Assembly (NCBI GenBank): GCA_947561395.2
Contig: OX387182.1
Location: 6,186,595 to 6,250,594 of the forward strand
Reading direction: 5' to 3'
Source: Buxus sempervirens
Taxonomy: Eukaryota > Streptophyta > Magnoliopsida > Buxales > Buxaceae
DNA length: 64,000 nucleotides
Under the pieces are notes generated by a model, which saw only the letters and a program-made list of their open reading frames with translations, was not told where the DNA came from and did not search any database. This document shows positions 1 to 64,000 of the stretch, piece after piece (positions within the stretch are counted from its first letter, which is position 1; the number at the start of each line of letters is the position of its first letter). The position numbers and the translations under genes are program-made.

Positions 1-224
1 CCGTCAATGCCAGGGATGAAATCCATCCTAGGACCAATCCAATTGAAAGGTCTCACAATGGTGAACTCAAGGTTGTTTTCCACACCCTCAGCTGTCATCA
101 ATTGTCAGATGAAAAATGTCAATCACATCTATGCCAAACCTACTAAGAAATTTTCAGCCATATCAATGGAAATGCTCACCCACCATAGATAAGCCTCTCA
201 ATAAGTTGCTTTGCACATGCATAT
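1..224 (-). CDS. AXS: UDP-apiose/UDP-xylose synthase, two exons (partial)
   Basis: Two minus-strand exons match AXS, the cytosolic NAD-dependent short-chain dehydrogenase/reductase that turns UDP-glucuronate into UDP-apiose and UDP-xylose for cell-wall pectin. Exon 184-224 reads YACAKQLIERLIY, which contains the YxxxK catalytic motif. It joins across an intron (92-183, GT donor, AG acceptor) to exon 91-1, which reads AEGVENNLEFTIVRPFNW and then IGPRMDFIPGIDG. The reading phase across the junction is correct. The gene runs off the left edge. The exon that should precede position 224 (ending ...EKQRWS) is not visible anywhere in 225-1120, where the next recognisable coding sequence belongs to a different gene. 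This may therefore be the 3' part of a rearranged gene or a captured fragment rather than a working locus. Confidence 0.75.
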
Positions 225-1127
225 CTATATCTGAAATCTTTCTTCCTCTGCTTAGTGATTCAAAGACCAATTATTGACAAAGCATGAAGGATTTATGATC
301 CATTAAAAACAGCATCAACAAATACAGAATCACGTTTTACTGTAAGGCTCTAACCCAACATAAATAATCAAGGTATAATGCCTTTTTCTTCTTAGGGATA
401 CACAACAAACAGCATTAGACATACAATCATAAACCATAAGACAACGGAGTGAGTAGAAAACAAGGTTATAAACCCTATAAATGAACACATGAAAATCCCT
501 AATAACATTCAAGAGAAGATTCAAAATGCTTTTGATAAATCTCACCATTTAACATAAAAAACTAAACCACGAGAATAAGTATGAATACAATAGAATTTCA
601 TAGAATTTCAGATGCAATTCAACATTTTCAGGTGAATCTTTAATGTACTTTCTATTTTCTCTCCCTATACTCATCCATCTCAACATCAAAAAAGAAATAG
701 TGAAGTCCATATAATGTTACATTGCATTGATGATGGATTGACTTTCAATAGCCTAACAAGGCTGATTAAATATTAATGTTAGGGGAAATAAAGAAGGGGA
801 TGTTTTATGTCAGGTGCAAGTTTCCACCATTGCACCTTAAAACTGTACAGTATCCACTCACGCTCAAGGAACAGCTATTTAGTGATCTTTGAACAAAATA
901 TTCAGATATGTTATGGGGTTATACTTTATCTGATAGAGTTCTAGGATTAATCCCACAACCTAAACTACACATTTCATAAATGAAATAGGGAGAACATAAC
1001 ACAAATGGTCCCATAAGTGGTCCTATAAGTCATGTTCTTGAGGAACTAACAATATCTTAAAACAAAAGGAACTTACCCTAAATTTTAAATTTCGCTTCAT
1101 GACTAGAAGGGGTGAAAAGCTCTTTAC
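225..1127. other. Non-coding stretch between the AXS and SEC14 exons
   Basis: About 900 bp of AT-rich DNA without recognisable coding sequence on either strand. I looked specifically on the minus strand for the missing C-terminal CRAL-TRIO exons and for the missing upstream AXS exons and found neither. Confidence 0.5.
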
Positions 1128-1475
1128 GATAAGAAGACTTGCTTGCATCGAAGAGAATCATGAACAGCTCGGAATTTCTCGGCATGGATCCAATTGCCAC
1201 TTCCAGTGTGAAAACAAGCAAACGAATATAGCTGAAAGGATAAAGAGATTAGAAATTTTCATAGGACCAAATCAGGAAATCAGTTTCTGTTTTCGTTCTA
1301 CTCTGTTTTTCTTCTGTTGATACTTACAGTTTCTGTGAATGGAATTTCTGGTAATCTTGCTTTATGCGGAAAATCTGCAATTGCAAAAAGCAGAAGAATA
1401 TTCTCATCGTTTTTATTTGAATGCGAATGAGAAAAAAAAAAAGGAAAGCTATTTCGTAATTAGCAGAGTGACCGA

Positions 1476-1550
<75 letters not shown>

Positions 1551-2140
1551 ACCATTACAGGTCTAGATTCATCATCGTGACCGGCAATGTAAGCGACACC
1601 TTCGGCAAGCTCGGAAGAAAACTCATCTGCTTTTAAATGCTTTATCATTGATAGATCAAACAAGCAAGAAAGAGGAAAACAGATCAGTTCAGTTAGTTAT
1701 CATTTTCGACTAATAGATAAGAGAGAACTTTATTTCAAAGACAGAGATTCAAGGCGGATGAAATGGCTGTACCAGTGCCGATGTTCTCTCTCCATGTGAG
1801 ACATGCTCTTAACTGTTTCACCGCCTTCTTCACATTATCACCTTTCGCTTTGAGAAATCGCTCAACGCAAGTGTAGTTGCAGAACTTCTCCTGTAAGGAA
1901 CACAGATCAGAGGTTCGCACTCTGGAAACACAAGAAACAAAGAACAACGAATACAACAAAACAGAGGAGCGAACTCCAAAGCTTAGAACGGCATGTCGAA
2001 GCACGCCTGTTTTAAGTCGAAATGCGCATTACTTCATACATATTCGGGTCCCTTACATTGCTCTTGGAAGTAATAGTTGCCTTGGATGCAGCAGCCAAGA
2101 CGATCAATGGCTTGACCGGTCTCTCGAATCTAGAATCCAA
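1128..2140 (-). CDS. SEC14/CRAL-TRIO phosphatidylinositol-transfer-like protein, N-terminal five exons
   Basis: Five minus-strand exons fit the plant Sec14p-like family of cytosolic lipid-transfer proteins. They are about 2140-2057 ([20 protein letters not shown]), 1890-1773 ([29 protein letters not shown]-terminal helices), 1629-1553 ([20 protein letters not shown]), 1374-1328 ([15 protein letters not shown]) and 1231-1128 ([25 protein letters not shown]). All junctions use GT donors and AG acceptors and keep phase, so the exon chain looks genuine. No in-frame ATG precedes the first exon: the expected start site reads as a stop. The C-terminal half of the lipid-binding domain is missing downstream. 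Either the rest lies outside the window beyond the AXS exons, or the gene is truncated. The family is clear; function at this locus is doubtful. Confidence 0.7.
1482..1547. repeat. (GA)n microsatellite in a SEC14 intron
   Basis: An uninterrupted GA dinucleotide run of about 33 units, starting a few bases downstream of the donor site that follows the [11 protein letters not shown] exon on the minus strand. On that strand the intron therefore opens with a long CT tract. The Arg/Glu and Ser/Leu open frames across it are artefacts. Confidence 0.95.
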
Positions 2141-2742
2141 CTGCGTAGATCGCTCTTCCTAATGTTCCTACCTCTCCTTCTTCTTCTTCTTCTACTACTC
2201 AGAAAGTTTTGTGAGAGAAGATTTAGGGTTTTACGATCTTATTTACGACAGCACAGCCTTTGGCGTGAGAGACTCTTGAGATAAGAAACTAATAGCAATT
2301 AGCAAGGGAGGAGGCGGATGAACCTTTTACTGTTTCTACCTCCCAGTCCCAAACAATAAGGCTTTTAGAAGCGGTACCGCTGCTAAATGTCGATTATGCC
2401 CCGCCACTAAATCCCTCATTTTTTGTAGTGCCTATTACGTGTGCCAGTTTAGTATGCCACCTGTAGGCACATGCCACGAGGCCAAGGAAGGTCAGCTTCC
2501 TTCACATAACGGAGGAGAGAGGGTGTTAATGCCCTCTTCCTTCCTTCAGTTGGCAGTTGGCAGTTGGCACACAATACCGGCACACGTAATGGGATAGAGA
2601 ATTCGGAGTGCCTCCCCTATAAAAGTTTATGCGTTTCAATTGCTTGGCATTAGGACGAGCTTTCAGTCTCTGCTTGCTTTGTTACTTCTTTCTCTCTCTC
2701 TCTCTCTCATGTTTTAGTTTGCTATTTCAATTACTTACGGCG
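2141..2742. other. Intergenic region between divergent SEC14 and BAHD genes
   Basis: About 600 bp separate the two divergently oriented genes. It has a pyrimidine-rich tract near 2690-2709 and a TATA box serving the BAHD side. No other coding sequence is seen. Confidence 0.5.
2618..2625 (+). promoter_or_regulatory. TATA box of the BAHD gene
   Basis: TATAAAAG lies 118 bp upstream of the proposed ATG at 2743. It is followed by a CT-rich leader, the arrangement expected of a plant core promoter and 5'UTR. Confidence 0.5.
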
Positions 2743-4550
2743 ATGGGTATTGCCTGGGAGCAAAGGGCTATTAGTATTCAAAGGTGGTACATCTAATCTC
2801 TATTTCATATACGAGCCTTTCGGTTTAAGTATCGATCCTCATCTTTTAAGATCTTTATTGCATGGCTACCAACCAGGAACACAGTTACGTTTTGGTGCAT
2901 TAATTCATAATTTCATATATGCCTACCACATTACATTAATAGAGATGGATCTGATATGTTTATTTATTTATTTTTTTTGTTCTGGTGTGTTCAAGGCTGT
3001 AGTCTCTGCACACGCCATATTGAACCACCGTCAGGCCAAGTAAAAGAATGGGCTTCACTTGTTCAATAGAACAAGAGAACCAAACTCCTTGTTTTATCCA
3101 TCTAACACTTGGAAAATAACTTGTATGTGTGCATGTGAAAATATAACAGGCCAGCAGAAGACTCGTATGGAACTAAAGGATCACTAGTAGTGAACAAGCT
3201 GAAACCTGTTTTAGTCTGTCCTGCAAGAGAAACTCCCAGCGATGACTATCACCTATCAAATCTCGACCAGTTGAGTTACATCTGCGAGATAGTATACTGT
3301 TTCAAGCCTGAAGATAGAAAACGAAGTAACAATGCTTTGGAAGGGATCAAAGATGCATTGGCCAAGGTGTTGGTCGATTTTTATCTCTTTGCAGGACGCC
3401 TTTCCACAGGTTCAGATGAGAGATTCTTCGTGAAATGCACAGCAGGAGGAGTCCCATTTGTTGAAGCATATGTGGAAGATGAGATCGAAGCTTTGGGTGA
3501 TGTTACAGTTCTTGATCCCCCCAAGTTACTCAAGTTCATTCATTTCATCCCCGGAGTGTACGCCTTAGATCAGTTACCTTTGTTGACAGTCCAGGTACAC
3601 TGTTACCCTAGTTTGTTCATTGTTCATCCGTAATTTGTGCGTAAATTTTTTTTTTTTATATTTTTTGATTTTCAGGTGACAAGGTTCAACTGTGGAGGAT
3701 TTGTTATTGGCGTAGCGTTCAACCATTTAATGATTGATGGACCGTCCTTGGCGGAATTCATGAATTCTTGGGCTGAAACTGCTAGGGCTGTACCTTTAAC
3801 ACTCCCTCCATTTCTGGACAGATCTATTCTCAAACCCAGGCAACTACCTAAGATCGAGTTTCCCCATCCCGAGTTCGCCAAGAAAGAACACGAAAATCTA
3901 ACAGAACAATTGGAATATGGGTCCATTTGCTTCGATCCCAGAACGCTCACACAACTAAAATCTCTTTTTAGTACATGTGATGATTCCATAAGGGAAGTGA
4001 CAAACTTTGAACTTGTTACAGCAATAATGTGGCGTAATAAGATCAAGTCACTTAACATAGACCCAGAAGAAGAAGTTGCTCTTTACATTTTCGTGAATAT
4101 ACGGACGAGACTCAAAGGGTTTTTGCCCGAAGGGTTCTTTGGCAATAGGACTGTGGTTCTATGTTCTCGTTGTAAAGCAGGTGATTTAGTTCGGGAACCA
4201 TTATCATTTGCAGTAAAATTGGTGCAAGAGCCTATTAGATTGGTTACAGAAGCATATGTTCGATCTTCCATTGACTGTCTCGAAGTGACAGAGAAGGCGA
4301 TGCCATGGAAAAATTCTACCTACGTGACTAAATTGTCTCGGTTGGCTACTTGGCTTTATATGATGCTGATTTTGGTTGGGGTCGTCCTTCTCAAATGGGG
4401 CCTGCCGTACTGGTTTATGATGAAGTTTATTACATTTCCCAGGGTAAAGATAGCGATAACGTTGTTTTATCACTCTCTCTTCCTGTTTCTTCCATGGAGA
4501 TCTTCAAAGGGTTGATGCAATCTGCAATTGAATCGAATTCGCCATTTTGA
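2743..4550 (+). pseudogene. BAHD acyltransferase (omega-hydroxypalmitate feruloyltransferase-like), one frameshift
   Basis: Three exons: 2743-2783 (ATG, MGIAWEQRAISIQ), 3150-3594 and 3676-4550, joined in phase by GT-AG introns. BAHD enzymes move acyl groups from acyl-CoA to alcohols or amines in the cytosol. The closest match I recognise is HHT1/ASFT, which feruloylates omega-hydroxy fatty acids for suberin and cutin. Diagnostic pieces are CPARETP and LSNLDQ near the N-terminus, catalytic HXXXD as HLMID (residues 179-183), and RAVPLTLPPFLDRSIL. The structural DFGWG motif lies in a different frame: relative to the family spacing there is an extra AT inside TATAT at about 4357-4362. Without the insertion the protein would be 452 aa, normal for the family. 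As it stands, the frame ends at 4515 with a foreign tail from about residue 390. This is probably a recent loss of function, unless it is a sequencing error. Confidence 0.8.
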
Positions 4551-4665
4551 AAGATTGGACGAAGCTACTGCGACTGCTGTGATTGAAAGAGGTTGATTCA
4601 AAAGTGTGAACTTTGGGTCTTCTGGTTTGAGAATAAGCTGTGCTTTAATTTGGATTTCTTATTAT
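4551..4665 (+). other. BAHD 3' flank/UTR, duplicated at 9935-10063
   Basis: The segment after the BAHD stop, ending in TGCTTTAATTTGGATTTCTT, recurs about 5.4 kb further on without the gene body. The foldback element inserted at the downstream end of this copy. Confidence 0.6.
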
Positions 4666-4674
4666 ATATGAATC

Positions 4675-7600
4675 CGGTCCGCATCCTCTCTTCTGGATGG
4701 TTGTTCGAATGGTCATTCGAACGACCAACACGCGACACGCGTCCCACCCATCCTCTCACCTTTTTCGAACGGCAACGGCCGTTGTTGCGGGTCCGTTAGT
4801 TTTTTATTGGTCTCGGTTATAAAGGGAATAGCATTGTTTGAATGAGATTCCGAAATTTCTGAAAATTTTAAAACTCCCTCTTCGTCATTTCAAAACTCCA
4901 CCTCCGGCGGACGGCTATGAAAACTCCGGTGCTTTCCGTGGAAGGGGAAGGGGTTGGGATAGCCTTGTTGCATTTCTGATTTTTTTATTAATGAGATGTT
5001 TTATTGACAACTCGGGTCGATTATTATTATTATTGTTATTATTTATGTTTTTGATTAAATGATTTATTTCGAAGGCCTTGGACGTTGACTTCGGCGGGGT
5101 GTGTGTTCACCGGTTCCTGAAGCCTGTTATAATTTGAAGTTTTGAACTGCTGGTAGACCCGATTGAACCTCGCAGCGGTTCAAGGGAATAGCGTCGTTCG
5201 AACGAGAATCCGAAATTTCTGAAAATTTTAGAACTCCCTCTTCGTCATTTCAAAATGACTTGTTTGTTCTTGGGTTGTGGCTTGATATGTGAATGTGAGG
5301 ACCATAATGAAGAGTGGGGTTCAACAGCTCAGTTACCATGTGAGAAATCCATGTCAAAGGAGGATTCTTACTCTAGTGTGTATCACCTGTCTACTTGACC
5401 TTGATGATAATCTTATAATGCTTTGATTATTGGTGCTTCCGAAGTTATTAGTTTTCCTTTGTCTTTAATTTCAAGTTTGAAATGCAAATATGATTTTGGG
5501 CAATGCGATATGAATGTAAATAAGTAGTACGAAACAATTGATACATATATGTGGAGAGAAAGAGGGAGTGAGAGAAGTGCAAGACCATTCAAAGATCATG
5601 TTGATTGATTCAAGAAAATAATTCCCCATGAGTCAGTTCACCAACGTCGTTATATTTGTACGTAATTTTAAGCTATAAAGTTAGTTTCAGATATGTTTCA
5701 CACGAAGATTGTCTATGCCTTATGAGCATGTGGTTAAATCAATTTTCATCCTATTCCCATTTTTAGGCTATAAAATTTTCTCATATCAAAATCATAATTA
5801 TGGAGCAAAGCCACCATTGTAGGGAATTAAGTCACAAGAAAATTTTATATAAGTTCAAATTAATCATTTAGGCTTCTTAACTATGGCAAATGATACACTT
5901 ACTGACAGTAATAATGCCTGGTTACAATTCCCACCATGCCCGGCTACAAGTCCCACCACGGCCCGTTACAAATCCCACCATGTCTGTTACAAGTCCTACC
6001 ATGCATGGTTAGAAGTCCCACCATGCCCGGTTACAAGTCCCACCATGCCCCGTTACAAGTCCTACCAAGCCCGGTTACAAGTCCAACCATGCCTACTTAC
6101 AAGTCCAACCATGCTCAATTACAAGTCCAACCATGCCTACTTACAAGTCCAACTATGCCCAATTACAAGTCCAACCATGCCTACTTATAAGTCCAACCAT
6201 GCCTATTTACAAGTCCAACCATGCCTACTTACAAGTCCAACCATGCCCATTTACAAGTCCAACCATGCCCAATTACAAGTCCAACCATGCCTACTTACAA
6301 GTCCAACCATGCCCAATTACAAGTCCAACCATGCCTACTTACAAGTAGGCATGGTTGGACTTGTAATTGGGCATATAAGTAGGCATGGTTGGACTTGTAA
6401 TTGGGCATGGTTGGACTTGTAAGTAGGCATGGTTGGACTTGTAATTGGGCATGGTTGGACTTGTAAGTAGGCATGGTTGGACTTGTAATTGGGTATGGTT
6501 GGACTTGTAAGTAGGCATGGTTGGAGTTGTAATTGGGCATGGTTGAACTTGTAAGTAGGCATGGTTGGACTTGTAATTGGGCATGGTTGGACTTGTAAAT
6601 AGGCATGGTTGGACTTATAAGTAGGCATGGTTGGACTTGTAATTGGGCATAGTTGGACTTGTAAGTAGGCATGGTTGGACTTGTAATTGGGCATGGTTGG
6701 ACTTGTAAGTAGGCATGGTTGGACTTGTAATTGGGCATGGTTGGACTTGTAAGTAGGCATGGTTGGACTTGTAATTGGGCATGGTTGGACTTGTAAATGG
6801 GCATGGTTGGACTTGTAAGTAGGCATGGTTGGACTTGTAATTGGGCATGGTTGGACTTGTAAATGGGCATGGTTGGACTTGTAACCAGGCTTGGTAGGAC
6901 TTGTAACGGGGCATGGTGGGACTTGTAACCGGGCATGGTGGGACTTCTAACCATGCATGGTAGGACTTGTAACAGACATGGTGGGATTTGTAACGGGCCG
7001 TGGTGGGACTTGTAGCCGGGCATGGTGGGACTTGTAACCAGGCATTATTACTGTCAGTAAGTGTATCATTTGCCATAGTTAAGAAGCCTAAATGATTAAT
7101 TTGAACTTATATAAAATTTTCTTGTGACTTAATTCCCTACAATGGTGGTTTTGCTCCATAATTATGATTTTGATATGAGAAAATTTTATAGCCTAAAAAT
7201 GGGAATAGGATGAAAATTGATTTAACCACATGCTCATAAGGCATAGACAATCTTCGTGTGAAACATATCTGAAACTAACTTTATAGCTTAAAATTACGTA
7301 CAAATATAACGACGTTGGTGAACTGACTCATGGGGAATTATTTTCTTGAATCAATCAACATGATCTTTGAATGGTCTTGCACTTCTCTCACTCCCTCTTT
7401 CTCTCCACATATATGTATCAATTGTTGCGTACTACTTATTTACATTCATATCGCATTGCCCAAAATCATATTTGCATTTCAAACTTGAAATTAAAGACAA
7501 AGGAAAACTAATAACTTCGGAAGCACCAATAATCAAAGCATTATAAGATTATCATCAAGGTCAAGTAGACAGGTGATACACACTAGAGTAAGAATCCTCC

Positions 7601-8288
7601 TTTGACATGGATTTCTCACATGGTAACTGAGCTGTTGAACCCCACTCTTCATTATGGTCCTCACATTCACATATCAAGCCACAACCCAAGAACAAACAAG
7701 TCATTTTGAAATGACGAAGAGGGAGTTCTAAAATTTTCAGAAATTTCGGATTCTCGTTCGAACGACGCTATTCCCTTGAACCGCTGCGAGGTTCAATCGG
7801 GTCTACCAGCAGTTCAAAACTTCAAATTATAACAGGCTTCAGGAACCGGTGAACACACACCCCGCCGAAGTCAACGTCCAAGGCCTTCGAAATAAATCAT
7901 TTAATCAAAAACATAAATAATAACAATAATAATAATAATCGACCCGAGTTGTCAATAAAACATCTCATTAATAAAAAAATCAGAAATGCAACAAGGCTAT
8001 CCCAACCCCTTCCCCTTACACGGAAAGCACCGGAGTTTTCATAGCCGTCCGCCGGAGGTAGAGTTTTGAAATGACGAAGAGGGAGTTTTAAATTTTCAGA
8101 AATTTCGGAATCTCGTTCAAACAATACTATTCCCTTTATAATCGAGACCAATGAAAAACTAACGGACTCGCAACAACGGCCGTTGCCGTTCAAAAAAGGT
8201 GAGAGGATGGGTGGGACGCGTGTCGCGTGTTGGTCGTTCGAATGACCATTCGAACGACCATCCAAAAGAGAGGATGCGGGCCGCGCCG
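4675..8288. mobile_element. Foldback Mutator-like element with very long inverted arms
   Basis: The element is flanked by a perfect 9-bp target duplication ATATGAATC (4666-4674 and 8289-8297), as expected for Mutator-type transposition. Its ends are inverted: the left end runs CGGTCCGCATCCTCTC and the right end, reversed, runs CGGCGCGGCCCGCATCCTCTC. Almost the whole 3.6 kb is one inverted repeat, with the left arm at 4675-6346 and the right arm at 6347-8288. The arms differ by scattered substitutions and by the length of the tandem array at the fold. No transposase is present, so it is non-autonomous. It sits in the 3' flank of the BAHD gene. Confidence 0.9.
5925..7045. repeat. 22-bp minisatellite arrays mirrored around the fold point
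   Basis: The unit CAAGTCCAACCATGCCTACT plus TA, alternating with a variant ending CCCAATTA (44-bp higher-order unit), fills 5925-6346. The same unit reverse-complemented fills 6347-7045. The outermost units in both arms are a different variant (CCCACCATGCCCGG). The right array is about 1.6 times longer than the left, so the arrays have changed length independently since the palindrome formed. Open frames rich in MPTYKSNHAQLQVQP across this stretch are translated repeats, not genes. Confidence 0.95.
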
Positions 8289-8297
8289 ATATGAATC

Positions 8298-8603
8298 ACT
8301 CTGTTTAAATTATGTTGGAATATTAAACGCATTATTTGAAGTCAAAGATAGCGGCTGATATAAAGTCGGTTGAAATATTATATAGGTCGGTTCTTGCAAT
8401 ATGGGGTTTGTAACGTCGGTCATTGAAGTAGGAATTGGTCAACTATAGTAGGCCATAAGGCGGTTAAGGTTGTCTATAAAAGGGGATCGAGTGATAATTT
8501 GTAAATAAACTAGGAAAGGGTCATAGCCCTTATCAAGAGATATCTAAGGGTTATGGAACCCCGAGATATTAAGTAATAGAGATGCGGACTCTATCATTAT
8601 TTA
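8298..8603. other. Unassigned segment with promoter-like motif
   Basis: About 300 bp between the foldback element and the SDC fragment. It has TATAAAAGG near 8474 and a composition like a retrotransposon LTR end, but I found no terminal repeat or target duplication to support that. Confidence 0.3.
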
Positions 8604-9099
8604 TGGTAACATTGGGCATCACAACAACATGAGCAATGTTTCCTTCACAAGCAAGCTGCCACCTACGAACAAAATCTTCATCTTGTGGACGCTCAAACAT
8701 AACAGTGCTGCTCAGCTCATTAAGCATGGCACTAATCCCGGCTGCTCGAAGCTGATCCTTCAGGTAATGAGCATTCCTAAGACACTTTTGAACTTCTTTC
8801 TTGAGTCCCTTGTAACCTTTCCTGTCTAAGGTGTACCAGAGAAAGATCAGAGCATGCCCATTTCAGCTGCTTGTTATAGTTGCATCCCTAGATGCAAGAT
8901 ATTCAACGTTCCTTGAAAGAGCATTAATGTGCTCTGATCTTGTTATTTTAATACCACAAGACATTGGGCATCCCACAAACTTGTGGCCAGAAACATTCAC
9001 ACTTCCAATGGGCTTCTTGAAGGAAATCATTGGTGCCTGTTCATCACAGAGAACAGTGAACTTGACAAAGGAACCAATACCCAGAACAGAATTAACAGT
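8604..9099 (-). pseudogene. Serine decarboxylase last-exon fragment (copy A)
   Basis: The minus strand matches the final SDC exon, from the PLP-lysine region SVSGHKFVG to the [10 protein letters not shown] segment. It aligns with the last exon of the intact copy at 57175-57795 but stops short of the C-terminus. It carries an in-frame stop where the others encode Arg of GSRNGHAP, plus other disruptions, and no other SDC exon is attached. It is a dead fragment. Confidence 0.85.
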
Positions 9100-9934
9100 A
9101 CGTTGTTATGTTTGATTTATTGCTGTATTTTGCTCATAAAAATAGAATATATTCCTAGTTCAGAGCTAGTAATGCCCCATGGCTTACAATCCAGGCCTCC
9201 TCTTGATGAGTCCTGGATGAACAATTTTACGGATTTTTTCCTCACTTTGTTTATTTGCATTTCTTCAACCCTTTTAGAACTCATAGGTATTGTGCCATCT
9301 ATGTATTTTGGTTGTATCAAACAAAAGATGCATAGCCAGATATTACCTCTTGTTGGGTCTGATTCACACTAAAGAGGCATGAAAAAAAATGCCCTCTCTA
9401 GGCAGAATTGTTTTATCTTCTGAGTCACATCCTAAATTATTAAAGGCGTATAGAAAAGCAGAATTATAACATGCAAAATGAGAAATAACTGCCCCTTTAC
9501 TTCCATTCATCTCATTGTCTATTTACTTACTGTTCCTGAATTGTTTTTAGTTCAGAAATCAGATGCCTACACTTTGAATGTTGCACTGCCTATTCTCACT
9601 TTTTACGGAAGCTTGATCAGCTTGAATCTTGTTCAGACGAGAACAGATAAAAGGTTGAATTACATTTTTCAAACGCAATGAATTTTGGAATCATGAGAAT
9701 ATGTTTTGCGTTTAATGGATTATAAAATCTCCAATTCTTAGTGAGATTTTTAGCATTGTTGGAATTTCGTCTTGTTTGCAGCTAGAATCGAGATTAATGT
9801 TTAAAACATGAAGCTGAATCCTTCATGTAAGCATATGAAATTGAAATCTTGCTGAGTTGTTGGGACATTCGTTGTAGTTCTTACTCATACTTGTCTAATA
9901 CTTCTATTTTCATTAATTGTTATTATTGGTTGTT
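9100..9934. other. Unassigned DNA with short open frames
   Basis: No recognisable gene. A plus-strand patch around 9164-9240 reads MPHGLQSRPPLDESWMNNF and could be exon debris, but I cannot place it in a family. Confidence 0.3.
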
Positions 9935-10063
9935 AAACAAAATCTTCGCTTTGAGACAGACGAATCAAGGATGCTGTCATTGCATGGAAGAGGCTGATTC
10001 AGAATTGTGCACCTTGGGTCTTCTGAGAATAACTTGTGCTTTAATTTGGATTTCTTATTATGT
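9935..10063 (+). repeat. Orphan copy of the BAHD 3' flank
   Basis: Closely matches 4551-4665 (for example TGTGCTTTAATTTGGATTTC) without any BAHD coding sequence before it. It marks the 3' border of a lost BAHD duplicate. Confidence 0.6.
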
Positions 10064-10065
10064 AC

Positions 10066-10430
10066 AGCTCCCGTTTGTTTTGTGTAAAATAAGATGCAGA
10101 AAATATTTTCAGTAGAAAATTAATTTTCTGGCATGTTTGCGTTGATGTAAAACTACATCCAAATGTATTTCGTTTTTCACAAACAAGTCAATTGTTTAGA
10201 AAATAGCTTTATACCTCTCAAAATCTTACATTTCATTTTCGAGAAATTCCACCTACCATCACCGTCTCTACAGCCACCATGAGCATAACAGCACCACCAT
10301 CAACACGACCACTACTACATCAATAAGGTCACGCCACCACCTTTCATCACCATGAACATAACATCACCACCACCACTACTATACCAAATGCTAAAGCACC
10401 ACACTAACATATTTTTAATTCTCCTTACAT
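10066..10430. repeat. Dispersed repeat shared with 50455-50725
   Basis: Both segments carry AAATATTTTC(A/G)GTAGAAAAT, a shared AACAAGTCAATTG patch and then a run of ACC/CCA-rich triplets (CACCACCAT...). They are diverged copies of one dispersed sequence, with no coding capacity and no clear ends. Confidence 0.5.
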
Positions 10431-10469
10431 TTTGTTTACCCTTAAAGTGTCTTTAGAATTTGAAATTTT

Positions 10470-10865
10470 TTTTAGTGATGTTTTCTTTAAAATAATTTAG
10501 ATTCAGTCGTTCAATTCTTGAAAATTGGGAATTAATGATACCTTTTTCAAATAATTTGGATTCAGTTTCATTTTACTCTTCATAGAAATTTTTTTTCTTA
10601 CAATGCCCTCAAAAGACTTTGTAAACATTTTCATTCATTTAGGTACAAGTAAGGTTTGCAAGTCTTTTTTTTAGGGTATTTTTGGAAGAAATTCTTTATA
10701 GTCTTTTTAGGATATTTTTAGAAGAAATTTTTTATCAATAATAAAATGATACTGAATCTCAATTATTTGAAACAAGTATCACTAATTCCTAATTTTTAAG
10801 AATTGGCTGACTGAATCTGAATTATGTTGAAAAATAACATCAAAAACCAATTTTCCCATTTTTAA
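10470..10865. mobile_element. Foldback MITE, copy 1
   Basis: Inverted arms of roughly 130 bp. The left arm includes ATTTAGATTCAGTCGTTCAA and GAATTAATGATACC; the right arm holds the reverse complement of closely related sequence. A related element lies at 11020-11350. The target duplication is not clear, so the superfamily is left open. Confidence 0.6.
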
Positions 10866-11019
10866 AAGACAGATGAATGTCCCGGTCAAATAATTAAATG
10901 AAGATTTGTGAACGTACTACATTTCACAACTTATACAGATGAATGGTGGACGTTCAACTATATTTTTACTCACAACTTTCCGCACTTTAACGTGGACTCG
11001 ACACTGGGGCAAAGTTTGG

Positions 11020-11350
11020 GGAAACTGGGTTTTAGTGTTACCTTTTAAGATAAACCCAAATTCAGTCACCTTTTTCTTGGTAATTGGAAAATAGTGATGC
11101 TTTCTCAAAATAATTGATTATGAATGTCATTTTATGGTTAAGGAGGATTTTTTCCAAAAATTCCCCCAAAGACTTTTTTTTTAACCCCATTAAGGCATTA
11201 AGAGATGATAATAAAGAAATTGCTTACAAGTGCTTTGAGGGCATTTTTGGAAGAAGTTCTCATCAAATAGTAAAATAACACTCAGTCATTCTCAATTATT
11301 TTGAAAAAATATCACTAATTTCTAATTACAAAAAATTAAGTGATTGAGTC
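11020..11350. mobile_element. Foldback MITE, copy 2
   Basis: Same family as 10470-10865: left CCAAATTCAGTCACC and AATAGTGATGC, right TATCACTAATTTCTAATTA and AAGTGATTGAGTCCGG, in inverted orientation. Confidence 0.55.
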
Positions 11351-12150
11351 CGGGGTGGAGGATAACTTTAACCTAGGTCTCCGGATGATACCTTGAGACT
11401 TATAAGATGTCATCTCCTTTCACTAAAAAATATGACAAATATAGAAACATATGTCTCCTTTGTAAGATGCCATCTTTATAAGATTATTTTTATTCTTGTA
11501 CAAGCAATTTTAAAAATGATAGACATTGGCAAGCAAGTATTCATCCAATTTTAAAAAAGAAAGTGAGGGTGCTTAATACCTCGCCTGACCCATAACAAAA
11601 CCTCATCAGTTTTATCAGTATTCATCCAATTTTTTTAATATTTTCATGAATTTTTTGGTGACAATCCACACATTAACTAACTTAACGGATGGTAATGACT
11701 CCAAATGAGACTAAAACTATTTATAGCATGATTTTCCATGGTTTTACACTATGATGCCCTGATATTAAATGCTATTAATGCTTGATTGTTCTATAGGGGA
11801 AAAGGAAGAATCATGAAGGCAAGTTTAGTGCATGTCATTCTGTAATTATAGTAAGATACTCTTTAATACTTTAAATCAAGGTTCAAAGTGCCAAATCTGA
11901 TGTAGGCCCCTGGTGCTATTTGTCAAAATTTTACTGAAACACCATTCGTGCCACTACATCTATTGTACAACCAAGTCAAAATATTTTATTAAACCTCAAA
12001 TATTAAAGGAAATCACACACATTGTAATGTTTAATTTGGAGTAAATTGAAAACACACCCAAAAAAAAATTTTAAAATTAAAATAAGCAAACACAACACTT
12101 AGAAGACAACAAAGTTTGAAGTAAACCCAACATTCTCAAACAATACAGAT
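11349..12150. repeat. SDC 3' flank, duplicated at 61280-62140 (part also at 55049-55345)
   Basis: This segment aligns with 61280-62140, for example TAACCTAGGTCTCCGGATGA, TTTTTGGTGACAATCCACAC and AATCATGAAGGCAAGTTTAG. It lies immediately downstream of SDC copies B and D, so the duplicated unit includes the SDC 3' flank. The first ~300 bp are also present at 55049-55345, beyond the 3' end of copy C. Confidence 0.8.
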
Positions 12151-12153
12151 GCG

Positions 12154-14696
12154 TCACTTATGCAAAGCACAAGCACAGTTGTCCTTCCCTATGTTAGATG
12201 CAATGCAAGGAGATCCAGTCTTCTCATCCTGGAACCAGGTTGAACGTTCCCGAATCAGCTCATTCAAGAAATTGTCAAGCTTCTCAATGGTAACATTGGG
12301 CATCACAACAACATGAGCAATGTTTCCTTCACAAGCAAGCTGCCACCCACGAACAAAATCTTCATCTTGTGGACGCTCAAACACAACAGTGTTGCTCAGC
12401 CCATTAAGCATGGCACAAATCCCAGCAGCTCGAAGCCTATCCTTCAGGTAATGAGCATTCCTAAGGCACTTTTGAACTTCTTTCTGGAGTCCCTTGTAAA
12501 CTTTAAGGTTTAAGGTGTACCAAAGAAAGATTGGAGCATGCCCATTTCGGCTGCCTGTTATGGTTGCATCCCTAGATGCAACATACTCAACATTCCTTGA
12601 AAGGAAATTTATGTGCTCTAATCTTGTTATTTGAACACCACAAGGCATTGGGCTTCCCACAAACTTGTGGCCAGAAACACTCACACTTCCAATGGGCTTC
12701 TTGAATGAAATCATTGGTGCCTGTTCATCACAGAGAACAGTTAATTAACAGTAAAAAGAAATAAATTCAGCAAAATAAAAAAGGGCAAAAAGAAAAGAAA
12801 AGAAAGAAAGCCATATATAGCTGTTATACCACCAGTTGTACTAATAAGTAGTAAGCTTTTTAGAAATTAGAGTACATACAGAAGATAGTTAATGATCCAT
12901 CATTCCATCTTTAGTCCTTAAAATTTTGCATTCATTGGCCCATCTGAATGATTATCACATGCAACACAAGCAAGTCTAACCAATCAGGAAAATCTCAAAC
13001 TATGAAAGGGGCACAAGACAAGGTGAGTTGAAAAACCTCCTAAATCTTAATATCGACAGCAGGAGGGCCAGAAGATCTTCCCCATGTACTTACACGTTCA
13101 ACAAAGGGCATCATGAGACCAAACAAAGCTCCATCACAGTGGATGTAGAATCTGTCATGTGTTAGCCCAGCTTCTTCAAGGGTTTGAATAACAAGATCAA
13201 GATCGTCGATTGCTCCTTTAACTGTTGTTCCTGCAATAGTTAAAGAGTCATTTGTGAAACATCGATCAAATCAATTCTTTTCACACACGGACACAGAACT
13301 AGAAAGGTAGAGAGAGAGAGAGCATATATACGTACCTATGTTAACATTGACGATGGCTGGTTTATCCTTGTGACGGAGAAGTTTTACCTTAAAATCTGCA
13401 CAATCAATCTCACCTGAGACTAGAGTATCGATCATGACACATTCCATTCTACCGGTACTGTTTGTGAACGTTGGGCTCTATTAATTTACCGGTAAAAGAT
13501 GAATTACCAGCGATAAGCCACTTACTGTCGGAAAGCACTTTAAAATGACACATCAAGACGAGTAACAGTCCATGAAACTGCAGAGCATGGACAGAAAAAT
13601 GGATATTTCTTTCCATAATCTATCGTTATTATTGAGATACCATAATTAATCCCCACTAATTAACAAGCGAACAACAAAAACAATATAAACAAAATGCCTT
13701 ATATCTATGCATAACTCGATCCCAAGGGGTGAACAATATAAACTAATGTCACTTAAGTATATAAATATAACTGAATGAGGTTGATTACAAGCTTGGTAGT
13801 TACTAGTTACAGCTAATATTTGGAGCTTTTGTAAGATTGTAAGAAGTGTAGTAAAAAGAAGAGAAAAATCCCATCCTTTGTTTTTTAATACATATGGCAT
13901 GATCCCATAGGATCTCACCTGAACTAGGCTGTCACATGGAATAGAGTGGCTATAAACCAAATGAAAGGAAAGTGTAACACCCCGATCCCTATAGCAAGTA
14001 TGTTGTCCCCGTTGGCCCAGCGGGTCTCATGGTTTTGCTCTTGGGACGGGTTTATCCTAAAAGGTTTCATTGCTTAAGGGTGTAATAATATATATATACC
14101 TTCAGCTTCTCCTCTTCGAACAATTTGGGATCAGGATCTCGTAGAAAGTGATGAAAATGATGGAAAATTAAGCGTATTTGTATTTCCATTATGACTGAAC
14201 AAACACAATCCTAATGGAAAAGCCCTATCTCTAATGAGAAGATTTCATGCAAGAAGATACAAAGGAAGGAAACATGAATATGGGAAAAGAAAAGAGACGG
14301 AAACAAAATTTAAAATCAAAAATGAAAAAGAAAAGAAAATAAAAAAGAAAAAGCATGCATGCATGATTAGAGCTAGACATTTTCCATACCTAAATGGTGC
14401 TTCGTTCTGTCAATTAGAAATTTTTGGCATCTTGCTAATACATTGTCCATATAGGCTTCTCTGTCTCTAGTGACCTCGTCATCTGCATCAGGCTCCGTGA
14501 CAGCAAGGCGCGTCGTATGACCATTTCTTCCAAGCACAGTTTTCTTCTCTTCACCATCGACAGGCGAATCCTTATCAACCTCTAGCGGTAAAGGCTCCGA
14601 AACCACTGCAGTTGGATCAAAATCCTGCAGCAGCGGCTCAACCTTACAATCTAATTCTAAACCAGAAGACTTATCAACTTCACAGTCTCTACCCAT
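12154..14696 (-). pseudogene. Serine decarboxylase copy B, internally deleted
   Basis: Minus-strand exons: 14696-14390 (exon 1, [20 protein letters not shown] ... [10 protein letters not shown]), a partial exon 3 at 13450-13336 ([20 protein letters not shown]), exon 4 at 13230-13094 and exon 5 at 12720-12154 ending CACALHK and a stop. Exons 1, 4 and 5 keep open frames and normal splice sites. Exon 2 and the first part of exon 3 are missing: alignment to the intact copy ends abruptly at 13450 and resumes in intron 1 at about 14262, with unrelated DNA between. PLP-dependent SDC turns serine into ethanolamine; without exon 2 the substrate pocket and part of the PLP site are gone. The C-terminus shows the ancestral ending that copy C has lost. 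Confidence 0.85.
13451..14261. other. Unrelated DNA replacing SDC exon 2 in copy B
   Basis: About 0.8 kb with no match to SDC. It contains TGTAACACCCCGATCCCTAT at about 13974, a sequence type that often begins plant LTRs, but no matching end was found. Confidence 0.4.
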
Positions 14697-15690
14697 GATT
14701 CCTCAAGTCAAAATAAAACCAAGCTCCAGTAGTCCCTAGATCTGCTAGTTCACGTTGTTCCCCTCCTCAGGCTCCTAATTAAGAAGAACGATCTTCAAAT
14801 AAGAACGAGAGATCAAGGCAGGAAAAAATTACGTTGAACTATGCACTTAAACTAAATGATGAGTGTGGAAATGCAATTGATATTGATGAACTGGTGTGGT
14901 TCAGCGTCAACAAAGAAGGAAAAATGGGTAGCGTTAACAAAAGAAGGAAAAATGGGTACGTGACGGATCGTTAAGGGATGGAATTGTTGGGGCAGCTGAA
15001 AGAGCTTTTATAGATTACAGGGGATAATGTCAAGAAAAATGTGGGTAGCGTTAACAAGCATGTGCGAACAGACAAAATGCAGGAAAGTTGAGAAAAATGT
15101 GGGTAGCGTTAACAAGCATGTGTGAATTGACAAAATGCAGGAAAGTGAAGAAAAAAAAGCGCCCAGGATCCTCTGTGATATATATGTAAAAGGAATCAGT
15201 TATATTTTCAATAAGCATAAGTGGGGTGGCTGCAGGTAATTAACATTCCAAGATATGAAGAGATCTACTTTCTGATAATTAAGGATTCACGCGTATGACG
15301 TATGGAGTATGTGAACTTCCCTAAGAGTAAAATGAATCATTTTTTAAATGCACACGTGGGTGGCTAGTAAATTTAAAAAAAGAGAAATACTTACTTTCTA
15401 ATAATTAACCAAGGATTCATGGACTCATGACCAAGGATTTGGTCGGTGTAACCGTGTAACATGTGTAAATATTAAAACACCCTTCCTTCCAAAAGCTTAA
15501 GCTAATAATAGGGGTGAACTTTATATATTTAATTATATTTCTAACACTCCTCTTATGCATAGGCTAGACTTGAATCCACTAGCAGAATGAACGTGCAGTA
15601 CTGCACTTATTAGAAATTGTAATTGATCTTATTCGGTTAGAATTTAAGGCCTTTACATTATAAGTACAAATATTTAAATCAGACCCTAGA
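14697..15690. other. Intergenic DNA
   Basis: No coding sequence recognised. A short direct repeat (GTGGGTAGCGTTAACAAGCA) occurs twice around 15040-15120. Confidence 0.4.
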
Positions 15691-15697
15691 TAAGGAG

Positions 15698-15753
15698 GAT
15701 TCGAGGTATTGGATTTTTTTTTTTTTTTTTTTGATATTGATTCGAGGTATTGG
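15698..15753. mobile_element. Tail-only retroposon insertion (poly-T flanked by a 15-bp duplication)
   Basis: GATTCGAGGTATTGG occurs at 15698-15712 and 15739-15753, separated only by a T-rich 26-mer. This is what target-primed reverse transcription leaves when it aborts right after copying a poly-A tail. Confidence 0.65.
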
Positions 15754-15927
15754 TTAAAATCGGGAAATTGAACTGAACCAATTTACAATAAAATTTGGGT
15801 TTGTAATATACACATGGTGGTTCAGCTTCCTACTTTCTCTAGACTTAACAAAAGGCCAAATTAAGGGAGTTCGGATGTGGTTTTAGAAATTATTAATAAA
15901 AATTAGAATCTAAGAAGGTATAAAATA

Positions 15928-16278
15928 AGGAGATTATTCTGTGGGTTGAAGTTCAGGGCGTTCTGCTTTGATTCCGACTACACCTCTACTGTTTTCTGGA
16001 TCCAGGAAATATTTAACAACTGTGTTGAGGACTGCAACCTGTAAATTAACTACAACCTCTTATTGCTTAACACAGTGCATTTTATTTTATATTATCTTAT
16101 CTTTTTTGGGAAAAAAAAATACTTTAATCTTAAGGGTAATACACCTGCCTTTTCTTTTCCTCTTTGAAGAATCAGAAAAGGAAAATAAAGATCAGAAAAA
16201 TAAATAAATAAAGACTTATATTCCTTAATTAGGTCATATGTTTATCATGAATACGTGATGGCTTCTCTTTCTTCATCG
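15928..16278. repeat. Duplicate of the PORR gene 3' flank
   Basis: Aligns along ~350 bp with 38134-38488, downstream of the WTF9-like gene (shared AGATTATTCTGTGGGTTGA, TTTTCTGGATCCAGGAAA, ACTGTGTTGAGGACTGCAAC). The gene body is not duplicated here. Confidence 0.8.
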
Positions 16279-17816
16279 TCATCATTCATGGTCATTTTCC
16301 ACTTTAGTTCTGCCTATTTCTCTTCACTAGTAAATTATCTCAATATCCAATTAACTGTTTATTTATGTAGGAAGATTTTTGTAAGCACAGGATATTGTTT
16401 GCTATATGTGGTGAGGGATTGGTGTCCATCTAAAGAGAACTTGTGCCATCTGAAAAAAATGAATTTACTTGACAAGGAAGTGTATCTAACATCTTGTGGT
16501 TTTAGTTCCATCTTTATAGCAACCTCACATTCATCATCACTTCACTTCCTTACATTATCAATATCTCCATTTCAGCTCCTGTGGTGACTGATGCGTCCGT
16601 ACAATAAATGGATGGTTTGTGATATTTAGGGAGTGTTAAAGACCGGGGTACTCCTAGAAGAATAGAGATAACAAATGCTACGGTTACTATTATTTACCAG
16701 TAGGGGAATGCATGCTATATGTGTGGCAAAAGAATTAGAAACAAGTAAGGGTCTTTTGGGAATAAAATGTTATGTGGGTAGTTAGTTATGATACTGATAC
16801 AATGGTGGTAACAAATCTTGGTACTGGAGTAAATTGGAAAAAAAAAAAATTAGAGGGTGTTTTGGGTATAAAATGACAAGAATAAAAGAGGGGATCGGAT
16901 TTATATAATAGTATAAATAATTATAAATATCACCATGGTATTACAGTCTACACATCAGATTAAGCGGCCCGTTGGGGCATGACATCTTCTATTGCATGGA
17001 GCAACTCTAGGGCCAATGTAGGCCATTCATTTGACAAGGAATCCTCTAGATTGGTTTAGTGTGTAATATTCCAGCCAATATAATAATTTTGACTTAGTTT
17101 AATAGATCTGATAAACTTCAAAAGAAATTGTCTAATTTCTTAATAGCTTTTAAATTCTTTGCAGTGAAAGACCTAAGATATAGGGAAGATCTTTTTTCAT
17201 ATGTCAAATTAGGCCGAAACCTAGTGTGAAGTGGGTTAGTTTGGAAGGACTCCTTATTATTATCAAGCAACCCAATTGATAATTATTTAAACTTATTATT
17301 TTAAAAAAAAATTAGAAAATAAGTGTTTTAAGTTTTTTAATTTTAAAATAGAAAAAAAAAAGGTAATCATATGCTAAGATCCATAACCTAGAAAAGAATT
17401 GAATCATATATTTATTTTTGCTTACTATTTTAAAAGTTAAAAAATAGTAAAGAAAGTTCATTCAAGTGAACAATTGTTAATTACGTATATCATAATATAT
17501 GATATAAATATAAAACTTTGAGAGAATTATAATTATACCCCTGAGGTTTGTCACTTACGCACAGAGCCCCTAGCATTTGTAATATGGCCAAAGCTTCACT
17601 TGACATATACATAAATGGTCACAAAACCCTCCTTCCAAGGATCATATACCTAAATTGCCCTATATGTTTTAATAGAATACTTTATCTTATATGCTAAATG
17701 ACAAAATTATTTTTATATATGCATTTATAAGAAAGCTTTTAGAGTGAGTAAATGGAGAAAGTTTGGAAGTTTATTTTTGTTAAGTCTTGGTTACTTCCAT
17801 TAATTCTTCAACATAA
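16279..17816. other. AT-rich intergenic DNA
   Basis: No gene recognised. 17530-17560 carries TACCCCTGAGGTTTG, a motif common at plant MITE ends, but no partner end was identified. Confidence 0.4.
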
Positions 17817-18802
17817 ATTTGATATTTTTTGGCTTATTTTGGCTTTCAAATAAATTTAATCTTGAGAGGTAATTCAACATTTTTAATGTTCTTGAACTAA
17901 CAAAAGGGACCTTTGTGACCATTTGTGTAAATATAAAGAGAAGATTTGTGTACTTTTAAAATGTCACGGAGTGGGTGTAAATAAATAGACTTTGACATTT
18001 AATAGAAGGTCATTGTCGACATTTGTGACCATTTGTTATACAAGGTCATTGTCGACATTTAATAGAAATAAATAGACTTTGACATTAATTAGGAGTGTAA
18101 CTGCAACAATTATAATAAACATAAGGATATAGATATAAATACAAAAATCTACTATAATGTAGAGGCATATATGGATAAGTCCTTGTTTTTTAGAAGAAAT
18201 CCTACACATGCCCATACAAAAGTCATGTGTGCAGACCACAACGTTTACCACAAAACAAACATTTGTGCAACAAAAACAGAAAAAAAAACATTTTGTATAA
18301 AAAAGCAAAAGTCTATCTCTTTCCCTCGAGAAAAATCAGCAACATAGAATTAAGAGATTAAATCTTGACCGTATCTCGGGAACAATTTGGTGAACATTTA
18401 ACGAGATGGGTAATTGAGATCTTGTGGGACCTTTATCTACAACTTTATATGAAGCCTGCATTGAGATCATACCATGTGTATTGTAAATGACATATCTGTA
18501 AATTTTTAAACAATCCTGTGAAAAACTGCCAATAAGATTGTAGATAAATGTACTACAAGATGTGAACTGTGAATTGCCGGTTGGCATCCCCAAAAGCCGC
18601 AATCAGAAATCTTGGAACATACGGCAGCCAGTAAGACAGAAGAGGTCTTGTCCTAGCGACCAAAATATGAGAGGACAACAACGTTCCATTTCAACTTTCA
18701 ATGACCTTCGTAATTACTTGTCGCAGGTAGAACTACAGAAGAGAAACAAAAGATTCAGTCGTGATAGTTGTGCCAACAGAATTTCCTCCCATTTTATGTC
18801 TT
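17817..18802. repeat. Tandem duplication upstream of GLR, copy 1
   Basis: About 985 bp repeated directly in 18804-20998. Shared stretches include TTGGCTTATTTTGGCTTTCA, AAGGTCATTGTCGACATTTA, TGAAGCCTGCATTGAGATCA and AAGATTCAGTCGTGATAGTT. No coding function seen. Confidence 0.85.
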
Positions 18803-18803
18803 G

Positions 18804-20998
18804 ATATTTGGTATTTGGCTTATTTTGGCTTTCAAATGAATTTAATCTTGAGCGGTAATTCAACATTTTTAATGTTCTTGAACTAATAAAAGGGGCCTTT
18901 GTGACTATTTGTGTAAATATAAAGAGAAGTTTTGTGTACTTTTAAAATGTCACGGACTGGGTGTATTGTTCCTAAAAAATGTTCTTATGTTATACAAGGT
19001 CATTGTCGACATTTAATAGAAATATATAGACTTTGACATTAGGAGTGTAACTGCAACAATTATAATAAACAGAAGGATATTGATATAAATACAAAAATCT
19101 ACTAGGGGCACATATCGATAAGTCCTTGTTTTTTAAAAGAAATCCTACACACAGGGTGGCTCAAACTTTTTGGGGGCTATGGCAAGTTCATAAAAATGAG
19201 GTCCTTTAATTATAAGGCGGCTCAAACTTGGTTCTTCACCAAATATCTTTTGATTCGAATTTTGTTCACTTTTATCAACAAGGCATTTGCTCAAGGCCCC
19301 TCTTTGAGATTCTACTAAACTTAATTTCTATTTTTTTTTTTCTTAAGTTTTTCATATCCAGATACATATTTTCCACCCGTCATCTCTCAAATATTAAAAA
19401 CGAACAATAAATAGAAGAATATAAAGTATTTTCTAACGAGTGATGGAAATCAAATGATTAACTTCTGAATAAAATGTAACTTGAATAAGAAATATTTTCT
19501 AACAAGTCATGGAAATCAAATGATTAGAAGAAGTAATTTCGAACAAGTGATAAGAACCTGAAATATCTGAATAAGACTATAAAGAATGAATCTCAAGTAG
19601 CAATATTGTAGATTTAGATTATAAATTAGAATAGAATTTGAGCAGTAGATAAATCAGACGAGAAATATAATAAAGAACAAGATCAAACGAAATAACAATT
19701 GCACTCACGATAAACAGAAAAATGATATTCAAAACAATAAATAATGAAATCTAATATGTACGTGCAATAAAAACTTATCAATCTAAAACCGAGACAAGGC
19801 TTTTAAGCCTTTTTGCTTAAATTGATTAGTGCCCCCTATTGGTACTTTGCCTCAGTGCATGGGTAATGACACATTTACTTCTAGCATTCAATGGTTGGAG
19901 ACCTCTTCCGATAAGTCAGTAATGTGCACTCGAATACCAGTTTAAAGACAAACTCAATAGCAATGTCACTCTTTGATTTGAGAAGCAAATAAGAAGGAAA
20001 GATTAGAAATGTGACACTTTGATTTCAGAAGCAAATAAGAAGAGAAGATATGTGTGAGAAAAATGGGTGTTTTGTTTTTCACAAAAGATAGAAACCCTGA
20101 GTCCTCTTTTCCCTTTTTTAAAAACAAGAGAGAGAGAGAGAGAAAGAGAGAGAATGTAATCGGTTTCTTTAAAAAATGAGAGAGAGAAAGTAATCGACTT
20201 TGTTTGTTGCACATGTTAGTAATAACGGTAATAAAGAGAAAAAGTCAAACAAAACAATGTAAATAATAACTGTAATAAAGAAAAAACGTTTAAAAAATTG
20301 GGGGCTTTACTCCTTAGGTGGTAGCTTAGTGAGGGGTGGGGTTGGTGGTGTGGGGGGTCTTCATAGTTGGGGGGGCCTTTGGCGGTGGCCTTAATGGTCT
20401 ACCCCTTTGAGCCGCCCCTGCCTACACATGCCCATACAAAAGTCATGTACGCAAACCACCATGTTTACCAAAAAACAAACATTTGTGCAACAAAAATAGA
20501 AAAAAAAACATTTTGTATAAAAAAGCAAAAGTCTATCTCATTCCCTCGAGAAAAATCAGCAACATAGAATTAAGAGGTTAAATCTTGACCGTATCTGGGG
20601 AACAATCTGGTGAACATTTAACGAGATGAGTAATTGAGATCCTATGGGACCTTTGTCTACAACTTTATATGAAGCCTGCATTGAGATCATGCCATGTGTA
20701 TTGTGAATGGCATATCTGTAAATTTTTAAGCAATCCTTTGAAAAACTGCAAATAAGATTGTAGATAAATGTAATACAGGATGTGCACTTTGTAATCAGAA
20801 ATCTTGGAACATACGGCGGCCAGTAAGACAGAAGAGGTCTTGTCCTAGCGACCAAAATATAAGAGAGGACAACAACGTTCCCTTTCAACTTTCAATGACC
20901 TTTGTAATTACTTGTCGCAGGTAGAACTACAGAAGAGAAACAAAAGATTCAGTCGTGATAGTTGTGCCGACAGAATTTCCTCCCATTTTATGTCTCGT
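18804..20998. repeat. Tandem duplication, copy 2 (split by a hAT element)
   Basis: Copy 2 occupies 18804-19151 and 20421-20998. It lacks about 30 bp that copy 1 has near 18570-18600. The interruption is the hAT element at 19152-20420, so the insertion came after the duplication. Confidence 0.85.
19152..20420. mobile_element. Non-autonomous hAT element
   Basis: Terminal inverted repeats CAGGGTGGCTCAAAC (left) and CAGGGGCGGCTCAAAG (right end, reversed) are bounded by a perfect 8-bp target duplication CCTACACA (19144-19151, 20421-20428). The undisturbed target is visible in copy 1 of the tandem duplication near 18200. At 1269 bp it encodes no recognisable transposase. Confidence 0.92.
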
Positions 20999-21403
20999 AT
21001 TTACCGTTTTCAAAACCAATCCATAACCCGTGGGACCACCACCACCACCCATTTCATAATCTTGATGCGGCTGAGTTCATGGCCAATATGAAGAGAGATG
21101 GTGCTCTTTAATTTACAGGACTTTCAAAGGGGAAAGTGATCTTCTTCAAAGGTATTAGAAATACGATGATGGCGTCAGTCTGAGCCATTCCATTGTAGTG
21201 TTTCCGACTCATAAACCACTAGCGTTACACCAATTGCTGGGATCCCAATTCAACAAGTTGGATTTATTTTAACCCGCAAGTGGCCTGATTCCAGTCTTTC
21301 AAATGCAGAGTGGTTACTGCTGTGGCTAGTACTGATTATTTAATAACATGTAAGTTCAAGTGTTTTTTTTCCCTTTGGATTTGCCATTAAAGCTCATAAG
21401 GAT
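20999..21403. other. GLR 5' flanking region
   Basis: About 400 bp before the GLR start codon. No coding sequence; a T-rich run precedes the ATG near 21364-21376. Probably 5'UTR and proximal promoter. Confidence 0.4.
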
Positions 21404-25162
<3,759 letters not shown>

Positions 25163-25503
25163 GTTGATTGGTAAATTATTTTGGGAATCTAATTTCAATG
25201 TTCTTTTTTTCTTTTTCTTTTTAATGTAAGCGATTTTAGAAGTCATTTATAACTAGAATGGATGAAGAATGGAATATGCAGCAAATGTAAGATATGGCAA
25301 AAGTATTACTCATTCATGTTATTTAACCAGAGTTTTATTAATATCCATTTAATCCTACAAGTTTGATTATAATTATTTCGTTATTACATATCGCTTTGTA
25401 TTAGTTTGCTGAGACATGATGTCCGACGAGGTGCATGATTGCAGATGCCTGCATATCGATGCGAGTCCTACAATTTCTTTAGGACGCAAATATGTAGTAA
25501 CAG
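25163..25503. other. GLR 3' flank
   Basis: No gene. Probable 3'UTR and downstream DNA, with a T/C-rich stretch at about 25204-25222. Confidence 0.4.
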
Positions 25504-25857
25504 CCAAGGTTTTAAGTTTCGGTGCTGCTGGGCGTGCCGCCCAAGGCACCGAACGGCATTTCGGGGGCACGCCGCTGGAAAATTTTTAATGGGCAAAAAA
25601 AATAAAAAATTATGTTTGTTTGGATTTCGGCGAAATTTCAACGGCACGCCGCTCCGTTTCGCCGGCATATCGCCCGTTTCACTAAAAAAATGTATATTTT
25701 TTTCTCTGTTTCGCCCATTTCGCCTGTTTCAGTTCGTTTCGCTCGGCACGCCGCCCGTTTCGTTCGAAATTTCGGTCCATTTCGCCAACGATGCAAATTG
25801 ACGATTTCCCCCAGCGAAATGCATCACTGGGGGCATAAAAGAAACTGTAAACCTTGG
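25504..25857. mobile_element. MITE with CCAAGGTTT ends
   Basis: Inverted ends CCAAGGTTTTAAGTTTC (left) and CCAAGGTTTACAGTTTC (right, reversed), with short flanking TAACAG on both sides (25498-25503, 25858-25863). The 354-bp body is rich in TTTCGCC/CGCCGT motifs, hence the spurious Arg/Phe-rich open frames. The duplication length does not settle the superfamily. Confidence 0.75.
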
Positions 25858-25863
25858 TAACAG

Positions 25864-27311
25864 CTAACAACTAGATATAAAGGTGGCAAAAAAAATTAAG
25901 TCATGCTTATTTGGGCCATGATTAGGCTTTAAAATAAACTAGGGGACTACACGAGACTACTCGCGTACAAAATGTGGGCCCTCTCCACCAAAAAAAAAGT
26001 ACAAAATGTGGGCCCACTTAAATAAACAGTTCAGTAATTATAAGGGGGATTGTTTTGTTTAGAAAAGATAATGTTTGGAAAAGAAAAAGGACCTTGAGGG
26101 CATATTTCCCCCACTTCTTAAGCCAGGCTTTACCATGAATGCTGGCTCAGAGCTTAACCCGGGCTTGGGCAGTGTGGCGGCTTGTTAAATTGGCAGGATT
26201 GCAATATTGGTGAATAATTTGGAAGAGTTTTGAGTTGCTCACTTCCACTAATTGCAGATGTTATTGTACACAGGCTGCTTGCTACAGCTTTAGGTATATA
26301 CAAGCTTCCATTGATATTCCAAGACAAATCCCAGCTGACCAGTATTACGTTTAACTGCAAATGAAAGAAAGATGAGTGAGTGTTAACCTAGTTGGGATAT
26401 GCTCATACTATAGTGATGCAGTATTATTTGTGTAAGTGTATTATGTTTTATTTGTAAAGTTGTACTTGTACTTGTAATAATTAATTTATTAACATTTTTT
26501 TAGCAAAATCTATCCCATTATATGTAAGACAATTTTGTGAATAATAGACATATTTTTCAGAATTTTTTTATGATTTTTTACCATTTTTTTCCCTATTTTT
26601 CTTGGTTTTCTTTTAAAAAAAAGGGTGCTGGCCCGTTACGCCTGCCATGCCTGGCTCGGCATGGCACGACCTAGCCCTGGGCATGCCGCAGGCTGGGTTG
26701 TGCCTCTGTATAAGGCCAATGGACCAGACGTGTCGCAGCCCGCCCGGCGTGCCCTAAACAGGCCCAGGCCGGCTCGTTAAGCACCCCTATTGAGCGGTGC
26801 AGCCACTATCAATGTTGGATGGTGCCTTGCGTAAATTGTTTAAACAATACTAATTGCTTGCTGAGAGACAACTGAATTTATGAACTCCAAATTTGAATTA
26901 CCGGCATAGAAATGCCCAGATGGCGAGCCGAGCCTCAGTTGAGCTGCATACCCTCATCTACTTTAGAAAAAGGTATTTAGCTGGGCCATTTTGTTTTTTC
27001 CTATTTTTAGTTGACCTTTTCGGAACTACTCCAGCTCCTTGTTCTTTCATTAACATAATGTGTAATCTTTCTCTTGCAGACCAACAGATGCGGAAGCCAG
27101 AATAGTGAAGATAAGATCAAATGGTTTTATTGTCTTCACACCTAAGCAAGCCTTCAAAATATCTTGTCCTTTTTTTGTTCTCCCTAATTTTTTAAGAGTT
27201 TTTTTTTCTCTAGTTCAAACTCGATAATCTTCCAGAAATTTAAATTTTTATAGTAAATTGATTATGGCCTAAGTTTTTCATGGAAATGAAAATACATTTA
27301 TGATGATCTTT
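25864..27311. other. Intergenic DNA
   Basis: No gene recognised. It holds a GC-rich patch at 26630-26790 (GGCTCGGCATGGCACGACC) that resembles the body of a plant MITE, but I could not delimit it. Confidence 0.4.
25965..26015. mobile_element. Tail-only retroposon insertion (poly-A flanked by a 17-bp duplication)
   Basis: GTACAAAATGTGGGCCC occurs at 25965-25981 and 25999-26015, separated by TCTCCACC plus nine A. This is a minimal target-primed insertion in the opposite orientation to the one at 15698. Confidence 0.65.
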
Positions 27312-27564
27312 TGTAAAATCCCGACCCGGATTATATCTTAATTATTAAGATTAATTATCTAAAGTGTGATTATTAGACTAATTAAGTACTTGTGTTATGA
27401 AGATGAAGTAGATGTGGATTATTCTTGAGGATTTAGAGGAATCAATTGAACTTTATGAAGGCTATTGAGGTAAGTTTAATTAATGTTATTTCTAAATTCC
27501 AATTCTCTAAGATACTCTCCAATTAGCTTAAATGAATTGGAAATCAAATTCTGAAACATTAGAC

Positions 27565-28710
27565 TTATGTGTACCTAGAGTAATTCCCAAGTATACCCAT
27601 GGTACCCCAAAGTTTACCCCAGGTACCCTCTCGGATAACACTAGTGTATACCCATGTATACCCCAAAATACTCCCAAGAATACTTAAAGTAACTCCTAAG
27701 AGTAACCAAGGTACCTCCCAAATATACCTTAAGTATCTCCCAAAAATACCCAAATAACCTCTCAAGTATACCCCAGGTACCCCACTTCTATACCCAAGGT
27801 ACCACCCAAGTGTTACTTAAAGTACCCCTCAATTATACCTAAGGTACCCCACTTGTATCCCTAAGGTATCCTACTTTAATTGCCTAAAGTACCCCTGTGT
27901 TTACCTAAGGTATCATCTTGTGTTTGCCTAAGGTACCCATGTGTTTGCCTAAGGTATCCCCACATGTATACCTAAAGTACCCCTTATATTACCTAAAGCA
28001 CCTCACTCATATTGACTAAGGTACCCCACTGTTTTTCTCAAAGTACCCCATTCGAATACCTAAAGTACCCCCTAATTATACCTAAGATACCTCATTTGTA
28101 TTGCCTAAGGTATCTCTTTATTTTAACTAAGGTACCCTACTATCTTACTTGAAGTACCCCTTGTTTAGCTAAGGTACATTCCCTTATACAGCTAGAGGTA
28201 CCCCCTTTATATAACTAAAGTACCTCCAACATATCTAAGGTACAACCCCTATATTACCTAGGGTACACCATTGTATTTCCTAGAGGTACTCCTCTCATAT
28301 AAGTAAAGTACCCCCACTGTTTTACCTAGGGTACACCCCCTATATAGCCAAAGTACCCCCTTTGTATAACTAAAGTAACCCCTATATAAGTAAGGTTACC
28401 CCCATTATTTTGCCTAAGGTATAACCCATTATATAGTTAAGTACCCTCTTCAATATAACTGAGGTACACCCCCCTAAGCTTATCTAAAGTTTATTCTTTA
28501 GAATGACGAAGGTAAATCCCTTGAAACATCAAGGTACCTCCTCAAATAACTAAAGTACCCCTCATATAACTAAGGTACCCTTCTGTGTTAACTGAGGTAC
28601 ACCTCCCAAGCATTCCTAAAGCATGCCTTTTGAAGTGGCTAAAGCAAACACCCCACTTAACACTAAGGTACCTCTGGTATGCCTTAAGTACACCCTAGGG
28701 TTTAGTTGAA
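27565..28710. repeat. Degenerate ~20-bp minisatellite (GGTACCCC-type)
   Basis: More than fifty imperfect units of the form CCTAAGGTACCCCACTTGTA or CCTAAAGTACCCC run for about 1.15 kb in the 5' part of the LTR-like element, upstream of its TATA box. Confidence 0.9.
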
Positions 28711-30215
28711 TAAAAGCCTTATTTATGGCCAGATTTGAAAGACCCAAAACTTGGGCATATAAAAGGATGCCCTAATTTCTAATTAAGTGTTTGAGAACAC
28801 TTCCTCTTGTTTTGATCGTATAGAACAAGAGAGAGAGTTGTGGGAGCTTGCTTCAAAGCTTCAAGAAGAAGGAGAAGAAGAGGAGAGCTAGGAGAGGAGG
28901 TTGCTTCTCTATTAACAAGTAAGTAGCAAACCCTTCCAAACAAAATGAATTACCAACTTTCGTATTCTCTCTCTCTAGGGTTTGGTTTATTTGATGAAAT
29001 GATCTTGCATGATGGTTTTGATTTCTAAAATTCGTAGGGTTTTGATTGTATGATGATCTTGGTTATTTTTCTATTGATTTGCCATGGACTTCCAACTCTA
29101 TTGATCCTATTTTATATTAGGGTTTGAGATTTGTGTCTTGAATGAGGTTTCATGTGTTTGATTTGTGTTCATGTAGATTTGAGATGAATCTTTGTTTCAG
29201 AAGATGTTTTTAAGTGTATTGGGATGTTTTGTGATCACCTACTTTGATGTTGGAAATGTTGAAAATGATTTCTATGAGTTGTGTGTTGAAAATAGCCAAA
29301 ATTTCGTAAGAACCCGAGCCGACGATTAATCCTGGAGATTGGCGATTAATCCTGAGCCAAGACCCCTAAAAATCAGATTCTGTTAAAGTAAATCGCGAAT
29401 CAGGATTAATCACCCAGGGTTAATCGCGACCTTAGCGCGCGAACGTTGAACTTACCACGCGCGCGCTGGCTTTGATTTACCCTTTAGCGCGCGAATTCTA
29501 AACTTCAACGCGCGAACGTTAACCCCAGTCTTTATCCCAACGCTCGAACGTTGCCTTGACTATGCCTTTAACGCCCGAACGTTGAACCTTGTTTTTGAGA
29601 ACTCTTCACCCTCTTTCTCTCCAACCATTTTCCAAACCACCTCAGCCTCTTGTACAACACCCTTATTTCCATGAGTAAATGTCCTGTGTATTTATTGCTC
29701 CATTTACTTAAGTCTTTACATGTAAATAAGGTTTTACCCCCCATTTGGAACCAATAAAAATACTCCCAGGGCCCAATTCCCAACCAATAAAAAGTCAACT
29801 TTCCAGTTTGTGCCTAAATTTCCAGTTTTCCTGATTTTCAAATAAGAACACTTTTTGAGTTTGATATACAAATGAGTGATTCAGAAGCCCAGAAATTTCT
29901 AAATGATTTGTATACCCTCCAATAGACTACAACCAGAAAATGAGCCCCAAAATCCTTGTAGATTTGTCTAGAAAAATTCGACACCAAAAAGTCAACGTTT
30001 TCAACCAGACTTAGAATATTTTTTAGGTCCAAAACTTTTTGTCTTGGAATCCATTGAATTTTGGTATGGTGACTTATTTTCAATTTGAAAGATCAACCCA
30101 CTCATCAAAAATGTGTTTTGAGGATTTTATGACCTTCGTTTTGATTAGCTTGGATTTATGAAAGCGATGTCGAAAAACTCTTATATGACTTGACAAGGCT
30201 TTTGGCTTATGGTTT

Positions 30216-30365
30216 TATTGGCAGTGGATGGGGAATTCCACTTGCCCTTGGTATGGACTGGTAGTGGATGGGGAATTCCACTTGGTCTCGGTTGATTCAA
30301 TAGTGGATGGGGAATTCCACTTGGCCTTGGTTGATTTAATAGTGGATGGGGAATTCCACTTGGCT
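30216..30365. repeat. Four tandem ~40-bp units (GTGGATGGGGAATTCCACTT)
   Basis: The 20-mer GTGGATGGGGAATTCCACTT appears four times at about 40-bp spacing, each followed by a variable GG(C/T)CT(C/T)GGTTGATT spacer. A diverged fifth unit lies near 30610. Inside the LTR-like element. Confidence 0.85.
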
Positions 30366-31497
30366 TTGGTTTAAGCACTGGTTTTACTCTTTGATTTGAT
30401 TGGTTTGGTTTAAATTGTGAGTCGTCTAATTGGACTTTGTTCTTAGTGTGGATCCACAGTGAGTCTAATTAGTGTGTTGGTATTGGCTTGTTAGCTTTAA
30501 TTGCCTTATCCATATAGCATTCCACTGTAGGGAATCAGTGAGGCATTCTCGGGGAACAGAAGGCTGCGGCAACCCCCCGTCGCGGGGAACCGGTGGGAGT
30601 CCTTGCGATTCATCGAGCAGTGGGTGGGGAATCCCACTTAGTCTAGATCCTTGGTTAGGTTGACTACTTGCCAGCCCATACGTGGGTACTCCGCTTGCTG
30701 AGATGTCCTTAGCTAGGCTTCTCTCTGTAAGTCGTGTAGGTGGCAATGGATACTGGTCATTAATCTAATTTACAGACATGCTAACCACGAGTCCTAACAA
30801 GACACGTTTACAATATTTGATCTTATTCGTTGATTTGATTTCCTGAGTTACTTGATTGAGATATTTGGATTGGAATTTCTTTTATATCCGATTGAACTGT
30901 TTTGGTTTTCATTTAGTACTATATAATTGTGAATATCATCATAATGTTATAAAAACTGCATAAACTGTTTCTCTACATGCATGTTTGTTGCTTACTGGGA
31001 CTTTAAGTCTCACGTGTGTTTTGTTTTACCGGATTTGCTTTCAGATCCACTTGGAGCCGCGTACTGGAGCAGTTATTGAGGGTGAGCTTGAGTAAAGGCT
31101 AGAGGGCTACCATTTCTACCTGTGGTAGGGTTCTTATTATGATGATGTATTTTGTCTTGGGGATTGTATATGGGATGTAAATATTATTTTTGGACCTATA
31201 CTCTTGGAAGAATCTTTTATACTTATTTGTATATTTTGGGAAGATCATTGTGAATGGTTAATTGCCTTAGTTGTATTTTGTTCACATGTATATCATGTTT
31301 TGGAGATTATAGTACAGATGATCTTTTGATTATATGGAAAATTTTTATTTCATGCTTCTTTAGTCATGCACTCTGATAATTACATTGTAATTGCCCAGGA
31401 AATTGTGTTTATCAGGTTCTATTGGGCCCATAAGTAAGTCTCGGGTACGGGTTGGTGCTGTAATAGGACAGACTCGGATCTGGGGTGATACATCTTT

Positions 31498-32050
31498 GGC
31501 TCTGCATATTAATATATCTATGCAGGTATGGCATAGAAGGCCCTGTCTACTAGACACCAAGAGGAGAGAAGGGGGGTGGTTAAGAAGATGGATGGAAGCG
31601 TGAGCTTCAGCGTTTTGCAGACGGTAAGAATCCACATGGAAGTTGCGGAGCCCCAGCCTAATCGACCGAAGCTCCAGCTCACCCTCATCTAAGGATTAGA
31701 ACACATCTGGAGTGGCAGAACCATTTCAGAAAGGATATTTAATCGGTAAATATGTAAATTTGATGTATGAGTTCCTTTTATACCTTTATTATTTTTTAAA
31801 TTATTTCAGGGTGGTAGAAGCAGAGTTGTTGTAGCTAAATTAATTGTATTAGTCTTTGAAGCAAGCTGTGGCAATAGTTAGATGATAAAATTAGAAAAGC
31901 TTTAAAAAACATGTGTATTCTGTTAAGGATTCATAACCACGACTCCTAAATCTTCTATTATTAATAACCTTCAATGAATTCTTTTTACTATTTATCCTTA
32001 TTATACCATTAAGGATATTACTGCAAACTGTGGCTTCTCTCTATCTAGCG
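31498..32050. other. Intergenic DNA
   Basis: No recognisable gene or repeat. Confidence 0.35.
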
Positions 32051-32402
32051 TTCCCTAATAAACTTCGATTTTGCGGCAGTAATTTACCGCCGCTCATTAA
32101 GTCATTAATGGCGGAAAATACCGCCGGTAATTGTTTATTTAACAACCGACGATAACTTACCGCCGTTCATTGTTTTTATCAGTGGCGATACGCGTTCTGC
32201 CGCTAATAGTCATGAGCGGCGGTAAATTACCGCTGAAAATACATGTGTCACCATTTCTCCGCTCTTTAGAGGCAGTAAGGTCTTACCACCACTATTTGCG
32301 TCTGTAATTCCTTCACCGTCGACCCTTTCACTAGTTGTCAATCATACCGCCGCTATTTCATTTAGCGGTGGTAATGATGCTTTTAGTGACGTTTTTGTAG
32401 TG
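32051..32402. mobile_element. CACTA-type element end (truncated)
   Basis: Read on the minus strand it starts CACTACAAAAACGTCACTAA and continues with repeated ACCGCCGCTA-type subterminal motifs in both orientations, typical of plant CACTA elements and their MITEs. The opposite CACTA end was not found. Confidence 0.55.
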
Positions 32403-32529
32403 ACGTTATGTCTTAGAAAGTTAAATAAAAAAGCTTTCACCCAATCCGAAGATAATAGAAAGAATTAAAACAAAACAAAACACAATAGAAAGTAGTATAT
32501 TTTGAAAATCTTGCGCGCCTTTAAAGATT

Positions 32530-32957
32530 GGGTTACACTTACCTCCCTTGATGTATGCTATAATTACACTTAGCTCCCTTGAGGTTTCTGAAATAACACT
32601 TTCCCCCCTTGAGATTTATGTATGGGTCAAAATAATACTCTTTCATTGAAGTTTCCATCAAAACAATAATGATAGTTGGTAAAATAATTTAAACTGGACA
32701 AGATTACCCCCATTTAAGTTAAATGATAGTTATGCCTTAGGCCATTAAAATTTTTGTTCTCATCTTTATGAAGGGGTAATCTTGTCCAGTTAAAATTATT
32801 TTACTAACAATCACTACTGTTTTGACGGAAACTTCAATGAAAGAATATTATTTTGATCCATACACAAATCTCAAGGGGGAAAAGTGTTATTTCAGAAACC
32901 TCAAGGGAGGTAAGTGTAATTATAGCATATCTCAAGGGAGGTGAGTGTAATTTACCC
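32530..32957. mobile_element. Mutator-type foldback MITE
   Basis: Inverted arms of ~200 bp. The left begins GGGTTACACTTACCTCCC and the right end, reversed, begins GGGTAAATTACACTCACCTC. Perfect 9-bp target duplication TTAAAGATT (32521-32529, 32958-32966). 428 bp, non-coding. Confidence 0.92.
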
Positions 32958-33387
32958 TTAAAGATTTAACTAATCTAAGGACCCCTAAGATAAGCATACA
33001 ATATTTATGAAGTCTGCGATTATTTTAGTTTACTGTTGTCTATGTTATAGTATGTGTGTCATTTTATGCCCTAAGGCTATGTAAGACCTTTAAAATTCTT
33101 GACTTTGTGAGCTCCTTAGTTGAAAAATATTCTTTTACACAAATTTTAGTGAGAAGTTTATTTGACTTTCCTTTTCTATAAACTGTATCAAAACAATTAC
33201 GACTATGTTTGGTTAAGTGGTAGACAATAGGAAGGAAGGTAAAAGAATACTTTCTTTCACCTTGGAAGGAAAATTCGATCACAAGAGCCGCACCCTTGTA
33301 AATAAATTTGCAAAATGTTGTTCCAAGCGACGGCTGTTGCGGCTCCCTTGGTCTCAAATAGGTAACAATTACAGACATCAAACAGCT

Positions 33388-33812
33388 GTGTCATGGTACC
33401 TGCATTGACAACACTCCGGGATGATTATTCTACTCTTTTTCATTCATTTTTAAGTATAAAAAGAACTAAGGACTGTGTCTGCTTCCTTGACTATTACTTA
33501 CCAATATTCATGGTTGGTGGTAGGGTAAATTGTATCATTAAGACATATCGATACAATGGATCAATTGGAAGGAAACCAAGCTCACCGGCTGCTTTTACCA
33601 CACCGATTCCGATCAGGGGAAGGATCATGTATCGCATGCAAATGACCACAATAATGCCTTCCAATTTATATTAACTTCAATATAAATAGGTAGGCATAAG
33701 ACTTGTGATCAGCAAAAGAAGCTTACCATGAAATAATGTCTTGGAGTGTTAGTCTTAGCCAGACTTGCAAACATGAGTGAAGGAGTGAACACTATGAACA
33801 CGATCTGCATAG
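33388..33812 (-). pseudogene. PILS: PIN-LIKES (PILS) auxin transport facilitator, broken
   Basis: The minus strand carries three pieces of a PILS protein (ER-membrane auxin carrier): 33812-33724 (IVFIVFTPSLMFASLAKTN; N-terminal membrane helix), about 33665-33489 (MRYMILPLIGIGVVKAAGEL and PLYRYVLMIQFTLPPTMNI; C-terminal helices) and about 33411-33388 (GTMTQLFDV, after a good acceptor). The central loop and several helices between the first and second pieces are missing, with only ~58 bp between them. After TQLFDV the conserved C-terminus is absent. It is a deletion derivative and not functional. Confidence 0.75.
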
Positions 33813-34390
33813 CCAAAGAGTTGTCATAAGAAGAAATTAATTAATCAAGCGCGCGTATAACTGCATTATTGCTCCAGGACTATAACTGCACTGATTCAGT
33901 GGAAGGAAGATCAAAAGAGCTCTTATGAAGCATTTGTACAGAACAATAAATTACACAGATCACTATGCTCGCAATAAAAACCAACAAAAATATCATTAAT
34001 GATCTACTTATTCACTATGTTCTTTTATCTTATATCTATTTTTATGCATACAACCTATGTTTTGCGTGGTGCCCATTATTTGATTGTGCCTCTCAACCAG
34101 AAATTCTACCAAGGATAGTATTTTATCAACACCAGAACACCCAGATATGGACTTTCTTGAACAGGTGAATAACAAGCCCAAATTAATTAAGATCTGATAT
34201 TCTCTCCTCACTTCAGAATTTGTCGGAAACAAGCTTTCTGTAAAATCTTTTCCAATTGCTCATTAATTTGATCCATGAAAAATAAGATGATATGAGATGT
34301 GACAGATGTGGAAGAAAAAATCTCCATCCAGTACCATTTCTATTCCACCATAGAAGGTGCAGGCTACTAGATAAATTAAGTGTGAAGCAT

Positions 34391-34562
34391 CACTTCCTGT
34401 GGTGGCTTTATCTGCAGCCCTTAAGTGAAGCCTCCACAGGATGCAAATACGTGTCCTGCTGCTGGAAACTACTAGTTGCGTGTTTTCATCCATAGGACAC
34501 GTGTTTGCATCCTGTGAAGGCTTCATTTAAGGACTGCAAATAGAGCCACCACAGGAAGTGAA
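34391..34562. mobile_element. Short foldback MITE
   Basis: Inverted arms of ~66 bp: CACTTCCTGTGGTGGCTTTA on the left, reverse complement of TAGAGCCACCACAGGAAGTG on the right, with central GGACACGTGTTTGCATCC. Non-coding; no clear target duplication. Confidence 0.7.
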
Positions 34563-36497
34563 TTGCTCTTTCCCGTAATTAAAGATTGAGCTAAAATTTT
34601 AGTTAATTGTTACTTTGAGTTTCAAGTCCTCTGAATAACATGTGCAGTTTGTGTAAGCGTGCACCCAACCTCCGTTGCTAGGTTTCATTTTTTTTATCCT
34701 TAGAACTCTAAGCCTCCAAACCACTTGGAAGTAACCCATGGGAACCAACTCCCATGGTTACTTATTTTTATTTTTTACTTTTCAAAAGATACCTTTCAAC
34801 AATTTCTTATTCCTCATATGTGGGAACATTTTTATCTACCTACGTGTGCATCTTTCTGGTTTTCATTAATGGAAACATAAGTCCCCTCCCACCCTAATAA
34901 AAAATTGTAAAAATCTCAATATCATACCTTGCACATGCAGCCTAGCTAGTCGCTTCTCCACCATTAGTAAAAGATAAAAGCAATTCTACCTGCTCAAAAA
35001 AAATTCAGAATCATCGATTTATAAGCAAGTTTTGAGAGCAACTTAAAGCATCTCAGCAAGGCAATCTTCCCGTTCCGAACAACAACAGCAATTTTTTTGC
35101 CAGCCTTAAAAGCTCTTCTCGCAATAGTTGATGAAAAGCATCCCAAGTTACCAAAAATACGAATACCCAATAGCCTCACATCAAAGGATGTTTGTGATTA
35201 AGCTGCTTTACCTCCAAATCATTACAAGAACTCACACTTGAAAGCCATACACCGAAATTTAGCGAAGGCCAAAGCTCTCAATTCAACATCGCTCGTATAA
35301 AAGTATCCTCACTCGAATCACTCTCTTAAGCAGTTCTACACGGTTTGGTATGTTTGCCTCCGGAGCGAAACGCATCTGCGAGTCAGAGAAGGATTGGATT
35401 TGCGAAAAGCCTGTCTTCTTCTGGAACTAATGCAAATGGGTCATGTCTATGACCCATTTGCATAATTGTCTCAATGGGTAGACCGAGTTTTTCTTTGATC
35501 GACGCCCTTTCTCGAGTTCCATGCTCCATTTACAGTCTCTCTCTCCATCGATCCTTATGTCCTTCACAGTCTCTTTCTCCACCTTCTGACCGTTATTGAT
35601 TTATATGGGTTCGCATCCTCTACAAAGACGCTGCACTTATTCGTGATGCTACAATAACTTCTTGCCGCGTTCTCATCTTTCTTGGAGAGATTCTCTCTCT
35701 TCCTTCTTTTTTTTTTTTTTATCATTCTTCCGCATTTTAAAACAGTGGCATCCCGTTTTACAACTCTCTCTCATTTTTCCTCAGTTTACTTCTTCCCAAG
35801 AATCGTCTCACTCATATCTACATCCCATCTCCTTATTTTCCCCGAAGTTTCTTTCAAATGTGGCAACCCCTGTTCTGTAGAAGCTTTGGTTTGTGGAAAT
35901 AACCGGTTCAGTTCGGAGCAGTTGGAAAAAAAAAAGAAGAGGAAATTTGAGAAAACGATGAGCTGCGGTGATTGAAGGAGAGAGGGAGACAAGCAGAGAC
36001 AAACACCGTGCTGGGCACGTTAGGACGGGCCCCGCGTTTTCTCGCCGTTCATTGAGAACGGGAGGATCCCATCTCCACTGTCGTCGAACATCTTCTCCGG
36101 CGACACTGGTAGTTTCCTTTAATTTTTTTTTCTTCTTCCTTCCTTTTTCTCGTGGTTTTTGCGTAGGTTTTGCTTTATTTTGTATTCGATTTTCTTTTTC
36201 TGATGACAAGTCGCAACTCCTTTTTATAGGAATAATGGGTAAAAACGCAGAAACGGCAGTAGCAGGACTTTGGCTCTAGAACTTGTCCTCGGCTCTAGTA
36301 TGAGAGAATCTTAAAACCCAAGCCAGAATTAGAAGACTCGCCAAGCAAAATCTCCAATAATTTTTTTCTTTTTTATGGTCATGATTGGCGTTTCTTTCAG
36401 TTTCCCTCCTGGAACTTGATCTTTCCATGTCATACCTCATTTGTGCTGGCAGAAGAAAACCAGGTCAAACTTTGTAAGATTCTGAACCTGAAGCCAG
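34563..36497. other. PORR upstream region
   Basis: No protein gene recognised up to about 35640. From there to 36497 the DNA looks like promoter and 5'UTR: pyrimidine-rich, with a plausible donor after CGGCGACACTG at about 36108 suggesting a leader intron. Confidence 0.4.
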
Positions 36498-37721
36498 ATG
36501 AGCAGCCATAAAAACCTCAAAAAATTGCTACTTTGCTTTAATAGATCACTCCTTTACGGAAAACAACCGAGTTGCATATACACTCAAAAGCTCAGTTACG
36601 TACAGGTGAAGATGAAATGGAAGAAAGACTCATTCTATGATTCCCTTGAAACCATCCATAGCTCTCCAGAGCTCAAACCTCTAATAGCTCTCAAGAACCG
36701 TATTGTCAATGAACCAGACGGCTGTATCCCAATTTCATCTATCTCAAAGAAAGGGCTTCAATTGGGCTTAGGAGGCACCAGAGTTGCTAGCTTTCTTCGG
36801 AAATACCCATATGTTTTTGAAGAATTTACGGGCCCAAGATATAATTTGCCTTGGTTTAGACTAACCCAGGATGCTGTTGCTCTAGATAGAGAAGAGCAGG
36901 ATGTTTACAGAGACCAAAGATTAGATCTTCTTGTAAGGTTGAAGAAGATGATACTGATGACCAAGGAAAAGAAGCTCCCATTGAAGATAATACATGGGAT
37001 GCAATGGTATTTGGGATTGTCAGATGATTTCTTGCAAAACTTGGAAGTGAATCTTGATTCTTCTTTTAAATTTGTTGAAATGGAAGATGAGCTTCAAGGA
37101 CTGGTTGTTGATCCTGAGGAGAAAATATTATCTACATTTCAAAAGAACGCCTTAAAGAGAGGTTCATATTCAGAGGAATCATTAGAACCACCTTCATTTC
37201 CACTTTTCCCTTCGAAGGGTTTGAGGTTGAAGAGGAAAATCTCGAACTGGTTGGATGGATTTCAAAAGCTTCCCTATGTGTCTCCCTATGAAGATTTTTC
37301 TCATGTGAATCCAAACAGTGATGTTTCTGAGAAACGGGTTGTTGGTGTTCTCCATGAGTTGCTCAGCTTGTTTGTCACTCACTCTGTTGAGAGAAGGAAG
37401 ATACTATGCCTCCGTACTTACCTGGGATTGCCTCAGAAATTTTACAAGGCATTTGAACGACATCCTCATATGTTCTATCTGTCGTTAAGGAACAAGACCT
37501 GCACTGTCATTCTTAAAGAAGCTTACTGTGATAATTCATTTATTGAGGCTCATCCCGTTTTGGAGGTGAGGAAAAAGTATATTAGATTAATGCGGGCGTC
37601 AGAGTTGATTTTGAGGAACAGACGACAGAAGTCTTCTGAATTCGGAAATGTCAATTTGGTTGCTGATATGGATTCTGAATCTGAAAATAGAAGTCAAGCT
37701 GTGAAAGAAGGGGTTTGTTGA
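36498..37721 (+). CDS. WTF9: PORR-domain organelle RNA-splicing factor (WTF9-like)
   Basis: Single-exon 407-aa protein with a basic, Ser/Leu-rich N-terminus (MSSHKNLKKLLLCFNRSL) typical of an organelle import signal. A full PORR domain follows from about residue 38: MKWKKDSFYDSLE, VASFLRKYPYVFEEF, GPRYNLPWFRLT, GMQWYLGLSDDFL, FPLFPSKGLRLKRKI, LPYVSPYEDFSHVNP, EKRVVGVLHELLSLFV, KAFERHPHMFYLS and HPVLEVRKKYIRLM. Order and spacing match Arabidopsis WTF9, a mitochondrial protein needed to splice rpl2 and ccmFC group II introns. The ATG follows a 5'UTR-like stretch. The frame is intact and length normal. Its 3' flank is duplicated at 15928-16278. Confidence 0.9.
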   Translation: MSSHKNLKKLLLCFNRSLLYGKQPSCIYTQKLSYVQVKMKWKKDSFYDSLETIHSSPELKPLIALKNRIVNEPDGCIPISSISKKGLQLGLGGTRVASFLRKYPYVFEEFTGPRYNLPWFRLTQDAVALDREEQDVYRDQRLDLLVRLKKMILMTKEKKLPLKIIHGMQWYLGLSDDFLQNLEVNLDSSFKFVEMEDELQGLVVDPEEKILSTFQKNALKRGSYSEESLEPPSFPLFPSKGLRLKRKISNWLDGFQKLPYVSPYEDFSHVNPNSDVSEKRVVGVLHELLSLFVTHSVERRKILCLRTYLGLPQKFYKAFERHPHMFYLSLRNKTCTVILKEAYCDNSFIEAHPVLEVRKKYIRLMRASELILRNRRQKSSEFGNVNLVADMDSESENRSQAVKEGVC

Positions 37722-40371
37722 TACCATGGAAACCAATTTGAACACAGAGCTGGACTCAGAAGATCAAGATAGAAGTGTAATTGCAATGCAGCAGTATTTT
37801 GAAACTTGACAAAGCCATGTTGCTGAACTTCAAAATCTCTTTGAAGCAAGTTTTCCAAAGACTCATATCACTGTTTATCAGAACTGTTGATGTATAATAT
37901 GGTGAAATCAAAAAAGCAAAAAACAGGAAGAAAGGAATAGCTGCGCCAAGTATATGTATTTGGCAATGTGCTCAAAAGAAGACTGTTTTCACTATCTTGA
38001 AAGCAAATTTAGGTTACAATGAAATCTCCAATCACTTTCTTTTGGAGATAGAGAATGGTGTAATTAACTCTTTCTGAACATGAGCCACTGTATATAACAA
38101 TTACCTTTTCGTTTGCTTATTCTCCATTTCAGGAGATTATTCTGTGGGTTGATGTTCAGGGCGTTCTACTTTGTTTACGACTACACCGCTGCTGTTTTCT
38201 GGATCCAGGAAACATTTAACAACTGTGTTGAGGACTGCAACCTGTAACTACAACCTCTTATTTCTTCTGTTAATCAACTGAGGTCTTGCTTAACACAGTG
38301 CATTTTATTTTATTTTATCTTATCTTTTTTGGGAATCTTACCAAAAAAAAAAACAATACTTTAACCTTAAGAGTAATACACCTGCCTTTTCTTTTCCTCT
38401 TTGAAGAATCAGAAAAGGAAAAATAAAGACTTATATTCCTTAATTAGGTTATATGTTTATCATGAATATGTGATGGCTCTTTCTTCTTTCAATTTCCTAA
38501 ATTGCTGTTGTATGCCTATATTCCCTCTTTATTGAAGTCATTTTATATCTTCCGTATCTATTCAGCTGGTAAAGGCTTTTTCTTCTGTATGCTTGTTTGT
38601 ATAAATTCCAATCATGTTCCATAAACTTTTGTTTCTTAAATTGTCTGTATTCTTTTTGATTGGCTTGTTGGTACCAGTCCATTTTTTTGGTACGTGTTTT
38701 CTTTGATCTGCATTTGGTACATTTCTTCATTGGAGTACATATCAACTCAAGTGCATCCTATAAGCAACTAGAGCTGGTGTCAATCTGAACCCACCATACC
38801 ACCCAAACTGGCCTGATCTTAGGCAGGTTTGGGTTGAAAATTCCAATCTGTGGGTCAGTTTTGATTTGAGCAAATTTAAACCGTAAAATAAACATGGTGG
38901 GTCCTGGTTGAAACCCTACCCAATGGATTGTTGATATACCTGACTACCTGTTTGGTATTAGTATTAGCCTATTCGGGATTTTGACTTTTCTTAAAGTTGC
39001 AAAGAAGCTTTCTCTCTCTACAAGACTGCAAGCTTTATAAAAGTCAACCAATGGTATTAGGGAGTTTTTGTTTTGTTTTTAAGGTTGTAGTTTTAGGGGC
39101 TGTCTAGTGTATATGGATATTTATTTTTGAGAAATGGGATGCATTATCATTTTTGTGTCATGGGCATATTAGACTTTTTTCTTTTTCTTTTTTCTCTAAG
39201 AATTGTTTGGTTTGTGATTAATTCCACATAATTCTGATTTTCCTGTTTATATTTGTTTAAATCCATCCATAGTATGAAGATATTGTAGGCACTGATATGA
39301 TGATATATGGAAGAAATGGTCATGGGTTCAACATGGAGAGCTCTGGTTATTTACACTTGCCCCATGGTCTATGTGTGGAACGTATCTTTGCAGCTTATCT
39401 TTTGCTGGAAAGCAGAGAGGCTAATAAGAATTATTAGAGATTGAAACACCTGTAGAGTAAAACAGAGAAGAAAAATTTAGAAAAAAGTTATAAAATTAAA
39501 TGGTTATGCTGGCTAGGACATGTTAGGTTAGGGCCCATATATCTCAGCATGTTTATTCAGTGGGTGGAATAGGGATAGCCTTGACCCATTAATATCCTAT
39601 CTCAACCAGAGACTAACCTGCCAAAAGCCACCCATGGTGAGCTCTACAAGCAACCCTTGTATAGAAATATAAAATGACAGATCAATATGTTTACAATCAT
39701 AAGGTTGGTTTAGTACAGAGTTGAAATTTTAGAGATTAAGATTCTAAGTGGATTGTTGCTTACTATCAAAGAGTCCATGTTTGAGCTCTGTCTGTTTAGA
39801 TGGTTCACATAATGATAGCATGAAGATGCTCGTTTTGGTTCAATGAGATGAATGGAGGAAAAGATGGAAGTGGAAAAGCTGAACCTTAGACAGCGGTTCT
39901 GATTTCCAACATTGATAGTAAGCCACGATAAATTACAGATGTAAGACAAGCTTTCATCCTTTCTTTTTGAGATTTTTCAGGCAAGTTTTTACCTTTCTTT
40001 CTGAGATTATTACCCTTTGACTGCCCTCTTTCTCAGCTTACCTTATTTTTTTTTCTTAGATGATTATAAGGAGAACTGATGCATTGATATCAATGTGGTG
40101 CCAGAGGATTACAGGTGCTTTGTTTTGGAAGAATTTAAGTTTCTTCTAGTTGTTCCTGATATTGTTAGATGGAAAATTCAAGAACCACTAAAAGGCTACT
40201 TCCTTTGTGTTAGAACAGGTTTTCAAATGGTCTCACCCTCCACCTTCAGCTCTTATTTCTTTTTTGACTGCCAGTGATGTCCATCTATCTCTGGGCCCCC
40301 CTTTTCGATCACGGCATCCTGTTTATAATTTGTATACTGTTATTTGTTGAAGAATACCTTAATAGATGGAC
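37722..40371. other. PORR 3' flank and intergenic DNA
   Basis: 38134-38488 is the segment shared with 15928-16278; it follows CCATTTCAGG, a good acceptor, and may be a 3'UTR exon. The rest shows no gene. Short open frames at 38497-38745, 39710-39949 and 40095-40277 have no recognisable homology. Confidence 0.45.
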
Positions 40372-40376
40372 ATAAC

Positions 40377-41021
40377 TGATGCAGGGGGATCCGAGACAGA
40401 TGATGCGGAGCTGTCAGATTGCACATTGATGGCGCTAGAATACCATAAGTTGGCAGAGCATCGCAAAGGCAGGAAGTGATGGTGATATATTTCTTATTGG
40501 GGCAGTTTTGAGTGCGTTTTAGTATTTTGGCCATAACTTTGGCTACAGTTATCGGAATCGCGCATATGACCCCAATTCGGAAAGATATTTCCGGTGCGCA
40601 CGCCATGCTACATTGACTAAAGTCGATGTGCCCCTTTATCGACCTCCAAATCCGCTGTTTTCCCCTCCGAATTGCTATTCTTAGTTATTTGTTGCTATTT
40701 TTGGTAATACTTCCTTTGTCAATTAGGAAGTGATTTTAAACCCGATTTGGGCTAGATTTTTCATAGGATGCTTATTTATTTCTATATTTTATTTAGGCAT
40801 GCCTTAAGGGATTTTGCCGTTTTTAGTAACTTTCCAGTATAGACGATTTTTTGCTATAAAGTCCGGCTTGTGGACTTGGTTTAGGGTACTTGATGAATTA
40901 ATATTGAATTGAACCTCAGAGACGTTTTTCTCTGTGTTTTTGGGCAAGCTGCTTGTGTTCTTCCCTGTTTATCATCTGTTTGAACTAGCCTACAGAATAA
41001 TCTCTATTCTGTTTGGCGTCA
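40377..41021 (+). repeat. 5' LTR
   Basis: 645 bp, TG...CA termini, nearly identical to 45338-45981. Confidence 0.95.
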
Positions 41022-41072
41022 GTTGGTATCAGAGCTTCAACATCTTCCTGGGGTGATATTTCATCAGTTTTA

Positions 41073-44000
41073 ATGGCTGGTGGTCGTGGTCGTGGTCGTC
41101 GTGGGCAGGTTCCGAATGAGGAAGCTCAACACCATGATCGTAGCGTTCAGGATGTAATGATTGAAGATTTGCAGAGGCAAGTCACGGAGTTAACCCAGCG
41201 TCTAGCGGCGCGTGATCTCGAGGATCGTGAGGTCTCCGATCACGATTCTGATTCCACTTTCGAAAACCCCTATCACAATCGTGCTCCGGTTAGGGGGTAC
41301 CGTGGTCGGGAGGAGCGTCGTGGAGATCTCGGTTTTCGGTTCGATCTGCCAGAGTTTTCTGGTACGTTACAGGCCGAGGGATTCATTGACTGGTTAGACG
41401 AAGTGGAACGTATTTTTGATTACAAGGAAGTTTCAGATCGTTTGAAAGTGAAACTAGTTGCCATCAAACTCAAAGGCAGAGCATCTGCGTGGTGGGAGCA
41501 GTTGCGACGTTCACGAGACAGGCAAGGCAAGACCAAGATCACTGATTGGGAGAAGATGAAGAAGAAAATGAAGGGACACTTCCTTCCCTTCGGCTACACT
41601 CAAACCTTATTTCAACGACTTCATACGTTGAGGCAGGGTGCGAGATCGGTCGATGATTATACAGAGGAGTTCTACCAGTTGATCGCCCGGAACGATTTAT
41701 CTGAGACGGGGGAGCAGATGGTGGCACGGTATTTGGGAGGTTTGCGTCAAAATCTGCAAGATGTCCTCAGTCTTCATTCATTGTGGACTGTCTCGGAGGC
41801 ATACCAGCGTGCACTTGCAGTTGAAAAACAACAGAACAGGAGACCAATGATCAAGAGCGATCAAAACAATCGACCAGTTCGCCCTCAGGACCCCCGTCCT
41901 GCCCAGCAGCCACCGCAGGGTAATTCTAACTCTACTATTAGATGTTTTCGTTGTGGTGAACAGGGGCATAGAGCTACTGATTGCAGGAAATCAGTTAATC
42001 AAAAGGGCAAAAACTTGTTGATTGAGGAAGACGTGGTAGACGAGACCGAGGAGATTGATGAACCCGTGTATGATGATGATGATGCTGGCAATGTGCTGTA
42101 TGGAGATGGCCATGAGACTCTGGTCGTTCGCAAGAGTCTACTGACCCCCAAGGGCGATTCAGGGGATGATTGGTTGAGGACCAATATTTTCCATACGACC
42201 TGCACAGTTGCAGATAAAGTTTGCAAATTGATCATTGACAGCGGCAGTTGTGAGAATATAGTGTCCGAGGAGGCTGTCCAGAAATTGCAGTTGAAGACGG
42301 ACCGTCATCCTAAGCCATACAAGTTGTCGTGGCTAAACAAAGGCAGTGAGGTAACAGTTGATAGGCGATGCCTCGTGTCTTTTTCAATTGGCAGAAAATA
42401 TTTTGATAATGCCTGGTGTGATGTTGTGACCATGGATGCATGTCATGTGTTGTTGGGTCGACCTTGGCAGTATGACCGTAGTGTCGTTCATGATGGACGG
42501 AAGAATACGTACTCACTTCACATCAAAGGAAAAAAGGTTGTGTTGGCGCCCCGGCGGGAAGGACCTAGTCCTATACCGCTAACCAATAATACTAACCTGC
42601 TTTCTATGTCCAGGTTTTTAGAAGAGATTGAGCATGGAGATGTAGTATATGCTCTACTGCCTTGCGGGAGTAATACAGTGGCCATGGATTCTGACTTACC
42701 AACAGAAGTTCGGCAATTGCTATCAGAATTTGCTGACCTGATGCCAGAGGATCTTCCTCCTGGGCTACCACCTATGAGAGATATCCAGCACCAGATTGAT
42801 CTTGTTCCAGGATCAAGTTTACCTAATCGACCTGCATACCGCCTCAGTCCCAAGGAGGCTGAAGAGTTGCAGCAACAGGTAGCAGAGTTATTAGAGAGGG
42901 GTTATATTCGTGAGAGTATGAGCCCATGTGCAGTCCCTGCCCTACTTGTACCAAAGAAGGATGGTTCTTGGCGTATGTGTGTTGATAGTCGAGCAATCAA
43001 CAAGATTACTGTGAAGTACAGGTTCCCAATTCCCCGCCTGGATGATATGTTGGATCAGCTGTCCGGTTCTAAGGTTTTCTCAAAAATTGACCTTAAAAGC
43101 GGATACCATCAGATTAGAATAAGGCCTGGAGATGAGTGGAAGACAGCGTTTAAAACGCAACATGGGTTATATGAGTGGATGGTCATGCCTTTTGGGCTAT
43201 CCAACGCACCCAGTACCTTCATGAGGTTTATGCATCAGATTTTACGGCCTTTTATGGGGAAATTCGTTGTGGTTTACTTTGACGATATTCTCATTTATAG
43301 TCCAACATGGGCTTCACACTTTGATCACCTCCGTGCTGTTTTTGAGAAGCTGAAGGCAGAGTACCTATTTGTCAACCAGAAGAAGTGTTCTTTTTTCACT
43401 ACTTCTGTAACTTTTCTTGGCTTTGTTGTGTCTACTGATGGTGTTCATGCAGATCAGTCAAAAATAGACGCAGTCTTGGAGTGGCCCAAACCAAAGACCT
43501 TGCACGATGTCAGAAGTTTCCATGGGTTGGCATCCTTCTATCGACGATTCATCAGAAATTTCAGCACTCTGATTGCTCCTATTACAGAGTGCCTCAAGGG
43601 ACGAGATTTCAAGTGGTCTGACGAGGCTGAGGCTAGTTTTCAACTGGTCAAGCAGAAGATGACTGAAGCACCAGTTTTGGCACTCCCTGATTTTGACAAA
43701 GTGTTCGAGGTAAATTGTGATGCATCTGGCATTGGCATTGGTGGTGTTCTGAGTCAGTCTGGGCGTCCGGTTGCTTTTTTCAGTGAGAAGCTATCGGGAT
43801 CAAAGAAAAATTATTCCACCTATGACCTGGAGTTTTATGCCATAGTTCAGTCTTTGAAACATTGGCGTCACTACCTAGTACAGAGGGAGTTTATTCTATT
43901 TACTGATCATGAGGCTCTGAAGTACATTAATGGCCAACACAAGCTGAGTAGACGGCATGCCAAATGGGTGGCGTACTTACAGGAGTTCACCTTTACGCTG

Positions 44001-45440
44001 AGACATCAAGCAGGGAGCCTGAACCGTGTCGCAGATGCCCTAAGTCGCCGCACTTTACTTCTCACCACCATGCGTAACAGAGTTGCAGGCTTTGAGGCTT
44101 TCACCGATATGTATGCAGCTGATCCTTCCTTCGGAAGGATATTTCAGGAGGTAACTGATGGTCACCGTCATGATTTTGTTTTGCATAATGGTTACCTGTT
44201 TCGTGGATTGCAGTTGTGCATTCCAGATTGTTCATTGAGGCAGCAGATTATAAGTGAACTTCATAATGAGGGACACTTTGGCCGCGATAAGACATTGGCC
44301 CTCATCTCTTCCGACTTTTACTGGCCCAAGTTGACCAGTGATGTGGCTCATTATGTGGACCGCTGTTATATTTGCCAACGGTCTAAGGGAGTTCTCACCA
44401 ATGCAGGCCTGTACACTCCCTTACCTGTTCCTGAAGCTCCTTGGTTCGATGTTAGCATGGACTTTGTGTTAGGCTTACCCCGCACCCAACGGGCCTCGGA
44501 TTCTATCTTTGTGGTGGTTGACAGGTTTTCCAAGATGGCCCATTTTATAGCCTGTAGGAAGACTATGGATGCTGCTCGGATCGCCCATCTATACTTCAAG
44601 GAGATTGTGCGTTTGCATGGTGTTCCTCGATCTATCACATCAGATCGTGATACCAAGTTCATCAGTCATTTCTGGCAGAGCTTGTGGGGGAAACTGGGGA
44701 CACAACTGAATTTTAGCAGCGCCTACCACCCCCAGACGGATGGCCAGACCGAGGTGGTGAACCGAAGTTTGGGCAACCTTTTGAGGTGTTTGGCAGGAAC
44801 TAAGCCAAAGCAGTGGGATTTGGCATTACCTCAGGCAGAATTTGCCTATAACAGATCGAAAAACAGAACTACAGGCTTAAGCCCATTTGAGATTGTCTAT
44901 GGTCAAAACCCATCCGGGGTGCTAGACTTAGCCCCTATTCCACGTATAGGACGTTTCAGTCCTAAAGCAGATGAGATGGCGGCGCATCTTCGGGGTATCC
45001 ATGAGCAAGTAAAACTGGCCATTGAGGAGAGCAATACCAAGTACAAGACTCGGGTTGACAGTCATCGTCGTCAGGTACTTTTTGATGTTGGTGACTTTGT
45101 TTGGGCAGTATTAACTCGTGATCGTTTTCCTGCTGGGGAGTATAATAAGCTTAAGGACCGGAAGATTGGACCTTGTGAGGTACTGCAGAAGATCAATGAT
45201 AATGCTTACAGGATGCGCCTGCCCAGTCACTTGAGGACTTCTGATGTCTTTAATGTGAAGCACCTAAGTCCTTGTTTTGGGGATTCGGATGACACTAGTC
45301 TGAACTCGAGGACGAGTTCTTTCCAACCTGGGGCGACTGATGCAGGGGGATCCGAGACAGATGATGCGGAGCTGTCAGATTGCACATTGATGGCGCTAGA
45401 ATACCATAAGTTGGCAGAGCATCGCAAAGGCAGGAAGTGA
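41073..45440 (+). CDS. gag-pol polyprotein of the Ty3/gypsy element
   Basis: Single frame of about 1455 residues from the ATG at 41073. In order: gag capsid domain (about 41340-41840), CCHC zinc knuckle CFRCGEQGHRATDC (about 41943-41984), aspartic protease with IDSGS (about 42232), reverse transcriptase with YFDDIL (about 43276), RNase H (about 43700-44060), integrase HHCC zinc region (about 44250-44380) and catalytic core (about 44450-44900), then a GPY/F-type C-terminal module (about 45160-45270). No classical chromodomain is evident; the tail extends into the 3' LTR. Confidence 0.93.
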   Translation: MAGGRGRGRRGQVPNEEAQHHDRSVQDVMIEDLQRQVTELTQRLAARDLEDREVSDHDSDSTFENPYHNRAPVRGYRGREERRGDLGFRFDLPEFSGTLQAEGFIDWLDEVERIFDYKEVSDRLKVKLVAIKLKGRASAWWEQLRRSRDRQGKTKITDWEKMKKKMKGHFLPFGYTQTLFQRLHTLRQGARSVDDYTEEFYQLIARNDLSETGEQMVARYLGGLRQNLQDVLSLHSLWTVSEAYQRALAVEKQQNRRPMIKSDQNNRPVRPQDPRPAQQPPQGNSNSTIRCFRCGEQGHRATDCRKSVNQKGKNLLIEEDVVDETEEIDEPVYDDDDAGNVLYGDGHETLVVRKSLLTPKGDSGDDWLRTNIFHTTCTVADKVCKLIIDSGSCENIVSEEAVQKLQLKTDRHPKPYKLSWLNKGSEVTVDRRCLVSFSIGRKYFDNAWCDVVTMDACHVLLGRPWQYDRSVVHDGRKNTYSLHIKGKKVVLAPRREGPSPIPLTNNTNLLSMSRFLEEIEHGDVVYALLPCGSNTVAMDSDLPTEVRQLLSEFADLMPEDLPPGLPPMRDIQHQIDLVPGSSLPNRPAYRLSPKEAEELQQQVAELLERGYIRESMSPCAVPALLVPKKDGSWRMCVDSRAINKITVKYRFPIPRLDDMLDQLSGSKVFSKIDLKSGYHQIRIRPGDEWKTAFKTQHGLYEWMVMPFGLSNAPSTFMRFMHQILRPFMGKFVVVYFDDILIYSPTWASHFDHLRAVFEKLKAEYLFVNQKKCSFFTTSVTFLGFVVSTDGVHADQSKIDAVLEWPKPKTLHDVRSFHGLASFYRRFIRNFSTLIAPITECLKGRDFKWSDEAEASFQLVKQKMTEAPVLALPDFDKVFEVNCDASGIGIGGVLSQSGRPVAFFSEKLSGSKKNYSTYDLEFYAIVQSLKHWRHYLVQREFILFTDHEALKYINGQHKLSRRHAKWVAYLQEFTFTLRHQAGSLNRVADALSRRTLLLTTMRNRVAGFEAFTDMYAADPSFGRIFQEVTDGHRHDFVLHNGYLFRGLQLCIPDCSLRQQIISELHNEGHFGRDKTLALISSDFYWPKLTSDVAHYVDRCYICQRSKGVLTNAGLYTPLPVPEAPWFDVSMDFVLGLPRTQRASDSIFVVVDRFSKMAHFIACRKTMDAARIAHLYFKEIVRLHGVPRSITSDRDTKFISHFWQSLWGKLGTQLNFSSAYHPQTDGQTEVVNRSLGNLLRCLAGTKPKQWDLALPQAEFAYNRSKNRTTGLSPFEIVYGQNPSGVLDLAPIPRIGRFSPKADEMAAHLRGIHEQVKLAIEESNTKYKTRVDSHRRQVLFDVGDFVWAVLTRDRFPAGEYNKLKDRKIGPCEVLQKINDNAYRMRLPSHLRTSDVFNVKHLSPCFGDSDDTSLNSRTSSFQPGATDAGGSETDDAELSDCTLMALEYHKLAEHRKGRK

Positions 45441-45981
45441 TGGTGATATATTTCTTATTGGGGCAGTTTTGAGTGCGTTTTAGTATTTTGGCCATAACTT
45501 TGGCTACAGTTATCGGAATCGCGCATATGACCCCAATTCGGAAAGATATTTCCGGTGCGCACGCCATGCTACATGACTAAAGTCGATGTGCCCCTTTATC
45601 GACCTCCAAATCCGCTGTTTTCCCCTCCGAATTGCTATTCTTAGTTATTTGTTGCTATTTTTGGTAATACTTCCTTTGTCAATTAGGAAGTGATTTTAAA
45701 CCCGATTTGGGCTAGATTTTTCATAGGATGCTTATTTATTTCTATATTTTATTTAGGCATGCCTTAAGGGATTTTGCCGTTTTTAGTAACTTTCCAGTAT
45801 AGACGATTTTTTGCTATAAAGTCCGGCTTGTGGACTTGGTTTAGGGTACTTGATGAATTAATATTGAATTGAACCTCAGAGACGTTTTTCTCTGTGTTTT
45901 TGGGCAAGCTGCTTGTGTTCTTCCCTGTTTATCATCTGTTTGAACTAGCCTACAGAATAATCTCTATTCTGTTTGGCGTCA
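45338..45981 (+). repeat. 3' LTR
   Basis: 644 bp, nearly identical to the 5' LTR; contains the end of the gag-pol frame. Confidence 0.95.
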
Positions 45982-46189
45982 ATAACCCAATAAGATCATT
46001 TTATGTATGCAATAAAAAAAATGCCCCTGTTCATGATGTCTTAAACATAATTTTACAATTTGTCGCAGAACAAAACTGAAATTATTATGACAAGAAATCA
46101 ATACATTAAATCATTGCAAGTCATAAACAGAATATGATTCTCTATTACAATTAACCAAGATGATGAAACTAGTTAAGGCCTCTACTTCT

Positions 46190-46640
46190 GCTTCAGTGCA
46201 TGCCTTTGTTGGTCTGGAATCTGGGTTTTTTTTGCTGTACTAGATCCATTCTGTGTTCAGCAAATTAAATCCAGAGCTCCTCTTTTCCTTTTAGGCATCT
46301 CTTTTATTAGCATCTGTGAATTGATGTCAACAAACAGTCCCAGGTAGAGAATCCCCTTCATGCAGCTTTTTTCCTTCACTATGGGCCCTATTAGCTAATG
46401 CATCTCTACCCTATTACCTTCTCTAAAAATATGAGATACTAAAGATCTTTCAAGGTACACGTTCAATATTTCATTTATCTCTTGAAGGAGAAGTTTAGTA
46501 CCCCAAGGAATGGAACAACGCTTGTTAATACCCTTTATAACTAGAAGAGAATCTCCTTTGATCCAAACTGACTTCAAACCTTTCTCTTAGCACAGATTTA
46601 GACATTCCTTCAATGCTAAGGCTGCATTTGGAATTGCTTA
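46190..46640 (-). pseudogene. RNase H-domain fragment of a plant LINE
   Basis: The minus strand reads SVWIKGDSLLVIKGINKR, then LLLQEINEILNVYLERSL and SHIFREGNRVEMH. This fits the C-terminal RNase H domain of plant L1 elements (usual motif W.EGDS..V......HI.REGN.VAD). It is short, with the final Ala-Asp-Ala part altered. A fossil. Confidence 0.6.
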
Positions 46641-47007
46641 AATAAGTGCTTAATGTAACTTTTTTAAACACTTTATTAAGTTTAAAAAATGTTTGGTTAT
46701 GTTATATGGGTAAAAGTACTTACCCAAGAAGAGGAAGAGGACCTGTAAGGAGAAGCCCTTCTCAAGAGCTTCTCCTTCCTCTATTACAATAAGCCAGACT
46801 TCTCGATTGAGCTGTTTCTAGTCTTCTCGCATTCTCAAGTTCTCTGCAAAAACTTCTCCTTATCTCTTTCATTGCAGCACCTCTCCTCTACCTCATTCGT
46901 TGCAGCATCTCAGGTGGATTATCTCTCTCCAACACAAACATTTTCAAGATCCATCATGTTGCAGTGTTTTTGGATTCGTTGTTAGGGTTTTGAAATTTCA
47001 GGATTTT

Positions 47008-47496
47008 TTTTTCTTTGATAGATAATGAGAGCTTCCTTTAAAATGAAGAAAAAGAAGAGCATAAAGCATACATTAGTCCACGAGGCAGTGGACTAAAAAG
47101 AGAAACCGCCCAAAAAAAACCATTAGAAAAGCAGCCCTACAAAAGTCTCTAAATTTAGAGCCCTCAAAAACACCTTCTCCTCTACTTTACTTAAAAGCAA
47201 GAGCCTTCCAATGGAGGGCAGTGTCTGCTGCAGACAAGCCTTGACCACACTTCCCTACACGAACCCAAGAGGATGCTAATACAATAATTTCCTCAATCAC
47301 TACCTTGGGGGAAAGAGAAACGTCCTAAAAAAAATTTCTTATTTCTGGTCTTCCCAACAGCCCATAATGTGGAAAAGAAAACAGCCTTGAACATCTCATG
47401 TCCAAACTTAGAGAGAGAGGGAAGGCGCCATTGGAAAGCAAGTAGGCCTATCTCTCCTGGTGTCACCCAACGTACTCCAACCTTCGTAATAAAGTA
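47008..47496 (-). mobile_element. 5'-truncated L1 LINE with target duplication
   Basis: The minus strand encodes the zf-RVT tail of an L1 ORF2 (VRWVTPGEIGLLAFQWRLPS, TLWAVGKTRNKKFF). A poly-T run at 47008, i.e. poly-A on the minus strand, and CAGGATTTT on both sides (46999-47007, 47497-47505) mark a target-primed insertion truncated at its 5' end. Confidence 0.65.
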
Positions 47497-47505
47497 CAGG
47501 ATTTT

Positions 47506-49478
47506 CTGATCACAGGCTTCCAATCAGTTAAGCATCAACTTCTTTTGATTTTTCGGTGAGCTCAGCAACTAGCAGAGATCATCTTTTGATCTCAAGTCAA
47601 GTGAGTAAAAATCCTGTACTTTCTTTTTCCCCAATCATATTGTTTACTTAAAAGTAACTTGAATTTGAAATATGCTCTTCTTCGATTAAACTGCCTGAAT
47701 TTGGAATGGAATGTGCAGTTTCTTCTTTGTATGATTTTGCATATGGGAGCAAACAAAAATGTGGGATTTTTGTCTTGTTATAGCGGAACTCATCTTTAGA
47801 AAAAGATGAGAACGAATTTTGGTATCATGGATAAAGGGAAGGGAGGGAGGGAACAAGAATACTCTCTTGTGTATTCTTGTAATTTTTGTTTTGTTTCATC
47901 TGAGTTTCTTCAATCTTTTGTTTTCATCTCTCAAACATGACAAAAATGGTTTCTGTGGAGATGAGTTTGGTTTCTCACCTGTGCATGTTCTAACTTAATT
48001 CTTTCTTTAATTCCTTAATATAAAAACTCATCCGAGCAAGAATAGGTTAGATTGTGGCAGAATTAGGTTTGCAGTGAGGGTACAATCTTTTCATTTGATT
48101 GAAATGGAGCAATTCTATTACCTGTATTGTTCAAGCTATATAACCACAAACTGTTCACTAGACATCTTCTGCAAATAAGGATTTTGTCCATTTTTTTCAT
48201 GGAGGCTTAGTAAAGGATGTGCTTGAAACCTCCTCAATATTGGTTTCAGTAGTGAACTCCCAATCACTCGATACTTGGGCGCACAACATGAGCACATGAA
48301 CTGAAAGTAATCATCACTTCAATTCAAACAAAGAGAGATTGGGTGGGTGTATTTATTTGTGTATGTGAAGAGATTGTGCAGCAAGTTTTTGTCTAAATAA
48401 AGTTGCATCTTGCCCTTCTGTCCTACCACTTTGATTTCATGTAAAGGGTGGGAAACCCAGAAAGGTCTCTGTGCAGGATCTCAGGTTAGGTGAAAAAATT
48501 GTACACCATTCAAATCACCTCCCCAATCCCCTGCTAGTACTTCCAACCATGGTTTTTGTTCATCTATCCTGAAACAATCAATAATGATTTAATAACAATA
48601 TATATACCATAAAAAGGATAATTCATTTTAATTTTTGTGATTCAATTTGAAAACCCAACATCTGTTACTCTGTTAGGGAATTTTATATTTAAAAGATAAT
48701 GTTCTGAGCCATAACTCAAAAGTTGGCTTTTGTAAACCTCTTTTTGGAACCATTTCTCATTCTAAGTTAATGTTAAATTGAACATAAAAGTGATTTTCAG
48801 GAATAGTAATGATGGATTAGTACTTTGCACCCATGTGACTTTATCTTCAAGATTTACTATTTCCAATCACAATTTATCTTTATTTCTGTACTATAGTTAT
48901 AACAGCTAATTTATCTTTATTTTTTCTTCAAGAAAATGTAGCTATAACAGCTACATTTTCTTCAAGAAAATGTTAAATTGAACCGTTTTTTTTTTTAAAG
49001 AGTTTGAAAACTAAGGATACCAAACATGTTTTTGGTTTTCTGTGTTTAAAAACCGAAAAACAGTTTCTCAACACGTTACCAAACACCCTCTTACTGAACG
49101 TGGGCATTATTACAAAAATGCATGTAAATAACTATCTATTTACGTACTAATTTTCTGAATGGGGGCATTGTTCTTTGTGATAGAGAAATTAATGAAATCT
49201 GGGTTCGCTTGGCTTTTATACAGCCCGATAGATTATTTGTACCAACAGAAAAAGGTGATTGAAGCCCTTGTGGAATACTTCACATCTCAACATTAAGTGA
49301 CCTCTGCTTTCCTTGCTGGGGACCAAGGCGTGAATCAATGCAGTTTTGGCCTGTAACAAACTCTTAGTGTTCCTGCACATATTTTACAAATTAAGGGATC
49401 TTTTTGACTGACTCTGATCTGTGTAAGTGGGCTGTGTCATCAACAGCAATGTGTCTTGTTGGACTGTATTAGGAAGCA
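47506..49478. other. Intergenic DNA
   Basis: No gene. A short local duplication (GCTATAACAGCTACATTTTC with flanking TTCTTCAAGAAAATG) at about 48900-48975. Confidence 0.4.
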
Positions 49479-49612
49479 AAGGGCTGTTATTCTTCGAAGG
49501 TGGTAAATCTAAACTATTATCATCTGGGAGTCTTCTGGTTTGAATTGTGGATCCTAATCTCTAACACTTGATTAATAACTTGTACATGTGCATGTGAAAA
49601 ATATAACAGGGC
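49479..49612 (+). pseudogene. BAHD 5' fragment (exon 1 region and intron remnant)
   Basis: GCAAAGGGCTGTTATTCTTC followed by GAAG and GTGGTAAATC matches exon 1 and its donor in the BAHD gene at 2743. The acceptor-side sequence TGTGCATGTGAAAAATATAA also follows, but the intron is shortened and no catalytic exon follows. After 49612 the sequence is unrelated. Confidence 0.6.
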
Positions 49613-51072
49613 CAGCCATTGCTTCTCCTGTGTGTAGTGTCGCAGGTATTGCTTCGCTCCTATTCCGGCTGCCGAATCCGTTGCCGTTGCCGTGATCTAG
49701 TTGTTCTGCCGGAGAAACCCCTCCAGGCAGTCTTGCGAGCACATTGCTGGGTTTGTCGACTGGAGAATCCCCACCACGGAAGAGAGTGCTTTTGATTGTG
49801 CTTATAAATTTGAAATAGTTTTTGACATGTTTGATATTTAAAATCCTTGAAGTTAAAATAAATTTTAAATTACCCTTTCACCCCTATTTATAATTTTTTT
49901 TTTATATTTTAGAATATTAGAAGCTAATATGTTATATTAAGTTCTTATAATTCCTTCATGGATCATAATATGTTATGGTTCTACTATTTGTTTTATAGCT
50001 ATATCTTACTATTTATTTTATGGCTATAATTTTACTATTTAACACCGCTCAAGCAAGGCTAATCATCTCAACCAGTGCCGTTGGTCTTCTTCACTGACAT
50101 GATTATTAATTTCCTTCCATCTAATGTCAGAATTTCGACTTCCGACAGATCTGTCTTGATCGGATTAGTTGTGTTTTGAGTCCTTTCATATGATTGCATG
50201 TTTAGGCCCATTAAAACTTTCTTACGGTATTTATGGAAAGATTTATATTAATATAGTATTAATCAAAATTAGGTTTTGAATTATTACTTTCCAAACACAC
50301 TTTTGTTGATTTTAAAAACAATAATTGGTTTTTTTATAAATTGTTACCAAAAGAGTTTCTTGTCACCTGTTTTTAAAACCAAAAAACAATTGGAGATGTT
50401 TTTAGTTTGAAACTGTTTTAAAAAAAAGAGAGAAAAAGAAAACATTACCAAACATCCTCGATGCTGAAAATATTTTCGGTAGAAAATTTATTTTCCGTCA
50501 TGTTTGTGTTGTAAAACTATTTCCAGAAATATTTCTTTTTTCAAAAACAAGTCAATTGCTTAGAAAATGCTTTATACTTCTCGAAATCTTACATTTCATT
50601 TTTAAGAAATTCAAAATTAAAGTGAGACACCATCAATAACGCCACACAACCAACTTTCATCATCGTCTCTACCACCACCATGAGTATAACATCACCACCA
50701 CTGCTACACCACCAAGCTAAGATAGTTTTTCTTTTTTCTTTTTTCTATCCTGAGATATTGTTTCCCCTTAAAATGTCTTTAGAAATTTTAAAATACAGAT
50801 GACTGCACAAGGTGGGCCCCATACATTTGTGTGTTGTTGCACGGTGCAGATGATGTGAATTGTTCAGATGAATTTCCTACTCAAATAATTATTCACAACT
50901 TATACCTACCCACGTTGAACTGTTTGTGAATGTAACACAGCGTGAGAGTTTGTAGGAAAAATTCTAAAGACTTCTTTGTATTTTGTTTTTTCAATTATTA
51001 TTATTATTTTTATTTGTGGGTATATACACTGACCTGGCTAGGGAGACAAGACAATACCTTACAGGTGCCTAG
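49613..51072. other. Intergenic DNA with one dispersed repeat
   Basis: No gene recognised. 50455-50725 is the diverged partner of the repeat at 10066-10430. Confidence 0.4.
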
Positions 51073-51085
51073 AGTGGGGTCAGGG

Positions 51086-54000
51086 TAGAGCTGTAAGTAG
51101 GGCGGGTTGGTCCGGGTTTCAATAAGTTCGGGCTCAACCCAATCTAAAATTAGTTGGCCCAATCTCACCTTACTCGCCCTAAACCAAAACACCTTGAGCC
51201 CAAACCCAACCCTAAAATTATTTCTTGAGTTTGGGCTGGGTTCAGGCCAACCCAATTTAAATGTAAACTTAAGAGAATTGCATTTTAAAACATTTTATGG
51301 TAAAGTAAAATTAGAATTTATGAACTAAAATATTAATTATGATGCAACATGATAACAAATTATTCAATAAATACAAATATAAAGAGATAAAATACAATTC
51401 ACATGTTATTTTGAGTACTTTAAAAAATGAAAAGAAACCAAAGATTACAATAGAGAAGGCATTTTCCCTAAAATCATCCGGTTTATATAAATATTTGTCT
51501 TTTCCTTATAGAAGTAAGGTTATTCTCTATTTAATTAACTTTACCATTCCTAAGGATGTATTAAACCTTCCCCATAGATTCCACTTCAACATGGTTGATA
51601 ATTACTTCAAACGTACAAGAGAGAATGAAGAACTCCCATTTCTCTTAAACAAAAAAGAAAGATCATGCAAAGAGCTATGATTAAATATGAGTCATGGGTT
51701 TCTTCTTTAGAAAGTTGTTATGTACTCATGAATTTATTCTTTAGTTCGAGTTTTTCGGGCTTTTCAGGCCACAAAACATGAACCCAAGCCCAACCCAAAC
51801 TCAACTTCAAAGGCTTAAAATTAAGTTCGGGTGTAATCCCCCGAATTTTCTTTAAATAATTAATTAATTTATTGAGAAAAATTATAGGAATGAGTGATTA
51901 ACTAAATTGTATTAGTATGAATAGGAGTAGAAGAGGAAGATTAAGTTTAAATTTTGTTAAGGAGGTGACGAATGGGATTATACAATCAAGTATATATTTG
52001 AGCTTTTATTTGAGTTTTAATTGGTGAAGGTGCATAAGCATGATAGATATGCAAGGTAGGCTAACATGTTTTTAATTAAATATTGGGAAATTACTTAAGT
52101 AGACATGATTGGACATTTGAGCACTTCTAAAAGAGAGATTTGTAGAATATATAGAAACTCCTAAATAGGTTAGAATTAGACTTTTAAGTATAAATAGGGA
52201 TTTTTAGGAAAATAGAAGGTTTATTTCTTTTGTCTTGGACGTGTGATAATGAGAAGGTTTGTTGGATGTGTGGTTTAGAGTTCAAGAGAAGAAATCACGC
52301 CCAGAATTGAAGGAGAAAAAGGAGAGTTGCTATTTTTGCTAATTTAGAGTTTGGATTTGCAAAAGAGGCAAGTAACACCCTTGTTTTCATTTAATCATTG
52401 CATGATTTTTATTTATTTACTGAAGATGATTTAGAAACATCTTATGAGATGATTTAGAAGCAAAACCATGATTGTTTATGCAAGAAATTCGAAGGTTGTA
52501 TGTTTATGTTTTGGGTTTCTACAAAATTTGTTAAAGTGTGCTCTTACGTTTGGTTTTGAATATTGGATTTGATTTAGAAACTAAGTTTTATTGTACTTAG
52601 ATTTATCTAACATGTTTAGAGGATGTTTATGAATGATTTTGAAGTGATTTAAGGAATTAGTTTGGTGTTATTTGATTTTAGTTTGAAATTTCGCAAAACC
52701 CAGATTTTCACAATTTTATACGGACACCTGCAATCATGCTCGAGTGCCATTCCAGGTGCCGAGGTGACTGCCCAAATGCTTGTCAACGCTCAAGCACCAT
52801 TGAAGGCGATTCGCCTGTGTTTTTCTTTATAAATTTCAAACACGAAAGTTATCAATTTTTGTAAACCGAGCACCCGAAAGAACACTCGAGTTCCATCCCG
52901 AGCGGCCAAATTCTGGAAAATTAAATTTCTTGAACACCTGCAATAGCGCCCGATAGCACTTAAGCGCCAATGACAGAAATTTTGTATTTTTGGAAATATA
53001 CCTAGTTTTTATTATAATATTGTTTTTTATTGAATTCCAACTTATGTACCAATAATATTAGAGTGTTTTGAGAATGTTTGCACTGGCCATTGGTTAATTT
53101 AAATTTTTATAAAGATTTTGGGTGCGTTCTACTGAAATGGCTTTTATTCGAGTTTATCATTCCAAACTCATTTCTTTTTAACTTGATTTGATTTTATTGA
53201 TTCCCACACTTGTATTTGACATATCTAAAGATGTTTCCAGGGTTGTTTTGAAAGAATTGTGAACATTTTCTTCCATGTACCTCAGAGTGGTTATTTCCTC
53301 ACTCATATAGCTCGAGTTGAGATTTGTTTCCTCTATGTATCTTGGGGATGATTTGAGATTGAATTATAAATGTTGTGGATTGTTTTTGGGTATCAAAGAT
53401 AACATGATTTCAATATTTTGTTTTATGTGTCTAATGGGCATAGCTTGGTATGAATCCATAGTTTAGTTAGGAGTGAAAATAGTAATTTCTTTGTTTAGTT
53501 AACCTTATTTCACATATGCTCCTGTCGTGTATCTCAATATAATTATTATTTTAGGCTACCCACCATGTATCTTAGTCTGGTATTCCCACATTGTTGCAGT
53601 TGATTGGATTGTACATGCCAACCCTCTGTGTATCTCGGTTGGGTGATCCGCGATAAGTCGATGACTGTGTATCTTAGCTTTGCACTTAAGTCGTGAGGTG
53701 GCAACCCTTGATTCAGGCATTTAACTCTTCAGAGATGTATTGTTTTCATGAGTCCTGTGATGTCATATCATCGCGAGGATTTGTTTTGATTGAAAAGTAT
53801 TATTTTGATATTGATTTGAAAATGGTTTGTAAATGAATTATCCGCTATTGTTCTATATTTGAAACGCATGCTATCTTGAAATATATGATAAAAATGTTTT
53901 TTTCATGCATGTGTTACTTGCTGGGATATTGTATCTCATTCTTGCTTTTTTTTTGTTTTCAGACATTCTTGGAGAGTACAATACTGCTGGGGTAGACACA

Positions 54001-54490
54001 GGGTACTAGTAAGGAGTATCCATCTGACGATTACATAGAAAACGACTACTATTGTCTTATGTAGGATTTTGATTCATGTTCTTAGGAGTTTATTTTCTGC
54101 AGTTAAGAAGTTATTTTATGATTAGTGTGATGAGAGTGAGTGATGTAGTAGACCTTTGTGTCCAGAATTTTTATAGTAGGAGATTTATTTGTTTTATTTG
54201 AAGACAATTTCAGAATTATTGAGTAATAAAGATTTAGTTTAGTTTGGTTTATTTTCCTTTTTGTTTCTGCACTCTGATATTAATATAATTGATGAATTAT
54301 ATTATGGTATTGGCTTGCTATGGGTTCATGCATAACGTTACTGTGAGATGAGTTATATCTTTAGTGAACAACTCGAATCTGGGGCTCTACATCGGGCCTA
54401 ACCCAAACCCGAACTAAAGTCTTAGTTCAAGCTATTGTTCGGGTTGGATTGGGCGGCCTTCGGGTAGGTTGGGCATAACTTACAGCTCTA
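51086..54490. mobile_element. Inner hAT-type element nested in the outer one
   Basis: Inverted ends TAGAGCTGTAAGTAGGGC (left) and TAGAGCTGTAAGTTATGCCC (right, reversed) with near-perfect 8-bp duplication GGTCAGGG/GGTTAGGG (51078-51085, 54491-54498). Its own body (about 840 bp) has been opened by the solo LTR. The open frame at 51339-51680 has no recognisable homology. Confidence 0.8.
51832..54391. mobile_element. Solo-LTR-like element nested in the inner hAT
   Basis: Starts TGTAATCCCCCGAATTTTC and ends AATCTGGGGCTCTACA, with a 5-bp target duplication TCGGG (51827-51831, 54392-54396). 2560 bp, no gag or pol. Its ends and layout resemble 27312-31492, so both are probably related LTR families. 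It is the youngest of the three nested elements here. Confidence 0.8.
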
Positions 54491-55048
54491 GGTTAGGGGC
54501 GGAGCCGCGGGATTATTAAAATATTTTCATTATTACTTTTTAGACATTATTCAAAACACTTAAAACTTAAAGCAATTGCCCCAAAAATTATAGAAAAAGG
54601 TAACTTTTTGGCCTTTATTTATAAAATCCCTTCATCCAAAATCTCATTTGCAGAAAAGGTTCACTTTTAAAAAATAATTGACCTACATTGTCACTTTTGA
54701 AAAAAAAATTTAAAAAGTAATGTCACTTTACTGTATCTACGTGGGATATGAGCGCAACCAACTTGAGACATAGACGCCTTGTATGTGGGATATTAATGCA
54801 TCCTATGTGGGACATGAGCGCCTCTTACATGGGACACAAGTGTATTATACATTTTTATCCCATGTATAATGCATTCAGGTCCCAAGTAGGCTGCACTTGT
54901 ACCCCACGTAACTACTAGCCAAAAGTGACCATTTTTCATAATTTTCTTCAAAAAAAATTTTCAAAAGTAATTATTCATATTAGTGTAGCTGAATTTATTA
55001 TAATTTATTGTTTGTCCCTTCTAAGCTAATTTTTTGGCTCTGCCCCTA

Positions 55049-55345
55049 AGTGGGGTGAAGAAGGACTTTAACCTAGGTCTCCGGATGAAACCTTGAGACT
55101 TTTTAACTACTAAAACAGATGGCACCTTCCCACTCCTTTGTAAGATGCCATCTCCTTTGACTAGATATATGACATATACACAAACAATCTCCTTTGTAAG
55201 ATGCCATCTTTATAAGATTATTTTTATTCTCGTACAAGCAATATTTTTAAAAATGATGGATAGGCAAGCAACCATATCAGTACTCGTCCAAATTTTTTTT
55301 ATATATATATATTTTTATGAATTTTTTGGTGACAATCCACACACA
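55049..55345. repeat. Segment shared with the SDC 3' flanks (11349- and 61280-)
   Basis: Contains TAACCTAGGTCTCCGGATGA, TTGTAAGATGCCATCT and TTTTTGGTGACAATCCACAC as in the flanks of SDC copies B and D. It ends abruptly at about 55345, where unrelated DNA up to 57178 separates it from SDC copy C. Confidence 0.75.
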
Positions 55346-56811
55346 CAACAAAAAAAAGAGAGATCTAGCGACGGGCGCTGCTAGACTTTCAGCAGCGGTC
55401 TTTTAAAGACCGGCCACTAAAAGACATAATTTTTACGTTTTATATCCTCATCTCCCATCTCCACTTCACCCCTCTCTCTTCGTCTCCCTGTCCCTGTCTT
55501 TTACAAGCTGTCTCTTTGCGAAACCAATGAATGATTTAAGTGGAAATCTGAGAATACGAACGAGGTGGATCAAATCATGTGATTAGAAGCTAGTTCATCG
55601 ATCTTCTCTCTCTGTGTTAAATCAAATAAGTTGATCTCATTCGGCTTGGAAGATATATTAATCCATCTTCTCTCTCTGTGTGAAAGCAAAGAAGTTGATC
55701 TCATTCGGCTTGGAAGTTTTTAATATATCTTCTTTTTTATTGAATTATATACTTTCTCTCCTTTCAGCTTTTCTTTGTTGGAGGAAGATGACACAGCAGA
55801 ATCAGAGCATTGGTGAATCAGATCAGAGATAGAATTGTTGCATGGTGGATCAGATCAGAGCATCATGCGTGATGGATAATATAAGAGATAGAATTGTTGA
55901 GTAGCGGATCAGATCAAAGCATCAATGCTACTGGATTAGATCATATTAGAGCATCCATCTTCAATCATTCTTCAACTTTGTTTTCTAGATTTTTTTTTGG
56001 CTTTTTGCAATTTTCATTTGTTGATATTTTTAATTGTCCTAAACTGAGATTGGATCTAATTGATAATGGCTCATGGCTCCAAGATTGCGTCTCTTTTTTA
56101 TTAACTTGTTTCTTTCATTTTGCAGAAAAAGAACATGACGCTTGACTCCAAGATTGCATCTGCTTTCGAGTAATCTGTTTCCTTCGTTTTGTTGACATTG
56201 TATCAAACAGTATGTCATCTTTTTTCTTTTTCTTTTTCTTTTGCCATCTATTCGTTTCCTTCAATTTTTTTTATTTCCTTTGTTTTTATCTTTTCTTTCG
56301 TTGAATTCCTTCCTAATCCATGATCTGACATAAACCTTTGCTTCTATGACAGGATTTGCAGAGCTAGACGTCAAATTTACACACACAAGTTGGGAATTAC
56401 ATTACGTGAGTGGCGGTTGCTTTCACTTGTGAGATCTCAATTCAGGTACTATGTCACATATTAGGAGAAGATCTGCATAAGTTCTGCTACTCTGTTAGAA
56501 TAGTACAGATTAGTTATTTTTTCTCCCTATATATGATTCAACAAAACTTGCTGATATTATTAAATCAAGAGACATCAAGAGACATGTGATTTTAGTTTCT
56601 GTGTTGTGTACGATTTGAAATTTTTTTTTTAACTACAGGTGAATCCCTTTGCTGAGATGTTAAGATTGTAGAAAATAATTTACAGGAGAAAGATATAAAT
56701 CTTATCCACCTGTGCCCCGAGATCGCAAAAGATATTTAACAAGAGAAAGACATAAATCCATATAACTGATCGTTTCGCCATTAATTAGAAGAAGAGAAGA
56801 AGAAAGAAGAA
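55346..56811. other. Foreign segment between SDC copy C and its 3' flank
   Basis: No gene recognised. The start (GCGACGGGCGCTGCTAGAC, AAAGACCGGCCACTAAAAGA) has the look of a CACTA subterminal region. Loose repeats of GGATCAGATCAGAGCAT occur at 55800-55960. Confidence 0.4.
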
Positions 56812-57002
56812 ATGAAGATCTTCGAGATGAAGCCTTTTATTCTGTCGCTCGGCAAGATTCTTTTAGATTTCGTGCTGGACGTCACCAGAGTTTTGTTGGC
56901 TGAATATCGTGGCTTTGTCAAAGCTCCCGGCGGTTGCTCAGCAAACGTGGCCTACACCATTACAAAGCTCGGCAGTGCTCCAACCTTCATTGGCCAAGAT
57001 AG
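56812..57002 (+). pseudogene. Fructokinase (pfkB) N-terminal fragment
   Basis: Reads SLGKILLDFVLDVTRVLLAE then FVKAPGGCSANVAYTITKLG and APTFIGQD. This matches the first part of plant fructokinase (family pattern SLGEMLIDFVPT...LAE...KAPGGAPANVA...LGG..AFIGK), the sugar kinase making fructose-6-phosphate. The conserved GEM is GKI and GAPANVA is GCSANVA. It stops after FIGQD, where a CT microsatellite and SDC sequence follow; no further exon is present. Confidence 0.75.
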
Positions 57003-57004
57003 TA

Positions 57005-57006
<2 letters not shown>

Positions 57007-57047
<41 letters not shown>
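57007..57047. repeat. (CT)n microsatellite
   Basis: About 20 CT units directly after the fructokinase fragment. Confidence 0.9.
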
Positions 57048-57048
<1 letters not shown>

Positions 57049-57174
57049 TTCTTCACACTTGTTTAAGTTCAGCGATCTTTGGGAAGATGTAGATCGTCCA
57101 TCGGCGATTAGATTGTCAAATCATGGGCAACGATTCAGGGGGCAAGGCAATCGGGTTAAATTAATTTTTTTATT

Positions 57175-60100
57175 TTAAAAAATAAAATTGTCCTTCCCTA
57201 TGTTAGATGCAATGCAAGGAGATCCAGTCTTCTTATGCAAAGCACAAGCACAGTTGTCCTTCCCTATGTTAGATGCAATGCAAGGAGATCCAGTCTTCTC
57301 ATCCTGGAACCAGGTTGAACGTTCCTGAATCAGCTCATTCAAGAAATTGTCAAGCTTCTCTATGGTAACATTGGGCATCACAACAACATGAGCAATGTTT
57401 CCTTCACAAGCAAGCTGCCACCTACGAACAAAATCTTCATCTTGTGGACGCTCAAACACAACAGTGCTGCTCAGCCCATTAAGCATGGCACTAATCCCAG
57501 CAGCTCGAAGCCTATCCTTCAGGTAATGAGCATTCCTAAGGCACTTTTGAACTTCTTTCTTGAGTCCCTTGCAACCTTTTCGGTTTAAGGTGTACCAGAG
57601 AAAGATTGGAGCATGCCCATTTCGGCTGCCCGTTATGGTTGCATCCCTAGATGCAAGATACTCAACATTCCTTGAAAGGGCATTAATGTGCTCTAATCTT
57701 GTTATCTGAACACCACAAGGCATTGGGCATCCCACAAACTTGTGGCCAGAAACACTCACACTTCCAATGGGCTTCTTGAATGAAATCATTGGTGCCTGTT
57801 CATCACAGAGAACAGTTAACATGAAAAAGGAATCAATACCCAGAACACAATTAACAGTAAAAAGCAATGAATTCAGAAAATAAAAAAGGGAATAGAAAAA
57901 GAAAAAGAAAGAAAGCCACATATAGCTGTTATACCGCCAGTTGTACTAATAAGTAGTAAGCTTTTTAGAAATTAGAGTACATGCAAAAGATAGTTAATGA
58001 TCCATCATTAATCCATCATAATTTCTATCTTTAGTCCTTAAAATTTTGCATTCATTGGCCCATCAGAATGACTATCACAAGCAAGTCTAACCAATCAGGA
58101 AAATCTCAAACTGTGAAAGGGGCTCAAGACAAGGTGAGCAGAAAAACCTCCTAAATCTTAGTATCTACAGCAGAAGGGCCAGAAGATCTTCCCCATGTAC
58201 TGACACGTTCAACAAAGGGCATCATGAGACCAAACAAAGCTCCATCACAGTGGATGTAGAATCTGTCATGTGTTAGCCCAGCTTCTTCAAGGGTTTGAAT
58301 AACAAGATCAAGATCGTCGATTGCTCCTTTAACTGTTGTTCCTGCAATATTTAAAGAGTCATTTGCGAAACATAGATCAAATCAATTCTATTCACACGCA
58401 GACACAGAACAAGAAAGGGAGAGGGAGAGAGAGAGAGAGAGAGAATATATATGTACCTATGTTAACATTGACGATGGCTGGTTTATCCTTGTGACGGAGA
58501 AGTTTTACCTTAAAGTCTGCACAATCAATCTCACCTGAGACTAGAGTATCAATCATGACACATTCCATTCTGTACATTCGTCCAGCTTTGAAAATAGAAT
58601 AATGCGAATCTCGTGATGCATATAGAATACCATCAGGAAACACTTCTCTCCTGCATCACCAGATCATGTTCAATTTCACTCTCAAGCATGAATTAATAGG
58701 TCTAATTTGAAAATAAAAAGCTTTCAAGCCAAAGCTGATCAAAGTTACTAACCCTACTAAGATACCGTGAAGATTGCCTTCTGTACCACCGTTTGTAATA
58801 TATCCCCAGTATTCACTTTTCTCTATTTCCCATAAACAGGCGAACCAATCTAAAACAGCCACTTCAAATTGCCTGGAATGGACACCATAGTTGCTCTCAA
58901 TGAAAGGGTCACCAAGGTTGTTGATGGAAAAGTGTTGCAGCTCAGACAAAGCACCATAATCGAAGTCTAGATTAAAAGGGTAACCTGTGAAAAAAATTCA
59001 ATAATCAAAATCAATGAACTTGTTTTAATCCAGGATATTGTAAATGAAAGATACGATTCAGACTCCAAATCCATCTAGAGGAGGGTTTTGGGGATGATTT
59101 GGGTGGTCGGGGTGGGGGATGTAAATAGGTGTAGCATCGCAGAATTAAAATTTTTACTATATTCAAAGACAAGTCTTTGAATAATAAGGCATACACAAAT
59201 TCTCAATTAAATCCGAAATATGCATATAACATCCACACAAATTGCAAGTAAATAAATAAAGCAAGTAAAAGCAATAAAGGAGAGAATTAATTTGGTGACG
59301 AAGGAAAAACTCAAAGAAAACTCTCTATGAAAAAAAAAACCCTCGTAGCTATGCAGGAGCCACTTACAAATCCACTATGAGTAGAACACTTACGGACCGT
59401 GGTTCAGAAGACTCAAAAATCCTGTTGCTAGATTCTACAACTCACTACCTGTCATGTAACTGGAAAACTCTTCAATCTGCCATCAGCAGCACTCCAAATC
59501 TCCAAAGATCTTCTTACATGACCATCCAAATGAACTCGTCTGATCTTGTGAGAACTCCCATGTGCAATTATCCCCAACCCAAACTCCAAGGCTTTAAACA
59601 AGGAAGAATCGAAGAAGAGATAATTCAAAGAGAGAAAATTATAAGACAGTATTTTTATCTGAAGGATAGGGCTTCTAGGGTTCTCAAAATAATCTCCAAC
59701 TTGTGTTAAACACGAACCATAAATTCCAATAAGTAGAGATAAGATAGGAATTGAATTAGAAAATAAAAATCTGAGTTTTAAAATTTCCGGAAGCCTCACA
59801 CTCGAGTGTAGGGTCGGGTGTGGGATGAGCATGAAGGCTTATTGAGTAAAAACCTCTTCATGCTGGAGTCAGGCTCGTCCTCAATGCTTGGTCGGAAACA
59901 TTCGTTGAATCTTGTAGCTCAAGCGACCCATCGTGTTAATGCCACGCTCGATCTCGGGTCAAGCGCAATGCTCAAAATCAATTAATTTGTTCTTTATGCT
60001 TGAGGATGGCTTGAGCGGCTGTCAAGTGCCAATCAATATCTTGCTTATTTCAATTTCTTTTTTCAACCCCGTTTAAACCACAACTCCTAGAACTAAACCC

Positions 60101-60546
60101 AAACACAAGGAAACATGAATATGGGGGAAAGAAAGAGAGGGAAACAAAATTTAAAACCAACAAAAAGGAAAAAGAAAAAAATTGAAAAAGCATGCATGCA
60201 TGCATGATTAGAACTAAACATTTTCCGTACCTAAATGGTGCTTTGTTTTCTCAATCAGAGATTTTTGGTATCTGGCCAATACACTGTCCATGTAAGCTTC
60301 TTTGTCTCCAGTAACCGCATCGTCTGCATCAGGCTCCGTGACAGCAAGGCGCATCGTATGAACATTTCTTCCAAGCACAATTTCCTCACTTTTCTTCTCT
60401 TCACCATTTACAGGCGCGTCCTTATCAACCTCTGGTGGTAAAGGCTCTAAAACCACTGCAACTGGATCAAAGTCCTGAAGCAGAGGCTGAACCTTACAGC
60501 CTGATTCCAAACCAGAAGACATATGAACTTCACAATGTCTATCCAT
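57175..60546 (-). CDS. SDC: Serine decarboxylase family, intact copy C (possible alanine decarboxylase)
   Basis: Five minus-strand exons: 60546-60231, 58984-58753, 58650-58457, 58341-58205 and 57795-57175. All have GT donors and AG acceptors and the phases agree, giving 1500 nt (499 aa). The protein is a group II PLP-dependent decarboxylase. Plant SDC makes ethanolamine from serine for phosphatidylethanolamine and choline. Visible: [55 protein letters not shown] and the PLP lysine in SVSGHKFVG (K312). The substrate-pocket motif is GYPFN (F109) where Arabidopsis SDC has GYPYN; in tea this Phe/Tyr difference is reported to separate alanine from serine decarboxylase. The family C-terminus ALHK (481) is followed by 18 extra residues derived from a duplicated 3' end. 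Family certain; substrate not. Confidence 0.9.
57178..57300 (-). repeat. Duplicated 3' end of SDC copy C
   Basis: About 60 bp (TTGTCCTTCCCTATGTTAGA to CAGTCTTCT) appear twice head-to-tail at the end of the SDC coding region. The second copy replaces the normal stop codon and adds the tail [18 protein letters not shown]. The ancestral 3'UTR seen in copies B and D is missing. Confidence 0.85.
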
Positions 60547-60654
60547 GATTCCTCCCGTCCCTAGATCTGCTTGTTCACCTCCTCCTCCTCAGGCTCTTAA
60601 AAAGAGCGATCGAGATCAAAGCTCACATAATTAATGATCTGGGTATCAAATGCC

Positions 60655-61260
60655 TGAAATGTCGATCTTCGAAGGTATGTAGTACATCTAATCAATTATC
60701 TGGGAGTCTTTTAGGTTTGAACATCCTCCACTTTTATGATCTTTAATTAATGCAACGCTGTTACATGTGGAATTGATTTCTACCCACCATATTAAGAGGA
60801 ATAAAAACTTCGGATGGTGCATTCAAGGCTGTGGTCTCTACTGCACACCCACCATTGGACCACCACTTAGCCAAGTAGAATAATTAATGATCTGGGTATC
60901 ACTTTTTCTATAGAACAAGATCACCAAAATCCTTGTTTTATCTATCTAACATTTTATTAATAACTTGTATGTGTTCATGTGAAAAAATATAGAAGGGCAG
61001 CAGAGAATGCCGGATATTTTGCTTCATCGGATGCGAGCTCGTCATATGGATTGGTAGTGAACAAGTTGGATCCTGTTTTAGTCTGTCCAGCAAGAGAAAC
61101 CCCCAGAGATGACTATTGCCTATCAAATCTCGACCAGGCTCCTTACATCTGCCATCCATATTTTGCTTCAAGCTTGAAGGGAGGAAAAGAAGCAACAATG
61201 CTTTGAGAGTGCTCAAAGATGCATTGGCCATGGTGTTGGTCGAATATTATCCACTTGCTG
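60655..61260 (+). pseudogene. BAHD acyltransferase 5' fragment (third copy)
   Basis: Exon 1 remnant (ATGCCTGAAATGTCGATCTT then CGAAG and a GTATGT donor at about 60680), an intron alignable to 2784-3149, then exon 2: SSYGLVVNKLDPVLVCPARE and DDYCLSNLDQAPYIC. A frameshift separates this from KRSNNALRVLKDALAMVLVE, and the match stops at YYPLA (61260). No catalytic HXXXD exon follows. It lies head-to-head with SDC copy C (gap ~110 bp), the same divergent arrangement implied for the other copies. Confidence 0.8.
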
Positions 61261-61279
61261 TGACTTTCTGGCTCTGCTC

Positions 61280-62140
61280 ATGATTGGGGAGGAGGACTTT
61301 AACCAAGGTCTCTGGATGAAAACTAGAGACTATTTAACTGCTAAAACAGATGGCATGCACCTTCCGACTCCTTTGTAACATGCCATCACCTTTGACTAGA
61401 AATATGACAAATACACAAACAATCTCCTTTGTAAGATGCCATCATTATAAGACTTTTTTCATTCTCCTACAAGCAATTTTAAAAAATGATCGATATAGCC
61501 AAGCAACTATATAGATAAGTGAGGGTGCTTAATACCTCCCCTCACCCATAACAAAACCTCCGTACCCTTAATCTGTTTTATTAGTACTCGATCATCCAAT
61601 TTTTTTCTTTTTAATAAATATATTTTCGTGCATTTTTTGGTGACGATCCACACATTATAATTAACTCAATGGATTATAATGACTCCAAATGAGACTAAAA
61701 TTCATAGCATGATTTTCCATGGTTCCACAGTCGGATGCCCTCATATTAGATGGTATTAATACTTGTTTGTTCTATAGGGAAAAGGGAGAATCATGAAGGC
61801 AAGTTTAGTATCTTTCTGCAATTTTTGCAAGATAGTCTTTAGTACGTACTTTAAATCAAGGTTCAAAGAGCCAATTCTTATGTAGGCCCCTGGTGCCATT
61901 TGTCAAAATTTTACTGAAACACCATTCGTACCACTACATTTTTTGTACAACCAAGTCAAAAAAAATTATTAAACCTCCAATATTAAAGGAAATCACACAA
62001 ATTTCATGTGTGCAAATAATAATGCTTAATCTGGAGTAAATTGAAAGCACACCCAAAAAAAATTAAAATAAGCAAACACAACATTTAGAAGACAACAAAG
62101 TTTGAAGTAAACCCAACATTCTCAAACAATACAGATGCAT
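61280..62140. repeat. SDC copy D 3' flank
   Basis: Aligns with 11349-12150 downstream of SDC copy B over most of its length. Confidence 0.8.
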
Positions 62141-63460
62141 CACTTATGCAAAGCACAAGCACAAGCACAGTTGTCCTTCCCTATGTTAGATGCAATGCAA
62201 GGAGATCCAGTCTTCTCATCCTGGAACCACGTTGAACGTTCTAGAATCAGCTCATTCAAGAAATTGTCAAGCTTCTCTATGGTAACATTGGGCATCACAA
62301 CAACATGAGCAATGTTTCCTTCACAAGCAAGTTGCCACCTACGAACAAAATCTTCATCTTTTGGACGCTCAAACACAACAGTGCTGCTCAGCTCATTAAG
62401 CATGACACTAATCCCGGCTGCTCGAAGCCTATCCTTCAGATACTGAGCATTCCTAAGGCACTTTTGAACCTCTTTCTTGAGTCCCTTGTAACCTTTTCGG
62501 TTTAAGGTGTACCAGAGAAAGATTGGAGCATGCCCATTTCGGCTGCCCGTTATGCATGATTGCATCCCTAGATTCAAGATATTCAACATTCCTTGAAAGA
62601 GCACTAATGTGCTCTAATCTTGTTATTTGAATACCACAAGGCATTGGGCATCCCACAAATTTGTGGCCAGAAACACTCACTTCCAATGGGCTTCTTGAAG
62701 GAAATCATTGGTGCCTGTTCATCACAGAGAACAGTGAACATGACTAAGGAACCAATACCCAGAGCAGAATTAACAGTAAAAAGCAATAAATTCAGAAAAA
62801 TAAAAAAGGGAATTAAAAAAAAATGAAAGCTACAGCTGTTATACCACCAGTTGTACTAATAACTAGTAAGCTTTTTAGAAATTAGAGTACATATATATTT
62901 ATATTGCAAGAATGAGGATGAAAAGTGATTTCATTGTAAAATGGACGCACAGAAGATGTTTAATGATCCATCATTCCATGTTTCCATCTTTAGTCCTTAC
63001 AATTTTGTATTAATTGGACCATCGGAATGATTATCACAAGCAAATCTAACCAATTAGGATCCGCCAATCAGAAAAATCTCAAACTGTAACATCTTATAAT
63101 ATAAAGCGCTCAAGACAAGGTGAGTTGAAAAACCTCCTAAATTAACATTAGTATCTACAGCAGAAGGGCCATAATGTGGAGGGAAGAACTTCCCCATGTA
63201 CTTACACGTTCAACAAAGGGCATTATGGGACCAAACAAAGCTCCGTCACAGTGGATGTAGAATCTGTCCTGTTTTAGCCCAGCTTCTTCTAGGGTTTGAA
63301 TAACAAGATCAAGATCGTCGATTGCTCCTTTAACTGTTTTTCAGGAATATTTAAAGAGTCATTTGCGAAACATAGATCAAATCAATTCTATTCACACGCA
63401 GACACAGAACAAGAAAGGGAGAGAGAGAGAGAGAATATATATGTACCTTTGTTAACATTG
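62140..63460 (-). pseudogene. Serine decarboxylase copy D, truncated and decayed
   Basis: The last exon (62714-62140) retains [20 protein letters not shown] and [10 protein letters not shown] but carries a short insertion near 62555 and a small deletion near 62682 that break the frame. Exon 4 (about 63340-63200) has lost its acceptor. The match ends in exon 3 at 63460 (GTTAACATTG). Exons 1 and 2 are absent: unrelated BRAP2-like sequence follows at once. Not functional. Confidence 0.85.
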
Positions 63461-63520
63461 TGATACGAAAGAATTTAGGATAAGAAGAGAATAGAAGAAG
63501 GGACTGTTTGAGAATAAAAC

Positions 63521-63811
63521 TGCATATGTAATGTGATTTGGAACTCCAAGCACACAAACAAGTGGTTTCCTTCCAACAGGGAGTTTCAAGGCCGAGGCAG
63601 AACCGTCTTCACGGTAGAGATGCATAATACCCCTGGTTTCCTCGATCCTAGGGTTTCCAGAAGAAAACGGCAAGGCTTGAGTGACGCCGGAACCAGAAGG
63701 CTCGCTGGCATCATCGGAGCTTACGGCTGGCAGTGGCCGGAAATGATCTTCCGTTGTAGCGCCGGTTGTAGCGCCGGCGACGGCTCTACCACCGGTTGAT
63801 GAGGCTGACAT
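63521..63811 (-). CDS. BRIZ1: BRAP2/BRIZ1-type RING E3 ligase, first exon only
   Basis: Minus-strand ATG at 63811 opens a 97-codon exon: MSASSTGGRAVAG, then LPFSSGNPRIEETRGIMHLY and LPVGRKPLVCVLGVPNH, ending ITYA before GTTTTATT. This is the start of the BRAP2 domain of BRCA1-associated-protein-2-like ubiquitin ligases; in Arabidopsis BRIZ1/BRIZ2 are needed for germination. The RING, UBP zinc finger and coiled coil are missing: 60 bp downstream the sequence becomes SDC copy D. It is a fragment, unless the rest was displaced. Confidence 0.75.
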
Positions 63812-63854
63812 TGCTGGCTGACGACAAAATGAGAGAGAGCTTTGTGCGACAGGA

Positions 63855-64000
63855 TCTAGATACATAAGCTGTTAATTTAATCGGCTCATTCGAACAGGGA
63901 ACCACGAGTTGCTGTTGTACATCTTTAGGGACCAGACGACGCGATGAAGAATGCCTCGCGAACGATGCGAGGGATGTCCTCAATATCAAGGACCAGGTAA
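63855..64000 (-). pseudogene. ALS: Acetolactate synthase fragment
   Basis: The minus strand from the window edge reads YLVLDIEDIPRIVREAFFIA then SSG, followed in another frame by VPKDVQQQLVVP and EPIKLTAYVSR. The intact plant AHAS/ALS catalytic subunit (branched-chain amino-acid synthesis, plastid) has about eight residues RPGPVLVD between these blocks, so a small deletion has removed them and shifted the frame. It joins the 5' side of the BRAP2-like exon directly. More may lie beyond the window. Confidence 0.75.

Follow-up and report, generated by a model that had tools for sequence, protein, structure and literature searches.

How does a transposable element come to consist almost entirely of two facing copies of the same sequence? 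The origin of very long foldback arms has mostly been inferred after the fact. A locus on contig OX387182.1 of Buxus sempervirens raises this question within a single insertion. In the 64,000-nucleotide stretch that was analysed (the window), the whole of 4675-8288 (3614 bp) is a single long inverted repeat, nearly from end to end. Here, we show that the arms of this element fall into two zones, an outer one that has diverged and an inner one that is nearly identical. The boundary between them is sharp, and therefore a proposed repair route becomes testable and its steps can be ordered within one copy. We favour an origin in which the interior of a Mutator-type element (MULE) with ordinary terminal inverted repeats (TIRs) became an inverted copy at a later time, by repair that was templated by the opposite end and joined within a minisatellite. 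We put the probability of this reading at roughly 0.55.

Anatomy and insertion signature

Going inward, each arm starts with an outer zone, followed by a unique inner zone and then by a 22-bp minisatellite (Table 1). Two pairs of inverted stretches make up the arms, one of 1484 nt at 99% identity (4863-6346 with 6613-8096) and a terminal one of 198 nt at 95% (4675-4872 with 8086-8283), which runs on into the inner arms. An exact 9-bp direct repeat, ATATGAATC, abuts both ends of the element, and both ends start with CGG as read from the sequence. The last five bases of the right terminus are without a partner in the left arm. Shared runs of at least 9 bp are rare by chance: random 26- and 20-bp stretches from the window, with pairs less than 100 bp apart skipped, had one in 31 of 20000 draws.

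Table 1. Features of the foldback element and its flanks (positions in the window)
Feature	Position	Strand	Remark
Left target-site duplication ATATGAATC	4666-4674		exact 9-bp match
Outer TIR zone, left arm (older, or not converted)	4675-4941	+	267 bp with 12 differences between the arms
Left inner arm (younger or homogenised)	4942-5913	+	2 differences in 972 bp; six frames without a Pfam domain
74-bp direct repeat in arm, outer copy	4822-4895	+	
74-bp direct repeat in arm, inner copy	5182-5255	+	92% identical to the outer copy
Left 22-bp minisatellite	5914-6340	+	
Symmetry centre, 2-nt spacer (AC)	6341-6342		32-bp perfect palindrome arms on either side
Right 22-bp minisatellite	6343-7045	-	longer than the left: unit gains on the right or losses on the left
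Right inner arm	7046-8017	-	
Right outer TIR zone	8018-8288	-	includes five unpartnered terminal bases, 8284-8288
Right target-site duplication ATATGAATC	8289-8297		exact 9-bp match

Taken together, the element is best read as a non-autonomous Mutator-type foldback insertion. Its target-site duplication (TSD) of 9 bp has the usual Mutator size (PMC3169594), and its TIRs are long, as in most plant MULEs. The long inverted repeats account for most of the element and the arms contain tandem repeats, as expected for a foldback. A Pfam scan that covered 4684-5915 in the left arm, translated in all six frames with stops as X, gave no family below E 0.001. A captured host gene or a transposase remnant in the arm was considered and rejected, the sole weak match being COMM_domain at E 0.07, under its cut-off. 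Open frames inside the arrays are what a stop-free repeat unit yields. Helitrons are without a TSD and without terminal inverted repeats, and this class is ruled out since both are present here. An initial annotation of this DNA had already recognised the arms as inverted copies, the perfect flanking 9-bp duplication and a Mutator-type foldback insertion. The two arm pairs and the exact match on both sides bear out the first two points, while the TSD, TIRs of more than 100 bp and a left arm without a detected domain support the third.

Long palindromes are a known read artefact, and a read folded back on itself or an inverted copy joined in error could be suspected here. The exact TSD with different flanks, the 14 differences between the arms outside the arrays and the unequal lengths of the arrays argue against this, and we regard an artefact as extremely improbable. 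The same substitutions, unequal arrays and TSD uphold the initial annotation, which had held that the structure is not a simple product of the assembly.

Surroundings of the element

Upstream of the element lies a transferase-family gene, with matches to PF02458 in both of its pieces (3190-3633 and 3637-4515); we take it to be of the BAHD type. Its C-terminal end is in another frame with a stop at 4548-4550, and the element starts about 125 bp past this stop, so that its placement just after an acyltransferase gene, as previously described, holds. The shift of frame near the C-terminal end of this gene (3190-4550) may reflect a pseudogene, a further intron or a sequence error. The stretch that follows the acyltransferase stop (4584-4668) has a paralogous counterpart at 9985-10064 with 83.5% identity, and the match ends inside the left TSD. 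On its other side, BLAST found nothing in common between this counterpart and the right flank, and an empty site is therefore not demonstrated.

Several other repeats and genes occupy the window. A self-palindrome of about 420 bp at 32533-32950 (85%), with 30-bp repeats near both ends, is MITE- or foldback-like, and further palindromic stretches at 10463-10853 (74%), 11062-11347 (69%) and 34390-34561 (82%) are perhaps MITEs. Four stretches are alike, 8602-9100, 12287-12744, 57361-57859 and 62278-62778, with 92-94% identity to the 8602 piece, which starts about 300 bp to the right of the element; matches to pyridoxal-dependent decarboxylase occur in the region. A Ty3-type polyprotein with an open frame of 1475 aa is located at 41013-45440; its domains are gag, protease, RT, RNase H and integrase. 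Additional domain matches in the window are to ANF_receptor, Lig_chan, PORR and pieces of pyridoxal-dependent decarboxylase, and together with the polyprotein they are in keeping with plant chromosomal DNA.

Two zones of divergence in the arms

Without the arrays, the arms align over 1239 positions with 14 differences, namely 13 substitutions and one missing base; this count leaves out the five unmatched right-terminal bases. The differences are distributed very unevenly: the outer 267 positions account for 12 of them and the inner 972 for 2. A single change-point fits best at 4941 (counterpart 8018 in the right arm), and an equally strong step arose in none of 5000 random placements of the 14 differences. 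The 319 bp directly inside the step contain no difference at all. Counting substitutions only, 11 in 267 outer positions stand against 0 in these 319 (Fisher p 1.6e-4). The initial annotation missed this step between two arm zones. It had called the foldback near-perfect, which is correct for the mirror but not for its uniformity, since the label averages two very different zones.

Methylation-driven mutation was tested as the origin of the step and is ruled out by the cytosine contexts. The difference-free 319 bp hold 54 CG or CHG positions, compared with 66 in the 267 bp of the outer zone. Sorted by the base in the left arm, 4 of the 11 outer substitutions are at A or T, 3 at CHH, 3 at CHG and 1 at CG positions.

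The same step could come from recurrent conversion or from an end exchange with another copy. In the first case, the foldback would be of a single age, and recurrent gene conversion through hairpin or cruciform pairing would have homogenised the inner arms while the outermost 267 bp escaped. Such conversion would leave the same divergence step, and arms that can pair along their length, as the RNA fold described below suggests, make good conversion partners. A single abrupt boundary, and just 2 differences among the 972 inner positions, look more like one event than like patches, which tips the balance slightly the other way. We consider recurrent conversion possible, although rather unlikely.

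In the second case, the element would be a chimera, one end of which was swapped with that of another family member, and the inner arms would represent the original young foldback. Chimeric copies have been reported for Galileo (PMC3573991), and the five unmatched bases at the right terminus would fit a foreign end. A 74-bp segment that occurs twice in each arm bears on this point. Its outer pair differs between the arms at 3 of 74 positions and its inner pair at 0 of 74. With the inner copy as outgroup, the left arm accounts for one of the changes in the outer copies and the right arm for two, so that both arms have derived changes of their own, as decay in place predicts, although three changes leave room for an exchange. 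Overall, we find a chimeric origin quite improbable. The 74-bp comparison is consistent with two-zone ages, in small numbers.

The minisatellites and the centre

Arrays with a period of 22 were detected at 5914-6346 (19.7 copies) and 6382-7037 (29.9 copies), the right one being the longer. The two minisatellites abut head to head at the 2-nt spacer, which is framed by the arms of the perfect palindrome (Table 1). In our own reading, two units may have been joined at the centre with an overlap of four bases, AAGT (6343-6346). In the left array, no two of the eight outer units are of the same type; in the right array six of the eight have identical counterparts, and the other two are one base off each. 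Further inside, two roughly alternating unit types make up 6 of 12 pieces on the left and 14 of 24 on the right, the remainder being variants. Because these two types tend to alternate, a 44-bp period appears. The eight distinct outer units and the alternating inner types agree with the earlier description of a 22/44-bp minisatellite with graded variants.

When whole-unit gaps are allowed (of 7, 1 and 1 units), the left array can be aligned on the right one over 432 positions with 6 substitutions; the 70 nt of the right array that lie nearest the centre are not part of this alignment. At first this seemed to be convincing evidence that the arrays are colinear throughout. However, shuffled inner unit orders scored as high as the real order or higher in 50 of 400 trials of the gapped alignment, and therefore neither colinearity nor copying of the inner array is established. 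Three rare units (types 10, 12 and 13) sit in an identical 10-11-12-13 block of both arrays. Shuffling the left units 200000 times reproduced the exact block 602 times, in a test picked after the block had been seen. Looser tests, equally post hoc, found the rare trio in the same order within four units in 5071 of 200000 shuffles and in the same order anywhere in 33206 of 200000. The order of the inner units may thus hint weakly at copying.

A second, more decayed tandem array with a 22-bp period (CCTAAGGTACCCC-like) is located at 27589-28580. A link between this array at 27.6-28.6 kb and the element was rejected, there being no BLAST match at E 1.

RNA fold and copies

The computed RNA fold of 4675-8284 has an energy of -3211 kcal/mol, and 1231 of 1239 left-arm positions are paired within 6 nt of their cognate. 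A full-length transcript would be predicted to form a long duplex that could feed siRNA production. One may go further and imagine a recent natural silencing locus of the Mu killer type, in which repair from the opposite end has made a hairpin gene out of a MULE that had been quiet. The minisatellite would have provided the join, and transcripts reading through from the adjacent gene would now give rise to siRNAs that target the family. We regard this as a long shot.

A BLAST search of the window with the element at E 0.001 gave 58 pieces, all of them within it, so that copies elsewhere in the window were not detected. With a less strict threshold, a simple-repeat piece of 24 bp (5017-5040) matches 50991-51014. 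A 24-mer of the TIR had no exact match in viral and prokaryote contigs and a 27-mer of the minisatellite none in viral contigs; these are not plant collections, and the result says little. A 13-mer of the element occurs in the text of three papers. In the yam paper (PMC6540704), the surrounding sequence diverges from the element, and the other two are by title about human cells.

A proposed origin of the mirrored interior

The favoured reading, repair templated by the opposite end, can be laid out as a series of steps. The starting point would have been an element whose TIRs were of the ordinary kind, with a length near 270 bp or a little above it, and had drifted about 4.5% apart. We assume that the edge of these TIRs coincides with the divergence step. 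Later, an internal break would have been repaired with the opposite end as template, with strand invasion within the TIR. Copying would have proceeded towards the centre, across some 1 kb of unique sequence, until it reached the minisatellite, where the join would have been made inside the repeat at the 4-bp AAGT match. In this way, the interior of one side would have given way to an inverted copy made from the opposite side. Afterwards, the unit numbers of the two arrays would have changed independently.

We infer copying from the opposite end, a join in the array and this order of events because several observations point in the same direction. These are the TSD with CGG ends, the divergence step, the 319 bp free of differences in spite of their CG and CHG positions, and the nearly spacerless centre. 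To them are added the eight outer array units common to both arms with two substitutions, and the shared 10-11-12-13 block. The reading is also preferred because such a route has been published for Galileo (PMC3573991) and a corresponding layout for Mu killer (PMC3440606). Against it stands that the window and the viral and prokaryote contigs searched yielded neither a further copy nor a relative whose interior is not mirrored, and that the left arm yielded no transposase.

Comparison with known systems

The general kind of element, a Mutator-type foldback with tandem-repeat arms, is already published. The initial annotation had considered it unusual, which does not hold in view of Tm1 and Tetris and of FARE as cited in the Tm1 paper. 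The paper on Tetris states that most foldbacks seem to be Mutator elements (PMC4079207). FARE from Arabidopsis resembles the Buxus element as a plant foldback, and is cited as having a transposase with a MULE domain (PMC3169594). In the plant MULEs with multiple TIRs of Ferguson and Jiang, part of the terminal sequence recurs inside the arm as well. There, external and internal TIRs have to be alike over at least 100 bp, whereas the Buxus element repeats 74 bp at 92% (PMC3310237).

Two animal elements come close in design. Tm1 of root-knot nematodes is described as a Mutator/foldback element with a 9-bp TSD, unmatched terminal bases and TIRs with short tandem repeats in unequal number; in contrast to the Buxus element, its repeats are of about 14 bp, sequence separates the TIRs and a Phantom-type transposase is known in the family (PMC3169594). 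Tetris of Drosophila virilis is a non-autonomous foldback with a TSD of 8-10 bp that its authors assign to Mutator, and its TIRs of up to 1735 bp are composed of flanking, tandem-repeat and inner domains. It differs in its repeats of about 220 bp, in a middle domain that separates the arms and in the three structurally complete copies known (PMC4079207).

The route itself has been proposed for Galileo, a Drosophila element of the P superfamily. Its TIRs are proposed to have been lengthened by inverted recruitment of the adjoining interior, giving TIR1-F1-F1-TIR2, and tandem-repeat expansion is unequal between the two TIRs of one copy (PMC3573991). However, the transposase superfamily and the host are different, and its tandem repeats are about 210 bp long (PMC3573991). 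A previous case in which the two arm zones of one copy were ordered by divergence was not noticed in the literature searched, a scope that left most subscription journals outside.

The layout recurs in Mu killer, a derivative of maize MuDR, both halves of which run from TIRA about 1.3 kb into mudrA (PMC3440606). Both are Mutator elements beside genes, and in both the ends and the adjoining interior are present as facing inverted copies, in the Buxus element mirrored around one junction. Transposase gene sequence is present in Mu killer, which silences MuDR, while no transposase homology was found in the scanned left arm of the Buxus element. The centre of Mu killer resisted amplification (PMC3440606), whereas that of the Buxus element is assembled and lies in a minisatellite. 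The Buxus element offers a plant example of the Mu killer layout with its centre read.
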